A stretch of DNA of 64,000 bases from Actinoalloteichus hoggarensis (lineage in GTDB: Bacteria > Actinomycetota > Actinomycetes > Mycobacteriales > Pseudonocardiaceae): positions 3,720,001 to 3,784,000 of the forward strand of contig NZ_CP022521.1 of assembly GCF_002234535.1 (NCBI RefSeq), given 5' to 3'. A program made the translations under genes and the position numbers. The notes under the pieces were generated by a model that made no database searches, was not told where the DNA came from, and worked only from the letters and a program-made list of their open reading frames with translations. Below are positions 1 through 64,000 of this stretch, piece by piece. Position 1 is the first letter of the stretch, and every line of letters starts with the position of its first letter.

Positions 1-2
1 CG

Positions 3-439
3 GCTGCGGTCCTCCTCGGCCCCGACAGGCCGATACCACCACTGTGGACCGCACCGAGCACCGCCGCACCGCTTTGATCGACATCGACCCCGTTGCGACC
101 CACATCGTTGCGATCCTCATCGGCCCCGAAGGGCCGATGCCACCCGCCGACCATCCGGAGGCCCTGGACCGGTTGCACGTGTTGCGATCCTCATCGGCCC
201 CGGAGGGCCGATGCCACCCGTTCGTGCCCCAGAGGATGTACTCGCAAGCTGCGCGGTTGCGATCCTCATCGGCCCCGGAGGGCCGATGCCACACCGGCAC
301 GGCTTCGCCACGGCGTTGCAGGCTGCGTTGGTTGCGATCCTCATCGGCCCCGGAGGGCCGATGCCACGGCCGAGCACCGGCGGGCGATGGCCGAGCACGC
401 CCGTTGCGATCCTCATCGGCCCCGGAGGGCCGATGCCAC
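3..439 (-). CRISPR. CRISPR array 1 (5 good repeats, 1 degenerate)
   Basis: Repeats of 37 nt start at 107, 181, 256, 331 and 403; on the + strand each begins GTTGCGATCC and ends GATGCCAC. The core is an 8-bp dyad ATCGGCCC/GGGCCGAT around a 4-nt loop. Spacers are 37, 38, 38 and 35 nt and all differ. The leftmost copy (3-39) has seven mismatches and is followed by a 67-nt interval. Degeneracy at the left and a flank on the right that is shared with the array at 24322 place the leader on the right, so the crRNA precursor should be read from the minus strand. On that strand the repeat ends in GATCGCAAC, like many type I/III repeats. No cas genes lie in the window. Confidence 0.93.
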
Positions 440-545
440 CCTGCCTCAGCAGGGGTGTCGTCGTGTCACGACCGCCGAGGTTAGCGGACCGTGACCGACA
501 CGCCCGGATGCCGGTTCGGGAGGGTCAGGCGTGTCGCACGACGTC
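440..545 (-). promoter_or_regulatory. CRISPR leader of array 1
   Basis: The sequence abutting the last repeat matches the right flank of the second array in two blocks at identical spacing: positions 440-460 versus 24506-24526, and about 486-536 versus 24553-24603. Block 2 holds the dyad CGACACGCC/GGCGTGTCG. Shared flank on the non-degenerate side is the hallmark of a leader, carrying the array promoter and integration signals. The same block can be read as a short open frame beginning VTDTP in one copy and MTDTP in the other, which I treat as incidental. Confidence 0.75.
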
Positions 546-706
546 TCCCTCCCGCGCCACTCCGATGACACCCCCACCACCCGTCGCGGCCGCGATGCGG
601 TGGTGAGATCGGTCGGCCCACCGGCGCGGGGCCAGGCGAGCCGCGGCGGAGTGGCAGCGCCGCGGCGGGACGGCTGCCGACGTCGATGGTCGACAGCCGT
701 CCTCGG

Positions 707-1606
707 TCAGCCGGCCGCCGGCACGGGGACGGCCTGCCGCAGACGGGCGACGGCCGTGCGGCGGGCGAGCAGGACGAGGAGTGCGACCAGCAGCAGGTCC
801 GTCGCCAGGGTCGCCGCGACGGCCGTGGTGGACTGTCCGGCATCCGATGTGGAGAGCAGGAACACGGAGATCATGAGGACCCCGTTCCAGGCGGTGTGTG
901 CGGCGGTGGCGGCCTCCAGGCCGCCCGTCTGGTCGCACAGGATCGCGTAGAGCAGCCCGCCTGCGACGGTGACGAGGAACATGACGATCCCCGCCATGCC
1001 GTGGACCAGGCCGAACAGCACCGAGGTCGTCACGGCGGGCACGGTGACGGCCGTCAGCGGCCTCGACCAGCGGGCGCCCAGGATGTGGGTCAGGACGCCT
1101 CGGAAGACGAACTCCTCGGCGAAGGCCGCCAGGGGGACCCCGAGGAGGACGACCACGGCGAGCGCCTGCCATTGATCGGCGAGTCGGAACGCGGCCGAGC
1201 CGCCCCACCAGAGGCTCACCGCGGAGGTCGTCACCGCGACGGTGATCGCGACGGCGAGACAGCGCCAGAACCACCCCCAGCGGAACGCCCCCTCGACCGA
1301 GCAGACCTCGCCGAGACGCATCCGGAGCACTCCACGCGCGGTGAGCGCCGCCGGGGGCAGGGTGATCAGCGGAACCGTGAGCAGGGTGAGGGCGAGTCCG
1401 ACCGCCCCGGGGTCGTCGCTCAGCAGGAGATCACCGAGGCCGCTGACGACGAGGATCACGATGAGCAGGACGGCCGAGGCCAGGATGCCGCCCACGAGGA
1501 CGAGCGACGCCACGATCAGCCTGCGGCGTGAGTGAACGGTCGGGCGGGCCAGCTGCGCGAAGCGCAGTTCCTCACCGCGGTCGGCGGGCCGGGACGGGTC
1601 GGTCAC
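707..1606 (-). CDS. CPBP family intramembrane protease
   Basis: A 299-residue polytopic membrane protein with about seven hydrophobic segments. It carries the CPBP (CAAX protease/bacteriocin-processing, Abi) signature: EEFVFR near residue 163, FGLVHG near 196 and HTAWN near 235, which supply the glutamate and histidine residues of the intramembrane glutamic protease site. It should act in the cytoplasmic membrane; the substrate is unknown. The GTG start at 1606 overlaps the stop of the MerR gene by 4 nt (GTGA), so the two are co-transcribed and probably translationally coupled, with MerR the likely regulator. The length is normal for the family. Confidence 0.9.
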   Translation of the reverse strand: MTDPSRPADRGEELRFAQLARPTVHSRRRLIVASLVLVGGILASAVLLIVILVVSGLGDLLLSDDPGAVGLALTLLTVPLITLPPAALTARGVLRMRLGEVCSVEGAFRWGWFWRCLAVAITVAVTTSAVSLWWGGSAAFRLADQWQALAVVVLLGVPLAAFAEEFVFRGVLTHILGARWSRPLTAVTVPAVTTSVLFGLVHGMAGIVMFLVTVAGGLLYAILCDQTGGLEAATAAHTAWNGVLMISVFLLSTSDAGQSTTAVAATLATDLLLVALLVLLARRTAVARLRQAVPVPAAG

Positions 1607-2430
1607 GGGCTCGTCTCCAGGGTGACGGCGAACTCGACGCGGGTCGCGTCGGCGAGGATGGTCTGCCGCAGGGCGGTGAGGTCGGCGCCGAGTTCGTCGG
1701 TGGCGGAGACCAGCGCGGACAGGGCCAGTCGGACGGAGGAGTCGCCGTCGGACTCCGGGTAGGGGATCTCCACCCAGGCCTCCGAGCGTGCGGGCAGCTC
1801 ACCGTGGTGGACGTCCTCGGCGAGGGAGGTGACCTCGGCGGGGTCGGCGCCGTTCGGCAGCGGGAAGTGGACGGTGACGGCCATCCGGTCGCCGTGGACG
1901 CCGAGGTTCGACCACCACGGTCCGGTCGGGGTGATCCCCGCCGTGATCAACAGGTCGCGCAGCCGGTCCGCGCCGCGGTCGACCTCCTCGTTGATCCGTC
2001 GCAGCGTCGCGTCGTCGCCGGGTTCCGTCTCGCCGGCGAGCGGCAGCGCGACCGTGACCGCGGCGTAGAGCTGGGCGGGCATCGATCGGATCTCGCCGGT
2101 GACGGCCTCGCCGTCGAAGGCGGCCCGTCGGGCGCCGGTGAGCGCGTCGTCCTCGATCTTCCTGCGACGCCGGAGTTCCTCGTGGAACTCGTCGATCAAG
2201 GCGTCGGCGTGATCCGGGTTGTCCAGGACCTCCCGGACTCGGCTGACGGGCATCCCGCCGCGCCGGAGCACCGAGATGCGGACGGCGTCGGCCACCTGGC
2301 GCAGCGTGTAGGTGCGGTATCCGGTGTCGGCGGCGACCTGCGCGGGCACGAGGAGCCCTCGATCGTGGTAGTAGCGGAGGGTCTTCGGTGACAGCTCCGT
2401 GAGCCTGGCGAAGGCGCTGATGGTGAACAT
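1603..2430 (-). CDS. MerR family regulator with C-terminal effector-binding domain
   Basis: This 275-residue protein starts with a classic MerR winged helix (residues 1-70; FARLTELSPKTLRYYHDRGL) and a dimerisation helix to about residue 110. The remaining 160 residues resemble the GyrI/AraC-E ligand-binding fold found in BltR/TipA-type MerR proteins, which suggests a small hydrophobic or cationic inducer. It is first in a two-gene operon with the CPBP protease, overlapping it by 4 nt. The start is the ATG at 2430; the ribosome site before it is weak. The ligand and the regulon cannot be read from sequence. Confidence 0.88.
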   Translation of the reverse strand: MFTISAFARLTELSPKTLRYYHDRGLLVPAQVAADTGYRTYTLRQVADAVRISVLRRGGMPVSRVREVLDNPDHADALIDEFHEELRRRRKIEDDALTGARRAAFDGEAVTGEIRSMPAQLYAAVTVALPLAGETEPGDDATLRRINEEVDRGADRLRDLLITAGITPTGPWWSNLGVHGDRMAVTVHFPLPNGADPAEVTSLAEDVHHGELPARSEAWVEIPYPESDGDSSVRLALSALVSATDELGADLTALRQTILADATRVEFAVTLETSP

Positions 2431-2569
2431 GATTCAGACGATGGGCCTTCCCGTTCGGGGAGAGTCAACCATCGCCGGTCAGGGGCGTGCCGCCGCCGCG
2501 AGACGGCGCGGTGCGGGCCGCGCCGGTGCCGTGCGAACGACGTCGGCCCCGACCGCTCCCGTCGGTCAG

Positions 2570-2970
2570 GCCGGGCGAGTGCGGCGGCGACCGAACGGTC
2601 GCCTGACGGCGTCCTGGACCACGCTGAGCGTTGACACCGCTTCTGGTGCCTCCGGGCAGGTGAGAGCGACCGACCGGACCCCGACGCCGTCGGTTCCGGG
2701 GACCGCGCCGCCGCGTGGCCCCCGTGCGCCCTCGGAGCCCGCCTGCCGCGGCCCGCGCCGCCCGCGTCTCCGGTGAGCAGACCGATCAGTCCTTCCCCGA
2801 CGCGGTCGCGGCGCCTGCCGCTGCCCTCGGGCCGCAGGCAGCCGAGGCACGCGGCGGCGCGTCTCCTCGTGCACGTCCGCCCGGTCGTCGAGCGCCCGCG
2901 ACACCGTGATCGCCGACACCCCGGCCCGCACCGCCACCGAGCACACCGTGGCCTGCCCGTTCCTGTCCAT
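2570..2970 (-). pseudogene. LacI-family regulator remnant
   Basis: From the ATG at 2970 the minus strand encodes a LacI helix-turn-helix (MDRNGQATVCSVAVRAGVSA, then ITVSRALDD and EETRRRV). The frame then breaks. About 60 nt later a second frame reads RVGEGLIGLLTGDAGG, which matches the start of a LacI periplasmic-binding core. What follows, down to a stop near 2575, has no recognisable core domain. The gene is therefore frameshifted and mostly deleted. It lies just downstream of GH127 in the same orientation and is probably a former local sugar regulator. The end coordinate is approximate. Confidence 0.7.
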
Positions 2971-2999
2971 GACCGCTCCGTCGTCGGTCGCGCCGGCCG

Positions 3000-5063
3000 T
3001 CAACGGACGGGCAGCCACACACGCATCGTCGACGGTCCGCGGTGGGCCCAGCGGTGGTAGGGGCGCAGCAGGATCCACCGGGCGTCCGCGGCGGCCTCGG
3101 ACGTCTGGTCGCCGCCGTCGTCCTCGGCCGTCCGACCAGCGGCCTTCCCGCCGTCCGGGGCCGCCATGTCGGGTCGGGCCGCCGCGTCGTGCCGGTACAT
3201 CGGACTTCCGTACGGGCCCCACCGGTCGGACCAGGCCACCGGCTCGGCTCGGGGCCGTATCCGGATCGACGCCCCTTCGGGGTGTGGCCGCGGCGCCACC
3301 GAGAAGTCGACGCGCAGGTCCTCCAGGTCGAGGTCGTCGGGGAGGTCGACGGACTCCGCGCACAACACCAGGGGGCCGCTTTCCACCGCGACGCAGCCGC
3401 GCACCGCGTCGATCTGGTCGTCGACCGTGGTGAACCGGGGCGTGAGGTCCAGATCGAGTCGCAACGTCTCACCCTCGGCGAACTCTCGACGCACGGTGAC
3501 GGTGGCCTCGTCGAGATGCCGTCGGGTGCCGCCGTCGTCGAGGACGGCCTTGCCCTGTGCCCAGTGCGGCACGCGCAGGGTGAGGGCGAAGCGGCCCGCG
3601 GTGCGAACCCGGATCGCGATGCAGCGGCCACGCGGATAGGACGTGTCGACCTTCAGATCGATCACGGTGCCGTCGTCGAGGGTGGTGCGGATGTCGCAGG
3701 GGGTGTACTGGTGGATCTGCACGCCCTCGGCGTCGCGGGTCGCGACGTAGCCCGCGATCGAGGCGAGGGTGCGGGCGACGTTGGTGGGGCAGCAGGAGAC
3801 GCCGTACCAGGGCGGGCGCAGGCTCGCGCCCGCCGAGGTGCTGACCTCGTCCTCGGCGGGGACCCGACCCTCGGTGCGCTGGTGGAGGGTGTTGGCGTAG
3901 AAGAAGGCGCGGCCGTCGGCGCGGGGCGAGGTGGCCACGACGTTGAACAGGGTGCGTTCGATGAGGTCCGCGTAGCGGGTGCGGCCGGTGGCCAGCAGCA
4001 GCCGCCAGGACAGCATCACCGAGGCGATGCCGGCGCAGGTCTCGGAGTAGGCCCGGTCGGGCGGGAGCGCGTAGTCGGCGCCGAAGGACTCGTCGAGGTG
4101 GTGTGATCCCATGCCGCCGGTCAGGTAGGTGCGGCGGGCGACGGTGGTGTCCCACTGCGTCTCGACGGCGTCGAGCAGCGATCGGTCGTCGGTCTCCACG
4201 CCGACGTCGACGGCGCCTGCGGACAGGTAGAGCGCCCGGACGGCGTGGCCGCGCAGCACCGTGGCGTCGCGAACGGGAATGTCGTCCTGGAAGTAGGCAG
4301 CGCCGAACTGGATCGGCGGCAGGGTGCCGGTGCCCCGGCGGTCGACGAAGAGCCCGGCGAGCGTGAGGTGCCGTTCCTCCCCGGTCACCCGGTACAGCTC
4401 GACCAGGGCGGTCTCGATCTCGGGGTGTCCGCACACCGCGTCGCGCCCGTCGGGTCCGAACTCGGCGTAGAGGTGGTCGGCGACGCGACGTGCCACGGTC
4501 ACGAGCGGTTCGTCGGCGCCCCGGGTCCTGGCCCTGGCGACGGCGGCCTGGATCAGATGTCCCGCGCAGTACAGCTCGTGTCCCCAGGCCAGGTCCGAGT
4601 AGCGCTCCGGCCTGCCGGGCCTGCCGTAGCAGGTGTTGAGATAGCCGTCGGGGTGCTGGGCCGCGGCCACGCGCTCGACCAGCGCGGTGAAGCGGCGGTC
4701 CGTCTCGGGGTCGTCACCGCGGTGGGCCTCCCAGGCCATGGCCTCCAGCAGCTTGTAGATCTCGGAGTCGGCGAAGTTCGCGCCGCGATGCTCACCCCGG
4801 GTGCCGTGGGCGAGGGCCTCGGCGGTGGCGTCGAAGTTGGCGATCCAGCCGAGGCGTTCCATCCACTGTTCACAGTGGGCGAGGGTGTTCTCGCGGTTGA
4901 TCCGCTGCCGGTCCGCCCAGAATCCGCTGGTCAGTCGCACCTCGTCGAGTCGCAGCGGGGTCAAGGTGCCGTGGCTGGGTGCGACGGGCGGGCCCGCGTC
5001 GGCGTCCGTTCGGGATTCGGGGCGCGCGGGAGCGGGGTGCTCGCCGCAGGCGGAGGTGCGCAT
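3000..5063 (-). CDS. GH127 beta-L-arabinofuranosidase (DUF1680 family)
   Basis: A protein of about 687 residues of the HypBA1-like GH127 family, which removes beta-L-arabinofuranosyl units from arabino-oligosaccharides with a zinc-bound cysteine nucleophile. Visible family landmarks are LTSGFWADRQRINRENTL at the N-terminus, the GHELYCAGHLIQ helix, the YLTGGMGS motif and the metal/catalytic YGVSCCPTNVART motif. There is no signal peptide, so it should act in the cytosol on imported sugars. I chose the ATG at 5063 because AAGGAGACACC lies directly upstream; an in-frame start exists at 5129. It follows the permease genes in the same operon. Confidence 0.9.
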   Translation of the reverse strand: MRTSACGEHPAPARPESRTDADAGPPVAPSHGTLTPLRLDEVRLTSGFWADRQRINRENTLAHCEQWMERLGWIANFDATAEALAHGTRGEHRGANFADSEIYKLLEAMAWEAHRGDDPETDRRFTALVERVAAAQHPDGYLNTCYGRPGRPERYSDLAWGHELYCAGHLIQAAVARARTRGADEPLVTVARRVADHLYAEFGPDGRDAVCGHPEIETALVELYRVTGEERHLTLAGLFVDRRGTGTLPPIQFGAAYFQDDIPVRDATVLRGHAVRALYLSAGAVDVGVETDDRSLLDAVETQWDTTVARRTYLTGGMGSHHLDESFGADYALPPDRAYSETCAGIASVMLSWRLLLATGRTRYADLIERTLFNVVATSPRADGRAFFYANTLHQRTEGRVPAEDEVSTSAGASLRPPWYGVSCCPTNVARTLASIAGYVATRDAEGVQIHQYTPCDIRTTLDDGTVIDLKVDTSYPRGRCIAIRVRTAGRFALTLRVPHWAQGKAVLDDGGTRRHLDEATVTVRREFAEGETLRLDLDLTPRFTTVDDQIDAVRGCVAVESGPLVLCAESVDLPDDLDLEDLRVDFSVAPRPHPEGASIRIRPRAEPVAWSDRWGPYGSPMYRHDAAARPDMAAPDGGKAAGRTAEDDGGDQTSEAAADARWILLRPYHRWAHRGPSTMRVWLPVR

Positions 5064-5141
5064 CGAAGGTGTCTCCTTCACCGTGGTCGAGGGGGAGTCG
5101 AGTTCGGTGGGCTCGGACGGCCGGGGCATGCCCGAACGGCC

Positions 5142-5993
5142 TCAGCCCTTGAGCGCGCCGGAGGCGAACCCTCGGACGTAGTGCCGTTGCAGGAGGACGA
5201 ACAGGATCATGCAGGGCACCGCGCTCACGACGACGCCGGACTGGAGCGCGCCGAAGTCGACCGCGCCGAAGTTCCCGGAGCGCATGGCGGCCAGCGCGAC
5301 GGGCAACGTGTAGCGGGAGCCGTCGGTGACCAGCATCAACGGGGCGATGAACTCGTTCCAGGAGTTGAGGAAGGCGAAGAGCGCCACCGTGATCACGCCG
5401 GGGGTCACGGCCGGCAGCAGGACCGACCAGAGGGTGCGGGGCACTCCGGCGCCGTCGACGAGGGCGGCCTCGTCGAACTCCCTGGGCACGGCCTCGAAGG
5501 AGTTGCGCATCATGAACAGCGAGAACGGCAGCTGGAACATGATCAGCACCAGGGCCAGCCCGACCAGCGAGTTCTGGAGCCCGGCACGGCTGAGCAGGAC
5601 GTACAGCGGGATGAGGATGGTCGGATACGGCACCATCATGATCGCCAGGGTGCCGAGGAAGAGCAGGTTGCGGCCGGGGAAGCGGAAGCGGGCGATCGCG
5701 TAGCCCGCCAGGACCGACACCACCACGGTGCCCGCCACCGTCATCAGCGAGACGGCCACGCTGTTGGCGACGTAGACGAACAGGCCCTCCCCGTAGGAGA
5801 ACAGGCGCTGGTAGTTCTCCGTGCCCAGTCCCGCGCCGTCGCCGGTGGCACGGGGACCGCTCAGCGAGGAGTAGCCGGCCCAGAGCAGCGGCAGCAGGAA
5901 CAGGATCGCCAGGGCGACGCCGGTGGTCAGCGCGCCCGTGTCGGCGATCACGATGCGAATCCGGGTGCCGCGTGCGGCGGTGTCTGCCCGCAT
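5142..5993 (-). CDS. Carbohydrate ABC transporter permease (MalG/AraQ type)
   Basis: A 283-residue inner-membrane permease with six predicted membrane helices and the cytoplasmic EAA loop (EFDEAALVDGAGVPRTLW...LLPAV) that docks onto the ATPase. It belongs to the CUT1 oligosaccharide permeases. Its ATG at 5993 overlaps the stop of the preceding permease by one base (TGATG), showing tight coupling; the two proteins should form the heterodimeric channel. No ATPase gene lies in the locus, so a shared MsiK-like ATPase encoded elsewhere is the likely energiser, as in Streptomyces. Confidence 0.92.
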   Translation of the reverse strand: MRADTAARGTRIRIVIADTGALTTGVALAILFLLPLLWAGYSSLSGPRATGDGAGLGTENYQRLFSYGEGLFVYVANSVAVSLMTVAGTVVVSVLAGYAIARFRFPGRNLLFLGTLAIMMVPYPTILIPLYVLLSRAGLQNSLVGLALVLIMFQLPFSLFMMRNSFEAVPREFDEAALVDGAGVPRTLWSVLLPAVTPGVITVALFAFLNSWNEFIAPLMLVTDGSRYTLPVALAAMRSGNFGAVDFGALQSGVVVSAVPCMILFVLLQRHYVRGFASGALKG

Positions 5994-6904
5994 CAGGAGT
6001 CGGCTCCCTTCCTGATCAGGCTGAGCTGGACGATGTTGGCCAGCACCAGGGCGATGAGCACGACCACCGACATCGCGGCGGCTCGGCTGAGGTCGAACAG
6101 CGTGAAGGCCTGCCGGAAGATCGTCGACACGACGGTGACGGTCGAGTTGTCCGGTCCGCCGCCGGTCAGCACGTAGAACTGCTCGAAGGCCAGCAGCGAG
6201 CCGGTGACCGACAGGACCAGCACCAGCGCCAGCGTGGGCCGCAGCAGCGGCAGGGTCACCCCCGTGAAGGTGCGCCACCAGCCCGCGCCGTCGATGCGGG
6301 CCGCCTCGTAGACCTGGGTCGGGATCGACTGGAGCCCGGTCAGCAGGATGATCATGTAGAAGCCGGCGAAGCGCCACAGCACCATCAGCACCGTCGACCA
6401 CAGTGCGCCGTCGGGCGTGCCGAGCCAGTTCACCGGCTCGGCCACCAGCCCCAGTGCCATCAGCACGTCCGACAGCGGACCCACCTCGTCGGAGTACAGG
6501 GCGAACCACAGCAGCGCGGCGACCGCCAGGCCCATCGAGGCGGGCAGGAAGAACGCGGTACGCAGCAGACCGGTGCCCAGGCGAGTCTGCTGCACCAGCA
6601 GGGCCAGGCCGAGCGCGACGGCGGTGAGGAGCACCGTGGTGATGACGGTGTAGCGGGCGGTGAACCAGACGGCGTCCAGGAACAGCGGATCGTCGAGGAT
6701 CGCGCCGTACTGGGCGAACCCGACGAAGCTCGGCTCGCCCAGCAGCGGCCAGTCCGTCATCGACATCCACACCAGCAGACCCAGGGGGACGACGAAGAGC
6801 AGGCCGACGACCAGTGACGCGGGCAGCGACAACACCAACGCCTGGGTGGTTCGGTCCGTGCCGCGGCGGCGCCGGGGCGCCGCGGTGGTGCCGGTGCTTC
6901 TCAC
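5993..6904 (-). CDS. Carbohydrate ABC transporter permease (MalF/AraP type)
   Basis: A 303-residue CUT1 permease with a basic N-terminus, six hydrophobic helices and the EAA motif EAARIDGAGWWRTFTGVTLP. It is the partner of the downstream permease. I chose the GTG at 6904, which has AGAGGAGCCACC just upstream; the longer upstream reading is Arg/Pro-rich and lies over the repeat tract. It sits between the solute-binding protein gene and the second permease gene, giving the order binding protein, permease, permease, GH127. The substrate is inferred to be an L-arabinose oligosaccharide from the GH127 neighbour. Confidence 0.92.
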   Translation of the reverse strand: MRSTGTTAAPRRRRGTDRTTQALVLSLPASLVVGLLFVVPLGLLVWMSMTDWPLLGEPSFVGFAQYGAILDDPLFLDAVWFTARYTVITTVLLTAVALGLALLVQQTRLGTGLLRTAFFLPASMGLAVAALLWFALYSDEVGPLSDVLMALGLVAEPVNWLGTPDGALWSTVLMVLWRFAGFYMIILLTGLQSIPTQVYEAARIDGAGWWRTFTGVTLPLLRPTLALVLVLSVTGSLLAFEQFYVLTGGGPDNSTVTVVSTIFRQAFTLFDLSRAAAMSVVVLIALVLANIVQLSLIRKGADS

Positions 6905-6975
6905 GGTGGCTCCTCTGATCGCGAGCTGGTGCGGAGTCGAGCCTCGGGCGGGTTCGGGTGGGGCGGATCTCGGTG

Positions 6976-7022
6976 CGGGGCGGCCCAGGGGCGGGGCGGC
7001 CCAGGGGCGGGGCGGCCCAGGG
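6976..7022. repeat. 16-bp tandem repeat, 3 copies
   Basis: The unit CGGGGCGGCCCAGGGG is repeated almost perfectly three times in the gap between the solute-binding protein and permease genes. It may be a slippage tract or an attenuating mRNA element that tunes permease expression below that of the binding protein. Confidence 0.8.
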
Positions 7023-7079
7023 CGGGCGTCCGGGTGCGGTGCGGGGCGAGCGGTCCGAGGCCGCGGAGCGGCGGATCGG

Positions 7080-8369
7080 CTAGCCCGCGATGTCGAGGGA
7101 GGAGTCGAGTCGGGGTCGGAACGCGGCGATCGCCTCGTCCACCGACTCGGGCCCGAAGATCGCCGAGCGGGCGAACTGGAGCCACGGGCCCTGCGGGTCG
7201 TTGAAGGTGGCGCCGAAGTTGACCGCCGTGGGCACCCGGCCGACGTCCACGACCTCGTGGAAGGTCCGGAGCCGGTCGTCGGGGACACCGGTGCCGTCGG
7301 GTCCGGTCGGGATCAGGTCGGTGCGGACGCTGACGTCGCCGCCCGCGGTGAGCACGTCGCGTTGGACGTCCGCCGACAGCGTCCAGGAGAGGAAGTCCCA
7401 GGCCGCGGCCTTCTTGGTGGACGTCGAGGTGATGCCGAGGACGTCGCCGCCGACGAAGGTGGACTCGCCGCCGTCCATGCCCCGGATCGGCGCGACGCCG
7501 ATCTCCAGGCGCTCGTGCTCCGGCATCAGCCGCAGCATCGTCGAGCCGAGTGGGGCGACGCCGACGCGGCCTTCGGCGAAGGGCTGCAACCAGCTGATCC
7601 CGTTCTCCTGCGCCGAGGACGCGGGCGCGATCCCGGCGGCGAAGGCGTCGCGATACGCCTGGAAGACCGGTCCGATGGTGTCGACGTCCATGGCGGACGC
7701 CGTGCCGTCGGCGGTGAGGACCTCTCCCCCGTCGGCCCAGACCATCGGCCACAGGGTGAAGAGCAGGCAGCCGGGGCAGTTGCCGCCGAAGTAGGTGCCC
7801 GAGACGTCGCCGCCCAGCGCCGAGATCGCCTCGGCGTGCGCCATCATCTCGGGCAGGGTCTCGGGGGGCTGCTCGGGGTCGAGGCCCGCCTCCCGGTAGA
7901 GCACCTTGTTATAGAAGATCAGCGACAGGTCGAGGGTGTGCGGGACGGCGTGATAAGCGCCGTCGGCGGTGCCCGCGTCCAGGTGGGCCGGGGCAAGGCG
8001 CTCGACGAGGTCGGTCTCGGCGAGCCGTTCGCCGAGGTCGGTGTAGAAGCCGTGGCGGATGAAGTTCCTGGCGTAGACGACGTCGGCGCCGAGCAGGTCG
8101 GGCAGGCTCCGGCCCCCTGCCGCCGTGGCGACCTGTTGCAGGTAGGTGTCGTTGGGCACCACGGTGAGTTCGACCTGGTTGCGACCCAGCGCGTTGTAGG
8201 CGTCGACGAATCCCCTGGTCTGCGCCTCGGTGGCCGCTCGCGTCCAGATGGTGAGGGTCTGGCCGGTCTCGGCGGTCTCCTCGCCGACGTCGGCCGTCCC
8301 GCACGCGGATGTCAGCGCGACGGCCGCCAGTATCACGGAGATCCGGCGGCGGACTGTCTTCTCACGCAC
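7080..8369 (-). CDS. Sugar ABC transporter solute-binding lipoprotein
   Basis: A 429-residue family-1 extracellular solute-binding protein. The N-terminus has a short basic stretch, a hydrophobic core and a lipobox LTSAC, so the mature protein should be lipid-anchored outside the membrane. The body (TLTIWTRAATEAQTRGFVDAYN..., FYNKVLYREAGLDPEQPP, TKKAAAWDFLSW) is typical of oligosaccharide binders. The GTG start at 8369 has AAGGAG upstream. It is first in the operon, with an inverted repeat GCTCA/TGAGC at 8386-8399 just before it and a LacI-type operator about 170 nt upstream. It delivers sugar to the two downstream permeases. Confidence 0.93.
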   Translation of the reverse strand: MREKTVRRRISVILAAVALTSACGTADVGEETAETGQTLTIWTRAATEAQTRGFVDAYNALGRNQVELTVVPNDTYLQQVATAAGGRSLPDLLGADVVYARNFIRHGFYTDLGERLAETDLVERLAPAHLDAGTADGAYHAVPHTLDLSLIFYNKVLYREAGLDPEQPPETLPEMMAHAEAISALGGDVSGTYFGGNCPGCLLFTLWPMVWADGGEVLTADGTASAMDVDTIGPVFQAYRDAFAAGIAPASSAQENGISWLQPFAEGRVGVAPLGSTMLRLMPEHERLEIGVAPIRGMDGGESTFVGGDVLGITSTSTKKAAAWDFLSWTLSADVQRDVLTAGGDVSVRTDLIPTGPDGTGVPDDRLRTFHEVVDVGRVPTAVNFGATFNDPQGPWLQFARSAIFGPESVDEAIAAFRPRLDSSLDIAG

Positions 8370-8541
8370 GTCACGTTCTCCTTGTGCTCATCGTTGAGCG
8401 AAGCCGAGCGGCATGACGAGGGGCACCGTCGTCCACTTCGGAGCGAGAGGGCGGACGGCGGTCTCGATCGGACCGCCTGCCGAGATCGGCGATGGGAGTG
8501 CGATCGACGGAACTGGTCTGGCGGTAGTCGACGCCCGCGCG

Positions 8542-8557
8542 CCGAAACTACTTTCGG
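8542..8557. promoter_or_regulatory. Putative LacI operator
   Basis: The 16-bp inverted repeat CCGAAACTACTTTCGG lies in the 281-bp divergent region between the transporter operon and the LacI gene. Arms of the CGAAA/TTTCG type are usual for actinobacterial sugar LacI regulators, so this probably controls both directions. Confidence 0.65.
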
Positions 8558-8650
8558 TATCGTAGGTTCGGGCCCGTTCCGACGTCAAGACCACGGCAAC
8601 GGGAGAATGCGAGGAGACGGCGAACTCTTCCGGCCGAGGAGCATGAGGCG

Positions 8651-9685
8651 ATGAACCGCGGCACCCGAGGCGAGCAGAAACGCTCCATCACCCTCACCGA
8701 CGTCGCCCGACTCGCAGGCGTCTCGGTGGCCACGGCATCGAAGGCATTGAACGGTCGCAGGCAGGTCCGCGCGGAGACCAGGGAGCGCGTCCTGGCGGCG
8801 GCCGAGTCCCTGTCGTTCACCCCCAATCCGTTCGCCCAGGCGCTGAACATGCCCAAGTCCGGCACCGTCGGCATGCTCACCAGCGACCTGGACGGCCGGT
8901 TCGCCCTGCCGATCCTGATGGGCGCCGAAGACGCCTTCGGCTCCGGCGCCACCTCGGTGCTGCTGTGTGACGCGCGCGGCGACGCCGAACGGGAGCGCAG
9001 GCACGTGGCGACGTTGCTGGCCCGCCGCGTCGACGGCCTGATCGTGGTGGGCTCGCGCACCGACCCCCGACCCAGCCTCGGACAACAGCTGCCCGTGCCG
9101 GTGGTCTACGCCTATGCCCCCTCCGAGGACGACGCCGACGTGTCCTTCGTCCCGGACAACGTCCGCGGCGGAGCGCTGGCCGTGGAACACCTGGTGGCGG
9201 GCGGCAGGCGGCGGATCGCGCTGCTGGCAGGCGACGCCGACTACGCCGCCGCGCGCGACCGGGTCGCGGGCGTCCGGGCGGCACTGCACGATGCCGGGCT
9301 CGACCTGGTCGGCGGCGCGGAGACCTACGGGGAGTGGTCCGAGGCCTGGGGCAGACAGGCCGCCGACGCGCTCCTGACGGAGAACCCCGACGTCGACGCG
9401 GTGCTCTGCGGCAACGACCAGGTCGCGCGCGGCGCCCTGGAGACGCTGCGAGAGCGCGGCAGGCGGGTGCCCGAGGACGTCTGGGTGGCGGGCTTCGACA
9501 ACTGGGAGGTGCTGACCGCCAGCTCCCGGCCGCCGCTGACCAGTGTGGACATGAACCTGGAGGAGCTCGGCCGCACGGCGGCCCGACACCTGTTCCACGC
9601 CATCGACGGCGAACGCCACGGCGGCATCGTCACCCTGCCGGTGCGCCTGGTGATCCGCGAGACGACGGGGGACGTGCGGGTGTGA
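8651..9685 (+). CDS. LacI family regulator of the L-arabinoside locus
   Basis: A 344-residue protein with the LacI helix-turn-helix and hinge at residues 13-65 (ITLTDVARLAGVSVATASKA, LNGRRQVRAETRERV) and a periplasmic-binding-like effector domain to the end, finishing in the usual LVIRETTG. It is transcribed divergently from the ABC/GH127 operon, and an inverted repeat lies between them, so it most likely represses sugar uptake until an arabinose derivative binds. GAGGAGCATGAGGCG precedes the ATG at 8651. It looks complete, unlike the LacI remnant at the other end of the operon. Confidence 0.92.
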   Translation: MNRGTRGEQKRSITLTDVARLAGVSVATASKALNGRRQVRAETRERVLAAAESLSFTPNPFAQALNMPKSGTVGMLTSDLDGRFALPILMGAEDAFGSGATSVLLCDARGDAERERRHVATLLARRVDGLIVVGSRTDPRPSLGQQLPVPVVYAYAPSEDDADVSFVPDNVRGGALAVEHLVAGGRRRIALLAGDADYAAARDRVAGVRAALHDAGLDLVGGAETYGEWSEAWGRQAADALLTENPDVDAVLCGNDQVARGALETLRERGRRVPEDVWVAGFDNWEVLTASSRPPLTSVDMNLEELGRTAARHLFHAIDGERHGGIVTLPVRLVIRETTGDVRV

Positions 9686-10009
9686 GCGCGGGGCGTGCCC
9701 CGGCGCGCCCGCGCCGCCACGCGGATCGACCGACCGCGGCGGGATCGTGCCGTTCCCCGACCATCCCGCGACGGCCGAGGGCTCCGGGGGTGACCGGAGG
9801 ACTCGTCGATCGTCGCCGGCGCCACCCCGTCCCTGCCCCCGTCCCGTCGAGCCCCCGGGTCGATGCCCGGGCGACCCTGCCGAGTCGCGTCCCCGCATGA
9901 TGCGGAGTCGCGGAGCACGCCATACGGCTCGATGACCGCCCCGAGGCCGGGCGGTGGAACGCCCGCCCGGCGGTCCACGATCCGCGGCGCCGCCGACCTC
10001 GACTCCGGA

Positions 10010-10400
10010 AGGCCGGCGCCCCGCCGCCCACCACCACCCGCGCCACGGCGGGCTGACCGCTGCCCTCGACGACGCCTGTCACCTCGAACTCCCCCGGTGC
10101 GGCGTAGTCGGCCGGGTCGACCTGCTCCCAGCTCGCCGGGTTGGCGCTGTCCTTGGTGCCGTCGTGGCAGGTCGTGGCAGGTCGCCACCACCTCGGCGGC
10201 AGGTTCGGGGAGACGCCCGCGACGGCGGTGCGGCTCCCACGGGTCGAGGCTGGTGATCCGCACGGCGCCGGAGGCCCACACCCACACCGTGACCTGGGCG
10301 GACAGCGTCGCGACATCGGCGATCCCGGCGAGCATGACGGAGCTGCCCCCGTCGACGACCTGGCCGGGGTCGGCGGCGGGGACCACGGAACACCGTCGGA
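10010..10400 (-). pseudogene. Remnant of a secreted protein with an Ig-like domain
   Basis: Minus-strand frames can be stitched into a bacterial Ig-like domain: VVATCHDGTKDSANPASWE followed by VDPADYAAPGEFEVTGVVEG and a V-rich end. Such domains occur at the C-termini of secreted arabinan/xylan-active glycoside hydrolases. The reading frame is broken by a perfect 10-bp tandem duplication (GTCGTGGCAG at 10161-10170 and 10171-10180) and by at least one more small indel near 10200. No catalytic domain remains. It probably belonged to the neighbouring arabinoside locus. Ends are approximate. Confidence 0.6.
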
Positions 10401-10401
10401 C

Positions 10402-10429
10402 TCGCCCCCGCCGATTCCGGCGGGGGCGA
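10402..10429 (-). terminator. Strong hairpin after the DUF2306 gene
   Basis: A perfect 12-bp stem TCGCCCCCGCCG/CGGCGGGGGCGA with loop ATTC begins 5 nt past the stop of the minus-strand DUF2306 gene. No T-run follows, as is common in actinobacteria. Confidence 0.75.
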
Positions 10430-10433
10430 CGGT

Positions 10434-11225
10434 TCAGGCCGCGGAGCGGGAGGCCCTGCGCCGACCGGCTCGGGCTCGGCGTTCGCGCGACTGACCGAGC
10501 TGGAGCCAGGCCTCGGTCAGTCCCAGCACCACGGTCCAGCCCAGCCAGGTGGCCAGCCCGGAGATCGCGTAGTCGAAGGCGATCCGGCTGCCCTCGAACG
10601 TCGTCTCCATCCGGGGTTCGAGGATGAACCAGGCCATCGCTCCCCAGAACCGGTTGGTGGTGATCGACATGGTCAGGGCGAAGCTGCGGATCATCCAGCG
10701 GCGATGCTCGGCGAAACGGCGGGCGCGGGCGCGACGGAAGCCGGTGACGGTGAAGACGATCCACAGCAGCGAGAGGATCACGCTGCTGGTCTGTGCCACC
10801 GGGCCGGTCGGGGTCTGTACGGCGACGATCACGCCGGTGAGTCCGGCGGGCACGCAGCCCGCGAAGACGTAGACGCGGCCGATCACCCGGTGGGCCTTGC
10901 GGAACCGGCCGCGGAACCACGGCCACACCTGGAACACGCCGGCGATCATGGCCACCGAGGCGAACAGGACGTGCGCCACCAGCACCGGGTAGTAGAACGC
11001 GACGCCCTCGGGCATCGGCACCCGCGCCTGATCCGGGTCGCCGGTGAGGTAGGGCGGCATCGAGAAGCCGACGAAGGCCACGGCCACGAAGGCCAGCGGC
11101 GCGATCCAGGGTCGTCGCCACCACGGCGTCCGTCGGGCAGGCGGCGCGCTCGGCGATGCCGAGTGCGGCGGTCTCTCGGCTCCGTCGGGCTGCCGCATCG
11201 CGGGCGAGCCAGTCGACGTGGTCAT
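10434..11225 (-). CDS. DUF2306 family membrane protein
   Basis: A 263-residue protein with about seven membrane helices, including FYYPVLVAHVLFASVAMIAG, and the basic loop RFRKAHRVIGRVYVFAG that is typical of DUF2306 proteins. The function of the family is unknown. The start at the ATG 11225 is supported by AAGGAGACGACC; a longer frame reaching 11351 is Arg-rich and crosses the promoter side. It is divergent from a TetR gene, and two palindromic operators lie between them, so this protein is the likely regulated target. Confidence 0.85.
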   Translation of the reverse strand: MTTSTGSPAMRQPDGAERPPHSASPSAPPARRTPWWRRPWIAPLAFVAVAFVGFSMPPYLTGDPDQARVPMPEGVAFYYPVLVAHVLFASVAMIAGVFQVWPWFRGRFRKAHRVIGRVYVFAGCVPAGLTGVIVAVQTPTGPVAQTSSVILSLLWIVFTVTGFRRARARRFAEHRRWMIRSFALTMSITTNRFWGAMAWFILEPRMETTFEGSRIAFDYAISGLATWLGWTVVLGLTEAWLQLGQSRERRARAGRRRASRSAA

Positions 11226-11404
11226 GGTCGTCTCCTTCGCGCTGGTCACGGACCGCACCGTCCGACGGCGGACCGGTGTGTCTGCTCGTCGGGCGGGTGC
11301 GGCACGGCGTTGTCGGGCGCGTTCGATCGCCGCCTGCCGGGCGCGAGTCATGGCTCGCGGTCGGGCGGCGGGGTGGTCGGACGTCAGGTGCCCCCATCAA
11401 AACT

Positions 11405-11442
11405 GCGAATGTCATTCGCGGTTCTGCGAAAGGCTTTCGCAG
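11405..11442. promoter_or_regulatory. Twin TetR operators
   Basis: Two dyads are placed in tandem: GCGAATGTCATTCGC at 11405-11419, and the perfect 19-bp palindrome CTGCGAAAGGCTTTCGCAG at 11424-11442. Both have single-base centres and share GCGAA half-sites. They lie just upstream of the TetR gene and between it and the DUF2306 gene. Confidence 0.8.
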
Positions 11443-11495
11443 TTCTGCGATACTGTCAAGCGGAATCGACGAACCGACGTTGAGACAGGGGCGAC

Positions 11496-12233
11496 ATGAC
11501 CGACGACGAGAGGCAGGCCGCCACCCGAGGCCTGGACCTGCTCTGGGGCGAACGACAGCGGCCCCGACGTGGCCCGAAGCCCGGCCTGAGCGTGGACGAG
11601 ATCGTGCGGGCCGCGATCGAGGTGGCCGACGCCGACGGGCTCCCCGCGCTCTCGATGGGCCGGGTCGCCGAGCAGCTCGGCACCGGTGTCGCCTCGCTGT
11701 ATCGCTACGTGCCGGGCAAGGCCGAACTCGTCGCCCTCGTCGTCGACACGGTGCTCGGCGTCCCGCCGCGTTCGGCAGGCGAGGGCGCCGACTGGCGAAG
11801 CCGCCTGGCCAGCTGGGCACGCTTCTCCCTCGACGTCTTCCGCGAACGCCCCTGGGTCCTGCCGCTGCTGACCTCGCGAAAGGGCACGCTCGGGCCCAAC
11901 GAGACCGAGTGGCTGGAGGTCGCCCTGGCCGCGACGGCGGACACCGGACTCAGCGACCTGGAGCGGGTCGAGGTGATCTCCCTGCTCAACATGTACGTGC
12001 GCGGCGCCGTCCAGGTCGCCGTCGACCTGCGGCTCGGCACGCCGGAGGAGACGGACGACTCGCCGGTCTCCGGCTCGATGCTGCGCCGGATCGGCGCCGA
12101 CCGCTTCCCGACCCTGAACGCCGTGGTGGCCGCGGGGACCTTCGAGGAACCCGCCGACGTCGTCGGCTTCGGCCTCGACCGCGTGCTCGACGGCATCGAG
12201 ACCTACATCGAGGCGAAGAAGGCCGAGTCCTGA
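11496..12233 (+). CDS. TetR family regulator (TetR_C-like)
   Basis: A 245-residue regulator. A basic leader (RPRRGPKPGLSVDEIV) precedes the helix-turn-helix at residues 33-80 (AIEVADADGLPALSMGRVAE, LGTGVASLYRYVPGKAEL), and the helical ligand domain is of the class seen in TetR/ActII-like drug-responsive repressors. GACAGGGGCGAC precedes the ATG at 11496. Two palindromes upstream suggest autoregulation and control of the divergent DUF2306 gene. The ligand is unknown. Confidence 0.9.
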   Translation: MTDDERQAATRGLDLLWGERQRPRRGPKPGLSVDEIVRAAIEVADADGLPALSMGRVAEQLGTGVASLYRYVPGKAELVALVVDTVLGVPPRSAGEGADWRSRLASWARFSLDVFRERPWVLPLLTSRKGTLGPNETEWLEVALAATADTGLSDLERVEVISLLNMYVRGAVQVAVDLRLGTPEETDDSPVSGSMLRRIGADRFPTLNAVVAAGTFEEPADVVGFGLDRVLDGIETYIEAKKAES

Positions 12234-12373
12234 CGGTCGACCGACGACTCGCCCTCGCGACGGCCCCGACCTGCGCGGCGATCATGCCCGACCATGCGCC
12301 CCCCGGCGCACGTCCGCGCACACCCGCCGCGGACCAGGAGTGGACGCCGCCGGGAACAATCTCGACCCCACCC

Positions 12374-12394
12374 GTGTTATGCATGCGCATACAC
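12374..12394. promoter_or_regulatory. Imperfect dyad before the LLM operon (possible MarR site)
   Basis: A GTGT..ATGC/GCAT..ACAC dyad with the core ATGCGCAT lies about 20 nt before the start of the flavin monooxygenase gene. The third gene of the operon is a MarR regulator, so autogenous repression here is plausible. Confidence 0.5.
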
Positions 12395-12413
12395 TTTCCA
12401 GGAGGTTGACGAG

Positions 12414-13571
12414 ATGCAGTTCGGGATCTTCACCGTCGGAGACGTCACACCCGACCCGACCGACGGCACCACGCCCACCGAGGCGGAGCGGATCAAGGCG
12501 ATGGTCGCCATCGCGCTGAAGGCCGAGGAGATCGGCCTCGACGTCTTCGCGACGGGCGAGCACCACAACCCGCCGTTCGTCCCCTCCTCCCCCACCACCA
12601 TGCTCGGCTACATCGCCGCCCGCACCGAACGACTGCTGCTGTCGACCGCGACGACGCTGATCACGACGAACGACCCGGTGAAGATCGCCGAGGACTACGC
12701 CATGCTTCAGCACCTCGCCGACGGGCGGGTGGACCTGATGCTCGGCCGGGGCAACACCGGGCCGGTCTACCCGTGGTTCGGCCAGGACATCCGGCAGGGC
12801 ATCCCGCTGGCGATCGAGAACTACGCGCTGCTGCACCAGCTGTGGCGCCAGGACGTCGTGGACTGGGAGGGCAGGTTCCGCACCCCGTTGCAGTCCTTCA
12901 CCTCGACGCCGCGGCCGCTGGACGACGTGCCGCCGTTCGTCTGGCACGGCTCGATCCGCAGCCCGGAGATCGCCGAACAGGCCGCCTACTACGGCGACGG
13001 CTTCTTCGCCAACCACATCTTCTGGCCCAAGGAGCACTTCATCCGCCTGATCAACCTGTACCGGACCCGCTTCGAGCACTACGGTCACGGTGCGGCCGAC
13101 CAGGCGATCGTCGGACTCGGCGGCCAGCTCTTCCTGCGGCCGAAGTCGCAGGACGCGGTGCGCGAGTTCCGGCCGTACTTCGACGACGCGCCGGTCTACG
13201 GGCACGGGCCATCGTTGGAGGACTTCATGGAGCAGACGCCGCTGACCGTCGGCAGCCCGCAGGAGGCGATCGACAAGACGCTGCGGTTCCGCGAGTACTT
13301 CGGGGACTACCAGCGACAGCTCTTCCTCGTCGACCACGCGGGCCTGCCGCTGAAGACCGTCCTGGAACAGCTCGACATCATCGGCGAGGAGGTGCTTCCC
13401 GTGTTGCGCAAGGAGTTCGACGCGCTGCGGCCCGCCCACGTGCCCGCGGCCCCGACCCACGCGAGCCTGCGGACCGCGCGAGACGCGGCCCGAGCGGGAC
13501 AGGACGACGCGGGCCGGGACGACGCGGGCCGGGACGACGCCGGTCAGGACGACGCAGAGGCGGCACGATGA
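12414..13571 (+). CDS. LLM class flavin-dependent monooxygenase, CE1758-like
   Basis: A 385-residue luciferase-like flavin monooxygenase: it starts MQFGIFTVGDVTPDP and carries GEHHNPPF, LLSTATTLITTNDPVKIAED, VDLMLGRGNTGPVYPWF and AEQAAYYGDGFFANHIFWPK. This pattern and the adjacent reductase fit the CE1758/CE1759 LLM-reductase pair. It should use reduced FMN and oxygen; the substrate is unknown. AGGAGG lies 8 nt before the ATG at 12414. The C-terminus carries an odd acidic tail of repeated DDAGR/DDAGQ units made by 15-bp tandem repeats (13501-13554). Its stop overlaps the reductase start by 4 nt. Confidence 0.9.
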   Translation: MQFGIFTVGDVTPDPTDGTTPTEAERIKAMVAIALKAEEIGLDVFATGEHHNPPFVPSSPTTMLGYIAARTERLLLSTATTLITTNDPVKIAEDYAMLQHLADGRVDLMLGRGNTGPVYPWFGQDIRQGIPLAIENYALLHQLWRQDVVDWEGRFRTPLQSFTSTPRPLDDVPPFVWHGSIRSPEIAEQAAYYGDGFFANHIFWPKEHFIRLINLYRTRFEHYGHGAADQAIVGLGGQLFLRPKSQDAVREFRPYFDDAPVYGHGPSLEDFMEQTPLTVGSPQEAIDKTLRFREYFGDYQRQLFLVDHAGLPLKTVLEQLDIIGEEVLPVLRKEFDALRPAHVPAAPTHASLRTARDAARAGQDDAGRDDAGRDDAGQDDAEAAR

Positions 13572-14191
13572 CCACGCGCACGCTCACCGTGGTCGCCGCC
13601 GGACTCGGCGTGCCGTCCTCGACCCGGCTGCTGGCCGACCGACTGGCCGAGGCCTCGGCACGGGCCCTCGACGCGCAGGACGTGCAGGTCGACACCGAGG
13701 TGATCGAGCTGCGCGACCACGCCAGGGAGCTGGCCGACAACCTGCTCACCGGTTTTCCCGCAGGCGGGCTGCGCGCGGCGATCGACCGGGTGACGGCCTC
13801 CGACGGGCTGATCGCCGTGACGCCGATCTTCACCGCGTCCTACAGCGGGCTGTTCAAGATGTTCTTCGACGTGCTGGACTCCGACGCGCTGACGAACCTG
13901 CCCGTCCTCATCGGTGCGACCGGCGGGACGGCACGACACTCGCTCGCGCTGGACCACGCGCTGCGGCCGATGTTCGGCTACCTGCGTTCCGTCGTCGTCC
14001 CCACCGGCGTCTACGCCGCCGCCGAGGACTGGGGAGCGGCAGGCGGGGACAGCGGTCTGGCGAGCAGGATCGACCGTGCCGCGGGCGAGCTGGCCGGCCT
14101 GATCGCCGGGCGTCCGGCGGCCCGCCCGGCCGATCCCTTCGACGACCCGGTGCCCTTCTCCCAGCTGCTCGGCAGAAAGGAGGACCGGTGA
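13568..14191 (+). CDS. NAD(P)H-dependent FMN reductase, CE1759-like
   Basis: A 207-residue flavodoxin-like reductase with the FMN-binding start VVAAGLGVPSSTRLLADRLA, the TPIFTASYSGLFKMFFD motif around residue 78 and GATGGTARHSLALDHALRPM. It should supply reduced FMN to the monooxygenase next door. It overlaps both neighbours by 4 nt (ATGA upstream, GTGA downstream), making it the central cistron of a tight three-gene operon. Confidence 0.92.
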   Translation: MTTRTLTVVAAGLGVPSSTRLLADRLAEASARALDAQDVQVDTEVIELRDHARELADNLLTGFPAGGLRAAIDRVTASDGLIAVTPIFTASYSGLFKMFFDVLDSDALTNLPVLIGATGGTARHSLALDHALRPMFGYLRSVVVPTGVYAAAEDWGAAGGDSGLASRIDRAAGELAGLIAGRPAARPADPFDDPVPFSQLLGRKEDR

Positions 14192-14706
14192 GCGACGCGG
14201 GGCCGGCAGGCACCGCGCCGCAGGACGCCGAGGACCGCCGCGCGCGGTCGGAGGCGCGGATGGCCGACCGGGACGCGCGCCGGGCCAAGGTGGACGTGTG
14301 GCGTTCGCTGATGGAGGTCCACGCGATGGTGCTCGCCGAGCTGGAACACGAGTTCGCCACGAGACACGGGCTCTCCATCAGCGAGTTCGACGCCCTGTCC
14401 AACATCCCCACCGGCGGGGTCCGCCTGCGGGAGCTGACCGATCGTGTCGTGCTCAGCCAGAGCGCGCTGAGCAGGCTCGTCGATCGACTGGAGCGCCGAG
14501 GACTCGTCGAACGTTCCGTACTGCCGGACGACTCCCGCGCCGTCTACGTCCGCCTCACCTCGGCGGGGCGGCGGCTGATGCTGGCGGCGGTCCACACCAA
14601 CGCCGCCGTCGTGGAGCGATCCTTCGCCGACCGGCTCTCCACACCGGAGCTGGGGACGCTGGGGACGGTGCTCGGGCGGCTGCGGCCGCGACGCGACACG
14701 GAATGA
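14188..14706 (+). CDS. MarR family regulator
   Basis: A 172-residue winged-helix protein with an extended charged N-terminus (residues 1-40) and the MarR DNA-binding core LRELTDRVVLSQSALSRLVD followed by the wing VERSVLPDDSRAVYVRLTSAG. It is the last gene of the flavin monooxygenase operon, starting with GTG inside the stop of the reductase. It most likely represses its own operon in response to a phenolic or oxidative signal. A strong hairpin follows 12 nt after its stop. Confidence 0.92.
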   Translation: MSDAGPAGTAPQDAEDRRARSEARMADRDARRAKVDVWRSLMEVHAMVLAELEHEFATRHGLSISEFDALSNIPTGGVRLRELTDRVVLSQSALSRLVDRLERRGLVERSVLPDDSRAVYVRLTSAGRRLMLAAVHTNAAVVERSFADRLSTPELGTLGTVLGRLRPRRDTE

Positions 14707-14718
14707 CGGCGACCGACG

Positions 14719-14749
14719 GGCAGGGCCGGGCCACCACGCCCGCCCTGCC
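14719..14749 (+). terminator. Hairpin after the MarR gene
   Basis: GGCAGGGC(C)GGGC pairs with GCCCGCCCTGCC around loop CACCAC, with one bulged base, directly downstream of the three-gene operon. No T-run follows. Confidence 0.65.
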
Positions 14750-14789
14750 GTCGCCGATCGAGAAGTCAGGGAATCCGCAGCGGCGGAAT

Positions 14790-15112
14790 CATCCCGCTCG
14801 ATAGTCGACGCTTGCCACGACGGGTGGTTCGCACTGGACAGGTCGCGCGATGACCATTCCTCGGCCACGCCAGGCCTTCGCCGCCTCGATCGAGGGAGAC
14901 CCCGACTCGCGACCGCGCGAACCGCTGGGGTCACAGGTCGCCTGGTCCTCATCGTCCCATGCGGTGAGGGCGGCGACGAGATCCGTAGGGAGCCGCAGAT
15001 CCTCGGCGGCCTCCTCATAGAATGGCCGTATTCCTCGGGGTCATCACACTCGTAGCAGAACGGCCCTCCTGCCGGCCCACCAGAAGAATCACCGAGACAG
15101 CGCGAGAGACAT
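14790..15112 (-). pseudogene. Decayed second copy of the immunity-like gene
   Basis: Minus-strand frames align with the intact 115-residue protein encoded at 15227-15574: SVILLVGRQE in one frame, GPFCYECDDPEEYGHSM in the next, then LPTDLVAALTAWDDEDQA, and GSPSIEAAKAWRGRGMVIAR with PVVASVDYRAG. At least two frameshifts lie near the start and a stop truncates the end. It is therefore a diverged tandem duplicate. Arrays of immunity paralogues beside toxin genes are typical of polymorphic toxin loci. Boundaries are approximate. Confidence 0.72.
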
Positions 15113-15226
15113 CAGCTCCTTCGAAACCCGGGCCGTGGTCTCCGTTTCACTGACACCGCCGAACGGGCCGGCCCGACCTCGAGAAAGACACGATTCATCG
15201 CCGCCGGATGGTTCCACCGGTAGTCA

Positions 15227-15574
15227 TCAGAATACGCATTCGCCAGCCCGGATCGCTCCGTCAGCCCGGTATTCGACGCTCACGACCACGGGCGACTGCC
15301 GCTTGACACGCTCGGCCAACACCCTTCCTCGTTCGTACCATGCCGCTTCGGTCTCCGGAGACTCGAATTCGGAGTTACGGTAGTCGTCGGGCCGGTAGAC
15401 GGCCTGAAACTCGTCGTCCCATGCGGCAATGTCGGCGACCAGGTCAGCCGGGAGCAGGAGGTCTTCTTCGGCCTCGTCGAGAGAGTGGTTATACGTTTCC
15501 GACTGCTTCGTCTCATAGTAGAACGGGTCTTCCTGCCAGCCCACCAGAAGGACGACTGCGATGTCCCTTGCCAT
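15227..15574 (-). CDS. Probable immunity protein of a polymorphic toxin
   Basis: An acidic 115-residue protein with no signal or membrane segment (VVLLVGWQEDPFYYETKQ, EAEEDLLLPADLVADIAAWDD, ESPETEAAWYERGRVLAERV). I do not recognise its family. Its ATG at 15574 lies one base after the stop of the toxin-like gene (TGA-C-ATG). A wrecked paralogue follows about 110 nt downstream. A small acidic protein in this position is what immunity proteins look like. It should sit in the cytosol and bind the toxin domain; this role is inference from size, charge and context. Confidence 0.6.
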   Translation of the reverse strand: MARDIAVVLLVGWQEDPFYYETKQSETYNHSLDEAEEDLLLPADLVADIAAWDDEFQAVYRPDDYRNSEFESPETEAAWYERGRVLAERVKRQSPVVVSVEYRADGAIRAGECVF

Positions 15575-15575
15575 G

Positions 15576-16339
15576 TCAACTCCTATGAAGACGGGTACGC
15601 AGCCTTCGGTTCAGCGGGATGGGGTGCGCTCCGATGACTACCCCCTCGCGCGTGACTGTGACCGCCACACGGTATCGCGCTCCTTCGAAGATGATCTCAT
15701 AGACCTTACGGTCTCTTCCGCTGTACCCGACCACGGTGCCTCGCTCGAGCGCGGCAAATACGAGGTCCATTATCTGATCCCTGCGGACACCCGCCTGCTC
15801 GAAATCCTTGACCCTCGCGTCGGTCAGGATGTGGTCCTGTCCACCTCGGTCGTTGTTCCCCTCGACCCAGACGATGCGTCCGCTGGGAAGGCGGGTGATC
15901 CGGGTGACGTCGGCGGGGCGGATGACCGCGCCCGCGCGTTCCCGATCGGCGGTCAGTTCCTGTCGGCGTTCGTGTTCGGTGGCGACCCGGTGTCGGTCGG
16001 TGCGGCCTCGAGAGCCGTCGGGGTGCCCGACCGAGCGGTGGAGGGGCCGAGGGCCGGCGTGAATTCGGCGAGTCCTCGGCCCGCGACGGCGACGCAGTAG
16101 TCGTCGATGAACTGCTGTGCCGCGACGATGGCGATGTGAGCGAGGCGCACGTCGTCGGCCGCGTCGCGACCGAGGCGACAGATCTGGTCGACCTGCGGTC
16201 GAAGCGAGCCCATGGTGTCGCGGTCGAAGACGTCCCTGCCTTCGTCGATGGCGTTCTCGGCCACCATGGCGGCCTGTCGCGCCGTGGTGAGCCGGGAGTA
16301 TGCGTGGCGCAACTGCTGGACAACGTCCGTCACGGACAA
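15576..16339 (-). pseudogene. Frameshifted toxin-like protein
   Basis: Two frames look like one protein of about 250 residues. Frame A (start TTG 16339 or GTG 16333, stop at 15953) is helical and WXG100/ESX-like (VVQQLRHAYSRLTTARQAAM) and ends in a Pro/Thr linker. The -1 frame then continues, without any ATG or GTG of its own, into a compact domain: GRIVWVEGNNDRGGQDHIL, FEQAGVRRDQIMDLV, ALERGTVVGYSG, YEIIFEGARYRVAVTV and GVVIGAHPI. That spacing of a His, the YE.IFEG strand and the VAVTV...G.P end resembles the C-terminal RNase-like (BECR-fold) toxin tips of secreted effectors, but I cannot name the family. A single indel near 15955 would restore it. Sequencing error is possible. Confidence 0.55.
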
Positions 16340-16647
16340 TGACGTCCCCCTTACCGTCCGTCGAACTTCGCCTCATGATGCCGTACCCGTCCACCATCAA
16401 GACAGGGACCGTCCACGATCGACGACGACGCCGCCCTCCGCTACGAGGAGACCGGAGTCACGACGAACGGACGCAGGAAGGTCGACGAAGCAGACCACGG
16501 CGCCGCACTCGTTCCGAGACACGGGCAGGGCGCCGATGTACCCGACCCGGAAGCCGTAGCCGCGCGGTGGACGGACGGACCGGCGGGCACCGGTCGGCCG
16601 GCCCGGCGCGGCCTGCTCTCACCAACCGTCGGGCCGAGCCGCGCTCC
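16340..16647. other. No gene seen; toxin promoter region
   Basis: A stretch of 308 bases between the toxin-like gene and the 3' end of the FO synthase gene. I see no frame with plausible protein sequence. It must contain the toxin promoter, on the minus strand. Confidence 0.5.
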
Positions 16648-19272
16648 TCACGAGTGGGCCGCGCACGTCGAGTCCTCGCGGGCCCCGCCGCCGACGGGCG
16701 ACACCCCCAGCTGCACACGGCCGACCCGGCCGTAGGTGGTGCCGCGCTGTCGAGCGGGGCGGCCGATGCGGTCGGCCAGCGCGCGAAGCTGCTCGACGGT
16801 GCGCGCGGAGCCGTGCTCCGAGCCCGCCATCCGGCTGATCGTCTCCTCCATGAGCGTGCCGCCGACGTCATTGGCGCCGCCGGTCAGCACCTCGGCCGAG
16901 CCAGACTCGCCGAGCTTCACCCAGGAGCACTGCACGTTGTCGATCCGGCCGTGCAGCAGCAGCCGTGCCATGGCGTGCACCGCGCGGTTGTCCCGCCGGG
17001 TCGGTCCGGGCCGGGCCAGGCCCGCCAGGTACAGCGGCGCGTTGCGGTGGACGAACGGCAGCGGCACGAACTCGGTGAAGCCGCTCACGCCGTTGGCCGC
17101 GGCGGTGTCCTGCACGCCTGCGAGGGTGCGCAGGTGACCCAGCCAGTGTTCCGGGGTGTCGACGTGGCCGTACATCATCGTCGACGAGGAGGGGATGCCG
17201 AGCCGGTGGGCGGTGCTGACCACCTCGATCCACTGTGCCGCGGGCAGCTTTCCCTTGGTCAACACCCAGCGGACGTCGTCGTCCAGGATCTCGGCGGCCG
17301 TGCCGGGGATGCTGCCCAGGCCCGCGTCACGCAGCTCGGTGAGGCATTCCTCGATGCTGATGCCCGCCTTGGCGGCGACGCTGACGATCTCCATCGGGCT
17401 GAAGGCGTGGACGTGCATCTCCGGGACGCGACCGCGCACGGCGCGCACCAGGTCGACGTAGCCGGTGACCGGCAGCCGGGGGTCGATGCCGCCCTGCATG
17501 CAGACCTCGGTGGCGCCCGCCCGCCAGGCCTCCTCGGCCCGGTCCGCCACCTCCGTCGGCGAGAGCCGGTAGGCGTCGGCGTCGCGCTCCCGTTGCGCGA
17601 AGGCACAGAATCGGCAGCCCACGTAACAGATGTTGGAGAAGTTGATGTTGCGGTTGACGACGTAGGTGACGTCGTCGCCGACGACGCTGCGTCGTAGATC
17701 GTCGGCGATGCCCGCGAGCGCGTCCAGCGCCGCGCCGTCGCAGGTCATCAGCGCCATGGCGGCGGTGGTGTTCGCCTCGTCGAGCAGGGCGGCCGGGTCG
17801 TCGGCGGCGATCCGGAGACCGTCGCGGACGTCGGTGTCCAGCCGTTCGGGGGCCGCCGTGCTCGGCAGCTGCTCCTTGAGGGACTCCCAGTCGCCGTACA
17901 CGGTGTCGAAGTCGCCTCGGCGATCCTCGGTGCGGCCGACGGTGTCGATGTCGACATGCAGGTCGGTGCGGCCGACGGACTCGACGCCGCCGTCGGGCTC
18001 CTGCCACGGACGTCCGGTGAGGACGGCGGCGGAGTCGGCGAGGCCGTCCGGAGCGGCCAGCGCCGCGACGTGGGCCGCCACCCTGGTGTCCAGCCACTGG
18101 GTGCCGTCGCCCGCCAGGCCCTGGCGCAGGTGTCGCGGATAGATGGTGAGTCGCTCGCGCAGGGCGAAGCCGTTCTCCGCGGTGATCTCGGCGAGCGCGT
18201 CGATCGCGGGCCACGGCCGTTCGGGGTTGACGTGGTCCGGAGTCACCGGGGACACGCCGCCCCAGTCGTCGATGCCCGCACGCAGCATCAGCCCGTGCTC
18301 GGCCCCGACGAGGTTCGGCGGTGCCTGCACGCTGACGCCCGAGGGCATCAGCAGCCGGGCCACCGCGATCGTCGCCGCGAGTTCATGCAGGTCCGCATCC
18401 GGCATCCCGCGCATCGCGGTGTCCGGCTTGGCACGGAAGTTCTGCACGATCACCTCTTGGAGGTGTCCGTACTGGCGGGCGGAGGCACGCAGCGCGAGCA
18501 GCGCCTCGGCCCGCTCCCGATGCGTCTCGCCGATGCCGATGAGGATGCCGCTGGTGAAGGGGATGCCGATGCGGCCGGCCTCGGCGAGCACCTTGAGCCG
18601 GACGGCGGGCTCCTTGTCCGGGCTGGCGTAGTGCGGCATGCCCTTCTGGCTCCACAGCCGCTCGGCGCTGGTCTCCAGCATCATGCCCATGCTGGGCGCG
18701 ACCGGCTTGAGCCTGGTCATCTCGGCCCAGCTCAACACGCCGGGGTTCAGGTGCGGCAGCAGTCCCGTCTCCTCCAGGACCGCGACGGCGCAGGAGCGCA
18801 GATAGTCCACCGTGGAGGAATAGCCGCGTGCCTCGAGCCATTCGGCGGCGGCGTCCCAGCGCAGTTCCGGGCGGTCGCCGAGGGTGAACAGAGCCTCTTT
18901 ACAACCCGCGGCGGCGCCCTGGCGCGCGATCTCCACGACCTCGTCGCGTTCCAGATAGGCCGACTCCACCTTGTGCGGCACGGTGGCGAACGTGCAGTAA
19001 TGGCATCGGTCGCGGCACAGCCGGGTCAGGGGGATGAAGACCTTGCGGCTGTAGGTGACCAGGCCCGCGCGTCCCTCCGCCGTCAGATGCGCGTCCCGAG
19101 CGCGACCCGCGACGGTGAGCAGTTCGTCGAGGTCGTCGCCGCGGGCGTGGAGCAGAACGGCGGCCTCGGTGGCGTCGAGCGTCACCCCGTCTCTGGCTCG
19201 GCGCAGTGCTCGCCGCAGCGCGGAGGCGGTCGGGGCTGGTTCTGCCGGGGACGGACCCAGTTCGATCGACAC
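16648..19272 (-). CDS. fbiC: FO synthase, CofG-CofH fusion (FbiC)
   Basis: An 874-residue two-domain radical SAM enzyme that joins tyrosine and 5-amino-6-ribitylaminouracil to make FO, the deazaflavin core of coenzyme F420. The N-terminal CofG half has the 4Fe-4S motif [10 protein letters not shown] (near residue 86); the C-terminal CofH half has [10 protein letters not shown] (near residue 552) followed by [20 protein letters not shown]. Fusion of the two halves is the actinobacterial arrangement and the length is normal. The start is GTG at 19272. It stands alone here; the other F420 genes are not in the window. F420 could serve oxidoreductases elsewhere in the genome. Confidence 0.97.
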
Positions 19273-19830
19273 GAGCCGAGGCTAACAAGCACCCGACCGG
19301 GAAAGGCTTGTCGCCACGGGGAAATCTGGCCCCAGTCAGGTATATCACTGAATGGAATAGATCGAGACCCCGATGACAGAGGAATCGTCGCGGCCCCGGT
19401 TATCCACCGTGGACGTTTCTCGGATCTCCCGGTGCGCGGGAACGACCGCACGGGTCCGGCGGCGGCCTGCCTCCGCCGCCCGCCGCCCTCGCCGCCGCGG
19501 CCGGGTGACGTCGATCCCGCGGCGTTCGTCGCGCGATGCCGTGTGGACGTCCGTCCGCATCGGCCGGGCGACATCTGGACCGACGGCGGGGCAGCACCGC
19601 GGCAGGAACAGCGCGCCCGCCGCGCCGAGGGCAGGGGTGGAGCCTGCGGCCGGTCCGCCGGTCGGGCGGGGCACGCCGTGGCGGGCGAGGATGTCGGGTC
19701 CCCATGAGCCGCTCCGTGAGCGACCGACTCGACAGAGAGGCTCTCTTCGGCCAGGATCACGACGCGCCTGCCAGCCGCCGAGAGCGTCGCTCTCTTCTGT
19801 CATCGGCGCTCCGGGGTCCATCATGCAGGG
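19273..19830. other. Gene-free stretch between fbiC and a TetR gene
   Basis: These 558 bases separate two divergent genes. Only Arg/Pro-rich antisense-type frames are open. An AT-richer patch (19340-19375, GTATATCACTGAATGGAATAG) may hold promoter elements for fbiC. No repeats or RNA genes are apparent. Confidence 0.5.
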
Positions 19831-20535
19831 ATGGCAGCAGAACCAGCGCCGCCCCCGAGGCAGCGCGCCCGCGCCCAGGCGATCACCGACATCAAACGCA
19901 TCGCCCGAGAGCAGCTGATCCGCGAGGGAGCCGCGGGCCTGTCGCTGCGGGCGGTGGCGCGGGAGCTGGGCATCGTCTCCTCGGCGGTCTACCGGTACGT
20001 GCCCAGCCGCGGCGAGTTGTTGACGATGCTCATCGAGGACGCCTACAACGCCCTCGGTGAGGCGGCCGAGACGGCCGACACGCGCCACGACCGCACCGAT
20101 CGACACGGTCGCTGGATGAGCGTCGGCCGCGCCGTACGCGACTGGGCGGTACACCGTCCCGCCGAGTACGCGCTGCTCTACGGCAGCCCGATGCCCGGCT
20201 GTCGGGCCCAGGCCGAGCGCACCGGCGCGCCGGGAAGCCGTGTCTCCCTGCTGCTGCTCGACGTGCTGGCGGGCGCGCCCGCCCCCGCCGGCGGGTCGCC
20301 GAGGCCGCCGCTGCCCGCCGCGCTGCGCGCCGACCTCCGGGCACTGCGTTCCGAGATCGGCGTCGAGATCGACGAGGAGCTCATGGCCCGAGGCGTCCTC
20401 GCGTGGACGGCGTTGTTCGGGCTGGTCAGCTTCGAGGTGTACGGGCAGTACGTCGGGAGCATCTCCGACTACGCGGCCCATTTCGACTTCCAACTCGCCC
20501 GGCTGGCCGACTCGCTCGGGCTGGTCGCCGACTGA
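19831..20535 (+). CDS. TetR family regulator (WHG-type C-terminal domain)
   Basis: A 234-residue regulator with the helix-turn-helix at residues 15-65 (AREQLIREGAAGLSLRAVAR, ELGIVSSAVYRYVPSRGELL) and a helical domain containing WAVHRPAEYALLYGSPMPG and AWTALFGLVSFEVYGQYVG, the hallmark of the WHG subgroup. The start is the ATG at 19831. No obvious divergent target gene lies beside it apart from fbiC, 558 bp away, and no dyad was recognised upstream. Confidence 0.9.
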   Translation: MAAEPAPPPRQRARAQAITDIKRIAREQLIREGAAGLSLRAVARELGIVSSAVYRYVPSRGELLTMLIEDAYNALGEAAETADTRHDRTDRHGRWMSVGRAVRDWAVHRPAEYALLYGSPMPGCRAQAERTGAPGSRVSLLLLDVLAGAPAPAGGSPRPPLPAALRADLRALRSEIGVEIDEELMARGVLAWTALFGLVSFEVYGQYVGSISDYAAHFDFQLARLADSLGLVAD

Positions 20536-20718
20536 CCGGCTCTCGCGGTCTCCACGGCCGCGAGCGGTTCGCAGGCAGCGGTGACCGGCACCGTCGACGA
20601 CGGAGGCCCGGCGGGAGGACCGCGGCGAGGAGCGGCGGCGACGAGGGGACCACGACGTCCCGACCCGCGGCCGGCGCGGCCGGGCCCCCGAGGGCAGGCT
20701 GCCGTACGCTGCCCGGCC

Positions 20719-21009
20719 ATGCCCTCGTTCCGCGTCACGATGACCATCGGCCTGATGCGGCCCGGTGTCGCGCCAGAGCGCGTCGTGCCGACCGCCGCGG
20801 CGGCGGCAGGCGAGCTCGCCACCGTCGAGGCCTCGGGGGTGGACGTCGTCGCGGGCCAGGCGCGGGTCACGATCCGCTTCACGGCCGGGGACGCACACAT
20901 CGCCCGACGGATCGGCGCCCACGTCGTCTCCGCGACCTCGGCGCTGGCCGAGACCCGATCCTCGACGCTCATGTACCGGACCCGGGGCCGGTGGAGCCCG
21001 CTCGGTTGA
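20719..21009 (+). CDS. Small conserved-type protein of unknown function
   Basis: A 96-residue protein, MPSFRVTMTIGLMRPGVAPE followed by VVPTAAAAAGELATVEASGV, then FTAGDAHIARRIGAHVVSATSALAETRSS. Alternating beta-strands and helices with strong GC3 bias suggest a real small alpha/beta protein; there is no signal peptide or membrane segment. I do not recognise the family. It follows the TetR gene by 183 nt on the same strand. Confidence 0.6.
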   Translation: MPSFRVTMTIGLMRPGVAPERVVPTAAAAAGELATVEASGVDVVAGQARVTIRFTAGDAHIARRIGAHVVSATSALAETRSSTLMYRTRGRWSPLG

Positions 21010-21385
21010 CGACGCCCGCCGACCCGGCCGGGCAGGGCGCCCGCCGGGTGCCCACTCCGCGAGACGACCGCATGCATCCGGCGATCACGACGGCGCCACA
21101 CCGCTCCTCGGATGACGCCGCGCCGGCGACGCGGAACGAGGAGACCCCCGGACACGCCGGCGCCGGCCGCTCCCGGCAGCGATGATCCGCGCGCAGTCCT
21201 GCCGACCACCTCGTCCCACCGACCTCCACGTGAGACGACCTGCCTCCCGGCGGCAACCCGGCGAGCTGGAGAACCAGCGCCCCAGAGGTCGCGTTCGGCC
21301 GCGGCGGCGGGCCGAGCCGCCCCGAGCGCGTGTCCACATCGGACCGTGAATCGGCCTGCGGTGCACCGTGCGGAAGAATCGCCGC

Positions 21386-21610
21386 ATGGCCAGCACGATC
21401 GAGTTCCCGACGCGGGGGACGCCGATGATCGATCGGCGACTCCGCGACGCGACGCGGCCTGCCGTCGCGCTCTCCGACACCACGATCCTCGATGATCTCG
21501 CGCCGCGTCCTCGGCGGGAAGCCGACGGCGAGGCCGCCCCGGGACGTCGGAGAAGGAACGACGATCGCCGGATCACGGCTGCGGACGCCCCCGGCGAGGC
21601 AGGCCGGTGA
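21386..21610 (+). CDS. Possible small basic protein
   Basis: A 74-residue frame from the ATG at 21386 (GGAAGAAT upstream), beginning MASTIEFPTRGTPMIDRRLR. It is rich in Arg and Asp, without recognised domains. The only real support is the 4-nt GTGA overlap with the membrane protein gene that follows and the plausible ribosome site. It could be spurious. Confidence 0.3.
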   Translation: MASTIEFPTRGTPMIDRRLRDATRPAVALSDTTILDDLAPRPRREADGEAAPGRRRRNDDRRITAADAPGEAGR

Positions 21611-22056
21611 CCGCGCACGGCGGGGGGACCGCGGCGCGCCGTCCCTGGCACCTGTGGCTGGTCGCGATCGCGATGTTCGCCCTCTACATCGGCGGGGCTC
21701 GCGACTATCTCCTGATCCTCGTGGGCGACACCGAGTACATCCACGGGCAGTTCGGACCGGGCGGCCTGGCGTACTTCACCGACTATCCGCAGGCGCTGCG
21801 CGTCGTCTGGACGGTCACCATCCTCGGCGGTCTGATCGCGCCGCTGCTGCTCATGGCACGAAGTCGACTGTCGTTCCCGACCGCCGCGATCGCGACGGCG
21901 GCCCAGTTCGCCCTTCTCGTGGCGACCTTCGTCGCCTTGGACCGATGGTCGATGCTGGGCGCGGCGACCGCGTGGTTCGACATCGGGGTCGGCGTGGTCA
22001 CGATGCTGTTCACCTGGTACTGCTGGACGCTGCGGCGCCGGGGAGTCCTGGCCTGA
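21607..22056 (+). CDS. Four-helix membrane protein, unknown function
   Basis: A 149-residue protein with four clear hydrophobic segments (near residues 15-33, 60-82, 88-108 and 118-140), including VVWTVTILGGLIAPLLLMAR and FDIGVGVVTMLFTWYCW. The GTG start overlaps the preceding small frame by 4 nt. It is convergent with the FAD monooxygenase gene. The family is not recognised; it resembles small DoxX-like or sugar-transport-like membrane proteins only in topology. Confidence 0.6.
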   Translation: MTAHGGGTAARRPWHLWLVAIAMFALYIGGARDYLLILVGDTEYIHGQFGPGGLAYFTDYPQALRVVWTVTILGGLIAPLLLMARSRLSFPTAAIATAAQFALLVATFVALDRWSMLGAATAWFDIGVGVVTMLFTWYCWTLRRRGVLA

Positions 22057-22226
22057 GCCGACTCGGCCGCCTGCCGCAGGCGGACCGCGGACCGGCGCGG
22101 AGACTCGGCTCGTCGGGGAACGGCGGGCTCCCGCTCCACCCGGCACCGCCGGGCCTCGGCGAGACGCGGTCTCCGTCTCCGGCGCGGCGGGTGGTCCCGA
22201 CCGGCCGAGGCGTCCGGCGGGGCGGG

Positions 22227-23429
22227 TCAGCGCGCGGCGGCCGAGGAGAAGTCGTCCAGCGTGTGGCTGCCGCTGCCCTGCAAGGAGAAGAGGGCGCGTG
22301 TCGCGGATCTCGGGAGCCGGGTGAGGAGCTTCATCAGGTGCGGAGTGGTTCGGGCGGCGAGGCGGCTCCGGGGCACGAGTCGGGCGAGCGCACTCGGCCC
22401 GACCTTGCGACTCTGGGCGACCGGCTGCCGCATGACGGTCTCCGTCCGCTCATACGCCGCGCGATGGTCGCCGCCCGCACCCGTGAGCTCGTCGGCGAGC
22501 ACATACGCGCCCAGGACGGCGAGCGCCGTTCCGCCGCCGACCGCGGGCCCCGGCGAATAGGCGGCATCGCCCACGAGGGTGATCCGCCCGTGTGACCAGG
22601 TCTCCATGCGTAGTTGGGAGATGGTGTCGAAGTAGAAGTCGTCGGATTCTTCCGCGGCGTCGATCGCGAACGGCAGCAGGTGTTCGATGTCGCCGAACGC
22701 GTCGTGCACCAGGTTCAGCCGCTGTCGGCGGTCTCGTAGGTCGACGGCGGCGACGGTGCCCGGCCGGAAGAGCAGAAGCGCCCGCGCGCGGCGACCGTCT
22801 TCCACCGCATAGGCGAAGGCGGTCCGGTCGACGTCGGCGTAGCCGAGGACCTCCCGATCCAGCGCGAGCGTGTTCGCATGGCTGAAGACCGACAGACAGG
22901 CGCCCAGGTCGTGCCGGAACCGCTCCTCGGGACCGAAGACGAGCCGCCGGACGCGGGAGTGAAGGCCGTCGGCGCCGATCACCAGGTCGAACGTGCGGGG
23001 AGCGGAGTTCTGGAACTCGACGGCGACGCCCCCGCCCTCGTCACCGACGGCCGTCACGGTGTCGTCGAAGAGATACTCCGCATGCGGCGCGGCCGCGTCG
23101 TACAGGATCGACACGAGGTCATCGCGCTGGATCTCCACATGCCGGTCCGAGATCGTGGCGCTCAGCCGCGGCATCCGAACGGGTGCTCCCCGTCGTCGAT
23201 GGAACACCAGGCCGTCGCGCCGCACTCTGGCGTCCTGGACGGCGGGCAGCAGCCCCATCCGCTCGATGACCTCGATCGCGACGCCCGCGAGGTCGACGGC
23301 GTGGCCGCCGGTCCGCCGAAGATCGGGGGCCTTCTCGACCACCGTCGGCACGAAGCCGCCGCGCGACAGCCAGTACGCCGCCACCGATCCAGCGATGCCC
23401 GCACCCGAGATGAGTACCGTCCGTGTCAT
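22227..23429 (-). CDS. FAD-dependent monooxygenase (PHBH/TetX-like)
   Basis: A 400-residue group A flavoprotein monooxygenase. It has the Rossmann GxGxxG (VLISGAGIAGSVAAYWLSR), the DG motif (VIGADGLHSRVRRLVFGPE) near residue 150 and the GD motif (ITLVGDAAYSPGPAVGGGTA) near residue 285, and it ends in helices. It should use NAD(P)H and oxygen to hydroxylate a small aromatic or drug-like substrate in the cytosol. The divergent TetR gene and the long inverted repeat between them suggest an inducible detoxifying or tailoring enzyme. Confidence 0.92.
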   Translation of the reverse strand: MTRTVLISGAGIAGSVAAYWLSRGGFVPTVVEKAPDLRRTGGHAVDLAGVAIEVIERMGLLPAVQDARVRRDGLVFHRRRGAPVRMPRLSATISDRHVEIQRDDLVSILYDAAAPHAEYLFDDTVTAVGDEGGGVAVEFQNSAPRTFDLVIGADGLHSRVRRLVFGPEERFRHDLGACLSVFSHANTLALDREVLGYADVDRTAFAYAVEDGRRARALLLFRPGTVAAVDLRDRRQRLNLVHDAFGDIEHLLPFAIDAAEESDDFYFDTISQLRMETWSHGRITLVGDAAYSPGPAVGGGTALAVLGAYVLADELTGAGGDHRAAYERTETVMRQPVAQSRKVGPSALARLVPRSRLAARTTPHLMKLLTRLPRSATRALFSLQGSGSHTLDDFSSAAAR

Positions 23430-23526
23430 GTCACCAGTTTACCTGTCGGCCGGCAAGGCAATATGGCGGTCGGCCGGACGCCCCGGCCGCGGTGTCCCTC
23501 GCGGGAGCCGCGTACCGATAGGTTGC

Positions 23527-23560
23527 CTGTCGACCGGCCGGTCCCAGGGCCGGTCGACAG
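23527..23560. promoter_or_regulatory. Long inverted repeat, probable TetR operator
   Basis: Perfect 13-bp arms CTGTCGACCGGCC/GGCCGGTCGACAG separated by 8 nt lie 29 nt before the TetR start. Related half-sites (CCTGTCGGCCGG, GGTCGGCCGG) occur nearer the monooxygenase start at 23446-23475, consistent with control of both promoters. Confidence 0.75.
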
Positions 23561-23589
23561 ATCCCGGACACGAGCGTCAAGAGGGTGAT

Positions 23590-24150
23590 ATGTCGGACAG
23601 GACTTCCGCGACCGGGCGTGACGGGCGCACGACCGATACTCGACAGCGTGTCGTGGCGACCGCGTTGCGGCTGTTCGTGACGAAGGGCTTCTCCGCGACC
23701 AGCCTCAAGGACATCGCCGACGAACTGGGCATCACCAAGGCGGCCCTGTACTACCACTTCCCGGCGAAGGCGGATCTCGCCCGCAGCATCTTCCAACCGT
23801 TCATCGACGACGTCGACGACCTGCTGGACCGGCTCGACGGCCGTGGGGAGTCGCCACGAGAGATCCTGTCCGCGTACATCGACGTCCTCCTGCCCCACCG
23901 CGCGGCCCTCGCCGCGATGCTCCGCGACCCGGGTGCCGCCGCCGACCTGGATCTCACCGACGTGAGCGGCCGCTGGCTGGCCCGCCTGGGCGCGCTGCTC
24001 GAGACCGACGACGCGACACCGGAGGCGCGGATGCGGACGACGGTCGCGATCGGAGGCGCCACCCGCGCGCTCATGCTCCCGGAGGTGGAAGACCCCTCGG
24101 CCCGGGACGCCGCGGTCCGTGCCGCCGTCGCGGCGCTGGAGTCACGCTGA
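23590..24150 (+). CDS. TetR family regulator
   Basis: A 186-residue repressor with the helix-turn-helix at residues 20-65 (RVVATALRLFVTKGFSATSL, KDIADELGITKAALYYHFPA) and a compact helical ligand domain ending in AVAALESR. GAGGGTGAT precedes the ATG at 23590. It is divergent from the FAD monooxygenase and separated from it by the palindrome-bearing 160-bp region, the standard layout of a ligand-induced repressor and its target. Confidence 0.92.
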   Translation: MSDRTSATGRDGRTTDTRQRVVATALRLFVTKGFSATSLKDIADELGITKAALYYHFPAKADLARSIFQPFIDDVDDLLDRLDGRGESPREILSAYIDVLLPHRAALAAMLRDPGAAADLDLTDVSGRWLARLGALLETDDATPEARMRTTVAIGGATRALMLPEVEDPSARDAAVRAAVAALESR

Positions 24151-24321
24151 CCATCGGTCATCCGGACGATCGGGTCATGCGAACGACGCGACGGCCGGCA
24201 GGGGCGAGGCGACGAGCCGCCCCTGCCGAACCAGCCCGGCGGGCCGACGGGCGGTCATGACCCGCTCGGCCTCGCGGTCCGATGCCACGACGTAGGCGGC
24301 CTCCCGACGGGTATCGCGCTG

Positions 24322-24505
24322 GTTGTGATTCACATCGAACCGGAGGGCCGATGCCACCCTGGCCGCCGCGCTCCGAGCGCAGCTTGATGCAGAGGTTGCG
24401 ATCCTCATCGGCCCCGGAGGGCCGATGCCACCGGCGATGTCCGCGATAGCCGGAGCCAGAGTGCTCGTGTTGCGATCCTCATCGGCCCCGGAGGGCCGAT
24501 GCCAC
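24322..24505 (-). CRISPR. CRISPR array 2 (2 good repeats, 1 degenerate)
   Basis: Two perfect 37-nt repeats (24395-24431 and 24469-24505), identical to those of array 1, are preceded by a decayed 36-nt copy at 24322-24357. The two spacers are 37 nt each and differ from those of array 1. As in array 1, the degenerate repeat is leftmost and a conserved flank lies to the right, so the leader is at the right and transcription should run on the minus strand. No cas genes are adjacent; the next gene is a rhamnosidase. Confidence 0.9.
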
Positions 24506-24611
24506 CCTGACTCAGCAGGGGTGTCGCCGTCGGCGACACCGTGAGGTCACCGGGCCGTGACCGACACGCCCGCAGTTCGCTTCGGGAAGGTCAGGCGTGT
24601 CGTCCGACGCC
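24506..24611 (-). promoter_or_regulatory. CRISPR leader of array 2
   Basis: It starts CCTGACTCAGCAGGGGTGTC immediately after the last repeat, one mismatch from the array 1 flank, and carries the second block with CGACACGCC/GGCGTGTCG at the same 51-nt offset. Here it also contains the hairpin GGTGTCGCC/GGCGACACC (24519-24539), which is imperfect in array 1. Confidence 0.75.
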
Positions 24612-24827
24612 TCCCCTCCCGAACCACGGGGAGACGACCTCGCCGCCCGTCGGGATCCCGCATCGCCGTACTCACGCTCCACTCCGAGCGGCCGCCCGAG
24701 TGGAATCCCCTTCGCGCGCGACGGGTGGTCCCCGCCGCACCGGGACCCGCCGAGTCCACCGAGGACGGCGTATCGGAGCAGACGGTCGGGCCGCCCGCTC
24801 CGACCCGCGGCACTCACGCGCGGCCGA

Positions 24828-27596
24828 TCACCCCGGCACCGGGACGAACCTCGCGCTGCCCGATCCGACCTCGAACACCACCCGATCGTCGGTGGTCTCG
24901 ACGTGCCGGGCCCGCGTTCGGCCCGCGGCGCGGTAGGTCATGCCGTCGATCCTCGGCAGCTCCACCCTCGCGGTCACGTTGACCGGGATCTCGACGTCGG
25001 CGTGGAGGCCGCGCGCGGTGCGCCGCCAGTCCAGGGACACCGGGCCGCGCTGGGTGTGCACCGTGCCCGCCGCGTCGGCCGGTCCCGAGGCGGGCGGCAC
25101 GATCAGGACGGTCGCGGCGCCGGGCTCCCCGAGACGGATGCCGAGCATGGTCTCGACGACGTCGACGGCCGCCTGGGCTCCCCACCCATGGGACTGGCTG
25201 TGGTTGGTGCCCTCGTCCAGCGTCCAGGCCTCCCAGGTGAAGGTGCCGCCCTGGTCCAGGATGTTCGCCCAGCCGAGGTCATCGCGGTCGGTGAGCAGGT
25301 CGAGCACCGCGTCCGGCCGGTCGGCGTCGGAAAGGGCCTGCAACAGCCAGTGCGCCGTCATCGGTCCCTGCCGCATCCCCATCGAGGTGAGGTGGTCGGC
25401 GAGCACCGAGTGGTCCTCCTGCGGGGCGATGCCGAAGGCGATCGCGTAGGAGGTGGCGTGCTGGCCCCGGTGCTCGCTCCGCGTCCCGTCGGCGTGCAGG
25501 CCGTCCACGTAGAGCCCGTCGGCATCCCGCAGCCGCTCGTTCATCGCGTCCACCAGCGCCGACTCCGACCGGCGGTAGCCCTCGGCCTCCGCGGCGGGCC
25601 GTCGCAGCACCTCGGCCATGTCGGCCGTGCGCCGCAGGACCTCGACGGCCTGGGCGTTGATGGTGGTGCGGGCGGCGGTGTCCATGTCGTAGCCGAACCG
25701 GCCGGGCGCAGGCCAGTCGACGATGCCGTGCTCGTAGGCGCCGCTGCCGCCGGACAGCTCCGTCACGAGGCCTGCCGTCGGACCGGAGTCGGGGATGTGG
25801 CGCAGCACGTACTCGGCGGTCTCGCGGATCGCCGGGTAGGCCTCGGCGAGCAGCGCGCGATCGCCGGTGACCTCGTAGTACCGCCACACCCAGTCCACGA
25901 ACATCTCGGTGTAGTCGGGGATGTCGCGCTTGCCGTCGCCGTTGGGATAGACGGCGTTGTAGCGGCCCGCGTCGGCGCCGTCGGTCCAGTGTCGTGCCTG
26001 GGAGGCGAGGAACTCGCGGATCGCCTGCCGGGTGGCGGTGCGCTCGCCGAAGCCCTGCATCGTCGCATAGGAGATGTTCACGGCGTCGCCGAGGAACTGG
26101 CCCTTCTCACGGGTGGGGGTGTCGACGAACTGCTCCTGCACGGAGTACAGCGCCGACCGCTGCATCAGGTCCCAGACCGCGGTGAGCGTCTCGTCGGAGC
26201 TGTGGAAGCTCGCCTCCCGCCCCTCGGGCACGGCGGTGTGCAGCAGCACGGCGGAGACGTCCTCGACGTCGAAGGACTCGCCCGCGTCGGGGATCTCCAG
26301 ATACCGGAAACCGAGGTGGGTGAAGGCTTGGTACTCCTGGGGGCCGTCGACCTGGGTGTAGGGGAAGGTCATCACGGTGTCCTGAGTGGACAGCCGGTCG
26401 GCGGCCACTCTGCCGTCCTCGGTGAGTTCGTAGCCTGCCCGGATCGGCACGGTGTGCCCGGCGCGGCCCTCGTCGAAGCGCACCACGGGGCGAGCCGGGA
26501 TGATCACGCCGAAGTCGGCGACCGGCGTCCCGTCGTCGGCGGTCAGCAGCTCCACGGCCGGGAACTCCGTCTCGGCCAGCCGGGTCTCCTGCCCGATGAG
26601 GCGGGTGAAGGGCTCGGCGGGGTGCGCGCCGAGGCTGGTCGCGGCGTGCCAGCCCGCGTCGTCGAAGCCGGGTTCCGCCCAGCCGGCGATGATCCCCCGG
26701 GCGTCCTGGGCGTCGACCCGGTCACCCTCGCCGTTGCGCGGCGGGGCGTCGGCGACGAAGCGGGTGTCACGGGCGACCCGCCAGGTGTCGTCGGTGACGA
26801 TCACCTGTGTGCTGCCGTCCTCGTGTTCGATGACGAGCCGGTGCAGCAGGCCGGGTTCGGAGGCCGGCCTGCCCTGGCCGCCGCCGTACCAGTGGTATCG
26901 CACGCCGACGGCCAGCGGCGCGCCGGGTTCGATCAGGTCGGTGACGTCGGCGGCCTGGTAGTAGCCCTCGTCCGAGTGGGCGAAGGACGTGCCCCGGTCG
27001 GCGCGGGCACCGTTGAGGAACAGCTCGTAGGTGTGGTCGGCGGCCGTATAGGCGCGGGCGCGCACCACGGGGCTGTCGGCGACGAGCACCTCCGTCCGGG
27101 CGAGGGTGTAGTCGTCGTCCTCGGCGACGTCCCGACGTATCCATTCGGCGCCGTCCCAGTCCCCCTCGCCGAGGCCGGTCTCGAAGCGCGCGGGCTCCGC
27201 CCACGGCGAGACGGCGCCTGCTCGGTCCCAGGTGCGCACGGTCCAGCGGTACTCGCGGCCGGCGACGAGCTCGGGGCCGTCGTAGGGCACCGAGGACTGT
27301 TCGGCGGAGCGCCGCCTGCGGCTGTCCCACACCTCGGCGCCGTCGGCCGCGCGGTGCACCCTGATCTGGTAGGCGGTCTGCGTCTCGTTCGGGTCGCGGT
27401 CCCGCGGCAGCCAGCCGAACGCGGGTGTCCCCGCCACGTTGAGCGGTGCCGCGAGGTCGTCGACGGTCAGGGCCGAGGGGGCCCGCGGGGCGCTGTTGCG
27501 GGCGTCTCCCGCCGCCGACCCGGCGGGCAGTCCGATGCCGACGGCCAGGCCGACAGCGGACAGTAACGCGGTGATCACGGCGGCTCGCCTGCGCAT
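24828..27596 (-). CDS. Secreted GH78 alpha-L-rhamnosidase
   Basis: A protein of about 922 residues. A signal peptide (MRRRAAVITALLSAVGLAVG, ending near LPAGSAAG) precedes an Ig/fibronectin-like domain, the Bac_rhamnosid_N and beta domains, the (alpha/alpha)6 catalytic barrel and a C-terminal beta domain. Barrel landmarks are QEQFVDTPTREKGQFLGDA, DYTEMFVDWVWRYYEVTGD, EHGIVDWPAPGRFGYD and TFTWEAWTLDEGTNHSQSHGW, which hold the acidic catalytic residues of GH78. It should release terminal alpha-L-rhamnose from plant glycosides or polysaccharides outside the cell. The ATG at 27596 is preferred (GGGAG upstream); the frame runs back to 27623. It is a single gene with no sugar transporter beside it. 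Confidence 0.93.
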   Translation of the reverse strand: MRRRAAVITALLSAVGLAVGIGLPAGSAAGDARNSAPRAPSALTVDDLAAPLNVAGTPAFGWLPRDRDPNETQTAYQIRVHRAADGAEVWDSRRRRSAEQSSVPYDGPELVAGREYRWTVRTWDRAGAVSPWAEPARFETGLGEGDWDGAEWIRRDVAEDDDYTLARTEVLVADSPVVRARAYTAADHTYELFLNGARADRGTSFAHSDEGYYQAADVTDLIEPGAPLAVGVRYHWYGGGQGRPASEPGLLHRLVIEHEDGSTQVIVTDDTWRVARDTRFVADAPPRNGEGDRVDAQDARGIIAGWAEPGFDDAGWHAATSLGAHPAEPFTRLIGQETRLAETEFPAVELLTADDGTPVADFGVIIPARPVVRFDEGRAGHTVPIRAGYELTEDGRVAADRLSTQDTVMTFPYTQVDGPQEYQAFTHLGFRYLEIPDAGESFDVEDVSAVLLHTAVPEGREASFHSSDETLTAVWDLMQRSALYSVQEQFVDTPTREKGQFLGDAVNISYATMQGFGERTATRQAIREFLASQARHWTDGADAGRYNAVYPNGDGKRDIPDYTEMFVDWVWRYYEVTGDRALLAEAYPAIRETAEYVLRHIPDSGPTAGLVTELSGGSGAYEHGIVDWPAPGRFGYDMDTAARTTINAQAVEVLRRTADMAEVLRRPAAEAEGYRRSESALVDAMNERLRDADGLYVDGLHADGTRSEHRGQHATSYAIAFGIAPQEDHSVLADHLTSMGMRQGPMTAHWLLQALSDADRPDAVLDLLTDRDDLGWANILDQGGTFTWEAWTLDEGTNHSQSHGWGAQAAVDVVETMLGIRLGEPGAATVLIVPPASGPADAAGTVHTQRGPVSLDWRRTARGLHADVEIPVNVTARVELPRIDGMTYRAAGRTRARHVETTDDRVVFEVGSGSARFVPVPG

Positions 27597-28195
27597 CGTC
27601 ACTCCCGGAGGTTGTTCGGACACTCGCCGTCGACCTTAGGCAGGCCTGCAGCGCGGGAGCGAGGAAACGAGCCGGTTCCGGCCAATCACGGGCCGGGTCC
27701 GTCCTCGGCGGTCGGCGGCCCGACAGGCCTGGTCGGATGCCGTCCGCCCTGTCGGGCAGGTCGGTAGGTCCCGGCTCGTCGATGGCTTCCGGCCCTGGTC
27801 GCGGGCCGGGGGGAGCGAGCATCGTGGAGAGCATCCGATTCGGAGACGATTCGGGGTCCGAGTCGGATGCGGGCAGGGTGCGGCCTGGTCCAGCGAGCGC
27901 CAGGCAGCAGTCGGGTGAGCGCACCCCGAGCCCGGCCGGGCGATCGTCCCGACCGGGCCGCCCGCGAACCGTCGGTGAGCATCGGCGACCGGACGACGAC
28001 TCTCGCGGTGCGGCGGGGAGTCGCGAAGGCGGCCGATGCGGACACCACGAACGACGGCAGCACGCCGCCCCGGCAGCGTTCCGGGGCGGCGTGACTCACG
28101 ACCGGACGATCTCGGCGAGAGACGAGCCGGCCGGGTGAGGCCGGGTGGCGCATCGACGACCCGGCGAAGCACAGCGGCGACGGGAGGCAGGTGTC
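27597..28195. other. Gene-free divergent region
   Basis: These 599 bases lie between the rhamnosidase gene and the SHOCT gene. Open frames here are antisense-type and Arg-rich. No dyad, repeat or RNA gene was recognised. Confidence 0.45.
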
Positions 28196-28471
28196 ATGCC
28201 GTACTGGGATCACGCGCAGGCGGGCGGAGGCTGGCTCATGCTCCTCGGCATGCTCGTCTTCTGGGCCGGACTGATCACCGTGGTGGTGCTGGTACTCCGC
28301 CGATTCGCCCACTCCTCGGAACGACACGGCGGCCGGGTCGGCGGCGACACCGGCGGCGCCTACCACATCCTCGACGACAGGTTCGCTCGAGGCGAGATCG
28401 ACCGCGACGAGTACGAGAGCCGCCGGGCGGTGCTGCGCGAGACACACCGCGGGCCCGAATCGAGACGTTGA
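28196..28471 (+). CDS. SHOCT domain membrane protein
   Basis: A 91-residue protein with one N-terminal membrane helix (WLMLLGMLVFWAGLITVVVL) and a C-terminal SHOCT motif (ILDDRFARGEIDRDEYESRR). Such short proteins are common in actinobacteria, and the SHOCT part is thought to mediate oligomerisation. GGGAGGCAG precedes the ATG at 28196. A perfect 14-bp palindrome GGCGGCGCGCCGCC lies 13 nt after the stop. Confidence 0.85.
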   Translation: MPYWDHAQAGGGWLMLLGMLVFWAGLITVVVLVLRRFAHSSERHGGRVGGDTGGAYHILDDRFARGEIDRDEYESRRAVLRETHRGPESRR

Positions 28472-28864
28472 GTCCGGGTGTCGGGCGGCGCGCCGCCGCG
28501 ATCCGACCCTTTCCCCGGTAGGCACCGCTGGATTCCGGATGTCACCGGCCGGGGAACAGGCGGGCTCCCGCCGAGTTCTCCGCCGCGCGACGAGGGCCGG
28601 GGGTGAGAGCGTCCGGCCTTCCGCCCTCCGCACAGGTGTCGCGTGGTCGTCGACGACCGGGGAGGTCTCAGCGGACCCGGCAGGGCACTCCGGCCACCGG
28701 CGCCTCCAGACCCAGAGGCCCCTTCACCACCGACGACGGCCTCGATGGGATGACCGCCGCCCCTCGCTCCACACGAGATCGAAGCGTCGCGGCACCTGCC
28801 GGGGCGGCTTGTGCTCCTCCGTCGGCCGGCGGGATGACCGGCCGCGGGCCCGCCCCGCTCGGGC
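28472..28864. other. Gene-free convergent region
   Basis: Apart from the GGCGGCGCGCCGCC palindrome at 28484-28497, I see nothing in this interval between two convergent genes. Confidence 0.45.
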
Positions 28865-29659
28865 TCAGGACCGCCAGGTGACGCGGGCGCCCGCGACCCA
28901 GCCGCCCGCACAGGACTCGCGGAGCTCGGCGGCGCGCATCGCGTCGGTGTAGGCCCGGTCCGGGTCGGCGGCGTGTTCCTCCGGCGGCACCACGCCGAGC
29001 CGGAAGCCGTAGAGGACCACCGCGTGTCCCGTGGACTCGGCCGCCGCGAGCCAGTCCGCGTCCGCCGTGATCTCGGCGCGGGCCCACAGCCCGTCCTCGT
29101 CGTCACGGAGTTCGAGTCCGCCCGACGCCCGCCGCAGCGTCCAGCCCGGCGCGTCCTGCACCGCCGAGTCGGGCGCGGCCACCCTGGCGCCGAAACCCGC
29201 CTGCACGATCATCTCGATCTGCAGTTCGGTGGCGGCGCCGCCGCTGTCGGTGACCATCAGTGTGCGCCGAGGCTCGCAGAGCAGGACGGGCGCCGGACGT
29301 GCGGCGTGTCCGGGGCTCGGCGCGGCGGGCGGCTCCGATCCGGCGGAGTCGAGGCCTGCGGAATCGAGGCTCGACAGGGCCGAGCCTCGGTCAGCCGTCC
29401 GCGCGACCTCGGTGCCGTCGGTGTCGGTGTCGGCTGATCGTGCCGGGTCGCCCGGCGCCGTGAGCGCGGGATGCCCGGCGGGCAGTGCCCGGCCGAGGAC
29501 CTCGGTGTCGGCGGCGATGCGCTGCGCCTCGCTCGGCACCGGCCCCGCGGCCCGGCCCGTGATCGGGTTGACCCGGGTACCGGGCGGGCCGTCGGGCGGC
29601 CGGTTCTCCGCCGCTCGGGCCGCCTCCCGGCGCTGGCGCTTCGCTCGACGTCCGCTCAT
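28865..29659 (-). CDS. Hypothetical protein with disordered N-terminal half
   Basis: A 264-residue protein. Residues 1-120 are basic and then low-complexity (MSGRRAKRQRREAARAAENR, TADRGSALSSLDSAGLDSAG). Residues 125-264 look folded: VLLCEPRRTLMVTDSGG, QIEMIVQAGFGARVAAPD, GLWARAEITADADWLAAAES and HAVVLYGFRLGVVPPEEHAA. I do not recognise the family. GGTGGG precedes the ATG. No neighbours suggest an operon. Confidence 0.7.
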   Translation of the reverse strand: MSGRRAKRQRREAARAAENRPPDGPPGTRVNPITGRAAGPVPSEAQRIAADTEVLGRALPAGHPALTAPGDPARSADTDTDGTEVARTADRGSALSSLDSAGLDSAGSEPPAAPSPGHAARPAPVLLCEPRRTLMVTDSGGAATELQIEMIVQAGFGARVAAPDSAVQDAPGWTLRRASGGLELRDDEDGLWARAEITADADWLAAAESTGHAVVLYGFRLGVVPPEEHAADPDRAYTDAMRAAELRESCAGGWVAGARVTWRS

Positions 29660-30228
29660 CCCACCGAGCCTGCCCCGTGCGGCGTCACCCGCCCACCGTT
29701 CTCACCGCATCGGGGGAGAGCTCGCGACGCCAACGGTGACGAAGGCACGCCGTCGTCCCCGCGCACGGCAGCGGACGCACACGGGAGCCGTCTCCCCTGC
29801 GTCCGTCGGACCCGCCCGGCGCGGAGTCGAGCGGCCTCACGAGCGCGCGGCTCCGCCCGCGCGTCGCGCCCACCCGCGTCGAGGCGGCGAACCGGCTCCG
29901 ACCTCGCTGAGAGAGTCGAGCGGCGAAAGGCGAGGTGTGACCGTGTTCATGGGCGCCGGGCACCCGATCGCCCGACGAGATAACTTAGGCTAGCCGAACC
30001 TTAGGTCAACCAAGGCTCAGTGACACCCGGGTGTGTCGCGCCACCGTGGCCGCCTACCGGGGCCGCCGCGACCGATCGCGGCGGATGGCCGGAGGCGGAT
30101 CGCCTCCGCTCTCGCGGCGGAGACGACCACGAGGCGGCGCGGCAGGCATCGTGGTTCACGAGCACGAGCACGACGAGGCACGCCGACAGGAGACGGTCCG
30201 CCGCGACCGTCGGTGCGAGGAGCAGCCG
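29660..30228. other. Divergent intergenic region with iron-responsive promoter
   Basis: These 569 bases contain the iron box at 29985-30003 that serves the siderophore-interacting gene. The rest shows no recognisable genes. Confidence 0.5.
29985..30003 (+). promoter_or_regulatory. Iron box (DmdR/IdeR-type operator)
   Basis: TTAGGCTAGCCGAACCTTA matches the 19-bp actinobacterial iron-box consensus TTAGGTTAGSCTAACCTAA at 16 positions. It lies about 225 nt before the siderophore-interacting protein gene, which should therefore be repressed when iron is plentiful. The flanking AAC-CTTAGG-TCAACC adds partial half-sites. Confidence 0.82.
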
Positions 30229-31092
30229 ATGTCCGTCAACACCGAGATCCGCGCCGAGCGCTCCACCGTGGTGCGGCCCTTCTCCCTCTTCTACATCACC
30301 GCGACCGCCGTGCACGCCCTCACCCCGAACATGGTGCGGGTGACCTTCGGCGGCCCGGACCTGACCGGCTTCACCAGCGGCGGCCTCGATCAACGGGTGA
30401 AGCTGTTCTTCCCGCTGCCGGGACAGGAGGTGCCCGCGCTGCCCCCGCCCGACGACTGGTATCAGGCCTACCAGGACATGACTGACGACGTGCGACCCGT
30501 CATGCGGACCTACACCATCCGCACCCACCGCCCGGACGTGTCCGAGATCGACATCGACTTCGCGGTGCACGGCGACGTCGGTCCCGCGTCGCGGTGGGCG
30601 CTGCGGGCCCGGCCCGGCGACGTCCTCGGACTGCTCGGCCCGGACGTCCGTCACCCGCCGACGGGCAGCGGCGTGGAATACGACCCGGGTCCGTCGGACT
30701 GGCAGCTGCTCGTGGGCGACGACACCGCGCTGCCCGCCATCGGCGCGATCATCGAGACGCTGCCGCCCGACACGCGGGTCCGGGCGTTCGTCGAGATCGC
30801 CACCGCCGATGACGTGCAGGAGTTCGACACCAGGGCCGAGGTGGAGATCACCTGGATCGCCCGGGCCGGGCACGGACGGGACGGCGGGGCGGCGTCCCCG
30901 CTCGTCGAGGCCGTTCGGCGAGCCGAACTGCCCGCGGGCACGCCCTACGCCTGGACGGCGGGCGAGTCCGGCATGATCCGTGAGCTGCGCAGGCACCTGC
31001 TGAGCGATCTCGGCTGGGAGCGGCGCCGCGGCTACTTCGGCGGCTACTGGCGGGCGGACACGACCGATCCGACCGGCGCCGATGACGACTGA
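30229..31092 (+). CDS. Siderophore-interacting protein (FAD-dependent ferric reductase)
   Basis: A 287-residue ViuB/SIP-type flavoprotein. The N-terminal FAD-binding barrel holds RPVMRTYTIR, the family flavin motif, and the C-terminal half is the NAD(P)H-binding domain (QLLVGDDTALPAIGAIIETL) ending in GYFGGYWRAD. It should release iron from imported ferric siderophores in the cytosol. GAGGAGCAGCCG precedes the ATG at 30229. A well-matched iron box upstream shows iron control. No siderophore transporter is adjacent; it is convergent with the PTM operon. Confidence 0.93.
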   Translation: MSVNTEIRAERSTVVRPFSLFYITATAVHALTPNMVRVTFGGPDLTGFTSGGLDQRVKLFFPLPGQEVPALPPPDDWYQAYQDMTDDVRPVMRTYTIRTHRPDVSEIDIDFAVHGDVGPASRWALRARPGDVLGLLGPDVRHPPTGSGVEYDPGPSDWQLLVGDDTALPAIGAIIETLPPDTRVRAFVEIATADDVQEFDTRAEVEITWIARAGHGRDGGAASPLVEAVRRAELPAGTPYAWTAGESGMIRELRRHLLSDLGWERRRGYFGGYWRADTTDPTGADDD

Positions 31093-31336
31093 CGCCGGCC
31101 GAAGAGGACCCCGGCCGCCCCACCGGGACGACGAGCACCGGGGCCGAGTACGGCGAAGGGACGCCGAGGCCTGACCCGAGGAGGCGGGGCGCGACGGCGG
31201 ACGACGACGGAGCAGGCCGTGTTCCCCGAGCCGGACACGCTCGCGACACGCAGGCCACGCCTCGCCGTCCCATGCCGCCGGGGTGGAGCGGGCCGCCGGT
31301 GTGGAGCGCGAGCGGCGCGCCCGCGCCCCACGGCGA

Positions 31337-32392
31337 TCAGAGCTTCACCAGCACCTTGCCCCGGTTGGCGTCCCGATTCACGTACAGGCTGCGATAGGCG
31401 TCGGGGATGTCGTCGAAGCCCTCCCGGACGGTCTGGTCGTAGTGGATCTCGCCCCGACGGACCATGCCGCCCAGCTCCTCATGCAGGGCCGCCCAGTTCT
31501 GCTCGGTGAACCACTCCAACGAGAAGATCCCGCGGATCGTGGTGCGGGGGAACATGATGTACGGCAGCAGCCGAGGACCGACGTGGTCGGCGCCGACCTG
31601 CGTGGCCCACTGCCAGCACACCGCCACCTGACTGTCGACGTTGAGCATCGAGAACGCCACGTCGGTGAGCGTGCCGCCCAGGCTGTCGAAGTACTTGTCG
31701 ATGCCGTCGGGTGCCGCGGCCGACAACGCCGCCCGCACCGTCTCGGCCTCGTCGCCCTGGCGGTAGTCCACCACCGTGTCGAAGCCGAGACCGATCAGAT
31801 ACTCCGCCTTGCTCGGCGAGCCGGTGGTGCCGATCACTCGCGCGCCCGCCCGCATCGCGAGCTGGCCGACCAGTGAGCCGAGCGCGCCGGAGGCCCCGCT
31901 GACCAGGACGGTGTCGCCGGATCGGATCGTCATGAACTTGGTCAGCGTCCCCCAGGCGGTCATGCCCGGCCCGCCCAGGACGCTCAGCGCCGTGGAGATC
32001 GGCAGCCGCTCGTCGTAGTCGGCCGGGTCGAGGCGGCGGTACGCGGGGAACACCATCGGGAAGGTCCCGGTCTGCCACAGTGCGGGGCTGCCGTTGCTCA
32101 CGACGTGACTGCGCCAGCCGCCGAAGCCCTGCACCAGGTCACCCGGTCGATGCGGCGCGGCGGGCCCCGCCTCGATCACCTCCATGATCGAGTCCGCGCC
32201 CATGTGATCGCCGATCGGCGTGTCCAACGCGATGCCCTGCAGGTAGGGGTCGACGGACACGTACAGCGTCCGCAGCAGCATCTCATCGTCCTTCAAGACG
32301 ACGTCCACGTCCTCGGTCACCTTCTCGTAGACCCGTCGTACGTCGGGGACGCCCTGGAGATGTTCGGCGACGATCCACTTGTCGATCTTCAC
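31337..32392 (-). CDS. MDR/zinc-free alcohol dehydrogenase-like reductase of the PTM operon
   Basis: A 351-residue NADP-dependent medium-chain reductase of the leukotriene B4 dehydrogenase/CurA type. It starts VKIDKWIVAEHLQGVPDVRR and has the NADPH motif VSGASGALGSLVGQLA near residue 155; zinc ligands are absent. It occupies the FtdE/IkaC/OX4 position of PTM operons, where the homologue in ikarugamycin synthesis reductively closes the inner ring of the carbacycle. The GTG at 32392 (AAGGAGCGAA upstream) overlaps the stop of the FAD oxidoreductase by 4 nt. It is the last gene of the operon. Confidence 0.88.
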   Translation of the reverse strand: MKIDKWIVAEHLQGVPDVRRVYEKVTEDVDVVLKDDEMLLRTLYVSVDPYLQGIALDTPIGDHMGADSIMEVIEAGPAAPHRPGDLVQGFGGWRSHVVSNGSPALWQTGTFPMVFPAYRRLDPADYDERLPISTALSVLGGPGMTAWGTLTKFMTIRSGDTVLVSGASGALGSLVGQLAMRAGARVIGTTGSPSKAEYLIGLGFDTVVDYRQGDEAETVRAALSAAAPDGIDKYFDSLGGTLTDVAFSMLNVDSQVAVCWQWATQVGADHVGPRLLPYIMFPRTTIRGIFSLEWFTEQNWAALHEELGGMVRRGEIHYDQTVREGFDDIPDAYRSLYVNRDANRGKVLVKL

Positions 32393-34143
32393 TTCGCTCC
32401 TTGTCCTGCAGACCGTGATCCTGCGGTGACGGGGACGGGCTCGGGCTCGGCGGCGGGCTGCCGCCGAGGCGGCCCCACCGGGATGACGACATGCGTGGGC
32501 GGCGGCTTCGTCTCGTCGATCGAGGCGGTGAACTCGCGGCGGTCGTCCCGGCAGATGAACTGCATGACGTGCCTGCCCGCCGCCGCCGCGCGAATGAGTC
32601 CGCCGGTGGTGGCCCAGACGCCGGAGAAGTAGAAGTTCTTCAACCCCGGCAGGCCGGGCCCGTACTTGCGGACCAGGACCTCCAGCGTCTCGCCGCTCTC
32701 CACGAACGGCTGCCAGCCCAGCACGGTGCCGTCGTAGTTGCCGGTGTAGCGCACCTGCGTGAGCGGGCTGGACATGTCCCGCACCGCGACGGCGTCGGTG
32801 AGGCCGGGGTACCGCTTCTCCAGGAATCGGAGGATGGCGTTGCGCACCTGCCGCTTGGCCTGGTGATAGTCGCGCCCGTGCCGGACCGGCAGGGTGTGCA
32901 GCTCCTCGCCCTTGCGAATCCGACTCGCCTGCTCCGGTCCGTCGTTGAGTTCGCGCCACGGAGCGATGTCGCAGAAGTACGTGGCGTAGACGACGCTCGT
33001 CGACTCCGGCGACAGCTCCGGGTAGTGCATGCTGCGGAACTGCACGTTCATGCTGGCGTGGCGGATGCCGATCATGTCGGCCGCCTCGTCCTCGGTGAGC
33101 AGATACGTGGTGCACGGCTCGCCCTCGGGGAACGGACGACGCAACCCGAGGAAGAGGATGAAGTAGCCGGGGAAGACCATCCCCGGCTCCTCGATGGTCT
33201 GGGTGTAGAGCTTGCGGTACTCGTCGTTGAGGTAGCGGCCGCCCAGGAACTTCATCGTCGTGGTGTGGCCGTCGGCGGCCGAGACCACGATGTCGGCGCG
33301 GAACTCCTGTCCGTCGCTGAGCCGGACACCGACCGCCTGATCGTCCTCGACGATCACCTCCTCGACCTTGGCGTTGTAGGTGACCTCGCCACCGAGCCGC
33401 TGGTAGCGCTCCTCGATCGACCGGGCCAGCCCCATCGACCCGCCCTCCGGCACGCCCGCCGACAGGTTCGCGTGCGAGGCGAGCTGGAAGTAGTTCGGGA
33501 GCACCGGGAAGGCCGGATGCCGCTCGTACAGGATGAAGTTGAAGGCCTCCCGCAGCAGCGGATGCCGGAACTTCGCCGAGTAGTCCGACATCAGGACGGT
33601 GATCGACTTGCGGACCACGTTGACGTACGGGAGGTAGCGGGACAGCATCCGCCAACGCTCGGTGGTCTTCATCAGGCCGACGGGCTTGAGGAACGGATAC
33701 ACCGCGAGCGCCTTCTTGAACTTGCGCAGGCCGTCGCAGAAGTCGCGGATGTGCCGGGCGTCCTCGGGCGAGATGTCGGTCAGATGCGCCTGGAGCCGGT
33801 CGGGGTCGGAGTAGAAGTACACCGCCTGCCCGTCTCGGCCGCGCACGATGTTGAAGACGTCGAAGTGCCGCATCTCCTTGCCCTGCAGCGCCCCGAGTTC
33901 GAGCCAGATCTGGTGCATCTCGTTGCCGGGTCCGTTGCCCAGCAGCCAGCTGATGCAGCAGTCGAAGGTGAAGTTGCCCCGATCCCAGGACGTGCAGCAG
34001 CCGCCGGGGAACTCGTGCATCTCGAAGATCCGGCTCTCGTAGCCGTTCATCTGCGCATAGCAGCCGGTGGAGAGTCCGCCGAGGCCCGCGCCGATGATGA
34101 TCATCGTCTTCCTCGGCCGTGTCGGTGTGGTGGTGCGTGGCAT
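32389..34143 (-). CDS. Phytoene-desaturase-like FAD oxidoreductase 2 of the PTM operon
   Basis: A 584-residue flavoprotein with an N-terminal dinucleotide motif (MIIIGAGLGGLSTGCYAQMN), then HEFPGGCCTSWDRGNFTFDC, and the C-terminal FAD motif LKNFYFSGVWATTGGLIRAA. It belongs to the CrtI-related enzymes that reduce and cyclise the polyene chains in PTM assembly (FtdC/FtdD, OX1-OX3, IkaB). It is about 40% similar by eye to the enzyme encoded just upstream, so the pair arose by old duplication. GAGGAGCAGACAC precedes the ATG. The C-terminal 40 residues are Pro/Arg-rich and probably disordered. Confidence 0.9.
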   Translation of the reverse strand: MPRTTTPTRPRKTMIIIGAGLGGLSTGCYAQMNGYESRIFEMHEFPGGCCTSWDRGNFTFDCCISWLLGNGPGNEMHQIWLELGALQGKEMRHFDVFNIVRGRDGQAVYFYSDPDRLQAHLTDISPEDARHIRDFCDGLRKFKKALAVYPFLKPVGLMKTTERWRMLSRYLPYVNVVRKSITVLMSDYSAKFRHPLLREAFNFILYERHPAFPVLPNYFQLASHANLSAGVPEGGSMGLARSIEERYQRLGGEVTYNAKVEEVIVEDDQAVGVRLSDGQEFRADIVVSAADGHTTTMKFLGGRYLNDEYRKLYTQTIEEPGMVFPGYFILFLGLRRPFPEGEPCTTYLLTEDEAADMIGIRHASMNVQFRSMHYPELSPESTSVVYATYFCDIAPWRELNDGPEQASRIRKGEELHTLPVRHGRDYHQAKRQVRNAILRFLEKRYPGLTDAVAVRDMSSPLTQVRYTGNYDGTVLGWQPFVESGETLEVLVRKYGPGLPGLKNFYFSGVWATTGGLIRAAAAGRHVMQFICRDDRREFTASIDETKPPPTHVVIPVGPPRRQPAAEPEPVPVTAGSRSAGQGAK

Positions 34144-34176
34144 GTGTCTGCTCCTCGGAGTTGACGCCTCGTTCGG

Positions 34177-35844
34177 TTACTGCACGGGCCGGGAGTCGAG
34201 CTGCGGAAGGTGGCCGAGTTTGGCGGGATGCCACGGCTCGGCGGGCGGGCTCTCCCAGGCCTGGAACTCCAGACCCAGCTCCTCACACAGGAACTGCGTG
34301 ACGAATCGCCCGGTGGAGGCGGCGCGGATGAGACCACCCAGGCCGACCCACTGGCCCGCCATCGAGAAGGCGTGCAGGCCCGGCAGCCGCATGTGCTCCT
34401 TGTTGATCAGCCTGGCCGCGAGGTCGTCGGCATCGGAGAAGGCCTTCCAGGCGAGGATGCTGCCCTCGTGATTGCCGGTGTAACGATGGGTGGTCGCCGG
34501 CGTGGCGACGTCCACGAGTTCGATGCGGTCGGTGAGGTCGGGCATCCGACGGAGCAGCATGCCTCGGACGAAGTCGGCGACCTCGCGCTTGCGATCCCAG
34601 TACTCGCGACGATTGGTGGTGCGCAGCGTCTTCCAGTACGAGTAGTCGCTGAAGTAGGTGCAGTGGATCACCGACTTGCCCGCAGGCGCGAAGCCGTCGG
34701 AGTACTGGGAGCGCAGCTGCACCACGATGCTGTTCTGCAGCGCGCCGGGCAGGCGGGCACCCTCGGAGTCGGACAGCAGATACGTGGTGCTGTGCATCTG
34801 ATCCGGATGGAAGTCGCCCTCGATGCCGACGAAGGCCGAGACCACGGCCGGGAACAGCGTCCCCGGCCTGGTCAGCAGCTCGTCGTAGAGACGGTCGATC
34901 GTCGGACCCGTGTAGCGTCCCTCCAACAGGTCGTAGATCGTGGTGCGTCCGTCGCAGGCCGCGACGACGTGATCGGCGTAGATCCGCTGGCCGTTCTTCA
35001 GTTCGACACCGATCGCCCGGTCGTCCTCCACCAGGATCCGCGCGACACGCGCCCGATAGGAGATGTCCCCGCCCAACGCCGTGTAGCGCTCCTCGATCGA
35101 CCGGGACAGGCCCAGCGAGCCGCCCTGGGGGAAGCCCGCGTTGTCGTTATGGGCGCTGGCCATGTTGAACAGGAACGGCAGGAGAGGGAAGTCCTCCGGG
35201 TCCTGGAAGAAGATGTTGCGGAACGCCTTGCGCAGCAGCGGATCGCTGAAGCGGTCGGCGAAGGTGTGCATCTGCGTCGCGGCGGTCCGCCAGAACAGGC
35301 GGAAGGCGGGCAGGACGGTGCGAAGCTTCTTGAGCTTCTGACCGACGCTCTCCAACGGCGGCGGCGTCAGGAAGGGGTACAGGTCGATGGTGATGAAGCG
35401 CCGCAGGTCCCGACAGAACGCCTGGATGAGCTTCCGATCCGCGGGCGAGATCGCCAGCAGGTGCGCCTCCAGCCGGTCGGGGTCGTTGTAGAACGTCACC
35501 GACCGGCCGTCGGCGTCGACGACCTTGTTGAACACCGGGAAGTTGCGCATCGTCTTGCCGTCGAGCGCCCCGAGCTCCCGCCACACCTGGTTGGCGTCAT
35601 TGCCCTCGGCGGTGCCGATCAGCCATTCGATGCAGTAGTCGAAGATGTAGCCGTCCCGGGACCAGGCGGTGCAGCAGCCGCCCGGCAGCACGTGCTTCTC
35701 CAGGATGCGGGTCTCCATCCCGCTCATCTGGGCGTAGCAGCCGGTGGACATCCCGGCCACTCCCGCCCCGATGATCAGCACCCTGGGCCTGGCGCCCGCA
35801 GGGCGGTCTCGACTGCCCCACCCGGCGACGAGGTCACGCGCCAC
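34177..35844 (-). CDS. Phytoene-desaturase-like FAD oxidoreductase 1 of the PTM operon
   Basis: A protein of about 555 residues with the FAD motif VLIIGAGVAGMSTGCYAQMS, KHVLPGGCCTAWSRDGYIFD and C-terminal GLHAFSMAGQWVGLGGLIRA. It is the first of two CrtI-like enzymes, the counterpart of FtdC/IkaB, thought to form the outer ring(s) of the tetramate macrolactam by hydride addition to the polyene. I chose the GTG at 35844 because AGGAGG lies 8 nt before it, inside the end of the PKS-NRPS gene (11-nt overlap); a GTG at 35853 is also in frame. Confidence 0.9.
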   Translation of the reverse strand: MARDLVAGWGSRDRPAGARPRVLIIGAGVAGMSTGCYAQMSGMETRILEKHVLPGGCCTAWSRDGYIFDYCIEWLIGTAEGNDANQVWRELGALDGKTMRNFPVFNKVVDADGRSVTFYNDPDRLEAHLLAISPADRKLIQAFCRDLRRFITIDLYPFLTPPPLESVGQKLKKLRTVLPAFRLFWRTAATQMHTFADRFSDPLLRKAFRNIFFQDPEDFPLLPFLFNMASAHNDNAGFPQGGSLGLSRSIEERYTALGGDISYRARVARILVEDDRAIGVELKNGQRIYADHVVAACDGRTTIYDLLEGRYTGPTIDRLYDELLTRPGTLFPAVVSAFVGIEGDFHPDQMHSTTYLLSDSEGARLPGALQNSIVVQLRSQYSDGFAPAGKSVIHCTYFSDYSYWKTLRTTNRREYWDRKREVADFVRGMLLRRMPDLTDRIELVDVATPATTHRYTGNHEGSILAWKAFSDADDLAARLINKEHMRLPGLHAFSMAGQWVGLGGLIRAASTGRFVTQFLCEELGLEFQAWESPPAEPWHPAKLGHLPQLDSRPVQ

Positions 35845-38800
35845 TGAATCCACCTCCTGTGAGGATCTCCCTGGTCAGATCGGCGTTGCCCGCGAGAAAG
35901 CCCTCGTCGAGCATCTCGGCGTGGCTGCCGAAGCCCCGGAACACCGAGGTGCTCGTGGTCGAGGTGCCGTGCCAGGTGCCGCGCTGCGCGGCGCCGTAGA
36001 ACTCGACCTTCTGCTCGTCGGAGATCACGCTGACCGAGGCGTCGAGGACGCCGAGGTTCGGTGTGCGACTGCAGAAGCGGATGTAGTCCCTGGCCTGCTC
36101 AAGCGTCTCCTCCGTGAGGATCTCCGAGCCGGTGTGCCTGCGCAGGTGCTCGCCGAGCTCCTTCTCGAAGGCCTCGAAGCGCTCGCTGCCCAACTCGAAG
36201 GCCTCGGGGATCCGATACGAGTCCATGATCACCACGTTCGGGACGGTGCGTCCCCTGGACTCCAGGACCTTCGCGACGTCGAAGGCGAGGTTCCCGCCCA
36301 GCGAGTAGCCGAACAGCGGGCACGGTCCCTCGGGCTGCAGTTCCTCGATGAGGTCCGCGTACTGCGTCACCTTGTCGTCCCCCGGCAGGTAGTTGAAGGC
36401 GACGAACTCGTGTTCCGGGAGGTGGGCGGCGAACCGGCGGTAGATCAGGCCGTGTCCGCCCGCGGGCGGGAAGCAGAACACCGTCGGACCCTGGCCGGGG
36501 TTGAATCGCAGGTAGGGGCGGGCGCCCTCGAGTTTGCCGGTGACGATGTGCTCCACGGTCCTGGCCATGCCGCGCAGGGTGGTGACGGTGAACAGCTGAC
36601 TGACGGGAATGCTGATGCCGAACTCCGCCTGGAGGTGGTAGATCAGCTCGATCAGCCGGATGGAACTGCCGCCCGACGCGAAGAAGTCGTGCCGCAGCCC
36701 CACCTGGTCGAGGCCGAGCAGCGACTTCCAGTGTTCGGCCATCCGGACCTCGTAGAGGGTCACCGGCGGCTCGTACTCCTGCTCGTCGTGCTCGGCGCTC
36801 GGCGCGGGCAGGGCGGCGAGGTCGACCTTGCCGTTGGGCGAGAGAGGCAGCTCCGCCAGCTCGACGAGATGCGTGGGGATCATGAACGTCGGCAGCCGTT
36901 CGGCGAGGTGGCTGCGCAGGTCACGCAGGTCCAGTCGCGTGCCCGCGGCCGGAATGCAGTAGGCGCACAGGGTCTGTTCTCCCCTGGCGTCCGGTCGTAC
37001 CGTCACGACGGCCTGGGCCAGCTTCGGCCAGTCGGCCAGCTGCGACTCGATCTCGCCGATCTCGATCCGATGGCCGCGGACCTTGACCTGGCCGTCGACC
37101 CGGCCGAGAAGCTGCACACGCCCCTCGGCGTCCCACCGCGCCAGGTCCCCGGTGCGGTACAACCGCATCGGCCCGGCGGCGGGCTCGGCGCCCGGCCCGG
37201 CGGCCGCCGCCGTTCCCGACGGCCGGTCGTCGACGGACTCCCGAGGATCGCCGCCGTGCGGCCGGTCGGCGAGGGTCGCATCGAGTGCGATGAGGCCGTG
37301 GTCCGGCGACCACTCGACGAAGCGCCGCGCCGTCTGCTCCGGGTCGCTCGGATAGCCGGTGGCCACGCCGTCCCCGCCGACCCACAGTTCGCCGGGGACG
37401 CCCACCGGCACCGGTTGGGCGTGCTCGTCGAGGATGTACAGCGTGCTGTTGGGCAGGGGCCTGCCGATGGGAACCATCTGGCTCGGCTCCAGACCGTCGA
37501 CCGGGCCCTCGAAGTAGGCGCTGTCGATGGTCGCCTCGCTCAACCCGTAGGAGTTGACCACCCTGGTCCGCGGCCCGCACAGCCCGCGAAGCCGCTGATA
37601 CTCCTCGACCTTCCAGGCGTCGGAGCCGACGATCAGCAGGCGCAGGAAGTCCAGTCGCAGTCCCTCGTGGTCGCAGAAGTTCATCAGGGCCCGGACCACC
37701 GCGGGGACGAACTCTCCGCAGTCGACCCTCTCGGCGAGCATCGTCCGATGCAGCCGCTCGGTGTCGAACAGCAGCTCGCGTGTGACCAGGACCAGCGTGC
37801 CCCCGGAGCACAGCGCGCGGACGAGGTCGCCGGTGAAGACGTCGAAGGAGAAGCTCGCCATCTGCAGGTGCACCCGGACGTCGATGTCCAGGCCGTACTC
37901 GCCGCGCCAGGAGTCGTAGGCCGTGGCGAGGCTGTGGTGGGCGACCTCCACCGCCTTGGGCCTGCCGGTGGAGCCCGAGGTGTAGATCAGGTAGGCGGGC
38001 GCCGCCGGGTCGACGGGTTCGGCGGGCAGCGGCGGTACGCTCGCCGCCTCGTCGAGCAGGTCCTCCAGGGTGTGCACGTCGGCGGCGGCCAGGCCCGCGA
38101 GCCGGTCCCGCCGGGCGGCGTCGACGACGGCGAACGCGGCGTCGGCGGTGCGGACCATGAAGGCCAGCCGGTCGGTGGGGTGGTCGGGGTCCAGGGGCAG
38201 GTAGGCGCCGCCCGCCTTGAGCACCGCCAGCACGGCGACGACGAGGTCCGGCGACTTGTCCAGGCACAGCGCCACCACGGAGCCGGGCCCGACGCCCAGG
38301 GCGCGCAGCCTGCCCGCCAGCCGGGCGGCCCGATCGTCGAGTTCGCCGTAGGTCAGCCGGTGCGACGTCCGTGTCTCGGCCGACCCGGCCGCGGCGGGCG
38401 GCAGCGACACGGCGAGGGCGTCGGGACGCTCGGCGGCATGCCTGCCGATCAGCTCGTGCACCGGCACCGCCTGCTCGACGACGCGGCCCGCGCCGCTGAA
38501 CTCGCCGAGGATGCGGCGGCGTTCCTCGGCTCCGAGCAGGTCGAGACGGTGGATCGGCGTCGACGAGGGCGCCCGCGTCAACGACTCCAGCACCGTGACG
38601 TAGTGCGATGCCATTCGCCGCATCGTCTCGGGAAGGAAGAGGTCGGTGTTGTACTTGAAGACACAGTGGAAGCGCTGGTCGGCCTCCTCCTCGTAGACCG
38701 ACAGCGTGAGGTCGAACTGGCCCTCCTCCTCGGGCAGCTCGATGTAGTCCAGTCGGTAGCCGTACTTCTCGGTGGCGACCTTGTGGACGAGCAGGATGAA

Positions 38801-41800
38801 CATCGCCTGGAACACCGCGGAGCGGCTCGGATCGTGCTGCAGCCCGAGCTTGTCGACCAGCAGCACGAACGGGTACTCCTGGTTGTCGAGTCCGTTGAGC
38901 ACGGTGGCCCGCACCTGCGCCAGCAGCTCCGTGACCGACGGGGCACCCGCCAGGTCGACGTACAGCGGCAGCGGGTTGACGAAGTAGCCGTAGACCGAGG
39001 AGAACTCCTTCTGGGTCCTGCCGGTCACCGGGCTGCCCACGATGACGTCGTCCTGCCCGGTGTAGCGGTGCAGCAGCACGTAGTAGGCGCTCATCAGGAC
39101 CATGAACACCGTGACGTCGTGCTCCCGCGCCAGCGCGTGGACGCGGGCGCTCAGGTCGACGTCCAGGGCGAAGAACTCCGAGGCCCCGTTGTAGGTCTGC
39201 ACGACCGGCCGCGGCTTGTCCGTCGGGAGGTTGAGGATCGGGACCTCGGCGGGCAGGTGGCCCCGCCAGTAGTCGAGCATCCGCTGTGCCTCCCGGCCCG
39301 CCAGGAACCGGTTCTGCCAGTTGAGGAAGTCCAGGTAGCTCGCCGACGGCGGCACCAGCTCGACCCGGCGCCCCTCGCGCAGGCCCTCGTACACCTCGAG
39401 CAGCTCCTCGATGAAGGTGAACGTCGAGATGGCGTCGGAGACGATGTGGTGCACCGCCTTCACGATCACCCAGCGGTCGTCGGCGCGTTTGAACAGCCGG
39501 AACCTGATCAGCGGGTCGCGTTCGAGGTCGTAGGGCTTGCGGTACTCCTGGATGATCAGCTGGTAGACGTCGTCCCAGTCCCGGCCCACGACGTCGAACA
39601 GGGCGATGTCGTCGGGGATCTCGTCGACCTCGCGCAACACCTGCACCGGCCTGCCCTCGTGCAGCGTGAAGTTGGCCCGCAGGCTGGGGTGTCGGGCGAT
39701 CACCGTCCGCACCGCCTGGAACATCAGCTCCGGTTCGAGCCGGACCCGCACCTCCACGGCGCCGCCGATGTTGTAGGCGAAGCCGTCGGGGCTGAGCTGC
39801 TTGAGGAACCACAGCGCCGTCTGGTTCTGTGTGAGCGGATGCCGTCGCTCGTCGTCGTAGAGCTCGACCGCGTCGGCCGCCGCGTGGTCCTCGCCCTCGG
39901 CGACCAGTTCGACGAGTCCGTCGTGAAGCTGGGCGACGGCGTCGCTGATCGGCGCGCTGCTCAGCAGCGCCACCACCGGCAGCGCGACCTTCAGTTCGGT
40001 GTGAATCCTGGCGCGCAGCTCCATCGCCAGCAGCGAGTCCAGGCCCAGCGCGCCGAGGCTGATCGCGGGGTCGACCTGTTCGGTCTTCACCCGCAGCACC
40101 GCGGCGACCACCGCCGTGAAGTGCTCGGTCAGCAGCAGTCGCCGCTTCTCCTCGTCGGCGTCGCGGAAGGCGTCCAGGAAGCTGTTGCCGTCGGAGGCGG
40201 GCTCGGCGGCAGAGGAGGCCAGCTCGGCCACCAGCGTCGGCGGCGTGGGGTACCAGGCGAGGAAGACGGGCCAGTCCACCACCGTGGCGACCAGCAGCTG
40301 CGCCCGATCCTGCCCGATGACCCGTTCGAGGACGGCCATGCCCGCGTCGGGGGACAGCGAACTCATCCCTCGGCTGTTGCGGTAGTGGTCGATCAGGCCG
40401 AGTTCCTCGATCATGCCGGTGGCCCACGGGCCCCAGTCGATGCTCAGGGCGGGCAGCCCCACCGCCCGTCGGTGATGCGCCAGGGCGTCGAGGAAGGCGT
40501 TGCCCGCCGCGTAGTTGGTCTGGCCCGCGGTGGTGAGCAGCGAGGCCACCGAGGCGAAGAGCACGAAGTGGTCGAGCGGCTCGTCGCGCAGGTGGTGGTG
40601 CAGGAGGTAGGCGCCGATCACCTTCGGATCGTGGACGGCGTCGAAGACGGCGCGGTCCATGTCGGCGACGAGGGTGTCGCGCACGTGACCGGCGAGGTGG
40701 AACACGCCCCGGATCGGCACGGAGGTGGTCGCCCGATACTCGGCGAGCCACGTCGTCAGCGCCGCCTCGTCGGTGATGTCCAGCGGTGCGAGGATCGTCT
40801 CGGCGCCCGCCGCGGCCAGCTCGGTCAGCAGGCGCACGCCTCGACCGGCCGGGGTGTCCGGGTCGACCTCGTGCCATCGGTCGCGTTCGGGGAGTCGGGT
40901 GCGGCCGACCAGGATCAGCCTGCGGGCGCCCCTGGCGACGAGGGTCCGACACAGCAGCCTGCCGAGGGCGCCGAAGGCTCCGGTGACCAGGTAGCTGCCG
41001 TCGGGCCGCAGCCGCAGCGGCAGCGGACGGGTCAGGTCCTCGGCCGTGACGAGTCTGCTGGTGCGGCGCCCGTCGGCCCGGAGGGCGATCTCGTCCTCGT
41101 CGGTGATGGACACCTCGCGCAGCAGGGCCCGTGCCTCCGCGTGGCGCGCGTCCGCCGAGCGGTCGCCCGAGCCGTCGAGGTCGATGAGCTTGCCCCGGTA
41201 CGGGATCAGCTCCTGGTTCCACAGCACCCGTCCGACGCCCCAGGCGGGGGCGCCGAGCGGCTCGACGACGTCGGTCGGTGACGCGGCCTGCGTGCCCCGC
41301 GTCACGACGTGCAGCCTGCCCGCCGCCACCGAGTCGTCGTGGTCCTGCGCGGCCAGGGTCTGCGCCAGCGCGATGAGCGAGTACGTGCCGAGGCTCTCCT
41401 GGGCGGTGAGCGCCGAGCGGCTGGTGTCCGTCAACGACGGCAGGTCCAGGTTCCAGAGGTGCACGATGGTGCCGAAGGACGGCACGCCGCCGTCGCGCAG
41501 CTCGTGGAAGAGTCGGGCGAGGTCCTCGCGGGAACCCGGGTGCACGACGGACTCCCGCCGGTCCGGGGCCAGCGCGTACTCGTCGCCCGGCCGTACCAGG
41601 TGACAGCGACCGCCCCGCGCCGTGACCAGCTCGGCGAGTGCGTCGGCCACTCCCCCGCCGTCGGCGAAGACCAGCCAGTCGGCGGAGACCGGGTCGGCGG
41701 TGCCCAGGGCGTCGCGTCCGTCGTCGACCGCCTCCGCGGGCAGCGGCGCGTCGAACCAGCCGACCTCGGTCAGCCAGCGGTCGATCGTCGCCTGCCCGAC

Positions 41801-44800
41801 GGTCGTGGCCGCCTTCTCGACGTCGGCGGCGCGGAAGCCGCCGATCCGGCCCAGCGCCACGCCGCTGTCGGCGAAGACGACGATGTCGCCGCGCAGTTCG
41901 TCATCCTCACGTCGGGTGACGACGGCGTGCACCCACAGAGGTTGATCACCGACGGGCGCGAAGCGCATCTCGTCGATCGACAGCGGCAGCCGGATGCCGG
42001 TGGACGAGGAGTCGTCTTCCCGGCCGCCGTCGAGAAGCTGAGGGGTGAGCAGGGACTGGAAGCAGGCGTCGAGCAGCGCCGGATGGAAGTGATGCCCGGC
42101 GGCGTCGTCGCCGAGTACCTTCGCGGGGCGGATACGGGCCAGAGCCTCGTCGGCGCCGACCCAGACCTCCTCGATGCACTGGAACGCCGGGCCGTACTCG
42201 TAGCCGAGATCGGCCAGGCCCGAGTAGCACGCCTCGGCGTCGAGGTGTCGGGCGGTGCGAGCGCGGATCGCGTCGGAGTCCAGCCGGGCGGTCAGCCGCC
42301 GCCGCTGCCCGGTGCGCAGGACCCCCGAGGCGTGCACGCTCGGCTCCTGGTCGTCGCCGGTGACCGTGGCGATGGTGAAGCCGGCGTCGGCGCTGGAGAA
42401 GGCGAACTGGACCGTGGTGGCCGCGTCGTCGGCCAGGAACAGCGCCTTGCGCAGCGACACGTCCGCGATGGTGGCCTCGACGCCGCCGGTCATCGCGCGG
42501 ACCGCCTGCACCGCCATCTCCAGGTAGCCGGCCGCCGGGAAGACGACGTTGCCCTGGATGCGGTGGTCGGCCAGGTACGGCGTCGTCTCCACGTCCAGCC
42601 GGGACTCCCAGACCGGTTCGACGTTGAGCATGCGACGGCCGAGCAACGGGTGGTCCACCCTGCCGAGGCGGATCTGCTCGACGGGTGCGGGCTCCACCCA
42701 GTACCGGTCGCGTTTGAAGGGATACCGGGGCAGCGGAACCGACGGCCCTTCGCGGTGCAGCGCCGTCCAGTCGATCTCGACGCCCAGGTTGTGCAGGCTC
42801 GCCAACGACATCGCGATCCGGGCGGCCTCGTCCTCGTTCCGCCGGATCGAGGGCAGCGTCCGACCGTCGGCGTCCCGGGCCTCGAGGCATTCGCGGATCG
42901 AGTGGCCCAGCACCGGATGGGGCCCGATCTCCAGGAAGAGGCCGTGTCCGTCGTCCACCAGCCGGTCGATCGCCGCCTGGAAGCGGACGCTGTCCCGGAC
43001 GTTGTGCCACCAGTAGCTCGCGTCCAGCTCGGTGCCGTGCGCCCGGCCCTCCCGCGCGGTCAGGTAGAGCGGCACCCGCGCCTGCCGCGGCGTGATGTCG
43101 GCCAGCGCGGACAGCAGCTCGTCCTTGATGAGGTCCATCCGCGCGCTGTGATAGGGCACCCGGACGGTGAGGAACTTGGCGAAGACCTGTTCGGAGCGCA
43201 GCGTCTCGGCCAGCTCGGCCAAGGCGTCCTCGTCACCCGCGAGTGTCATGGCCGTCGGGCTGTTGATCGCCGCGATGGACACCCGGTCGCCGTAGGACTC
43301 GATCCGTCGGGTCGCGTCGTCCTCGGTGAGGCTGACGGCCAGCATGGTGCCGGTGTCGACCAGCTTCTGCTGGAGTCGGCTGCGGTGCACGACGACGGTG
43401 ACGGCGTCGCGCAGCGAGTAGACGCCCGCCTCGTAGAACGCCGCGACCTCACCGGTGCTGTGCCCGACGACGGCGTCGGGTCGCACGCCGTAGGACCGCC
43501 AGAGTGCCGCGAGACCGACCTGGACGGCGAAGTTCGCGGGCTGTGCCAGCCAGGTCTCGGCCATGTTCGAGTCGGCCTCGTCGGCGTTCATCTCGGCGAC
43601 CAGCGACCAGCCGGTGAGGGCGGTCAGCTCTCGATCGCACTCGTCGACGGCGGCCCGGTAGACCGGCTCGTTCTCGTAGAGCAGGCGGCCCATCGCCCAC
43701 CACTGCGGTCCCATGCCGGTGAAGGCCCAGACGAGTCGACGGCGGTCCGGCTCCACGACCTGGTCGAGCAGGATGTGCGGATGCGCCTCGCCCGCCAGGA
43801 ACTCGGCCAGCCGCTCGTCGAGCGACTCGCGGGAGGAGTACACGACGGACAGCCGCGACTCGAGGTGCTGGCGGCGATGCGCCAGGGTGCTGCCCACGGC
43901 GGCGAGTGAGGCGGCCACGCCGTCGACGCCCGCCAGTTCCCGCTGGATCCCTCGGACGAGGTCGCCGAACGCCTCCGGGTCCCGCGCGGTCAGCGGCAGG
44001 ATGGAGTAGCCGGGCCGCTGGTCGCCCGCGATCGGCTCCTCGGCGTCCTGGCGAGGCGCCTCCTCCAGCAGGACGTGTGCGTTCGTGCCGCCGAAGCCGA
44101 AGGCGTTCACCCCGGCGCGGGCCGGTCCGTCGTGCACGGGCCAGTCGGTGACCTCGGTGGGGATCTCATACGGCAGCGCCGCGAGGTCGATCGCCGGATT
44201 GACGTGCTCCAGGTTGATGTGCGGCGGGATCTTCCGGTGTTTCAGGCTCAGGGCGACCTTGATGAGCCCGGCGATGCCCGCCGCCGACTCGGTGTGTCCG
44301 ATGTTGGTCTTGACCGAGCCGACGTAGCACGGCGAGTCGGGTTCGCGGCCGATCGCCAGCGCCCGACCGAGCGCGTTGGCCTCCAGCGGGTCGCCGACCG
44401 GGGTGGACGTGCCGTGCGCCTCGACGTACTGCAGGTCACCCGGCGCGATGCCCGCCTCGGCGCACACCCGCTCGATGAGACCGATCTGCGACTCGGGGTT
44501 GGGCACGGTGATGCCGCTGGTGCGGCCGTCCTGGTTGACGCCGCTGCCGATGATGACGGCGTGGATCGGGTCGCCGTCGCGCAGCGCGTCGTCCAGACGT
44601 TTGAGTGCGATCACACCTACTCCCTCGGCACGGACGTAGCCGTTGGCGGAGGCGTCGAAGGTGCGGGATCGCCCGTCGGGCGACAGGAAGCCGCCCTTGG
44701 TCTCGGCGATCGTGTACTGCGGCGTCATGTGCAGGAGCGTTCCGCCCGCCAGCGCCAGGTTCGTCTCCCCGCGACGCAGGCTGCGGCAGGCCAGGTCCAC

Positions 44801-45370
44801 CGCCACCAGCGAGGAGCTGCACGCGGTGTCGATCGAGAGGCTGGGGCCCCGGAAGTCGAAGCAGTAGGAGATCCGGTTCGACACCATCGTCATCATCGTT
44901 CCGGTGGCGGTGTGCGCCGCCAGCGTGTCGAAGGAGAGGTCGGCGAACTGCACGATCTTGTAGTCCAGGGTGAAGGCCCCGACGAACACGCCGACGTCGG
45001 TGCCCGCGAGGTCACCGGGCTTCTGTCCGCCGTCCTCCAGCGCCTCCCAGGCCACCTCGAGCAGCTTGCGCTGCTGCGGGTCCATGTGCTCCGCCTCGCG
45101 CGGGCTGATCCCGAAGAAGGCCGGATCGAACTCGTCGAAGCCGTCGATGTAGCCGCCTCTGCCCCCGACCAGCCTGCCTGGTTTGGCCTTGTCCCGGCTG
45201 CCGAGGCTCCCGACGTCGTATCTGTCCGCCGGTGTCGGCGTGATGCAGTCCTTCCCGTCGAGCAGGTTCTTCCAGAACGTTCGATAGTCCGAGGCGCTAC
45301 CCGGCAGTCGGCAGCCGATACCGATGATCGCGACCTTGTCGCGGGCGGCAGGGTACTGTGATTCCGTCAC
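35834..45370 (-). CDS. Iterative hybrid PKS-NRPS of PTM biosynthesis
   Basis: A megaenzyme of about 3178 residues, KS-AT-DH-KR-ACP-C-A-PCP-TE. KS: DTACSSSL near 180, VEAHGTS near 317, NIGHTESAAG near 355. AT: GHSTGE near 635. DH: DHRIQGNVVFP near 935. KR: TGAFGALG near 1462 and NYAAGN near 1620. ACP: GLDSLLAM near 1777. C: HHIVSDA near 1973. A: YTSGSTGRPK near 2462. PCP: GGSS near 2900. TE: GYSLGG near 3019. There is no ER. By eye the ten A-pocket residues read D-V-G-E-I-G-S-I-D-K, the ornithine code. One module should build two polyene chains iteratively, attach them to both amines of ornithine and release a tetramate. A low-complexity insert of about 45 residues sits before the A-domain motif RLYRTGDLARW. 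The GTG 45370 is preferred (AAGGA upstream) over GTG 45394. Confidence 0.95.
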   Translation of the reverse strand: MTESQYPAARDKVAIIGIGCRLPGSASDYRTFWKNLLDGKDCITPTPADRYDVGSLGSRDKAKPGRLVGGRGGYIDGFDEFDPAFFGISPREAEHMDPQQRKLLEVAWEALEDGGQKPGDLAGTDVGVFVGAFTLDYKIVQFADLSFDTLAAHTATGTMMTMVSNRISYCFDFRGPSLSIDTACSSSLVAVDLACRSLRRGETNLALAGGTLLHMTPQYTIAETKGGFLSPDGRSRTFDASANGYVRAEGVGVIALKRLDDALRDGDPIHAVIIGSGVNQDGRTSGITVPNPESQIGLIERVCAEAGIAPGDLQYVEAHGTSTPVGDPLEANALGRALAIGREPDSPCYVGSVKTNIGHTESAAGIAGLIKVALSLKHRKIPPHINLEHVNPAIDLAALPYEIPTEVTDWPVHDGPARAGVNAFGFGGTNAHVLLEEAPRQDAEEPIAGDQRPGYSILPLTARDPEAFGDLVRGIQRELAGVDGVAASLAAVGSTLAHRRQHLESRLSVVYSSRESLDERLAEFLAGEAHPHILLDQVVEPDRRRLVWAFTGMGPQWWAMGRLLYENEPVYRAAVDECDRELTALTGWSLVAEMNADEADSNMAETWLAQPANFAVQVGLAALWRSYGVRPDAVVGHSTGEVAAFYEAGVYSLRDAVTVVVHRSRLQQKLVDTGTMLAVSLTEDDATRRIESYGDRVSIAAINSPTAMTLAGDEDALAELAETLRSEQVFAKFLTVRVPYHSARMDLIKDELLSALADITPRQARVPLYLTAREGRAHGTELDASYWWHNVRDSVRFQAAIDRLVDDGHGLFLEIGPHPVLGHSIRECLEARDADGRTLPSIRRNEDEAARIAMSLASLHNLGVEIDWTALHREGPSVPLPRYPFKRDRYWVEPAPVEQIRLGRVDHPLLGRRMLNVEPVWESRLDVETTPYLADHRIQGNVVFPAAGYLEMAVQAVRAMTGGVEATIADVSLRKALFLADDAATTVQFAFSSADAGFTIATVTGDDQEPSVHASGVLRTGQRRRLTARLDSDAIRARTARHLDAEACYSGLADLGYEYGPAFQCIEEVWVGADEALARIRPAKVLGDDAAGHHFHPALLDACFQSLLTPQLLDGGREDDSSSTGIRLPLSIDEMRFAPVGDQPLWVHAVVTRREDDELRGDIVVFADSGVALGRIGGFRAADVEKAATTVGQATIDRWLTEVGWFDAPLPAEAVDDGRDALGTADPVSADWLVFADGGGVADALAELVTARGGRCHLVRPGDEYALAPDRRESVVHPGSREDLARLFHELRDGGVPSFGTIVHLWNLDLPSLTDTSRSALTAQESLGTYSLIALAQTLAAQDHDDSVAAGRLHVVTRGTQAASPTDVVEPLGAPAWGVGRVLWNQELIPYRGKLIDLDGSGDRSADARHAEARALLREVSITDEDEIALRADGRRTSRLVTAEDLTRPLPLRLRPDGSYLVTGAFGALGRLLCRTLVARGARRLILVGRTRLPERDRWHEVDPDTPAGRGVRLLTELAAAGAETILAPLDITDEAALTTWLAEYRATTSVPIRGVFHLAGHVRDTLVADMDRAVFDAVHDPKVIGAYLLHHHLRDEPLDHFVLFASVASLLTTAGQTNYAAGNAFLDALAHHRRAVGLPALSIDWGPWATGMIEELGLIDHYRNSRGMSSLSPDAGMAVLERVIGQDRAQLLVATVVDWPVFLAWYPTPPTLVAELASSAAEPASDGNSFLDAFRDADEEKRRLLLTEHFTAVVAAVLRVKTEQVDPAISLGALGLDSLLAMELRARIHTELKVALPVVALLSSAPISDAVAQLHDGLVELVAEGEDHAAADAVELYDDERRHPLTQNQTALWFLKQLSPDGFAYNIGGAVEVRVRLEPELMFQAVRTVIARHPSLRANFTLHEGRPVQVLREVDEIPDDIALFDVVGRDWDDVYQLIIQEYRKPYDLERDPLIRFRLFKRADDRWVIVKAVHHIVSDAISTFTFIEELLEVYEGLREGRRVELVPPSASYLDFLNWQNRFLAGREAQRMLDYWRGHLPAEVPILNLPTDKPRPVVQTYNGASEFFALDVDLSARVHALAREHDVTVFMVLMSAYYVLLHRYTGQDDVIVGSPVTGRTQKEFSSVYGYFVNPLPLYVDLAGAPSVTELLAQVRATVLNGLDNQEYPFVLLVDKLGLQHDPSRSAVFQAMFILLVHKVATEKYGYRLDYIELPEEEGQFDLTLSVYEEEADQRFHCVFKYNTDLFLPETMRRMASHYVTVLESLTRAPSSTPIHRLDLLGAEERRRILGEFSGAGRVVEQAVPVHELIGRHAAERPDALAVSLPPAAAGSAETRTSHRLTYGELDDRAARLAGRLRALGVGPGSVVALCLDKSPDLVVAVLAVLKAGGAYLPLDPDHPTDRLAFMVRTADAAFAVVDAARRDRLAGLAAADVHTLEDLLDEAASVPPLPAEPVDPAAPAYLIYTSGSTGRPKAVEVAHHSLATAYDSWRGEYGLDIDVRVHLQMASFSFDVFTGDLVRALCSGGTLVLVTRELLFDTERLHRTMLAERVDCGEFVPAVVRALMNFCDHEGLRLDFLRLLIVGSDAWKVEEYQRLRGLCGPRTRVVNSYGLSEATIDSAYFEGPVDGLEPSQMVPIGRPLPNSTLYILDEHAQPVPVGVPGELWVGGDGVATGYPSDPEQTARRFVEWSPDHGLIALDATLADRPHGGDPRESVDDRPSGTAAAAGPGAEPAAGPMRLYRTGDLARWDAEGRVQLLGRVDGQVKVRGHRIEIGEIESQLADWPKLAQAVVTVRPDARGEQTLCAYCIPAAGTRLDLRDLRSHLAERLPTFMIPTHLVELAELPLSPNGKVDLAALPAPSAEHDEQEYEPPVTLYEVRMAEHWKSLLGLDQVGLRHDFFASGGSSIRLIELIYHLQAEFGISIPVSQLFTVTTLRGMARTVEHIVTGKLEGARPYLRFNPGQGPTVFCFPPAGGHGLIYRRFAAHLPEHEFVAFNYLPGDDKVTQYADLIEELQPEGPCPLFGYSLGGNLAFDVAKVLESRGRTVPNVVIMDSYRIPEAFELGSERFEAFEKELGEHLRRHTGSEILTEETLEQARDYIRFCSRTPNLGVLDASVSVISDEQKVEFYGAAQRGTWHGTSTTSTSVFRGFGSHAEMLDEGFLAGNADLTREILTGGGFSGA

Positions 45371-45427
45371 CGTGAAATCCTTCGATCGAGGCACTCGTCA
45401 CGAAACAGGGGACAACACTGTCGGCAG

Positions 45428-46423
45428 TCAGTCCGATTCCGTCTTCGTCGCGGATTCGGCCGATGCGGTGGTCGTGTCTGCGGGACTGTCTTCGGCGGCA
45501 GATTTCCGCTGCTTCCGCCAGGGATGCAGCAGGGTGGCGATCAGCGAGGAGGTCTTGGGAAAGGAATCCGGATCGTGCAGGCCGACGGCGGCGGGAACGC
45601 GACCGGGATACCAGGTGAAGCTGCCGAACACTCGGTCCCAGATGGACACGTCGGAACTGAAGTGTCCGGCCTCGTCGAGATCGATGCTGTGGTGCAGCCG
45701 ATGTTGCTCCGGGCTGGCGACGATGTGATTCAGCCAGCCGATTCGGACATCGATGTTGGCGTGCACGAAATAGCCCTGGGCGACGATGAACAGGCCGACC
45801 AGGAACACCGCCGGGTGGGAGAAGCCCACGAGGGCGAGTCCGAGCTGCACGAGCCCCTGGGTCAATGCGATGTCCACGACGTGATTGACGCCGTTGTTGG
45901 CGACGTTGACCTTGTCCGGGACGTGATGGACGCCGTGCAGGCGCCACAGCCAGGCGTGATTGTGCGAGATCCGATGCACCCAGTAGCTCACCAGCGAGCC
46001 GAGGAGCAGGGCCGCGGGAACCTCCAGCCAGATCGGCATCCCCGACTCGGGAACGGCCACGGCGCCGACGAGGGCGGCCACCGGGAGCTGCGCGAGGCCC
46101 CCGCCCAGCATGGTGAGCCCCAGATAGACGCCGTACCATGCCCATTCACTTCGGCTGGGATGCCAGTCCACCTCGTAGGGGATCAGGCGTTCGAAGACGG
46201 CGAGCATACCGATCGTGCCGACCAGGAAACCGAAGTTGACCAGGCCGAAATTCCATCCGAAGTGCAATGCCGCCGTTCCGGTGAGGACCATCGCGGTGAT
46301 CAGCAGCGGATAGGCGACGTGGCAGAGGGGAGATCGAGGTCGAGCCGACTCTGAGTCGGGTTCTCTCTCGACCCGCGACGTCTGTCTTACCGTGTGAGGG
46401 CGAATATTCATGGCGTTGTCCAT
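45428..46423 (-). CDS. Sterol desaturase/fatty acid hydroxylase family enzyme (PTM hydroxylase)
   Basis: A 331-residue membrane di-iron enzyme with four or five helices and the three histidine clusters HRISHNH, HGVHH and HRLHH. It is the first gene of the operon, as the SD gene is in HSAF and ftdA in frontalamide clusters, where the enzyme hydroxylates the ornithine-derived part of the macrolactam. The C-terminus after about residue 300 is a Ser/Ala/Thr-rich tail. I took the ATG at 46423; one at 46411 is also possible. The stop lies 57 nt before the PKS-NRPS start. The operon promoter should lie just upstream, on the minus strand. Confidence 0.9.
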   Translation of the reverse strand: MDNAMNIRPHTVRQTSRVEREPDSESARPRSPLCHVAYPLLITAMVLTGTAALHFGWNFGLVNFGFLVGTIGMLAVFERLIPYEVDWHPSRSEWAWYGVYLGLTMLGGGLAQLPVAALVGAVAVPESGMPIWLEVPAALLLGSLVSYWVHRISHNHAWLWRLHGVHHVPDKVNVANNGVNHVVDIALTQGLVQLGLALVGFSHPAVFLVGLFIVAQGYFVHANIDVRIGWLNHIVASPEQHRLHHSIDLDEAGHFSSDVSIWDRVFGSFTWYPGRVPAAVGLHDPDSFPKTSSLIATLLHPWRKQRKSAAEDSPADTTTASAESATKTESD

Positions 46424-48347
46424 CCACTTCAAGCCACCGGGAACTCCCGGCCAGGCCACCGCCTGCCAGGATGACTGCGAACACGACTGGGCGCGAGAAG
46501 CGCCACGGAATCAGCTTCGAGCCGACGCCCACCCTCGGACTCGATTCGAAAAGCGCAGTAATGACAGTGCACTTCTCGACGGTGACGCGCAAGACTCTTT
46601 TTCGGGTACACCCCTCCAGGTGGTACTCACCGTCTCAATCCTTGATATTCGGCGCAGATCCGCCGATCAGCGGGCAGCCGAGACCGACGCGGGCTTCTCG
46701 GGCCGGACGAGGAGACCGATTCCGGGCAGCCGCGGGCATCGCGTCTGACCGCGGTGTGAGACGCGAGTCGAGGACGGATTCTTCGTGGCCGTCATGCGAC
46801 GAGTCGACGCGGAGCGCCGAGCCGGTCGAGACCCGATCGGCGGATCTCCTCGTCCCGGCGGGGAAGCGGGACGAATCGAGGGACGTCCGCGTCGGGTGGT
46901 CAGTCCGAGTCGAGTCCTCGCTCCCTCTCGGACGCCCGACGACGCCGCCGCCACGCATCGGACGGCGCCGCAGGCCGAGCCGCTGATCCGTCATCGTCGA
47001 CGGCGGTCCTGCCTCCGCCGAGACGCGGCCCGTCTCGGCGACTTCCCCTCGTCGTCGCGAGTCCGACGCACGCCCGCGCCGTCGTCGCAGCCGACCGCTG
47101 ATCGTTCTCAGCACGCGCGGGACCGAGCCCCGACAGGAGTCGATCATCGCGTGCCCACGCCGTCAGTGCCCGGATCCGATCGTCCGCCGACGTCCCCGAC
47201 ACGGGCCCGTCGACGCTCCCCACGGCATCCTGGGACATGATGTCCTCCCCACCGGACCATCACCGAAAGTGTCCGACTCGATGCTAACGGTAGTGGGTTG
47301 GGTTCAGGGATCACCCGATCGGTCATACGTCTGCGGTCAGCCTCGCACCGTAGAGGACTGCTGATCGTCATGACGTGACCGTGACGCCGACGCCGCTCCC
47401 TCGGTCACCGACGGGCAGGCCTGGCGCGCCGAGCCGCCCGGTCCGCATTACGCGACAGCCCTTGTTCGCGACGTCGTTCCGATCTTCCGCACGGACCGAG
47501 GAGTGGCGGCGGCGCCTGCCCGGAAATTGATTCTCGCCACTTCGTGACTCGCGAATTTCGATGTGAGAATCGCCGCCGCGAAGAGGACCCGGCAGCCTCG
47601 CCGCCGGCACCGCCGCACTTGCGCAAACGACACCGCGGAACCACGCCTCCATAACCGGGCCGCGCGGCAGGCCGCGGCTGACTTCGCCCCGCCCGAGACG
47701 GCACCGACCACCGTCCGGGTCACGCACCCCGCACCGTCTCCCCCGCTGGGATCCGCACTCGGCACGGCGCGTTCCTCGGCGCTGAACTGCCCGGACGGTC
47801 TCGACGCACGACATGTCGAATCCGGCCGCCCGCGCAGCCGAGGCCATCTCGACGGGACAGGGACACGACGGCGTCGGCTACGCCACCCCGGAGCAGGTGA
47901 TCGCTCTCGCACCACGACGCTCCGCGTCGTCGAACACGATCCATGCCGCCTCGACGCGAATTACCCGGCTTTGTTCCTCGGATACTTCCACTCGCGGGCG
48001 GGTGACCCCGTCGACGATTCATCAGGCCGCCGTCGAGCCGCGTCCGGTATCACCGGTGAATCGCCGATGATCGAGGCGACGGCCCGCCGCTGCCGGGCTC
48101 CGTTCGCCCGGGACAGGACCGAGCGAACGGACCGCCCGAGGCAGGCGACCACGGCGCCGTACGGCACCGTCGCCGGGCCGGACTCAGGCGCTCGACCCCG
48201 GAACGACGGTGCCGTGACGCCGGTGATCGGAGTGTCGCGTGCGACTCCGGGTCACCGCAGCCGGCCGCCACCGGCTCTCGACTACCCGACGGCAGGCCCT
48301 CGGTTCACCCGGGCGAAGTAGTCACCGCCCGACGCGACGTCACTGCG
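46424..48347. other. 1.9-kb gene-poor region upstream of the PTM operon
   Basis: No complete recognisable gene is present. AT-richer pockets (46540-46660, 47230-47350 and 47515-47575) stand out against the GC-rich background and may hold promoters. At 47527-47568, GATTCTC and GAGAATC form a spaced dyad. One short minus-strand frame has a convincing ribosome site (see the 46900-47238 entry). Confidence 0.5.
46900..47238 (-). CDS. Possible 112-residue protein, unknown
   Basis: The ATG at 47238 is preceded by GGGGAGGACATC, a strong ribosome site, and by an AT-richer patch. The frame begins MSQDAVGSVDGPVSGTSADD and continues with IRALTAWARDDRLLSGLGPA before becoming Arg-rich. It could be a real short gene, or the N-terminus of a decayed one. 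I recognise no domain. Confidence 0.25.
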   Translation of the reverse strand: MSQDAVGSVDGPVSGTSADDRIRALTAWARDDRLLSGLGPARAENDQRSAATTARACVGLATTRGSRRDGPRLGGGRTAVDDDGSAARPAAPSDAWRRRRRASERERGLDSD

Positions 48348-49307
48348 TCACCACGTCTGCGCGCGCTCCGCCCACGCCGCCGCCGCGGACCGCCCGACCC
48401 GTGCGGCGGTCTGCGTGACGACGGCGCTCGCCAACGGGGCGTGGACCGCGCTCGGCAGCGCATGCCCCATCCCCGGGATCTCCACGAGTCGCGCGCCGGG
48501 GATCGAGTCCGCGAGATGCCTGCCGTGTGGCGGCGGGCTGATCGGGTCGAGCGGGCCCTGGATCACGAGGGTGGGCGTGGTGATCCCGGACAGCTCCGCG
48601 CCCCGCTCGACGAGCGACTGCTCGATCAGGCCGTGTGGGTGCGACTCCGGCGGCGGCGTCGTTCCGACGTGGTCGAGCACCCTGGCCTGGGCACGCCGGA
48701 AGGCGGTCTCGTCGAAGGGCAGCTCGTCGCCCGCCAACGCCTTCCCGTACGCCACCAGCCCGTCCAGCTCGGACTCCCGATCCGTCGGGGCGGGCTGCTC
48801 GGCGAACACCGACTCGACGAACCAGCGCCGGGGAGTCGGCAATCCGTCCGGGGTGGGTTCGCCCGTCAGCGCCCGCTCCCAGTTGCCGAAGAAGTCGACC
48901 CCGAGGGCGACGGCGCCGATGAGCGTCAACCCCGTCAGCCGCTCTCGGTGGTCGAGGGCGAGGAACTGCCCCAGGACGGCCCCCATGCCGAAGCCGACGA
49001 CGTGCGCCTGCTCGACGCCCCAGCCGTCGAGGACCGCGACGGCATCGGCGGCCAGCTCGTCGAACCCGTAGGGACGGTCCGCGAAGTCACGGGTGGTGGA
49101 CCGGCCGGTGTCCCGGTGGTCGTAGCGCAGCACACGCAGCCCCGCCGAGGCCAGCAGGGCCACGAACTCGTCCGGCCATTCCAGCCCCGACTGACAGTCC
49201 CCCGCGATCAGCAGGACCGTCGGGTGTCTCGGATCGCCGGAGCCGCGACTCCACAACTCGACGTCGCGCGACTCGACGAGCCGGTCCTCCTCGGGAACGC
49301 CGCTCAC
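48348..49307 (-). CDS. Alpha/beta hydrolase-like protein lacking the nucleophile serine
   Basis: A 319-residue alpha/beta hydrolase fold protein of the aclacinomycin methylesterase (RdmC)/DoxA-like group: VLLIAGDCQSGLEWPDEFVA, then LRVLRYDHRDTGRSTTRDFA, and the C-terminal PTLVIQGPLDPISPP and IPGMGHALPSAVH with the acid and histidine. The nucleophile elbow reads VVGFGMGAVLG, so glycine replaces serine in GxSxG. It may be non-hydrolytic, a binding or lyase-type relative. The GTG at 49307 has GGAGG upstream and overlaps the stop of the NmrA-like gene by 4 nt, so the two are co-expressed. Confidence 0.85.
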   Translation of the reverse strand: MSGVPEEDRLVESRDVELWSRGSGDPRHPTVLLIAGDCQSGLEWPDEFVALLASAGLRVLRYDHRDTGRSTTRDFADRPYGFDELAADAVAVLDGWGVEQAHVVGFGMGAVLGQFLALDHRERLTGLTLIGAVALGVDFFGNWERALTGEPTPDGLPTPRRWFVESVFAEQPAPTDRESELDGLVAYGKALAGDELPFDETAFRRAQARVLDHVGTTPPPESHPHGLIEQSLVERGAELSGITTPTLVIQGPLDPISPPPHGRHLADSIPGARLVEIPGMGHALPSAVHAPLASAVVTQTAARVGRSAAAAWAERAQTW

Positions 49308-50134
49308 CGGAAGGCCTCCACGTGCTCGGAGACCCACTGCTCGAGGGTACGGGCAGGCCGTCCGGTGACCTGTTCGACCGTCGGCAGCACCGGATCGGGA
49401 CTGCCGATCCGCTTGCGCCAGAGCTCCAGCAGCCACTCGGTCACCTCCTCAGGCATGTCCTCGGCTGCCATCGACGCCCGCCACTCGTCGGGCGTCAGCT
49501 CCTCGACGGTCAACTCGCGGCCGATCGCCCGCCCGACGGCCCGCACCTGTTCGAACCTGGTCAACGACTCCGGACCGGACAGCGGGTACCTCGCGCCGAC
49601 GTGGTCGTCGGTGAGCAGGGCCGCCACGGCGACCTCGGCGATGTCGTCCTCATGCACCGGAGCCTGCGCGATCTCGCCGTACACGAGTCGGACCACGCCT
49701 TCCGCGCGGATGGACTCGGCCCAGTCCAGGACGTTGCCCGCGAACATGCCCGGCCGGACATGGGTCCACTCCAGTCCGGACCGTTCCACCGCCTGTTCGA
49801 CCCGGCGGTAGTCGGCACCGCCCTCCTCCTCGGGATCGTCGGCGGTCGTGCCGGAGAGCACGACGATCCGCCGCGCCCCGGCCAGCCGGATCCGTTCGAC
49901 GACCTCGTCGGCGGCCTCGGCGGCCGGGAACAGGTACACCCGGTCGGCACCGACGAACGTCTCGCTCAGCGTCGCGGGCACTTCCAGGTCGCCCGCCACG
50001 ACCTCGACCTCGGCGGGCAGCGCCGCCGTCTCCGGCCGCCGGGTCAGCGCTCGCACGTCGACGCCCGCCGCCACCAGCTTCGCGACCACCCGTCGTCCGA
50101 CGACCCCGGTCGCGCCGGTCACCACGATTCGCAC
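49304..50134 (-). CDS. NmrA/atypical SDR NAD(P)H-binding protein
   Basis: A 276-residue Rossmann protein with the N-terminal motif VRIVVTGATGVVGRRVVAKL, then VRALTRRPETAALP and VEVVAGDLEVP, and HVRPGMFAGNVLDWAESIRA, typical of atypical (a) SDRs related to NmrA and quinone oxidoreductase 2. It probably binds NADP(H); catalysis is uncertain because a YxxxK motif is not evident. The GTG at 50134 has GGGAG upstream. It is the first of two coupled genes with the serine-less hydrolase. Confidence 0.88.
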   Translation of the reverse strand: MRIVVTGATGVVGRRVVAKLVAAGVDVRALTRRPETAALPAEVEVVAGDLEVPATLSETFVGADRVYLFPAAEAADEVVERIRLAGARRIVVLSGTTADDPEEEGGADYRRVEQAVERSGLEWTHVRPGMFAGNVLDWAESIRAEGVVRLVYGEIAQAPVHEDDIAEVAVAALLTDDHVGARYPLSGPESLTRFEQVRAVGRAIGRELTVEELTPDEWRASMAAEDMPEEVTEWLLELWRKRIGSPDPVLPTVEQVTGRPARTLEQWVSEHVEAFR

Positions 50135-50582
50135 ACATACTCCCTGTCTTGACTGCTTCCGGGCGGTTCGACGGGGCAGATTCCCGTCCCGCTCGGCTGG
50201 ACCTGCGCGACGGTATGACCGAAGACGACATTCGCGCCTATAGAACTTTGCTTTCAGGAATTCACCTGCTCCGCTTGACAGCGCGCCGATCCTGCCCTCC
50301 GCGGATCCATCGCGATCGACACGATCTCGCACCCGAGATCCTTCGACGGTGCGGCAACGCGGCGCGCCGAAGGTCGAATCTCGACGCATTCTTCCGTCCG
50401 ACATCGAAACGGACGGCGATATTCACACTTCGCGCATCTCGTCGGAGAACGACATCGCGAGAAGCGTCCGTCGAGTCGCCCGGTATTCGTTCGCCGCACC
50501 GGCGTCGCATCCGTCGACCTCTCACCAGGACCGACGCGAACGCAGCCGCGGCGGCGCACATCTCGGCGATGAAGGAGATCAG
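50135..50582. other. Intergenic, lower GC, divergent promoters
   Basis: These 448 bases lie between the NmrA-like gene and a secreted protein gene. The sequence is poorer in GC around 50215-50290 and 50395-50470, as expected for promoters or foreign DNA. No gene was recognised. Confidence 0.45.
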
Positions 50583-51455
50583 ATGCGAGAACGTCGCGGT
50601 CCGAGCACGGCGGCATGGGCCGTCGCCGTGTTCTCGATGTCCATGCCGGCGGGAGCCCCGGTGCATGCGACGATCACCGCACCGCGCCAAGATCCGACCT
50701 TGACCTGCGATGCCTTCGCGCGGTTCTCGGTCACGTCGCCTACGGGTGACGTCTACGACATGGCGCACAGCGACCCGGAGGGAGGCGCCGACCGTTGGGA
50801 TGTCGCGCTGCGGCCGGTCGGGAACGGCGTCGACGGACGCGCGCACGCCGGTCCCGGCGGTCTCCTCTACGAGATCAAGAGCGACGGACCGCTCCAGAGG
50901 TACCGGCGCGGCGAATCGGGGTGGGAACAATGGGAGGACGGCCCATACACGCGGGACTTTTCAGACCACCTTAGGCGGCTACACCAGCCCGGCGCGGCGG
51001 AATCGCATCACCGTCGACTCGGGCGGCGACTTCTATTACATCCGAGGGAACGGACAGCTGTACCGGGCGATTCTCGACATCGAGACGCTGGAACCGCGGC
51101 AGGAGTCGATCGACGGAGACTGGAGCCGCTTCTACCTGATCAGCGCCGCGGGCCCCGGGGCGCTCTACGCACGTGACTCCGACGGCACGCTTCATCGCCA
51201 TCACTACGATGCGAGCACCGGTGTCTGGACCGACCGGGAAACGCCGGCGGCGGACGGTCGGCAGCGATTCACCCAGGCGGACTCCCCCGGAGGTGACGTC
51301 CTCTACGCCGTCGACGCGACGGGCAGCTGTACTGGCAGCGTTTCCTCCCGTATTCGGACGGCACGATCGAGCCGAGGACCGCCCACCCCGGCAACTGGCT
51401 GCGGGACGGCTTCGCGATCAGCGGTGACACCTGCGACTGGACGTCGTCGGGCTGA
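50583..51455 (+). pseudogene. Secreted tachylectin-like beta-propeller protein, two frameshifts
   Basis: GAAGGAGATCAG precedes the ATG. A signal peptide (AAWAVAVFSMSMPAGAPVHA) leads into propeller-like repeats with aromatic and glycine spacing: LLYEIKSDGPLQRYRRGESG, FYYIRGNGQLYRAILD, ALYARDSDGTLHRHHYD and GQLYWQRFLPYSDGTIE. The frame gains one base in a T4 run (50958-50961) and loses one in a G run (51320-51323), returning to the original frame and ending GDTCDWTSSG. Two indels in homopolymers may be sequencing errors; if real, the gene is dead. Intact homologues are secreted lectin-like or tachylectin-domain proteins. Confidence 0.65.
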
Positions 51456-51712
51456 CCCGCGCACCGGGGTTCGTCGGCGGGCGGGTTCTGGGATCGGCCC
51501 GGTGGCGCGGCGCTCCGTCCGGCGAGGACGGGCCGCGCCGCGCCGACTCGAGGTGGGTCTCCGCCTGCTCAGTGACGCGGTCGTCCGCACCGGCTCCAGG
51601 CTGATCCCGAGGGAGGCGAAACACCACACCGATCGCCCGCGTTCCGCCTCGCCTCGCGCAGGCCCGCACCGGCGACGGCGGGCCCGCACCGGTGCCGCCG
51701 TCCGCCGAGTCC

Positions 51713-52360
51713 TCATCCCGCCAGATGTCGGAGAAACCAGTCCGCGGCCAGCCCGGCCACCGCGTCCATGGCGCCGTCCTCTTCGAACAGGTGGCCCGCG
51801 TCGGCGACGACCTCGATACGATGCGGGGCGGACAGCTCCGCCGAGGCCTGCCGATTGAGCGTGAGCACCTGCTCGTCACGGCTCCCGACGATCAGCAGGG
51901 TGGGGGCCCGCACCGCGCGCAGTGCGTCCCGGCCCGCGAGGTCGGGACGACCGCCGCGCGACACCACGGCGCGGACCTCGGCGAGGCGTGCGGCGGCGAG
52001 CAGCGCGGCAGCGGCCCCGGTGCTCGCACCGAAGAGGCCGAGTGGCAGTCGGCCCGTCGAGTCGGCGCGGATCCAGTCCGCCGCGGCGGCGACCCGCTCG
52101 GCCAACAACGGGATGTCGAAGCGCAGTTCCCCGGTCCGCTCGTCGCGCGACGCCTCCTCGGCCGTCAACAGATCCATGCGCAGCGTGGCCAGCCGTCGAT
52201 CGTGCAGCACCGTGGCGACGGCCCGGTTACGCGGACTGTGTCGCGAACTGCCCGAACCATGGACGAACACGACGATCCCGCGAGCGCCTTCGCCGACGGT
52301 GAGATCACCGGTCACCGTTCCCGCGGACGCGGCGATGGACACCGGCACCGATACCGCCAT
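51713..52360 (-). CDS. Dienelactone hydrolase-like alpha/beta hydrolase
   Basis: A 215-residue alpha/beta hydrolase with VVFVHGSGSSRHSPRNRAVA (oxyanion region), the nucleophile elbow LFGASTGAAAALLAA, the acid in LLIVGSRDEQVL and the histidine in VADAGHLFEEDGAM. This short form is often fused to or found near phosphoribosyltransferases in actinobacteria; here it stands alone. I chose the ATG at 52360 because AGGAGTCGAGGTCG lies upstream; the longer frame to 52813 is Arg-rich and unlike the family. The substrate is unknown. Confidence 0.85.
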   Translation of the reverse strand: MAVSVPVSIAASAGTVTGDLTVGEGARGIVVFVHGSGSSRHSPRNRAVATVLHDRRLATLRMDLLTAEEASRDERTGELRFDIPLLAERVAAAADWIRADSTGRLPLGLFGASTGAAAALLAAARLAEVRAVVSRGGRPDLAGRDALRAVRAPTLLIVGSRDEQVLTLNRQASAELSAPHRIEVVADAGHLFEEDGAMDAVAGLAADWFLRHLAG

Positions 52361-52796
52361 CGACCTCGACTCCTCTGCTCGTCGCACCGGCCGACGCCTC
52401 GGACACCGGCGACCGGCGAGGTGCGTCCGGGTCGGGGCGTCACCACCCGTTCTCGTGGGATTTCCGCCCGCGGGCACCGGCAAACGTGCCTTGGCGATCA
52501 GTGCGGATACCCGCGGCCCGAACCGCGACCCCGGGACGTCGTCCGACACACCGACCACCGGCAGGCTCGGTCGGCTGCGACGGCGGAGATCGAGCAGTCG
52601 AATCGCGGTGGATCGACCGCCTCTCGCGCCCCGACGGCGTCGGCGCCGAACAGCCGCCACGCCTCGCCCGCCGCAGGCGACACCGCCCGACGAACGCGGC
52701 GACCGCACACCGGAACCCCTCCCGCGCGCGGATCGTGACAGGCTTCGGTGCCGCCGGGAAGGCGCGGCCACCGACTCCGACGGCGAGGAGCAGCCG
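52361..52796. other. Gene-free divergent region
   Basis: These 436 bases between the hydrolase and DsbA-like genes show only Arg-rich antisense-type frames. Nothing else was recognised. Confidence 0.4.
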
Positions 52797-53414
52797 ATGC
52801 AGACCCCGACCACCGTGGACTTCTGGTTCGACCCGTCCTGTCCCTACACCTGGATCACCTCACGATGGCTGGTGACCGTGGCCAGGACACGGCCGATCAC
52901 CGTGCACTGGCATGTGATGAGCCTGTCGGTGCTGAACGAGGACCGCGAGGACGATCCGGAAGACGATCCGGACGGCTGGCTGTGGGCGCCCGTACGTGTC
53001 TGCGCCGCCGCCGAACAGCGGTACGGGCCCGCGGCACTCGACAGGCTCTTCACCGCGATGGGGACCCTGTTCCACCAGCGTGACGAATGGGACCCGACGC
53101 AGGCCCTCGTCGAGGCAGGTCTGCCCGTCGACCTGGCGGAGGCGGCCGAGTCGACCGAGTACGACGCGGCCGTCCGCGCCTCCCACGCGGCGGGGATCGC
53201 CCTGGTCGGCGACGACGTCGGGACGCCGCTGATCGCGCTGACCCGGCCGGACGGATCGCGCAGTGCGTTCTTCGGCCCGGTCATCTCGGCCTGTCCGCAG
53301 GGCGCGGCCGCCGTCCGACTGTGGGACGGCCTGCTGTTGCTCTCGAGTGCGCCGGGGGTCGTCGAGCTGAAACGTTCGATCGACGCCGCGCCGGACTTCA
53401 CCGGTCTCGGCTGA
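52797..53414 (+). CDS. DsbA-family protein, Rv2466c (mycothiol-dependent reductase)-like
   Basis: A 205-residue thioredoxin-fold protein of the DsbA/FrnE type: VDFWFDPSCPYTWITSRWL at the active site, then VHWHVMSLSVLNEDREDD and the cis-Pro loop DDVGTPLIAL. In Mycobacterium tuberculosis Rv2466c the active site is CPWC and uses mycothiol; here it is CPYT, so only the first cysteine is kept, as in mono-thiol relatives. It is probably a cytosolic mycothiol-linked reductase or isomerase. GAGGAGCAGCCG precedes the ATG. It is convergent with, and overlaps by 17 nt, the next gene. Confidence 0.87.
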   Translation: MQTPTTVDFWFDPSCPYTWITSRWLVTVARTRPITVHWHVMSLSVLNEDREDDPEDDPDGWLWAPVRVCAAAEQRYGPAALDRLFTAMGTLFHQRDEWDPTQALVEAGLPVDLAEAAESTEYDAAVRASHAAGIALVGDDVGTPLIALTRPDGSRSAFFGPVISACPQGAAAVRLWDGLLLLSSAPGVVELKRSIDAAPDFTGLG

Positions 53415-53796
53415 CCGATCCGTCCTCCGCCGGGGTGCGGTCGACCCGGCGTGCGGCGAGGAACCGCTCGACCGTCCGGACGACCGCGGTCCGTGCGCCG
53501 TCGACATCGGTGAACCTGGGACAGCGGCTCACGACGTCGTCGCCGATGAGAAGGTCGACGTCGGCCCATCCGCCGGTCCACACGACGATCTCCAGCTCGC
53601 CGTCCGGTTCCCGGGAGACTCGGATGCTCAGCGATTCGGGCATCACGACACCCGCCCGATCCGTGCCGATCGGCGGCGGCCAGGGCGCCCGCTCGTCACG
53701 CCACCGCAACGGCCCCACCGTTGCCCGCAGCCGCCAGGACTCGACGGGAGCGGCGAGCAGCGCGGCGAGCGCGTCGAGGTCGACGAGATGTTCCAT
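53398..53796 (-). CDS. Conserved-type protein of unknown function
   Basis: A 132-residue protein: MEHLVDLDALAALLAAPVES, then RPSIRVSREPDGELEIVVW-like strands (LSIRVSREPDGELEIVVWTG), GWADVDLLIGDDVVSR and AVVRTVERFLAARRVD. It is an alpha/beta protein without signal peptide. CGGAGGCCGACC supports the ATG at 53796; an upstream in-frame ATG at 53874 lies in basic sequence. The family is not recognised. Confidence 0.7.
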   Translation of the reverse strand: MEHLVDLDALAALLAAPVESWRLRATVGPLRWRDERAPWPPPIGTDRAGVVMPESLSIRVSREPDGELEIVVWTGGWADVDLLIGDDVVSRCPRFTDVDGARTAVVRTVERFLAARRVDRTPAEDGSVSRDR

Positions 53797-53884
53797 GGTC
53801 GGCCTCCGGGGCGGGGCGGGGCGCAGGACGGCGGTGGGACCGCGCCCGGCGGCGCGGGAGCGGGCGCGGTCCACGGTACGTCGC

Positions 53885-54436
53885 TCAGTCGTCGGCGCCC
53901 GTCGCCTCGGCCTGCCTCAGCAGCACGCCACGCAGGAACGATGCCTGGCCCGCGTGCTGCAGATCGTCGGCCACGACGCTCACCAGCCGGGTGGCCAGCG
54001 TCACCGGCGGGTCCCATGCCTCGTCGACGATCCGATCGAAGTCCGCGTCGGAGAGGCCCCTGAGATACCGCGTGGTCATCGCATGCACCGCGTCGTGATA
54101 GCCGGTCAGCAGATCCGGCGAGTCCACGCAGACGACCCCGACCTCGCGTCCGGTCTGCCCGTATCCGGTGTCCGCCGCGCCGAAGGGCAGACCGAATCGG
54201 TCGAACCAGCCCTCGTCCGTCCACATCTGCTCGACCCCGGCCAGTTCCGCCACGTGGTCGTCCTGAACTCGAGTGAGATGCCACAGCAGCCAGGTGATCG
54301 AGTTCGACTCGTCGTCCAGCCGGGCCGCGAGCTGATCGATGCTCAATCCGGCCACGTTCTCCGCGACCAGGTCGCGGACCCGATCGAAGGCGTCGATCAG
54401 CAGCCGGGAGCTTCTCTGCGAGGTCACACGACTCAC
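53885..54436 (-). CDS. DinB/DUF664 family protein
   Basis: A 183-residue four-helix-bundle protein of the DinB_2/mycothiol transferase superfamily. Metal-binding histidines are visible in ITWLLWHLTRVQDDHVAEL and in VVADDLQHAGQASFLRG, with YHDAVHAMTTRYLRGLSDAD between. In actinobacteria such proteins often act as thiol (mycothiol) S-transferases. The start is GTG at 54436. It lies 88 nt upstream of the unknown 132-residue gene on the same strand. Confidence 0.87.
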   Translation of the reverse strand: MSRVTSQRSSRLLIDAFDRVRDLVAENVAGLSIDQLAARLDDESNSITWLLWHLTRVQDDHVAELAGVEQMWTDEGWFDRFGLPFGAADTGYGQTGREVGVVCVDSPDLLTGYHDAVHAMTTRYLRGLSDADFDRIVDEAWDPPVTLATRLVSVVADDLQHAGQASFLRGVLLRQAEATGADD

Positions 54437-54751
54437 GCTAGAAGGTCACGGCGAGGACGTCCGCGCGAAGCAGCCGCAACACCCCGTTGGGGGGTCGGCT
54501 GTCGCCGGGAGCGCGGGCGGCGCGGACGACCACGCATCCGGCTCTTCTCGCCGCCCTCTCATGCCGGCAACGGCGGGGTGTCGGCCGCGCGCGGGTGGGC
54601 GGTGGTGAACGCGCGCAACGTACGAACCGGAGACGTCGCCTCGAGCCGAGGCATCACCCTGGACCTTGCGTCGCCGGACCTCGCATGGTCCGGACCCGAT
54701 GCGTCGTCCGGGACGGCCGCGCCGCCGGGCCGCGCTCGCCCGCCTCGACAG

Positions 54752-54799
54752 CGGACGACGGCGACAGCGGACCACGGCGACGGCGGACCACGGCGACGG
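54752..54799. repeat. 16-bp tandem repeat, 3 copies
   Basis: CGGACGACGGCGACAG is followed by two perfect copies of CGGACCACGGCGACGG in the gap between the DinB-like gene and the LPMO gene. It is a likely slippage tract. The rest of the 54437-54946 gap shows no gene. Confidence 0.75.
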
Positions 54800-54946
54800 C
54801 GCCCGGGCGGAGTTCGGCCGATCGTCGGCACCGCCCGGGCGGCACGAATGCGCTGTCCGGGGGATGTGATCCACGCCTCCTTCCGGTTACCGTCGTTCCG
54901 GGTGCGCGGCATGACGGTGATTTCTCCACCAGAAAGGGAGAACGGG

Positions 54947-55618
54947 ATGTCTTCTCTGACGCGCGTCCGACGCTCGCTTGTCGCCAGGGCGGCCGCCATC
55001 GCCTCGGCGATGCTTCTGCTGTCCGCGGGCCTGTTCACGGGGACCGCATCGGCCCATGGATCGGTGATCGATCCGCCGTCGCGGAACTTCGGCTGTCACG
55101 ACCGGTGGGGCGGCGACCACCTCAACCCCGACATGGCCACCGAGGACCCCATGTGCTGGCAGGCCTGGCAGGACAACCCGAACGCCATGTGGAACTGGAA
55201 CGGGCTCTATCGGGACAACGTCGGCGGCAACCACCAGGCGGCCATCCCCGACGGGCAGCTGTGCAGCGGCGGTCGCACCGAGGGCGGCCGGTACGACTCG
55301 ATGGACGCCGTGGGCGACTGGCGGGCCGTCGACGTGTCCAACGACTTCTCGGTGCACCTGTACGACCAGGCCTCGCACGGCGCGGACTACTTCCAGGTCT
55401 ACGTCACCAGGCAGGGCTTCGATCCGCTCACCGAGAGCCTGGGCTGGGGCGACCTGGAGCTGGTCGAGGAGACCGGCTCCTACCCGCCCGCGACGGACAT
55501 CACCTTCGACGTCTCGGCGCCGAACCGGACCGGGCGTCACATCGTCTACACGATCTGGCAGGCCAGCCACATGGACCAGTCGTACTACATCTGTAGCGAC
55601 GTGAACTTCACCGGCTGA
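54947..55618 (+). CDS. AA10 lytic polysaccharide monooxygenase
   Basis: A 223-residue single-domain LPMO. The signal peptide (MSSLTRVRRSLVARAAAIAS...) ends at ASA^HGSVIDPPSRNF, which exposes the N-terminal histidine of the copper histidine brace. The second brace histidine is in YDQASHGADYFQVYVTRQGF, and the axial Phe is in YYICSDVNF. The surface pattern resembles chitin-active AA10 enzymes such as CBP21. It should be exported and cleave crystalline chitin or cellulose oxidatively. No carbohydrate-binding module is attached. AAAGGGAG precedes the ATG at 54947. Confidence 0.95.
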   Translation: MSSLTRVRRSLVARAAAIASAMLLLSAGLFTGTASAHGSVIDPPSRNFGCHDRWGGDHLNPDMATEDPMCWQAWQDNPNAMWNWNGLYRDNVGGNHQAAIPDGQLCSGGRTEGGRYDSMDAVGDWRAVDVSNDFSVHLYDQASHGADYFQVYVTRQGFDPLTESLGWGDLELVEETGSYPPATDITFDVSAPNRTGRHIVYTIWQASHMDQSYYICSDVNFTG

Positions 55619-56263
55619 TCGACACCGGCCCGTCAGCGCGCGGCCGTCTCACAGCCACGTCGACCGGTACCGGCACCGGCCGGGCGCCCACGCGCCGGGT
55701 CGGTGCCGGTCCGGGCGTGCCCCGGGCGACGGCCCAGACGGCGAACGGCCCGCGCGGAGCCGGGCGAGCGCGATCCCGACAGCCGAGCAGCACCGTGCCC
55801 GGCAGGACCCGCCGTCCGGCCGACGATCGCGCGGCAGGACGCCCAACGGACGACCGCGGCGTCCGACGGGTGCAGCGGACGCGGCGGACACCGCGCCGGC
55901 AGGGACGAACGACGGGCGGGTGCGTCATCGAGACCGACACCCGTGCGGCGATCCCCTGTCGCCTGCGGCAGCGGATCGCCCCGGTCGACCCGTCGATGAG
56001 CAGCCCGAGCGACCGCGGGCACCTTCGGCCGTGATCACGGCGGGACGGCGGGCCGCCCGACTCGCAGCCGGCCCGCCGGAGCAGCCGAATCGGCTCTCAT
56101 CCCGCCGCGAGGCGAGCCGCGGACGCCGCCCTCCCGCCGACACCCGGTCCGGAGCGAACCGCGAGCACGTAGGTTCGAGGCCGCGACGGCGGACGGTCGA
56201 GACGGGTCGGTGCGACCCGCCCGAGTGGACACGGGCCGCCGCCCGGGTCGACGGAGGTGGCGC
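55619..56263. other. Gene-free stretch after the LPMO gene
   Basis: Apart from the hairpin at 55669-55710, these 645 bases show only Arg-rich frames that do not look like protein. No RNA gene or attachment site was recognised. Confidence 0.45.
55669..55710 (+). terminator. Hairpin after the LPMO gene
   Basis: ACCGGCACCGGCC and GGTCGGTGCCGGT pair at 12 of 13 positions about 50 nt after the LPMO stop; the loop is GC-rich and no T-run follows. Confidence 0.5.
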
Positions 56264-56707
56264 ATGGCGACGAAGCACGGATACGCGGTACCGGACCTGT
56301 CGGCCTATCTCACCGGTCGTTGGCGGCTGGAACGGGAGATCCTGGATGTCAGCGGCTCTCGACTGGGCGGCGTGATCGGCGTCGCCGAGATCGTCGACCA
56401 CGGCGAGCGCCTCGACTACACGGAGCAGGGCGAACTGGTGCTCGCCGACCATCGTGGCCCGGCCCGCAGGCGGCTCGGCTACCGCCTCACCGGACCAGGC
56501 CGGGCCGAGGTCCACTTCGACCACGGCGGGTTCTTCCACGAGGTCGACCTGCGGGACGGCCGGTGGAGTACCCGGCATCTCTGCGGAGACGACGACTACC
56601 AGGGCGGCTATCACGTCGTGGACGCCGACCGCTGGCGCCAGACGTGGCGGGTCACCGGCCCGAGAAAGGCCCACGTGCTCGTCACCGAGTTCCGTCGGCT
56701 TCGCTGA
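56264..56707 (+). CDS. DUF6314-like protein
   Basis: A 147-residue protein: YLTGRWRLEREILDVSGSRL at the start, then YTEQGELVLADHRGPARRRL, EVHFDHGGFFHEVDL and W.V.GPRK.H.L.TEFRRL at the end. This lipocalin/FABP-like strand pattern matches the DUF6314 type found beside Pro-iminopeptidase or NTF2-like genes in actinobacteria. GGAGGTGGCGC precedes the ATG. Its function is unknown. It is convergent with the prolyl aminopeptidase gene. Confidence 0.75.
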   Translation: MATKHGYAVPDLSAYLTGRWRLEREILDVSGSRLGGVIGVAEIVDHGERLDYTEQGELVLADHRGPARRRLGYRLTGPGRAEVHFDHGGFFHEVDLRDGRWSTRHLCGDDDYQGGYHVVDADRWRQTWRVTGPRKAHVLVTEFRRLR

Positions 56708-56910
56708 GTACACGCCGCCGCCACTGGCCCACGCCGCCGCGCGAACCCCGACCGCCGTGCGGCTCGCCCCCGGCCCTCATCGGCTTCGCGCGGCAGTGGA
56801 GCCGCAGGCGCTCGCCTCGCGCGAGCGGTGGCACCCCGACGACAGTCCGGGCGCCGCCCCGAGTTCGGGCGGGCCGGCACCCGAACCCGGCCGCGGCTCC
56901 GGCGCGGTCG

Positions 56911-57888
56911 TCAGGACCCGCCGGCCGCGAGACCGTCCAGCGCGCGCCGGAACTCCGCACGCATCGTGTCGCTGCCGGTGTGTCCGGAGTCCTCGACGAC
57001 GACCAGTTCGGCGTCCGGCCACCGCCGTGCGAGTTCCCAGGCGGTGTCCAGCGGAGATCCCAGGTCGTGTCTGCCGTGGATCAACACGCCGGGGATGCCC
57101 GCGAGCCTGCCCGCCTCGCGCAGCAGCACGCCCTCGTCCAACCAGGCTCCGTGGGAGAAGTAGTGCGCACAGATCCTGGCGAAGGCGATGCGATCGTCGC
57201 CCGCCACCCTGGCGCTGTAGGCGTTCGGCGCGCCGTTGGGCTCCTGGGAGATGACGGTGTCCTCCCAGGCGATCCAGTCGTGGGCGGCGCGGGACCGCAC
57301 CGCCGGGTCCGGATCACCCAGCAGTCGGGCGTAGGCGGCGAGCAGCTCGGGAACCTCGCCGCCCCGGTCTGCTTCGGGAACACCGTCCCGGAATCGTTCC
57401 CACTCTTGCGGGAAGAGCTTCCCGACGCCTCGGTACAGCCAGTCGATCTCCGATCGCCGAGTCGTGGTGACGCCGGCGATGACGATCCCGGCCACCCGGC
57501 TCGGGTGACGTTCGGCGTAGGCGAGCATCAGGGTGGAACCCCAGGAACCGCCGAACAGCACCCATCGATCGATGCCGAGGTGCTCGCGCAGGAGCTCCAT
57601 GTCGGCCACCAGGTGATCGGTGGTGTTGCGGGACATGTCGGTGGCGGGGTCGCTCGCGTGCGGGGTGCTCCGGCCGCACCCCCGTTGATCGAAGAGCACG
57701 ATCCGATATCGGGCGGGGTCGCAGTACCGGGTCAGACCTCGGCTGCGGCCGGCTCCGGGGCCGCCGTGCACGATCAACAGCGGCCTGCCCTGCGGGTCGC
57801 CGCCGACCTCCCAGGCGAGGCGGTTGCCGTCACCGACGTCCAGCAGGCCCTCGTCATAGGGCTCGACGGGTACGAAGTGCTCGGTCAT
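56911..57888 (-). CDS. pip: Prolyl aminopeptidase (proline iminopeptidase)
   Basis: A 325-residue S33 alpha/beta hydrolase with HGGPGAGRSRGLTRYCDPAR, VLFDQRGCGRSTPHA, the nucleophile elbow VLFGGSWGSTLMLAYAERHP and the C-terminal acid and histidine in GVLIHGRHDLGSP and VVEDSGHTG. It removes N-terminal proline from peptides in the cytosol. AAGGGATACCCC precedes the ATG at 57888. The length is normal for the family. It is divergent from a MarR gene across 47 bp that hold paired repeats. Confidence 0.95.
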   Translation of the reverse strand: MTEHFVPVEPYDEGLLDVGDGNRLAWEVGGDPQGRPLLIVHGGPGAGRSRGLTRYCDPARYRIVLFDQRGCGRSTPHASDPATDMSRNTTDHLVADMELLREHLGIDRWVLFGGSWGSTLMLAYAERHPSRVAGIVIAGVTTTRRSEIDWLYRGVGKLFPQEWERFRDGVPEADRGGEVPELLAAYARLLGDPDPAVRSRAAHDWIAWEDTVISQEPNGAPNAYSARVAGDDRIAFARICAHYFSHGAWLDEGVLLREAGRLAGIPGVLIHGRHDLGSPLDTAWELARRWPDAELVVVEDSGHTGSDTMRAEFRRALDGLAAGGS

Positions 57889-57909
57889 GGGGTATCCCTT
57901 CCACGTCAA

Positions 57910-57933
57910 TACATTAGCCCTGTTACATTAGCC
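57910..57933. promoter_or_regulatory. Paired TACATTAGCC direct repeats
   Basis: Two copies of TACATTAGCC, 14 nt apart, fill the 47-bp gap between the prolyl aminopeptidase and MarR genes. They probably combine the -10 element with a MarR binding site. Confidence 0.55.
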
Positions 57934-57935
57934 GC

Positions 57936-58448
57936 ATGACGGAAGGCACCGGCGGCCCCGGACCCGAACTGCTCGGCACTCGGCTGCGCCACCTGCTGGA
58001 CCTGGTGGAGGGCGACGTGACGGAGGTGTACGCCGACCTCGGTCTGGCGGGCTTCCGTCCGCGCTACACCCCGATCGTCTGGGCCGTCGCCTCGTCGGAG
58101 CGGAGTTCCATCCGCGATCTCGCCGCGGCCGTCGGCGTGACGCATTCGGCGGCGAGCCAGACCGTCGCGCAGATGGCCGAGGACGGCCTCGTCGTCCTGA
58201 CGCCCGGCACGGACGCCAGGACGCGCATCGTCGAACTGACCCCGAAGGCGCGACGACTGCTTCCGCTGCTGCGGGCGGAATGGCAGGCGACTACCGAGGC
58301 GGCCCGCGTCCTGGACGCCGAGCTCTCCACGCCGTTGAGCGCGGTGCTCGACGAGGCCATCGACGCCGTCGAACGCAGATCGATGCGCAGGCGCATCGCC
58401 GACGTCGCTCCGGAGATCACCCGACTTTCCCACGACGAGGCGCCGTGA
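57936..58448 (+). CDS. MarR family regulator
   Basis: A 170-residue winged-helix protein: SIRDLAAAVGVTHSAASQTV as the recognition region and the wing VVLTPGTDARTRIVELTPKA, then a dimerising helix with LLPLLRAEWQATTEAARVLD. It is divergent from the prolyl aminopeptidase gene, with repeats between them, so that peptidase and the regulator itself are the likely targets. Confidence 0.9.
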   Translation: MTEGTGGPGPELLGTRLRHLLDLVEGDVTEVYADLGLAGFRPRYTPIVWAVASSERSSIRDLAAAVGVTHSAASQTVAQMAEDGLVVLTPGTDARTRIVELTPKARRLLPLLRAEWQATTEAARVLDAELSTPLSAVLDEAIDAVERRSMRRRIADVAPEITRLSHDEAP

Positions 58449-58542
58449 ACCGGACGCACCGCTCGACGACGTCGGGCGGTGCCCGCCGTGCGAGCGAGGC
58501 CGACCCGACGACGAGACCGTCCTCGGTCGGACGGTCCGGATC

Positions 58543-59169
58543 TCACCGGGGGCGGCCCGCGGTCTCCAGATAGGAGACGAGCACGATCTGGAGCTCCTCC
58601 GTCATGGCGGCCCGCCCCGACTCCGCCGCCTCGGCGATCAGCGGGATCATGCCCCGGACGATCTGGATGACGACGGTCGTGGTCCTGGCGAGATCGGCCG
58701 CGTCCAGGCCGGGGACGAGCGTGCCGATGAGCACGGCGACCCGATCGTGCACGGCCTGCTGCACCGGAGCGACCGCCGCGCGCAGAGAAGCAGGCATGTC
58801 GGTCCTGGCGAACAGCGACTTGAAGCCCGGATGCGCGAGGTTGAAGGCGACCAGCGGCCCGACGACGCCCCGCACCGCCGTGGGCAGCGAGAGCCCGGCC
58901 GCCGCCTCGGCGGAGAGCACCTCGGACCGGAAGGCCGCGAGGCGCTCGGCGTAGTGGTCGGCCAGCGCCCGCGCGATGTCGTCCTTGTTCTTGAAGTACT
59001 GATACAGCGAGCCCGGCGAGATCCCGGCCGCGCCCGCGATCGCGTTGGTCGTCGCGCCCTCGTACCCCTGTTCGGCGAACACCGTCGCCGCCGCGTGCAG
59101 GATCTGCTCGATCCGCCGCTGCCCCCTGGCCTGCCGCCGGGGCTCTCCCGGCTTCACATCGCCGGTCAT
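58543..59169 (-). CDS. TetR family regulator of the MMPL exporter
   Basis: A 208-residue repressor: helix-turn-helix at residues 20-65 (AATVFAEQGYEGATTNAIAG, AAGISPGSLYQYFKNKDDIA) and a TetR_C-type ligand domain. The ATG at 59169 has AGGGGTGGCG upstream. It is divergent from an MMPL transporter gene, and two palindromes with CGAG/CTCG arms lie between the genes, which makes it very likely the exporter's repressor, released by the exported compound or an intermediate. Confidence 0.92.
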   Translation of the reverse strand: MTGDVKPGEPRRQARGQRRIEQILHAAATVFAEQGYEGATTNAIAGAAGISPGSLYQYFKNKDDIARALADHYAERLAAFRSEVLSAEAAAGLSLPTAVRGVVGPLVAFNLAHPGFKSLFARTDMPASLRAAVAPVQQAVHDRVAVLIGTLVPGLDAADLARTTTVVIQIVRGMIPLIAEAAESGRAAMTEELQIVLVSYLETAGRPR

Positions 59170-59207
59170 CGCCACCCCCTGTCTCGGGACCCGTCCGGAC
59201 GGATTCG

Positions 59208-59267
59208 ACAATGCGAGCATTTGCTCGTATTGTCGGCGCCGTCCAGAAAACACGAGCACTTACTCGT
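59208..59267. promoter_or_regulatory. Two TetR operators before the MMPL gene
   Basis: A 26-bp near-perfect palindrome at 59208-59233 has outer arms ACAAT/ATTGT and inner arms CGAGCA/TGCTCG. A second, weaker site with ACGAG/CTCGT arms lies at 59252-59267. Both are in the divergent promoter region of the TetR and MMPL genes. Confidence 0.82.
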
Positions 59268-59291
59268 TTATCCTACAGGGGGACCCCGTCC

Positions 59292-61520
59292 ATGGTCGGC
59301 AGAGTGACAACGCGCTACCCCCGGTGGGTACTCGCGGCCGCCGGGCTGCTGCTCGTGCTCTTCGGCGTGCTGGCCGCGGGCACGATGGACTCGCTGGCAC
59401 TGAACCGCTACGAGGCGATGGACTCGGAGTCGGTCGCGGCCCGCGAGGTCCTCGGCGAGCAGTTCGGCACCGGAAGTCCGAACGTCGCGATCCTGGTGAG
59501 CGCCACGCAGGGCACGGTCGACGACGCCGAGGTCGCCGAGATCGGACGCGGGATCACCGAGTCGCTCGCGGCGAACCCCGAGGTCGGCGACGCCTGGTCC
59601 TACTGGAGCCCGAACGCCCCGGAGACCCTGGCCGCCGTCGACCGAGGGCATGCCCTCGTCCTCGCCTGGGTTCCCGGCGACGCCGACCACGTGCGCGGCA
59701 CGGTTCTGCCCGACATCGACGCCACCGTCGTCGAACCGATCGACAGTCCGGCCGCGGAGGTCGTGCTCGGCGGCGGAGACGAGATCTTCCGGGTCGTCGC
59801 AGGCCAGGCCCGTGAGGACTTCCTCCGTGCGGAGCTGATCATCCTGCCCCTGGTCGCGCTGCTGTTGTGGGCGGTGTATCGGCGCATCGCCCCGGCGCTG
59901 GTCACGTTGGGGATCGGTCTGTTCTCGGTCGTGGGCACCCTGGCGATCCTGCGGATCGTCACCGCCTTCACCGAGGTCTCGACGTTCGCCTCGAACATCG
60001 CCCTGGTGCTGGGCATCGGGCTCGGCGTCGACTACGGCCTGTTCGTCATCTATCGCTTCCGTGAAGAGCTCGCGGCGGGCCGCACCGTCGAGCTCGCCGT
60101 GCGCCGCACCACGGCCGGGGCCGGCCGCACCGTCCTGTTCAGCGGACTCACCGTCGCCGCCTCGCTGGCCGTGCTGTTCGTGTTCCCCTTCCCGTTCCTG
60201 TCCTCCTTCGCCTACGCGGGCATCGCCGTCGTCGCCACCGCGATCCTCGGCGCCGTCGTCGTCCTGCCCGCCGCGCTGGCGCTGCTCGGTCGGCGGGTGG
60301 TCCGCAAGGGCGCGCCGCGGGGCGCGGGCGAAGAGGGCTTCTGGCACCGCACGGCCACCAGGGTGATGCGCCGCCCCGTCATCGCGGGCGGCATCGGTCT
60401 GGTGATCCTGCTCGCCCTGGGCGCCCCCGCGCTGGGCATCCAGTTCGGCTCGCCCGACGACCGCATCATGTCGGCGGAGCAGCCCGTACGGACCATGTAC
60501 GACACGATCCGCGCGGACTTCGCCACCGAGGACGCCGACGCCGTGCAGGTCGTCGCAGGTCAGGCCGACGAGGCCGCGCTGCCCGAGTACGCCGCCGCCC
60601 TCTCCGAGATCCCGGGCGTGCTGCGAGTCGACTCCGCCGCGGGCAGCTTCGCCGAGGGCGAGCGCGTCGGCGAGCCCGGGCCCGACGGTGCCGAGCGTTT
60701 CAGCGACGGCACCGGCACCTGGCTGGCGGTGCTGCCCACCGGCGACCGCCTGGCCGACGATCCGACCGGGCTGGTCGCCGAGGTGCGGTCCGTCGAGGCG
60801 CCGTTCGACGTCCAGGTCGGCGGTTATCCCGCCGAGCTGACCGACTATCGCGACGGCGTGGTGGAGCGGCTTCCCCTGGTGCTCGGACTCATCCTCGTCG
60901 TCACCTTCGTCGTGCTCTTCCTGATGACCGGAAGCGTGATCGCCCCGCTCAAGGCCTCGGTGCTGAACCTGCTGTCGTTGTCGGTCATGTTCGGCGTGCT
61001 GGTGTGGGGCTTCCAGGAGGGCGCCCTGTCCGGGGTGCTCGGGTTCACGCCCACCGGCTCGATCGAGCCGAGCATCGTGCTGCTGATGTTCTGCATCGCC
61101 TACGGCCTGTCGATGGACTACGAGGTCTTCCTGCTGGCCAGGATCAAGGAGGACTACGACCGGACCGGCGACCTCGACGGGTCGGTGCCGCGCGGCATCG
61201 CCCGCTCGGCGCCGCTGGTCACCGCCGCCGCCGCCCTGCTGGCCGTCTCCTTCGCCGTCTACGCCACCAGTGAGATCACCTTCCTCCAGCAGCTGGGCAT
61301 CGGAATGGCGCTGGCCGTCTTCGTGGACGCCACCCTCATCCGCGGCGTGCTGGTCCCCGCCTTCATGCGCCTGGCGGGCGGGGCGAACTGGTGGGCGCCC
61401 GGCCCGCTGCGTCGCCTGCATGATCGCATCGGGCTTCGGGAGGACATCCCCGACGAGCCGTCGGACGCGGACGGCGCCGCACCGGAGCCCCGACGCCCCG
61501 ACGCCGCGCCGGTGGGCTGA
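59292..61520 (+). CDS. MMPL family RND-type exporter
   Basis: A 742-residue membrane protein with twelve predicted helices in two repeats. Proton-relay motifs are in LGIGLGVDYGLFVIYRFREE (first half) and CIAYGLSMDYEVFLLARIKE (second half), each with the Asp-Tyr pair of MmpL proteins. Two extracytoplasmic loops follow helices 1 and 7. It should use the proton gradient to export lipids or drugs. GGGGG precedes the ATG at 59292; a longer frame from 59211 runs over the operators and is rejected. A strong terminator follows. Confidence 0.93.
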   Translation: MVGRVTTRYPRWVLAAAGLLLVLFGVLAAGTMDSLALNRYEAMDSESVAAREVLGEQFGTGSPNVAILVSATQGTVDDAEVAEIGRGITESLAANPEVGDAWSYWSPNAPETLAAVDRGHALVLAWVPGDADHVRGTVLPDIDATVVEPIDSPAAEVVLGGGDEIFRVVAGQAREDFLRAELIILPLVALLLWAVYRRIAPALVTLGIGLFSVVGTLAILRIVTAFTEVSTFASNIALVLGIGLGVDYGLFVIYRFREELAAGRTVELAVRRTTAGAGRTVLFSGLTVAASLAVLFVFPFPFLSSFAYAGIAVVATAILGAVVVLPAALALLGRRVVRKGAPRGAGEEGFWHRTATRVMRRPVIAGGIGLVILLALGAPALGIQFGSPDDRIMSAEQPVRTMYDTIRADFATEDADAVQVVAGQADEAALPEYAAALSEIPGVLRVDSAAGSFAEGERVGEPGPDGAERFSDGTGTWLAVLPTGDRLADDPTGLVAEVRSVEAPFDVQVGGYPAELTDYRDGVVERLPLVLGLILVVTFVVLFLMTGSVIAPLKASVLNLLSLSVMFGVLVWGFQEGALSGVLGFTPTGSIEPSIVLLMFCIAYGLSMDYEVFLLARIKEDYDRTGDLDGSVPRGIARSAPLVTAAAALLAVSFAVYATSEITFLQQLGIGMALAVFVDATLIRGVLVPAFMRLAGGANWWAPGPLRRLHDRIGLREDIPDEPSDADGAAPEPRRPDAAPVG

Positions 61521-61575
61521 GGACGGAGCAGGACCCGGTCGACGCCGCCTCGCGCGGATCGACGACCCGCACGGC

Positions 61576-61604
61576 GCCGACACCGGGGCACGCCCGGTGT
61601 CGGC
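61576..61604 (+). terminator. Strong hairpin after the MMPL gene
   Basis: A perfect 12-bp stem GCCGACACCGGG/CCCGGTGTCGGC with loop GCACG lies about 55 nt after the MMPL stop. Further CGGTGTCGG copies to 61656 form a repeated tract derived from the right arm. Confidence 0.75.
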
Positions 61605-61743
61605 GTCCCGGTGTCGGTGAGGCGGTGTCTCGGTGTCGGTGTCCCGGTGTCGGCGGCTCAAGGGCGTCTCGGGGGCGGCGGCTCGGAGCCGTCCACTCCG
61701 GGCGGCGACTCGGCGCGCACGCCCTCGCCGATCACGCCGGTCG

Positions 61744-62838
61744 TCACCAGGACCCGGTGACCGCCAGACTCGGATAGTCGGTGTAACCGGCGGCGTCGTG
61801 GGTGTGCAGGGTGGACTCCTCCACGGTGTCGAGTGCGGCGTCGCGGGCGAAGCGCTCCGGAAGGTCCGGGTTGGCGATGAACGCGCGGCCGTAGGAGACG
61901 AGGTCGGCCAGTCCGGCGGCGAGGACGGCCTCGCCCTGCTCCCTGGTCGTCGGCGCGCGATTCTCGCCGACGTTGGCCACGAGGGTGCCGTGCCACCGAG
62001 GACGCAGGTCGGCCAGCGCCGGATAGTGGTCGTCGTCGGTCACGTGGAGGTAGGCGAGCCCGAGCGGGTCCACCTCGGCCAGCAGTGCCCGGTAGACCGG
62101 AGCCGGATCGGCCTCGACCATGCCGAACTGCGGATTGCCCGGTGAGATCCGCAGCGCGGTGCGATGCGCGCCGATCTCGGAGGCGACCGCGCGGACGACC
62201 TCCACGGCGAAGCGGAGTCGGTTCGCGATGGAGCCGCGTCCGTACTCGTCGGCGCGGAGATTGGTGTTGTCGGCGAGGAACTGGTGGATCAGATAGCTGT
62301 TGGCGCCGTGCAGCTCGACACCGTCGAAGCCCGCGTCGAGGGCACGGCGGGCCGCGTCGGCATGGTCCCGCACCGCCCGACGGATGTCGGCCACCGTCAG
62401 CTCGGCGGGCGTGATCGCCTCGACCTTGCGCCCGTCCCGGATGCGTGCGGGCCCCGGCGCGGGCACCGCGGACGGTCCCGCGGGAAGATCGCCGTCCAGC
62501 CGAGCCAGCGGATGGCCCTTGCGGCCGCCGTGCATCAGCTGGGCGAAGATCCGCCCGCCGCGCGCATGGACGGCCTCGGTGACGGCCCGCCAGCCCCGAA
62601 CGTGGTCGGGGGTCTCCAGGCCGGGCAGCCGCCACTCGGCCTGGCCCCGGCTGCTCGGCCAGATCCCCTCGGAGACGATGAGTCCGGCGCCTGCCCGCTG
62701 GGCGTAGTACTCGGCGACGATGGGCAGCGGAGTCCCGTCCTCGGCGGCGCGGTGCCGGGTCATCGGAGCCATGACCATTCGGTTCGGCAACCGCAGGGAG
62801 CGTGAGTCGTACGCTTCGAGCAGGGGAGAGGTCGTCAT
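61744..62838 (-). CDS. Old yellow enzyme family alkene reductase
   Basis: A 364-residue FMN-dependent (beta/alpha)8 oxidoreductase of the NemA/OYE type: MVMAPMTRHRAAEDGTPLPI, FAQLMHGGRKGHP, GVELHGANSYLIHQFLADNT with the substrate-binding His and Asn and the catalytic Tyr, then NRLRFAVEVVRAVASEIG and LVSYGRAFIANPDLPERFA. It should reduce activated C=C bonds (enones, nitro compounds) with NAD(P)H in the cytosol. The start is the ATG at 62838. It is divergent from a MerR gene with a 16-bp dyad between them, so an electrophile-sensing MerR probably induces it. Confidence 0.94.
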   Translation of the reverse strand: MTTSPLLEAYDSRSLRLPNRMVMAPMTRHRAAEDGTPLPIVAEYYAQRAGAGLIVSEGIWPSSRGQAEWRLPGLETPDHVRGWRAVTEAVHARGGRIFAQLMHGGRKGHPLARLDGDLPAGPSAVPAPGPARIRDGRKVEAITPAELTVADIRRAVRDHADAARRALDAGFDGVELHGANSYLIHQFLADNTNLRADEYGRGSIANRLRFAVEVVRAVASEIGAHRTALRISPGNPQFGMVEADPAPVYRALLAEVDPLGLAYLHVTDDDHYPALADLRPRWHGTLVANVGENRAPTTREQGEAVLAAGLADLVSYGRAFIANPDLPERFARDAALDTVEESTLHTHDAAGYTDYPSLAVTGSW

Positions 62839-62854
62839 GCCGGTACGGTAGAAC

Positions 62855-62870
62855 CTGACATCAATGTCAG
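62855..62870. promoter_or_regulatory. MerR operator dyad
   Basis: CTGACATCAATGTCAG has perfect 7-bp arms (CTGACAT/ATGTCAG) in the 60-bp gap between the OYE and MerR genes, where a MerR activator would sit across the promoter spacer. Confidence 0.78.
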
Positions 62871-62898
62871 ATTCAAGTCGAGCGAGAGGACGGCCGCG

Positions 62899-63258
62899 AT
62901 GCGCATCGGCGAGCTGGCCAGGCGGACGGCGGTGAGCGAGCGCTCCCTGCGCTACTACGAGAAGCAGGGCCTGCTCGCGGCCGAGCGCACGACCGGCGGT
63001 CACCGGGTCTATCCCGCCGGATCGGTGGACCGGGTCGTCCGCATCCAGGAGCTCTTCGCGGCGGGCCTGTGCAGCGCGAAGATCGCGGAGATCCTGCCCT
63101 GCGTTCGAGATGTCGACGGCGGGCCCGCCGAGACGGCCACCCCGTTCCTCGTGGAGGAGCTCACCGTCGAACGCGAGCGCATCACTCGCACGATCGACGA
63201 TCTTCTGCGCTCCCGGGATGTCCTGGACGAGGTGATCGACAACGCCTCCGGACGGTGA
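62899..63258 (+). CDS. MerR family regulator
   Basis: A 119-residue protein: MRIGELARRTAVSERSLRYY and EKQGLLAAERTTGGHRVYPA form the winged helix, with the dimerisation helix LTVERERITRTIDDLLRSRD at the end. The single cysteines in GLCSAKIAEILPC (near residues 57-69) could sense electrophiles. It is divergent from the old yellow enzyme gene, its probable target. Confidence 0.92.
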   Translation: MRIGELARRTAVSERSLRYYEKQGLLAAERTTGGHRVYPAGSVDRVVRIQELFAAGLCSAKIAEILPCVRDVDGGPAETATPFLVEELTVERERITRTIDDLLRSRDVLDEVIDNASGR

Positions 63259-63647
63259 GCCCGGGCGGGACGTCGGCAGCGAGGGGCGTCGGCCGGACGC
63301 CGATCGGCGTTCCGGTGGAAGGCGGGGCCCGGGATGAGCGGCGGTGGCCGTGGCGCGCACCGTGACCCTTCGGCCGGTCCTCGCCGCAGCGGCCGGCCCG
63401 GCGGAGTCCGACCCGCCCGACCCGATCGGCGCCCCGTGTGCCGGGCGTGCGCTGCCGGGGCGGCCTGCCTTTGCCGCGGGCGTCGCGGCCCGACCGACTC
63501 GAAGGCACCGACCGACTCGAAGGCCGGCGAGCTCTCGGCGCCGAGTGCCGATCGCACGGCCGTGAGAAGGACCGCACAGGATGCCCGTCGGCGCAGGCGG
63601 TCGGAATCCCCTCGAACGGGACCGTGTCCTGATCACCCGCGTCCTGA
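63259..63647. other. Gene-free stretch
   Basis: Nothing gene-like was recognised. A direct repeat of TCCTGATCACCCGC occurs twice at about 63627-63656, next to the broken gene at the window edge. Confidence 0.4.
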
Positions 63648-64000
63648 TCACCCGCCGCCTGCGGGCCGCGCCGTGGACTCTCGGACGATGAGCGAGGTCC
63701 CGAGCAGCTGGCGCGGACACCGGTCCTCACCGTGGACGGCGGAGACCAGGACCTCGGCACAGGCGGCGTCGAAGTACCGCCGCTCGTACTCGACGGCGAT
63801 CAGGTTGTCGCCGTAGACCGCCCGGTAACCCTGACATTCGCGCCGGCGACCGCAGTGCTCGGCGATGGCGAAGTCGAAGCCCCGTTCGCGAGAGACCTCG
63901 GCGGACAGCTCGACGGTGTCTTCTGCGCCGACGCCAGGTCGAGCGAGTGGGCGACCTCGGTGAGCAGGGTGGCGAACGCGACGGCCTCCTCCTCATCGAA
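63648..64000 (-). pseudogene. GH114-like fragment joined to a LacI-like C-terminus (partial)
   Basis: Reading in from the window edge, one frame gives FDEEEAVAFATLLTEVAHSL and LDLASAQK. After a one-base shift near 63925 the next frame gives TVELSAEVSRERGFDFAIAE, then CGRRRECQGYRAVYGDNLIA and VEYERRYFDAAC. This fits the endo-alpha-1,4-polygalactosaminidase (GH114) barrel. Without a break the frame then reads EVLVSAVHGEDRCPRQLLGT and SLIVRESTARPAGGG, which looks like the end of a LacI regulator. So two gene remnants seem fused by a deletion, with a frameshift inside the first. The 5' part lies outside the window. Confidence 0.5.

Follow-up and report, generated by a model that had tools for sequence, protein, structure and literature searches.

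An intact P450-free operon, most likely from Actinoalloteichus hoggarensis, predicted to make a 5-5-6 PTM of the dihydromaltophilin/maltophilin type

Introduction

A polycyclic tetramate macrolactam (PTM) operon without a P450 gene raises the question of whether it is a frontalamide-type cluster that has lost its last enzyme, or a complete cluster of another kind. We addressed this question for a locus in a window of 64,000 nucleotides, which is the whole stretch of DNA analysed here (contig NZ_CP022521.1, positions 3,720,001 to 3,784,000) and part of a host genome of 6,606,717 bp in one contig. The initial annotation had favoured the first answer and predicted a product lacking the P450 oxidation. 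We conclude, with a probability of about 0.9, that the window carries an intact operon for a 5-5-6 PTM of the dihydromaltophilin (HSAF)/maltophilin (xanthobaccin A) type, the host most likely being A. hoggarensis. A dihydromaltophilin cluster of A. hoggarensis DSM 45943T is entered as cluster 20 in Table 5 of PMC5676828 (2017), the part of that paper drawn on here; a cluster of this kind thus appears to be in print already for what seems to be the same strain, and the operon is a standard member of a well-studied antifungal family.

Materials and Methods

Of 156 confirmed relatives, the best 80 supplied the comparison loci, so that all counts lean towards close kin and very near records may be absent. 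Loci L031-L117 (87), minus the duplicates L033-L036 (of L056, L072, L070 and L092) and plus L121 and L122, gave 85 loci and the window. The PKS tree holds 83 of these 86 rows, L082, L103 and L112 being too short, and P450 state was scorable in 79 of the 83 (not in L062, L068, L079 and L107). A P450 was counted only if it lay on the PKS strand and within the cluster or <400 bp downstream. Under this rule several loci were scored as without P450: L111, with a divergent upstream FtdF-like P450 (53%), L095, L080 and L090, with a P450 on the opposite strand, L054, whose P450 is 1.6 kb off and on the opposite strand, and four Saccharopolyspora clusters with P450s upstream and on the other strand. 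Trees were built with FastTree or quick IQ-TREE and are unrooted. Papers are cited by PMC number for the excerpts used.

Results

All five genes of the operon are co-directional on the minus strand and together span 31337-46459. The first encodes an SD of the sterol-desaturase/fatty-acid-hydroxylase family (FtdA/SD type, 45428-46459; PF04116, 1.1e-25) with the His motifs HRISH, HGVHH and HRLHH, and the genome holds no second SD match at E <= 1e-5. It is followed by a hybrid PKS-NRPS of 3186 aa (35834-45394) with the Pfam domains KS-AT-DH-KR-ACP-C-A-PCP-TE, in which every active-site motif searched for is present in each domain searched. Next come two CrtI-like FAD enzymes with PF01593/PF13450 matches, OXa (34177-35853; FAD motif GAGVAG) and OXb (32389-34143; GAGLGG), and finally MDR (31337-32392, 351-aa translation), a medium-chain reductase of the PtmC/OX4/FtdE type whose PF00107/PF16884 and NCBIfam searches were run on the shorter ORF 31337-32338. 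None of SD, OXa, OXb and MDR has an NCBIfam match above the curated cut-off; the best such matches of OXa and OXb, all below it, are carotenoid isomerase/CrtI families. The genes are tightly packed: the gaps SD/PKS-NRPS/OXa/OXb are 33, -20 and 33 bp, and the GTG start of MDR at 32392 shares 4 bp with the OXb stop (GTGA). The gene set proposed by the initial annotation for 31337..46423 is therefore real, with the expected Pfam domains and motifs, and its order (SD, PKS-NRPS, OX, OX, MDR) is that of ftdA-E. The upper edge given there, 46423, is an in-frame ATG inside the SD ORF; the first start of that ORF is a GTG at 46459.

The C domain of the synthase finds relatives at 72-77% identity in 7 of 393 other genomes of the class (E <= 1e-60), and every other C-domain match, among the matches listed, is at most 43% identical; given this gap, the PTM match is not due to chance. 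Among named loci, the best 80 of 156 match at 71-79% identity. Two genomes, G407 (fits A. fjordicus) and G408 (fits A. hymeniacidonis), carry these five genes in unchanged order and, as in the window, have an SIP gene downstream; no P450 was found in the 20 kb covered for each. Identity to G407 and G408, respectively, is 90% and 78% for the PKS-NRPS, 86% and 69% for SD, 96% and 85% for OXb, and 100% (rounded) and 99% for 16S. The unbroken PKS-NRPS proteins of the other loci, sampled from the best 80 of 156 relatives, are 62-74% identical.

The ring system was predicted from the OX and MDR enzymes. One branch with support 100 splits the OX tree into two types, with OXa on the PtmB1/OX1-OX2 (DH2) side and OXb on the PtmB2/OX3/IkaB (DH1) side. 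The window thus holds two OX genes, one DH1-type and one DH2-type, and one MDR, and the rule given in PMC6950151 and PMC5705629, as far as the excerpts go, is that two OX plus ADH yield a 5/5/6 ring. Together, gene content, the OX split and this rule support the earlier prediction of a 5-5-6 ring well. In the ten one-OX clusters among the best 80 of 156 relatives, the single OX is always of the OXb type. An ikarugamycin-type product was set aside, as both OXa and OXb are present; SD is not diagnostic here, since seven of the ten one-OX clusters in the same sample have an SD match. The MDR tree would back 5-5-6 more weakly than gene content and the OX clades do. A branch with support 90 sets the ten one-OX MDRs apart; the window MDR lies outside that group and is nearest by path to MDRs of 2-OX and 3-OX clusters. 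However, the smallest large well-supported set around it (25 rows, support 99) mixes rows with two OX (14), one OX (10) and three OX (1), so that 5-5-6 and 5-6-5 chemistry cannot be told apart by MDR kinship alone.

No P450 was found in the window, in line with the initial annotation: both a PF00067 search and a heme-motif scan of the window were empty. That annotation read the locus as a frontalamide-type cluster missing its P450, with a simplified PTM lacking P450 oxidation as the product. This finds some backing in the best 80 of 156 relatives, where a same-strand P450 follows MDR directly in 35 of 49 scorable 2-OX+MDR clusters and is absent from 14, and a missing P450 oxidation could still hold for the C-12 hydroxyl. 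The trees argue the other way. In the PKS tree of this same sample, the window sits in a nine-row clade (support 99) that is wholly P450-free and includes two Lysobacter loci, whereas all 35 P450-bearing 2-OX+MDR clusters fall into one Streptomyces clade of 37 rows (support 100). The OXb tree, again drawn from the best 80 of 156, repeats the P450-free placement with a set of eight rows, all without P450 (support 97). Change counts by themselves do not distinguish P450 gain from loss; the second count gave 2 changes, which may be inflated because L079, whose locus end is cut, was scored as without P450. With the window inside a P450-free clade, we set recent loss aside, and calling the P450 ‘missing’ misleads, since in this sample the FtdF-type P450 after MDR is limited to the one Streptomyces clade. 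Judged from these trees, this branch would ordinarily be P450-free and probably never had the P450.

The prediction about the product is weakened too. The roles proposed for FtdF/PtmE' (14-dehydrogenation and C12 hydroxylation) are given as unverified in the portion of PMC8399814 used here. Moreover, A. hymeniacidonis, the species that the P450-free locus G408 fits, makes xanthobaccin A according to an excerpt of PMC8632820, and xanthobaccin A is equated with maltophilin in PMC5705629. As a compound bearing the 14-ketone proposed for the P450 is reported from a species with a P450-free cluster, it is doubtful that the product of the window lacks that oxidation, and the reading of a truncated frontalamide-type cluster becomes highly improbable.

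A P450 encoded elsewhere might instead finish the molecule in trans, as the initial annotation itself had allowed. The 14-ketone requires some oxidation step, and a genome-wide PF00067 search gave 29 P450 places (fragments merged, hand count), the nearest about 32-33 kb beyond SD. However, a query with the S. griseus FtdF-type P450 found no FtdF orthologue in the genome, the best-scoring hit among the matches listed being 43% identical. Also among the matches listed, genomes with P450-free clusters gave 42% (G407), 42% (G408), 43% (A. caeruleus), 39% (Actinokineospora) and 37% (Saccharothrix). By contrast, two Streptomyces controls gave 80% and 70%, and the genome from which the query came gave 100%. 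The 43% match is thus at background level, we set aside the idea of an FtdF orthologue encoded outside the cluster, and completion in trans is unlikely.

Convergent with the operon lies SIP, a siderophore-interacting protein gene (30031-31092, plus strand; PF08021/PF04954) whose true start may be further in. It adjoins the operon in all three genomes of the genus group. Among the comparison loci it flanks the cluster in L121 and L122 and was not found in the 83 others, A. caeruleus included (drawn from the best 80 of 156 relatives; most of these loci end only about 3 kb beyond MDR, and some are truncated); the idea of SIP as a conserved PTM gene was set aside. The neighbourhood invites the idea that the PTM serves chiefly as an iron-handling metallophore tied functionally to SIP. 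In the sections of PMC8632820 drawn on, xanthobaccin A chelates and reduces iron, and the strain was chosen partly for neighbouring siderophore-interacting genes. Against this stand the 0/83 distribution of SIP and its convergent position outside the operon, which leave the idea with little likelihood; SIP is probably not part of the PTM pathway. The same paper describes a second siderophore-related gene, for a substrate-binding protein, downstream in A. hymeniacidonis; in the window, the roughly 0.4-0.6 kb from SIP to the next ORF compared is too short for such a gene.

Discussion

Our preferred reading remains an intact operon for a dihydromaltophilin/maltophilin-type PTM. Drawing on characterised homologues in papers, we infer iterative use of the single PKS module, by which the PKS-NRPS would incorporate ornithine, build a pair of polyene chains on it and release a tetramate. 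Of the two 5-rings, OXb would then close the first and OXa the second, the latter step with C-14 oxygenation; MDR would reductively close the inner 6-ring, and SD would hydroxylate C-25. Not every PTM is oxygenated at C-14: pactamide A is described without the C-14 OH in an excerpt of PMC6950151. Likely products, by analogy, are a dihydromaltophilin-type compound (C29H40N2O6, m/z ~513.30) and a maltophilin-type compound (C29H38N2O6, m/z ~511.28). Ring pattern and stereochemistry (e.g. the C-10 epimer) are predictions that cannot be read from sequence.

As for the C-14 ketone, we tentatively suggest that in the P450-free branch (Actinoalloteichus, Lysobacter) it might arise from OXa itself or from non-enzymatic oxidation. 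On this speculative proposal, 14-dehydrogenation would not be the essential role of FtdF; the P450 of Streptomyces would have been added later for another function, and the wider family would have recruited it repeatedly. P450-free clusters offer a direct test of the unverified function of the FtdF-type P450, since the very ketone proposed for this enzyme is reported from a P450-free relative.

The gene-order match proposed by the initial annotation holds for the frontalamide and HSAF types but is loose for ikarugamycin, which has one OX only. Ikarugamycin-type clusters (one OX plus MDR) share with the window the PKS-NRPS type and an OXb homologue; they differ in lacking OXa (10/10 clusters among the best 80 of 156) and in the MDR group of their own (support 90). 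Excerpts describe their ring system as 5-6-5 (PMC5705629) and their scaffold as needing only IkaA, IkaB and IkaC, i.e. one OX (PMC11724479). Frontalamide and Streptomyces Group I clusters, with S. griseus L110 as a stand-in, share the order SD, PKS-NRPS, OX, OX, MDR, but MDR is followed in them by an FtdF-type P450, and their synthases form a PKS clade apart from that of the window; with no such P450 found in the window, we do not count it among ftdA-F clusters. The Lysobacter HSAF type is represented by Lysobacter sp. Root690 (L052), in which an extra OXa-type gene brings the OX number to three, against two in the window. It nevertheless combines SD, PKS-NRPS, OX enzymes and MDR (OX4) with no P450 found in L052, and it shares its PKS clade with the window.

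Operon layout and genomic setting

The PTM operon of Actinoalloteichus hoggarensis comprises five compactly arranged genes on the minus strand, all within the window: SD (45428-46459; Pfam FA_hydroxylase), PKS-NRPS (35834-45394; KS, AT, DH, KR, ACP, C, A, PCP and TE), OXa (34177-35853) and OXb (32389-34143), both matching Amino_oxidase and NAD_binding_8, and MDR (31337-32392; ADH_zinc_N). From SD to OXb, neighbouring genes are separated by 33, -20 and 33 bp; the GTG start of MDR overlaps the OXb stop by 4 bp. ORFs and Pfam domains thus bear out the gene order initially proposed (SD, PKS-NRPS, two FAD enzymes, MDR), and all active-site motifs searched for in the operon enzymes are present.

The operon lies in G000:C1:3720001-3784000 of a one-contig genome of 6,606,717 bases; the window has a G+C content of 71.3%, and the published DSM 45943T chromosome has 6607 kbp and 71.15% (PMC5676828). 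The 16S identity is 100% (rounded) to G407, a genome that fits A. fjordicus, 99% to G408, which fits A. hymeniacidonis, and 96-97% to A. caeruleus. Operon DNA identities to G407 and G408 (~87.6% and ~79.3%, rough values from overlapping pieces) fit the published ANI of 85.96% and 79.51% (PMC5676828).

SIP (30031-31092, plus strand), a siderophore-interacting protein gene, adjoins MDR convergently. It is syntenic in G407 and G408 and was not found beside the PTM cluster in the other 83 loci compared; siderophore-interacting genes downstream of PKS-NRPS are described for A. hymeniacidonis (PMC8632820). Among 20 chosen window ORFs, the other flanking matches (GH127 arabinofuranosidase, alpha-L-rhamnosidase, LPMO, an Oxidored_FMN protein, mycothiol-dependent nitroreductase and a radical SAM protein whose C-terminus matches CofH) look unrelated to the PTM pathway, judging by name. 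Beyond SIP, a minus-strand ORF (28865-29659) with no Pfam match is kept in G407 (67%) and G408 (45%). The product of 48348-49436 is an alpha/beta hydrolase resembling macrolide esterases, far under the cut-off of each family listed.

No SD homologue was found in the A. caeruleus and A. spitiensis genomes (E <= 1e-5) despite HSAF being cited from an A. cyanogriseus strain (PMC6950151), which would reflect SD loss or a strain difference. In Streptomyces harbinensis the PTM cluster carries a single OX without an adjoining SD; an SD-like stretch in that genome (G412:C13:229650-230555; 57% identity) carries two in-frame stops.

P450-bearing two-OX+MDR clusters fall in one PTM clade

Profile and motif searches found no P450 in the 64-kb window. 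Among two-OX+MDR clusters, a same-strand P450 directly follows MDR in 35 of 49 scorable cases and is absent from 14. On the unrooted PKS tree, all 35 P450-bearing clusters of this two-OX+MDR set fall in a single 37-row clade (support 100) whose remaining two rows are unscorable and whose named members are Streptomyces, including one titled [Kitasatospora] papulosa. Nine rows, none with a P450, make up the window's own clade (support 99): besides the window, G407, G408, three Streptosporangium, one actinomycete MAG and two Lysobacter. The OXb tree concurs. The initial annotation called the P450 missing: its absence from the window stands, but the whole surrounding clade lacks one. Across all cluster types P450 state requires 4 changes on the PKS tree versus a shuffled mean of 24, counts that cannot separate gain from loss; the simpler explanation is that the P450 was gained inside Streptomyces. 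P450-free clusters were noted earlier in Salinispora arenicola, Actinokineospora, Saccharothrix syringae and two Streptomyces (PMC5705629).

The P450 of frontalamide-type clusters (FtdF, represented by the S. griseus enzyme) shares 32-39% identity with nine P450s found close to other PTM clusters, and those nine reach 68% with one another; this suggests more than one recruitment. In Kitasatospora griseola (L111, about 2458) an FtdF-like P450 (53%) lies just upstream of the PTM cluster on the opposite strand.

A search for a P450 elsewhere, as initially proposed, yielded 29 P450 places in the genome (fragments merged by hand). Among the matches listed, the best-scoring one to FtdF reaches 43%, similar to other genomes with P450-free clusters (G407 and G408, 42% each; A. 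caeruleus, 43%; Actinokineospora, 39%; Saccharothrix, 37%) and below the controls (two Streptomyces, 80% and 70%; the query's own genome, 100%); therefore, no FtdF orthologue was found. It is possible that another P450 acts in trans on the PTM product.

Ring type and expected product

The 86 PTM loci (85 plus the window), drawn largely from the best 80 of 156 confirmed relatives, comprise 50 with two OX+MDR, 16 with two OX, 10 with one OX+MDR, 2 with three OX, 1 with three OX+MDR, 1 with none and 6 cut. A single branch (support 100) of the unrooted tree of 151 OX proteins parts OXa (72) from OXb (79), with the window's two enzymes on opposite sides. Since the sole OX of one-OX clusters is of OXb type in 10/10, OXb corresponds to DH1/IkaB/PtmB2/OX3 and OXa to DH2/PtmB1/OX2, names equated in PMC5705629, PMC6950151 and PMC8399814. 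Published rules assign a 5-5-6 outcome to two OX plus a reductase; the operon is accordingly predicted to form a 5-5-6 ring system, as first proposed. The unrooted MDR tree is weaker evidence than OX content. One-OX MDRs form their own group (support 90), and the MDRs nearest to that of the window belong to clusters with two or three OX; yet the next larger set around the window with good support (25 rows, 99) also includes the ten one-OX MDRs.

According to PMC8399814, neither the 14-dehydrogenation predicted for FtdF nor the C12 hydroxylation predicted for PtmE' is verified. A. hymeniacidonis yields xanthobaccin A (C29H38N2O6), which bears a ketone carbonyl (PMC8632820) and is maltophilin isolated again (PMC5705629). 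This producer is the species that the P450-free locus G408 fits, so P450 absence does not predict ketone absence. The initial expectation of a product lacking the P450 oxidation is therefore doubtful for the ketone, although the C-12 hydroxyl may be absent. Nor is C-14 oxygenation universal, since pactamide A lacks it (PMC6950151). Dihydromaltophilin-type and maltophilin-type compounds are the expected products on this analysis.

Comparison with known clusters

A dihydromaltophilin cluster is already in print for A. hoggarensis: Table 5, row 20 of PMC5676828 lists one there and in A. hymeniacidonis, A. spitiensis and A. cyanogriseus. Group I clusters of Actinoalloteichus strains ADI127-7 and AHMU CJ201 are named in PMC6950151, and maltophilin and dihydromaltophilin are both products of Lysobacter clusters (PMC5705629).

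Streptomyces sp. ISL-100 carries SD and PKS-NRPS with no OX or MDR match within ~7 kb downstream. The PKS-NRPS matches of L077 and L114 come in 5 and 8 pieces, so these copies are either broken or poorly sequenced. In Lysobacter antibioticus HS124 the stretch compared contains two OX and nothing matching MDR, whereas Lysobacter sp. Root690 has three OX plus MDR. An extra OX is unique to Lysobacter according to PMC5705629; in contrast, Streptomyces sp. 8K308 and S. hainanensis, with no MDR match in the stretch compared, carry three OX genes (OXa, OXa, OXb).
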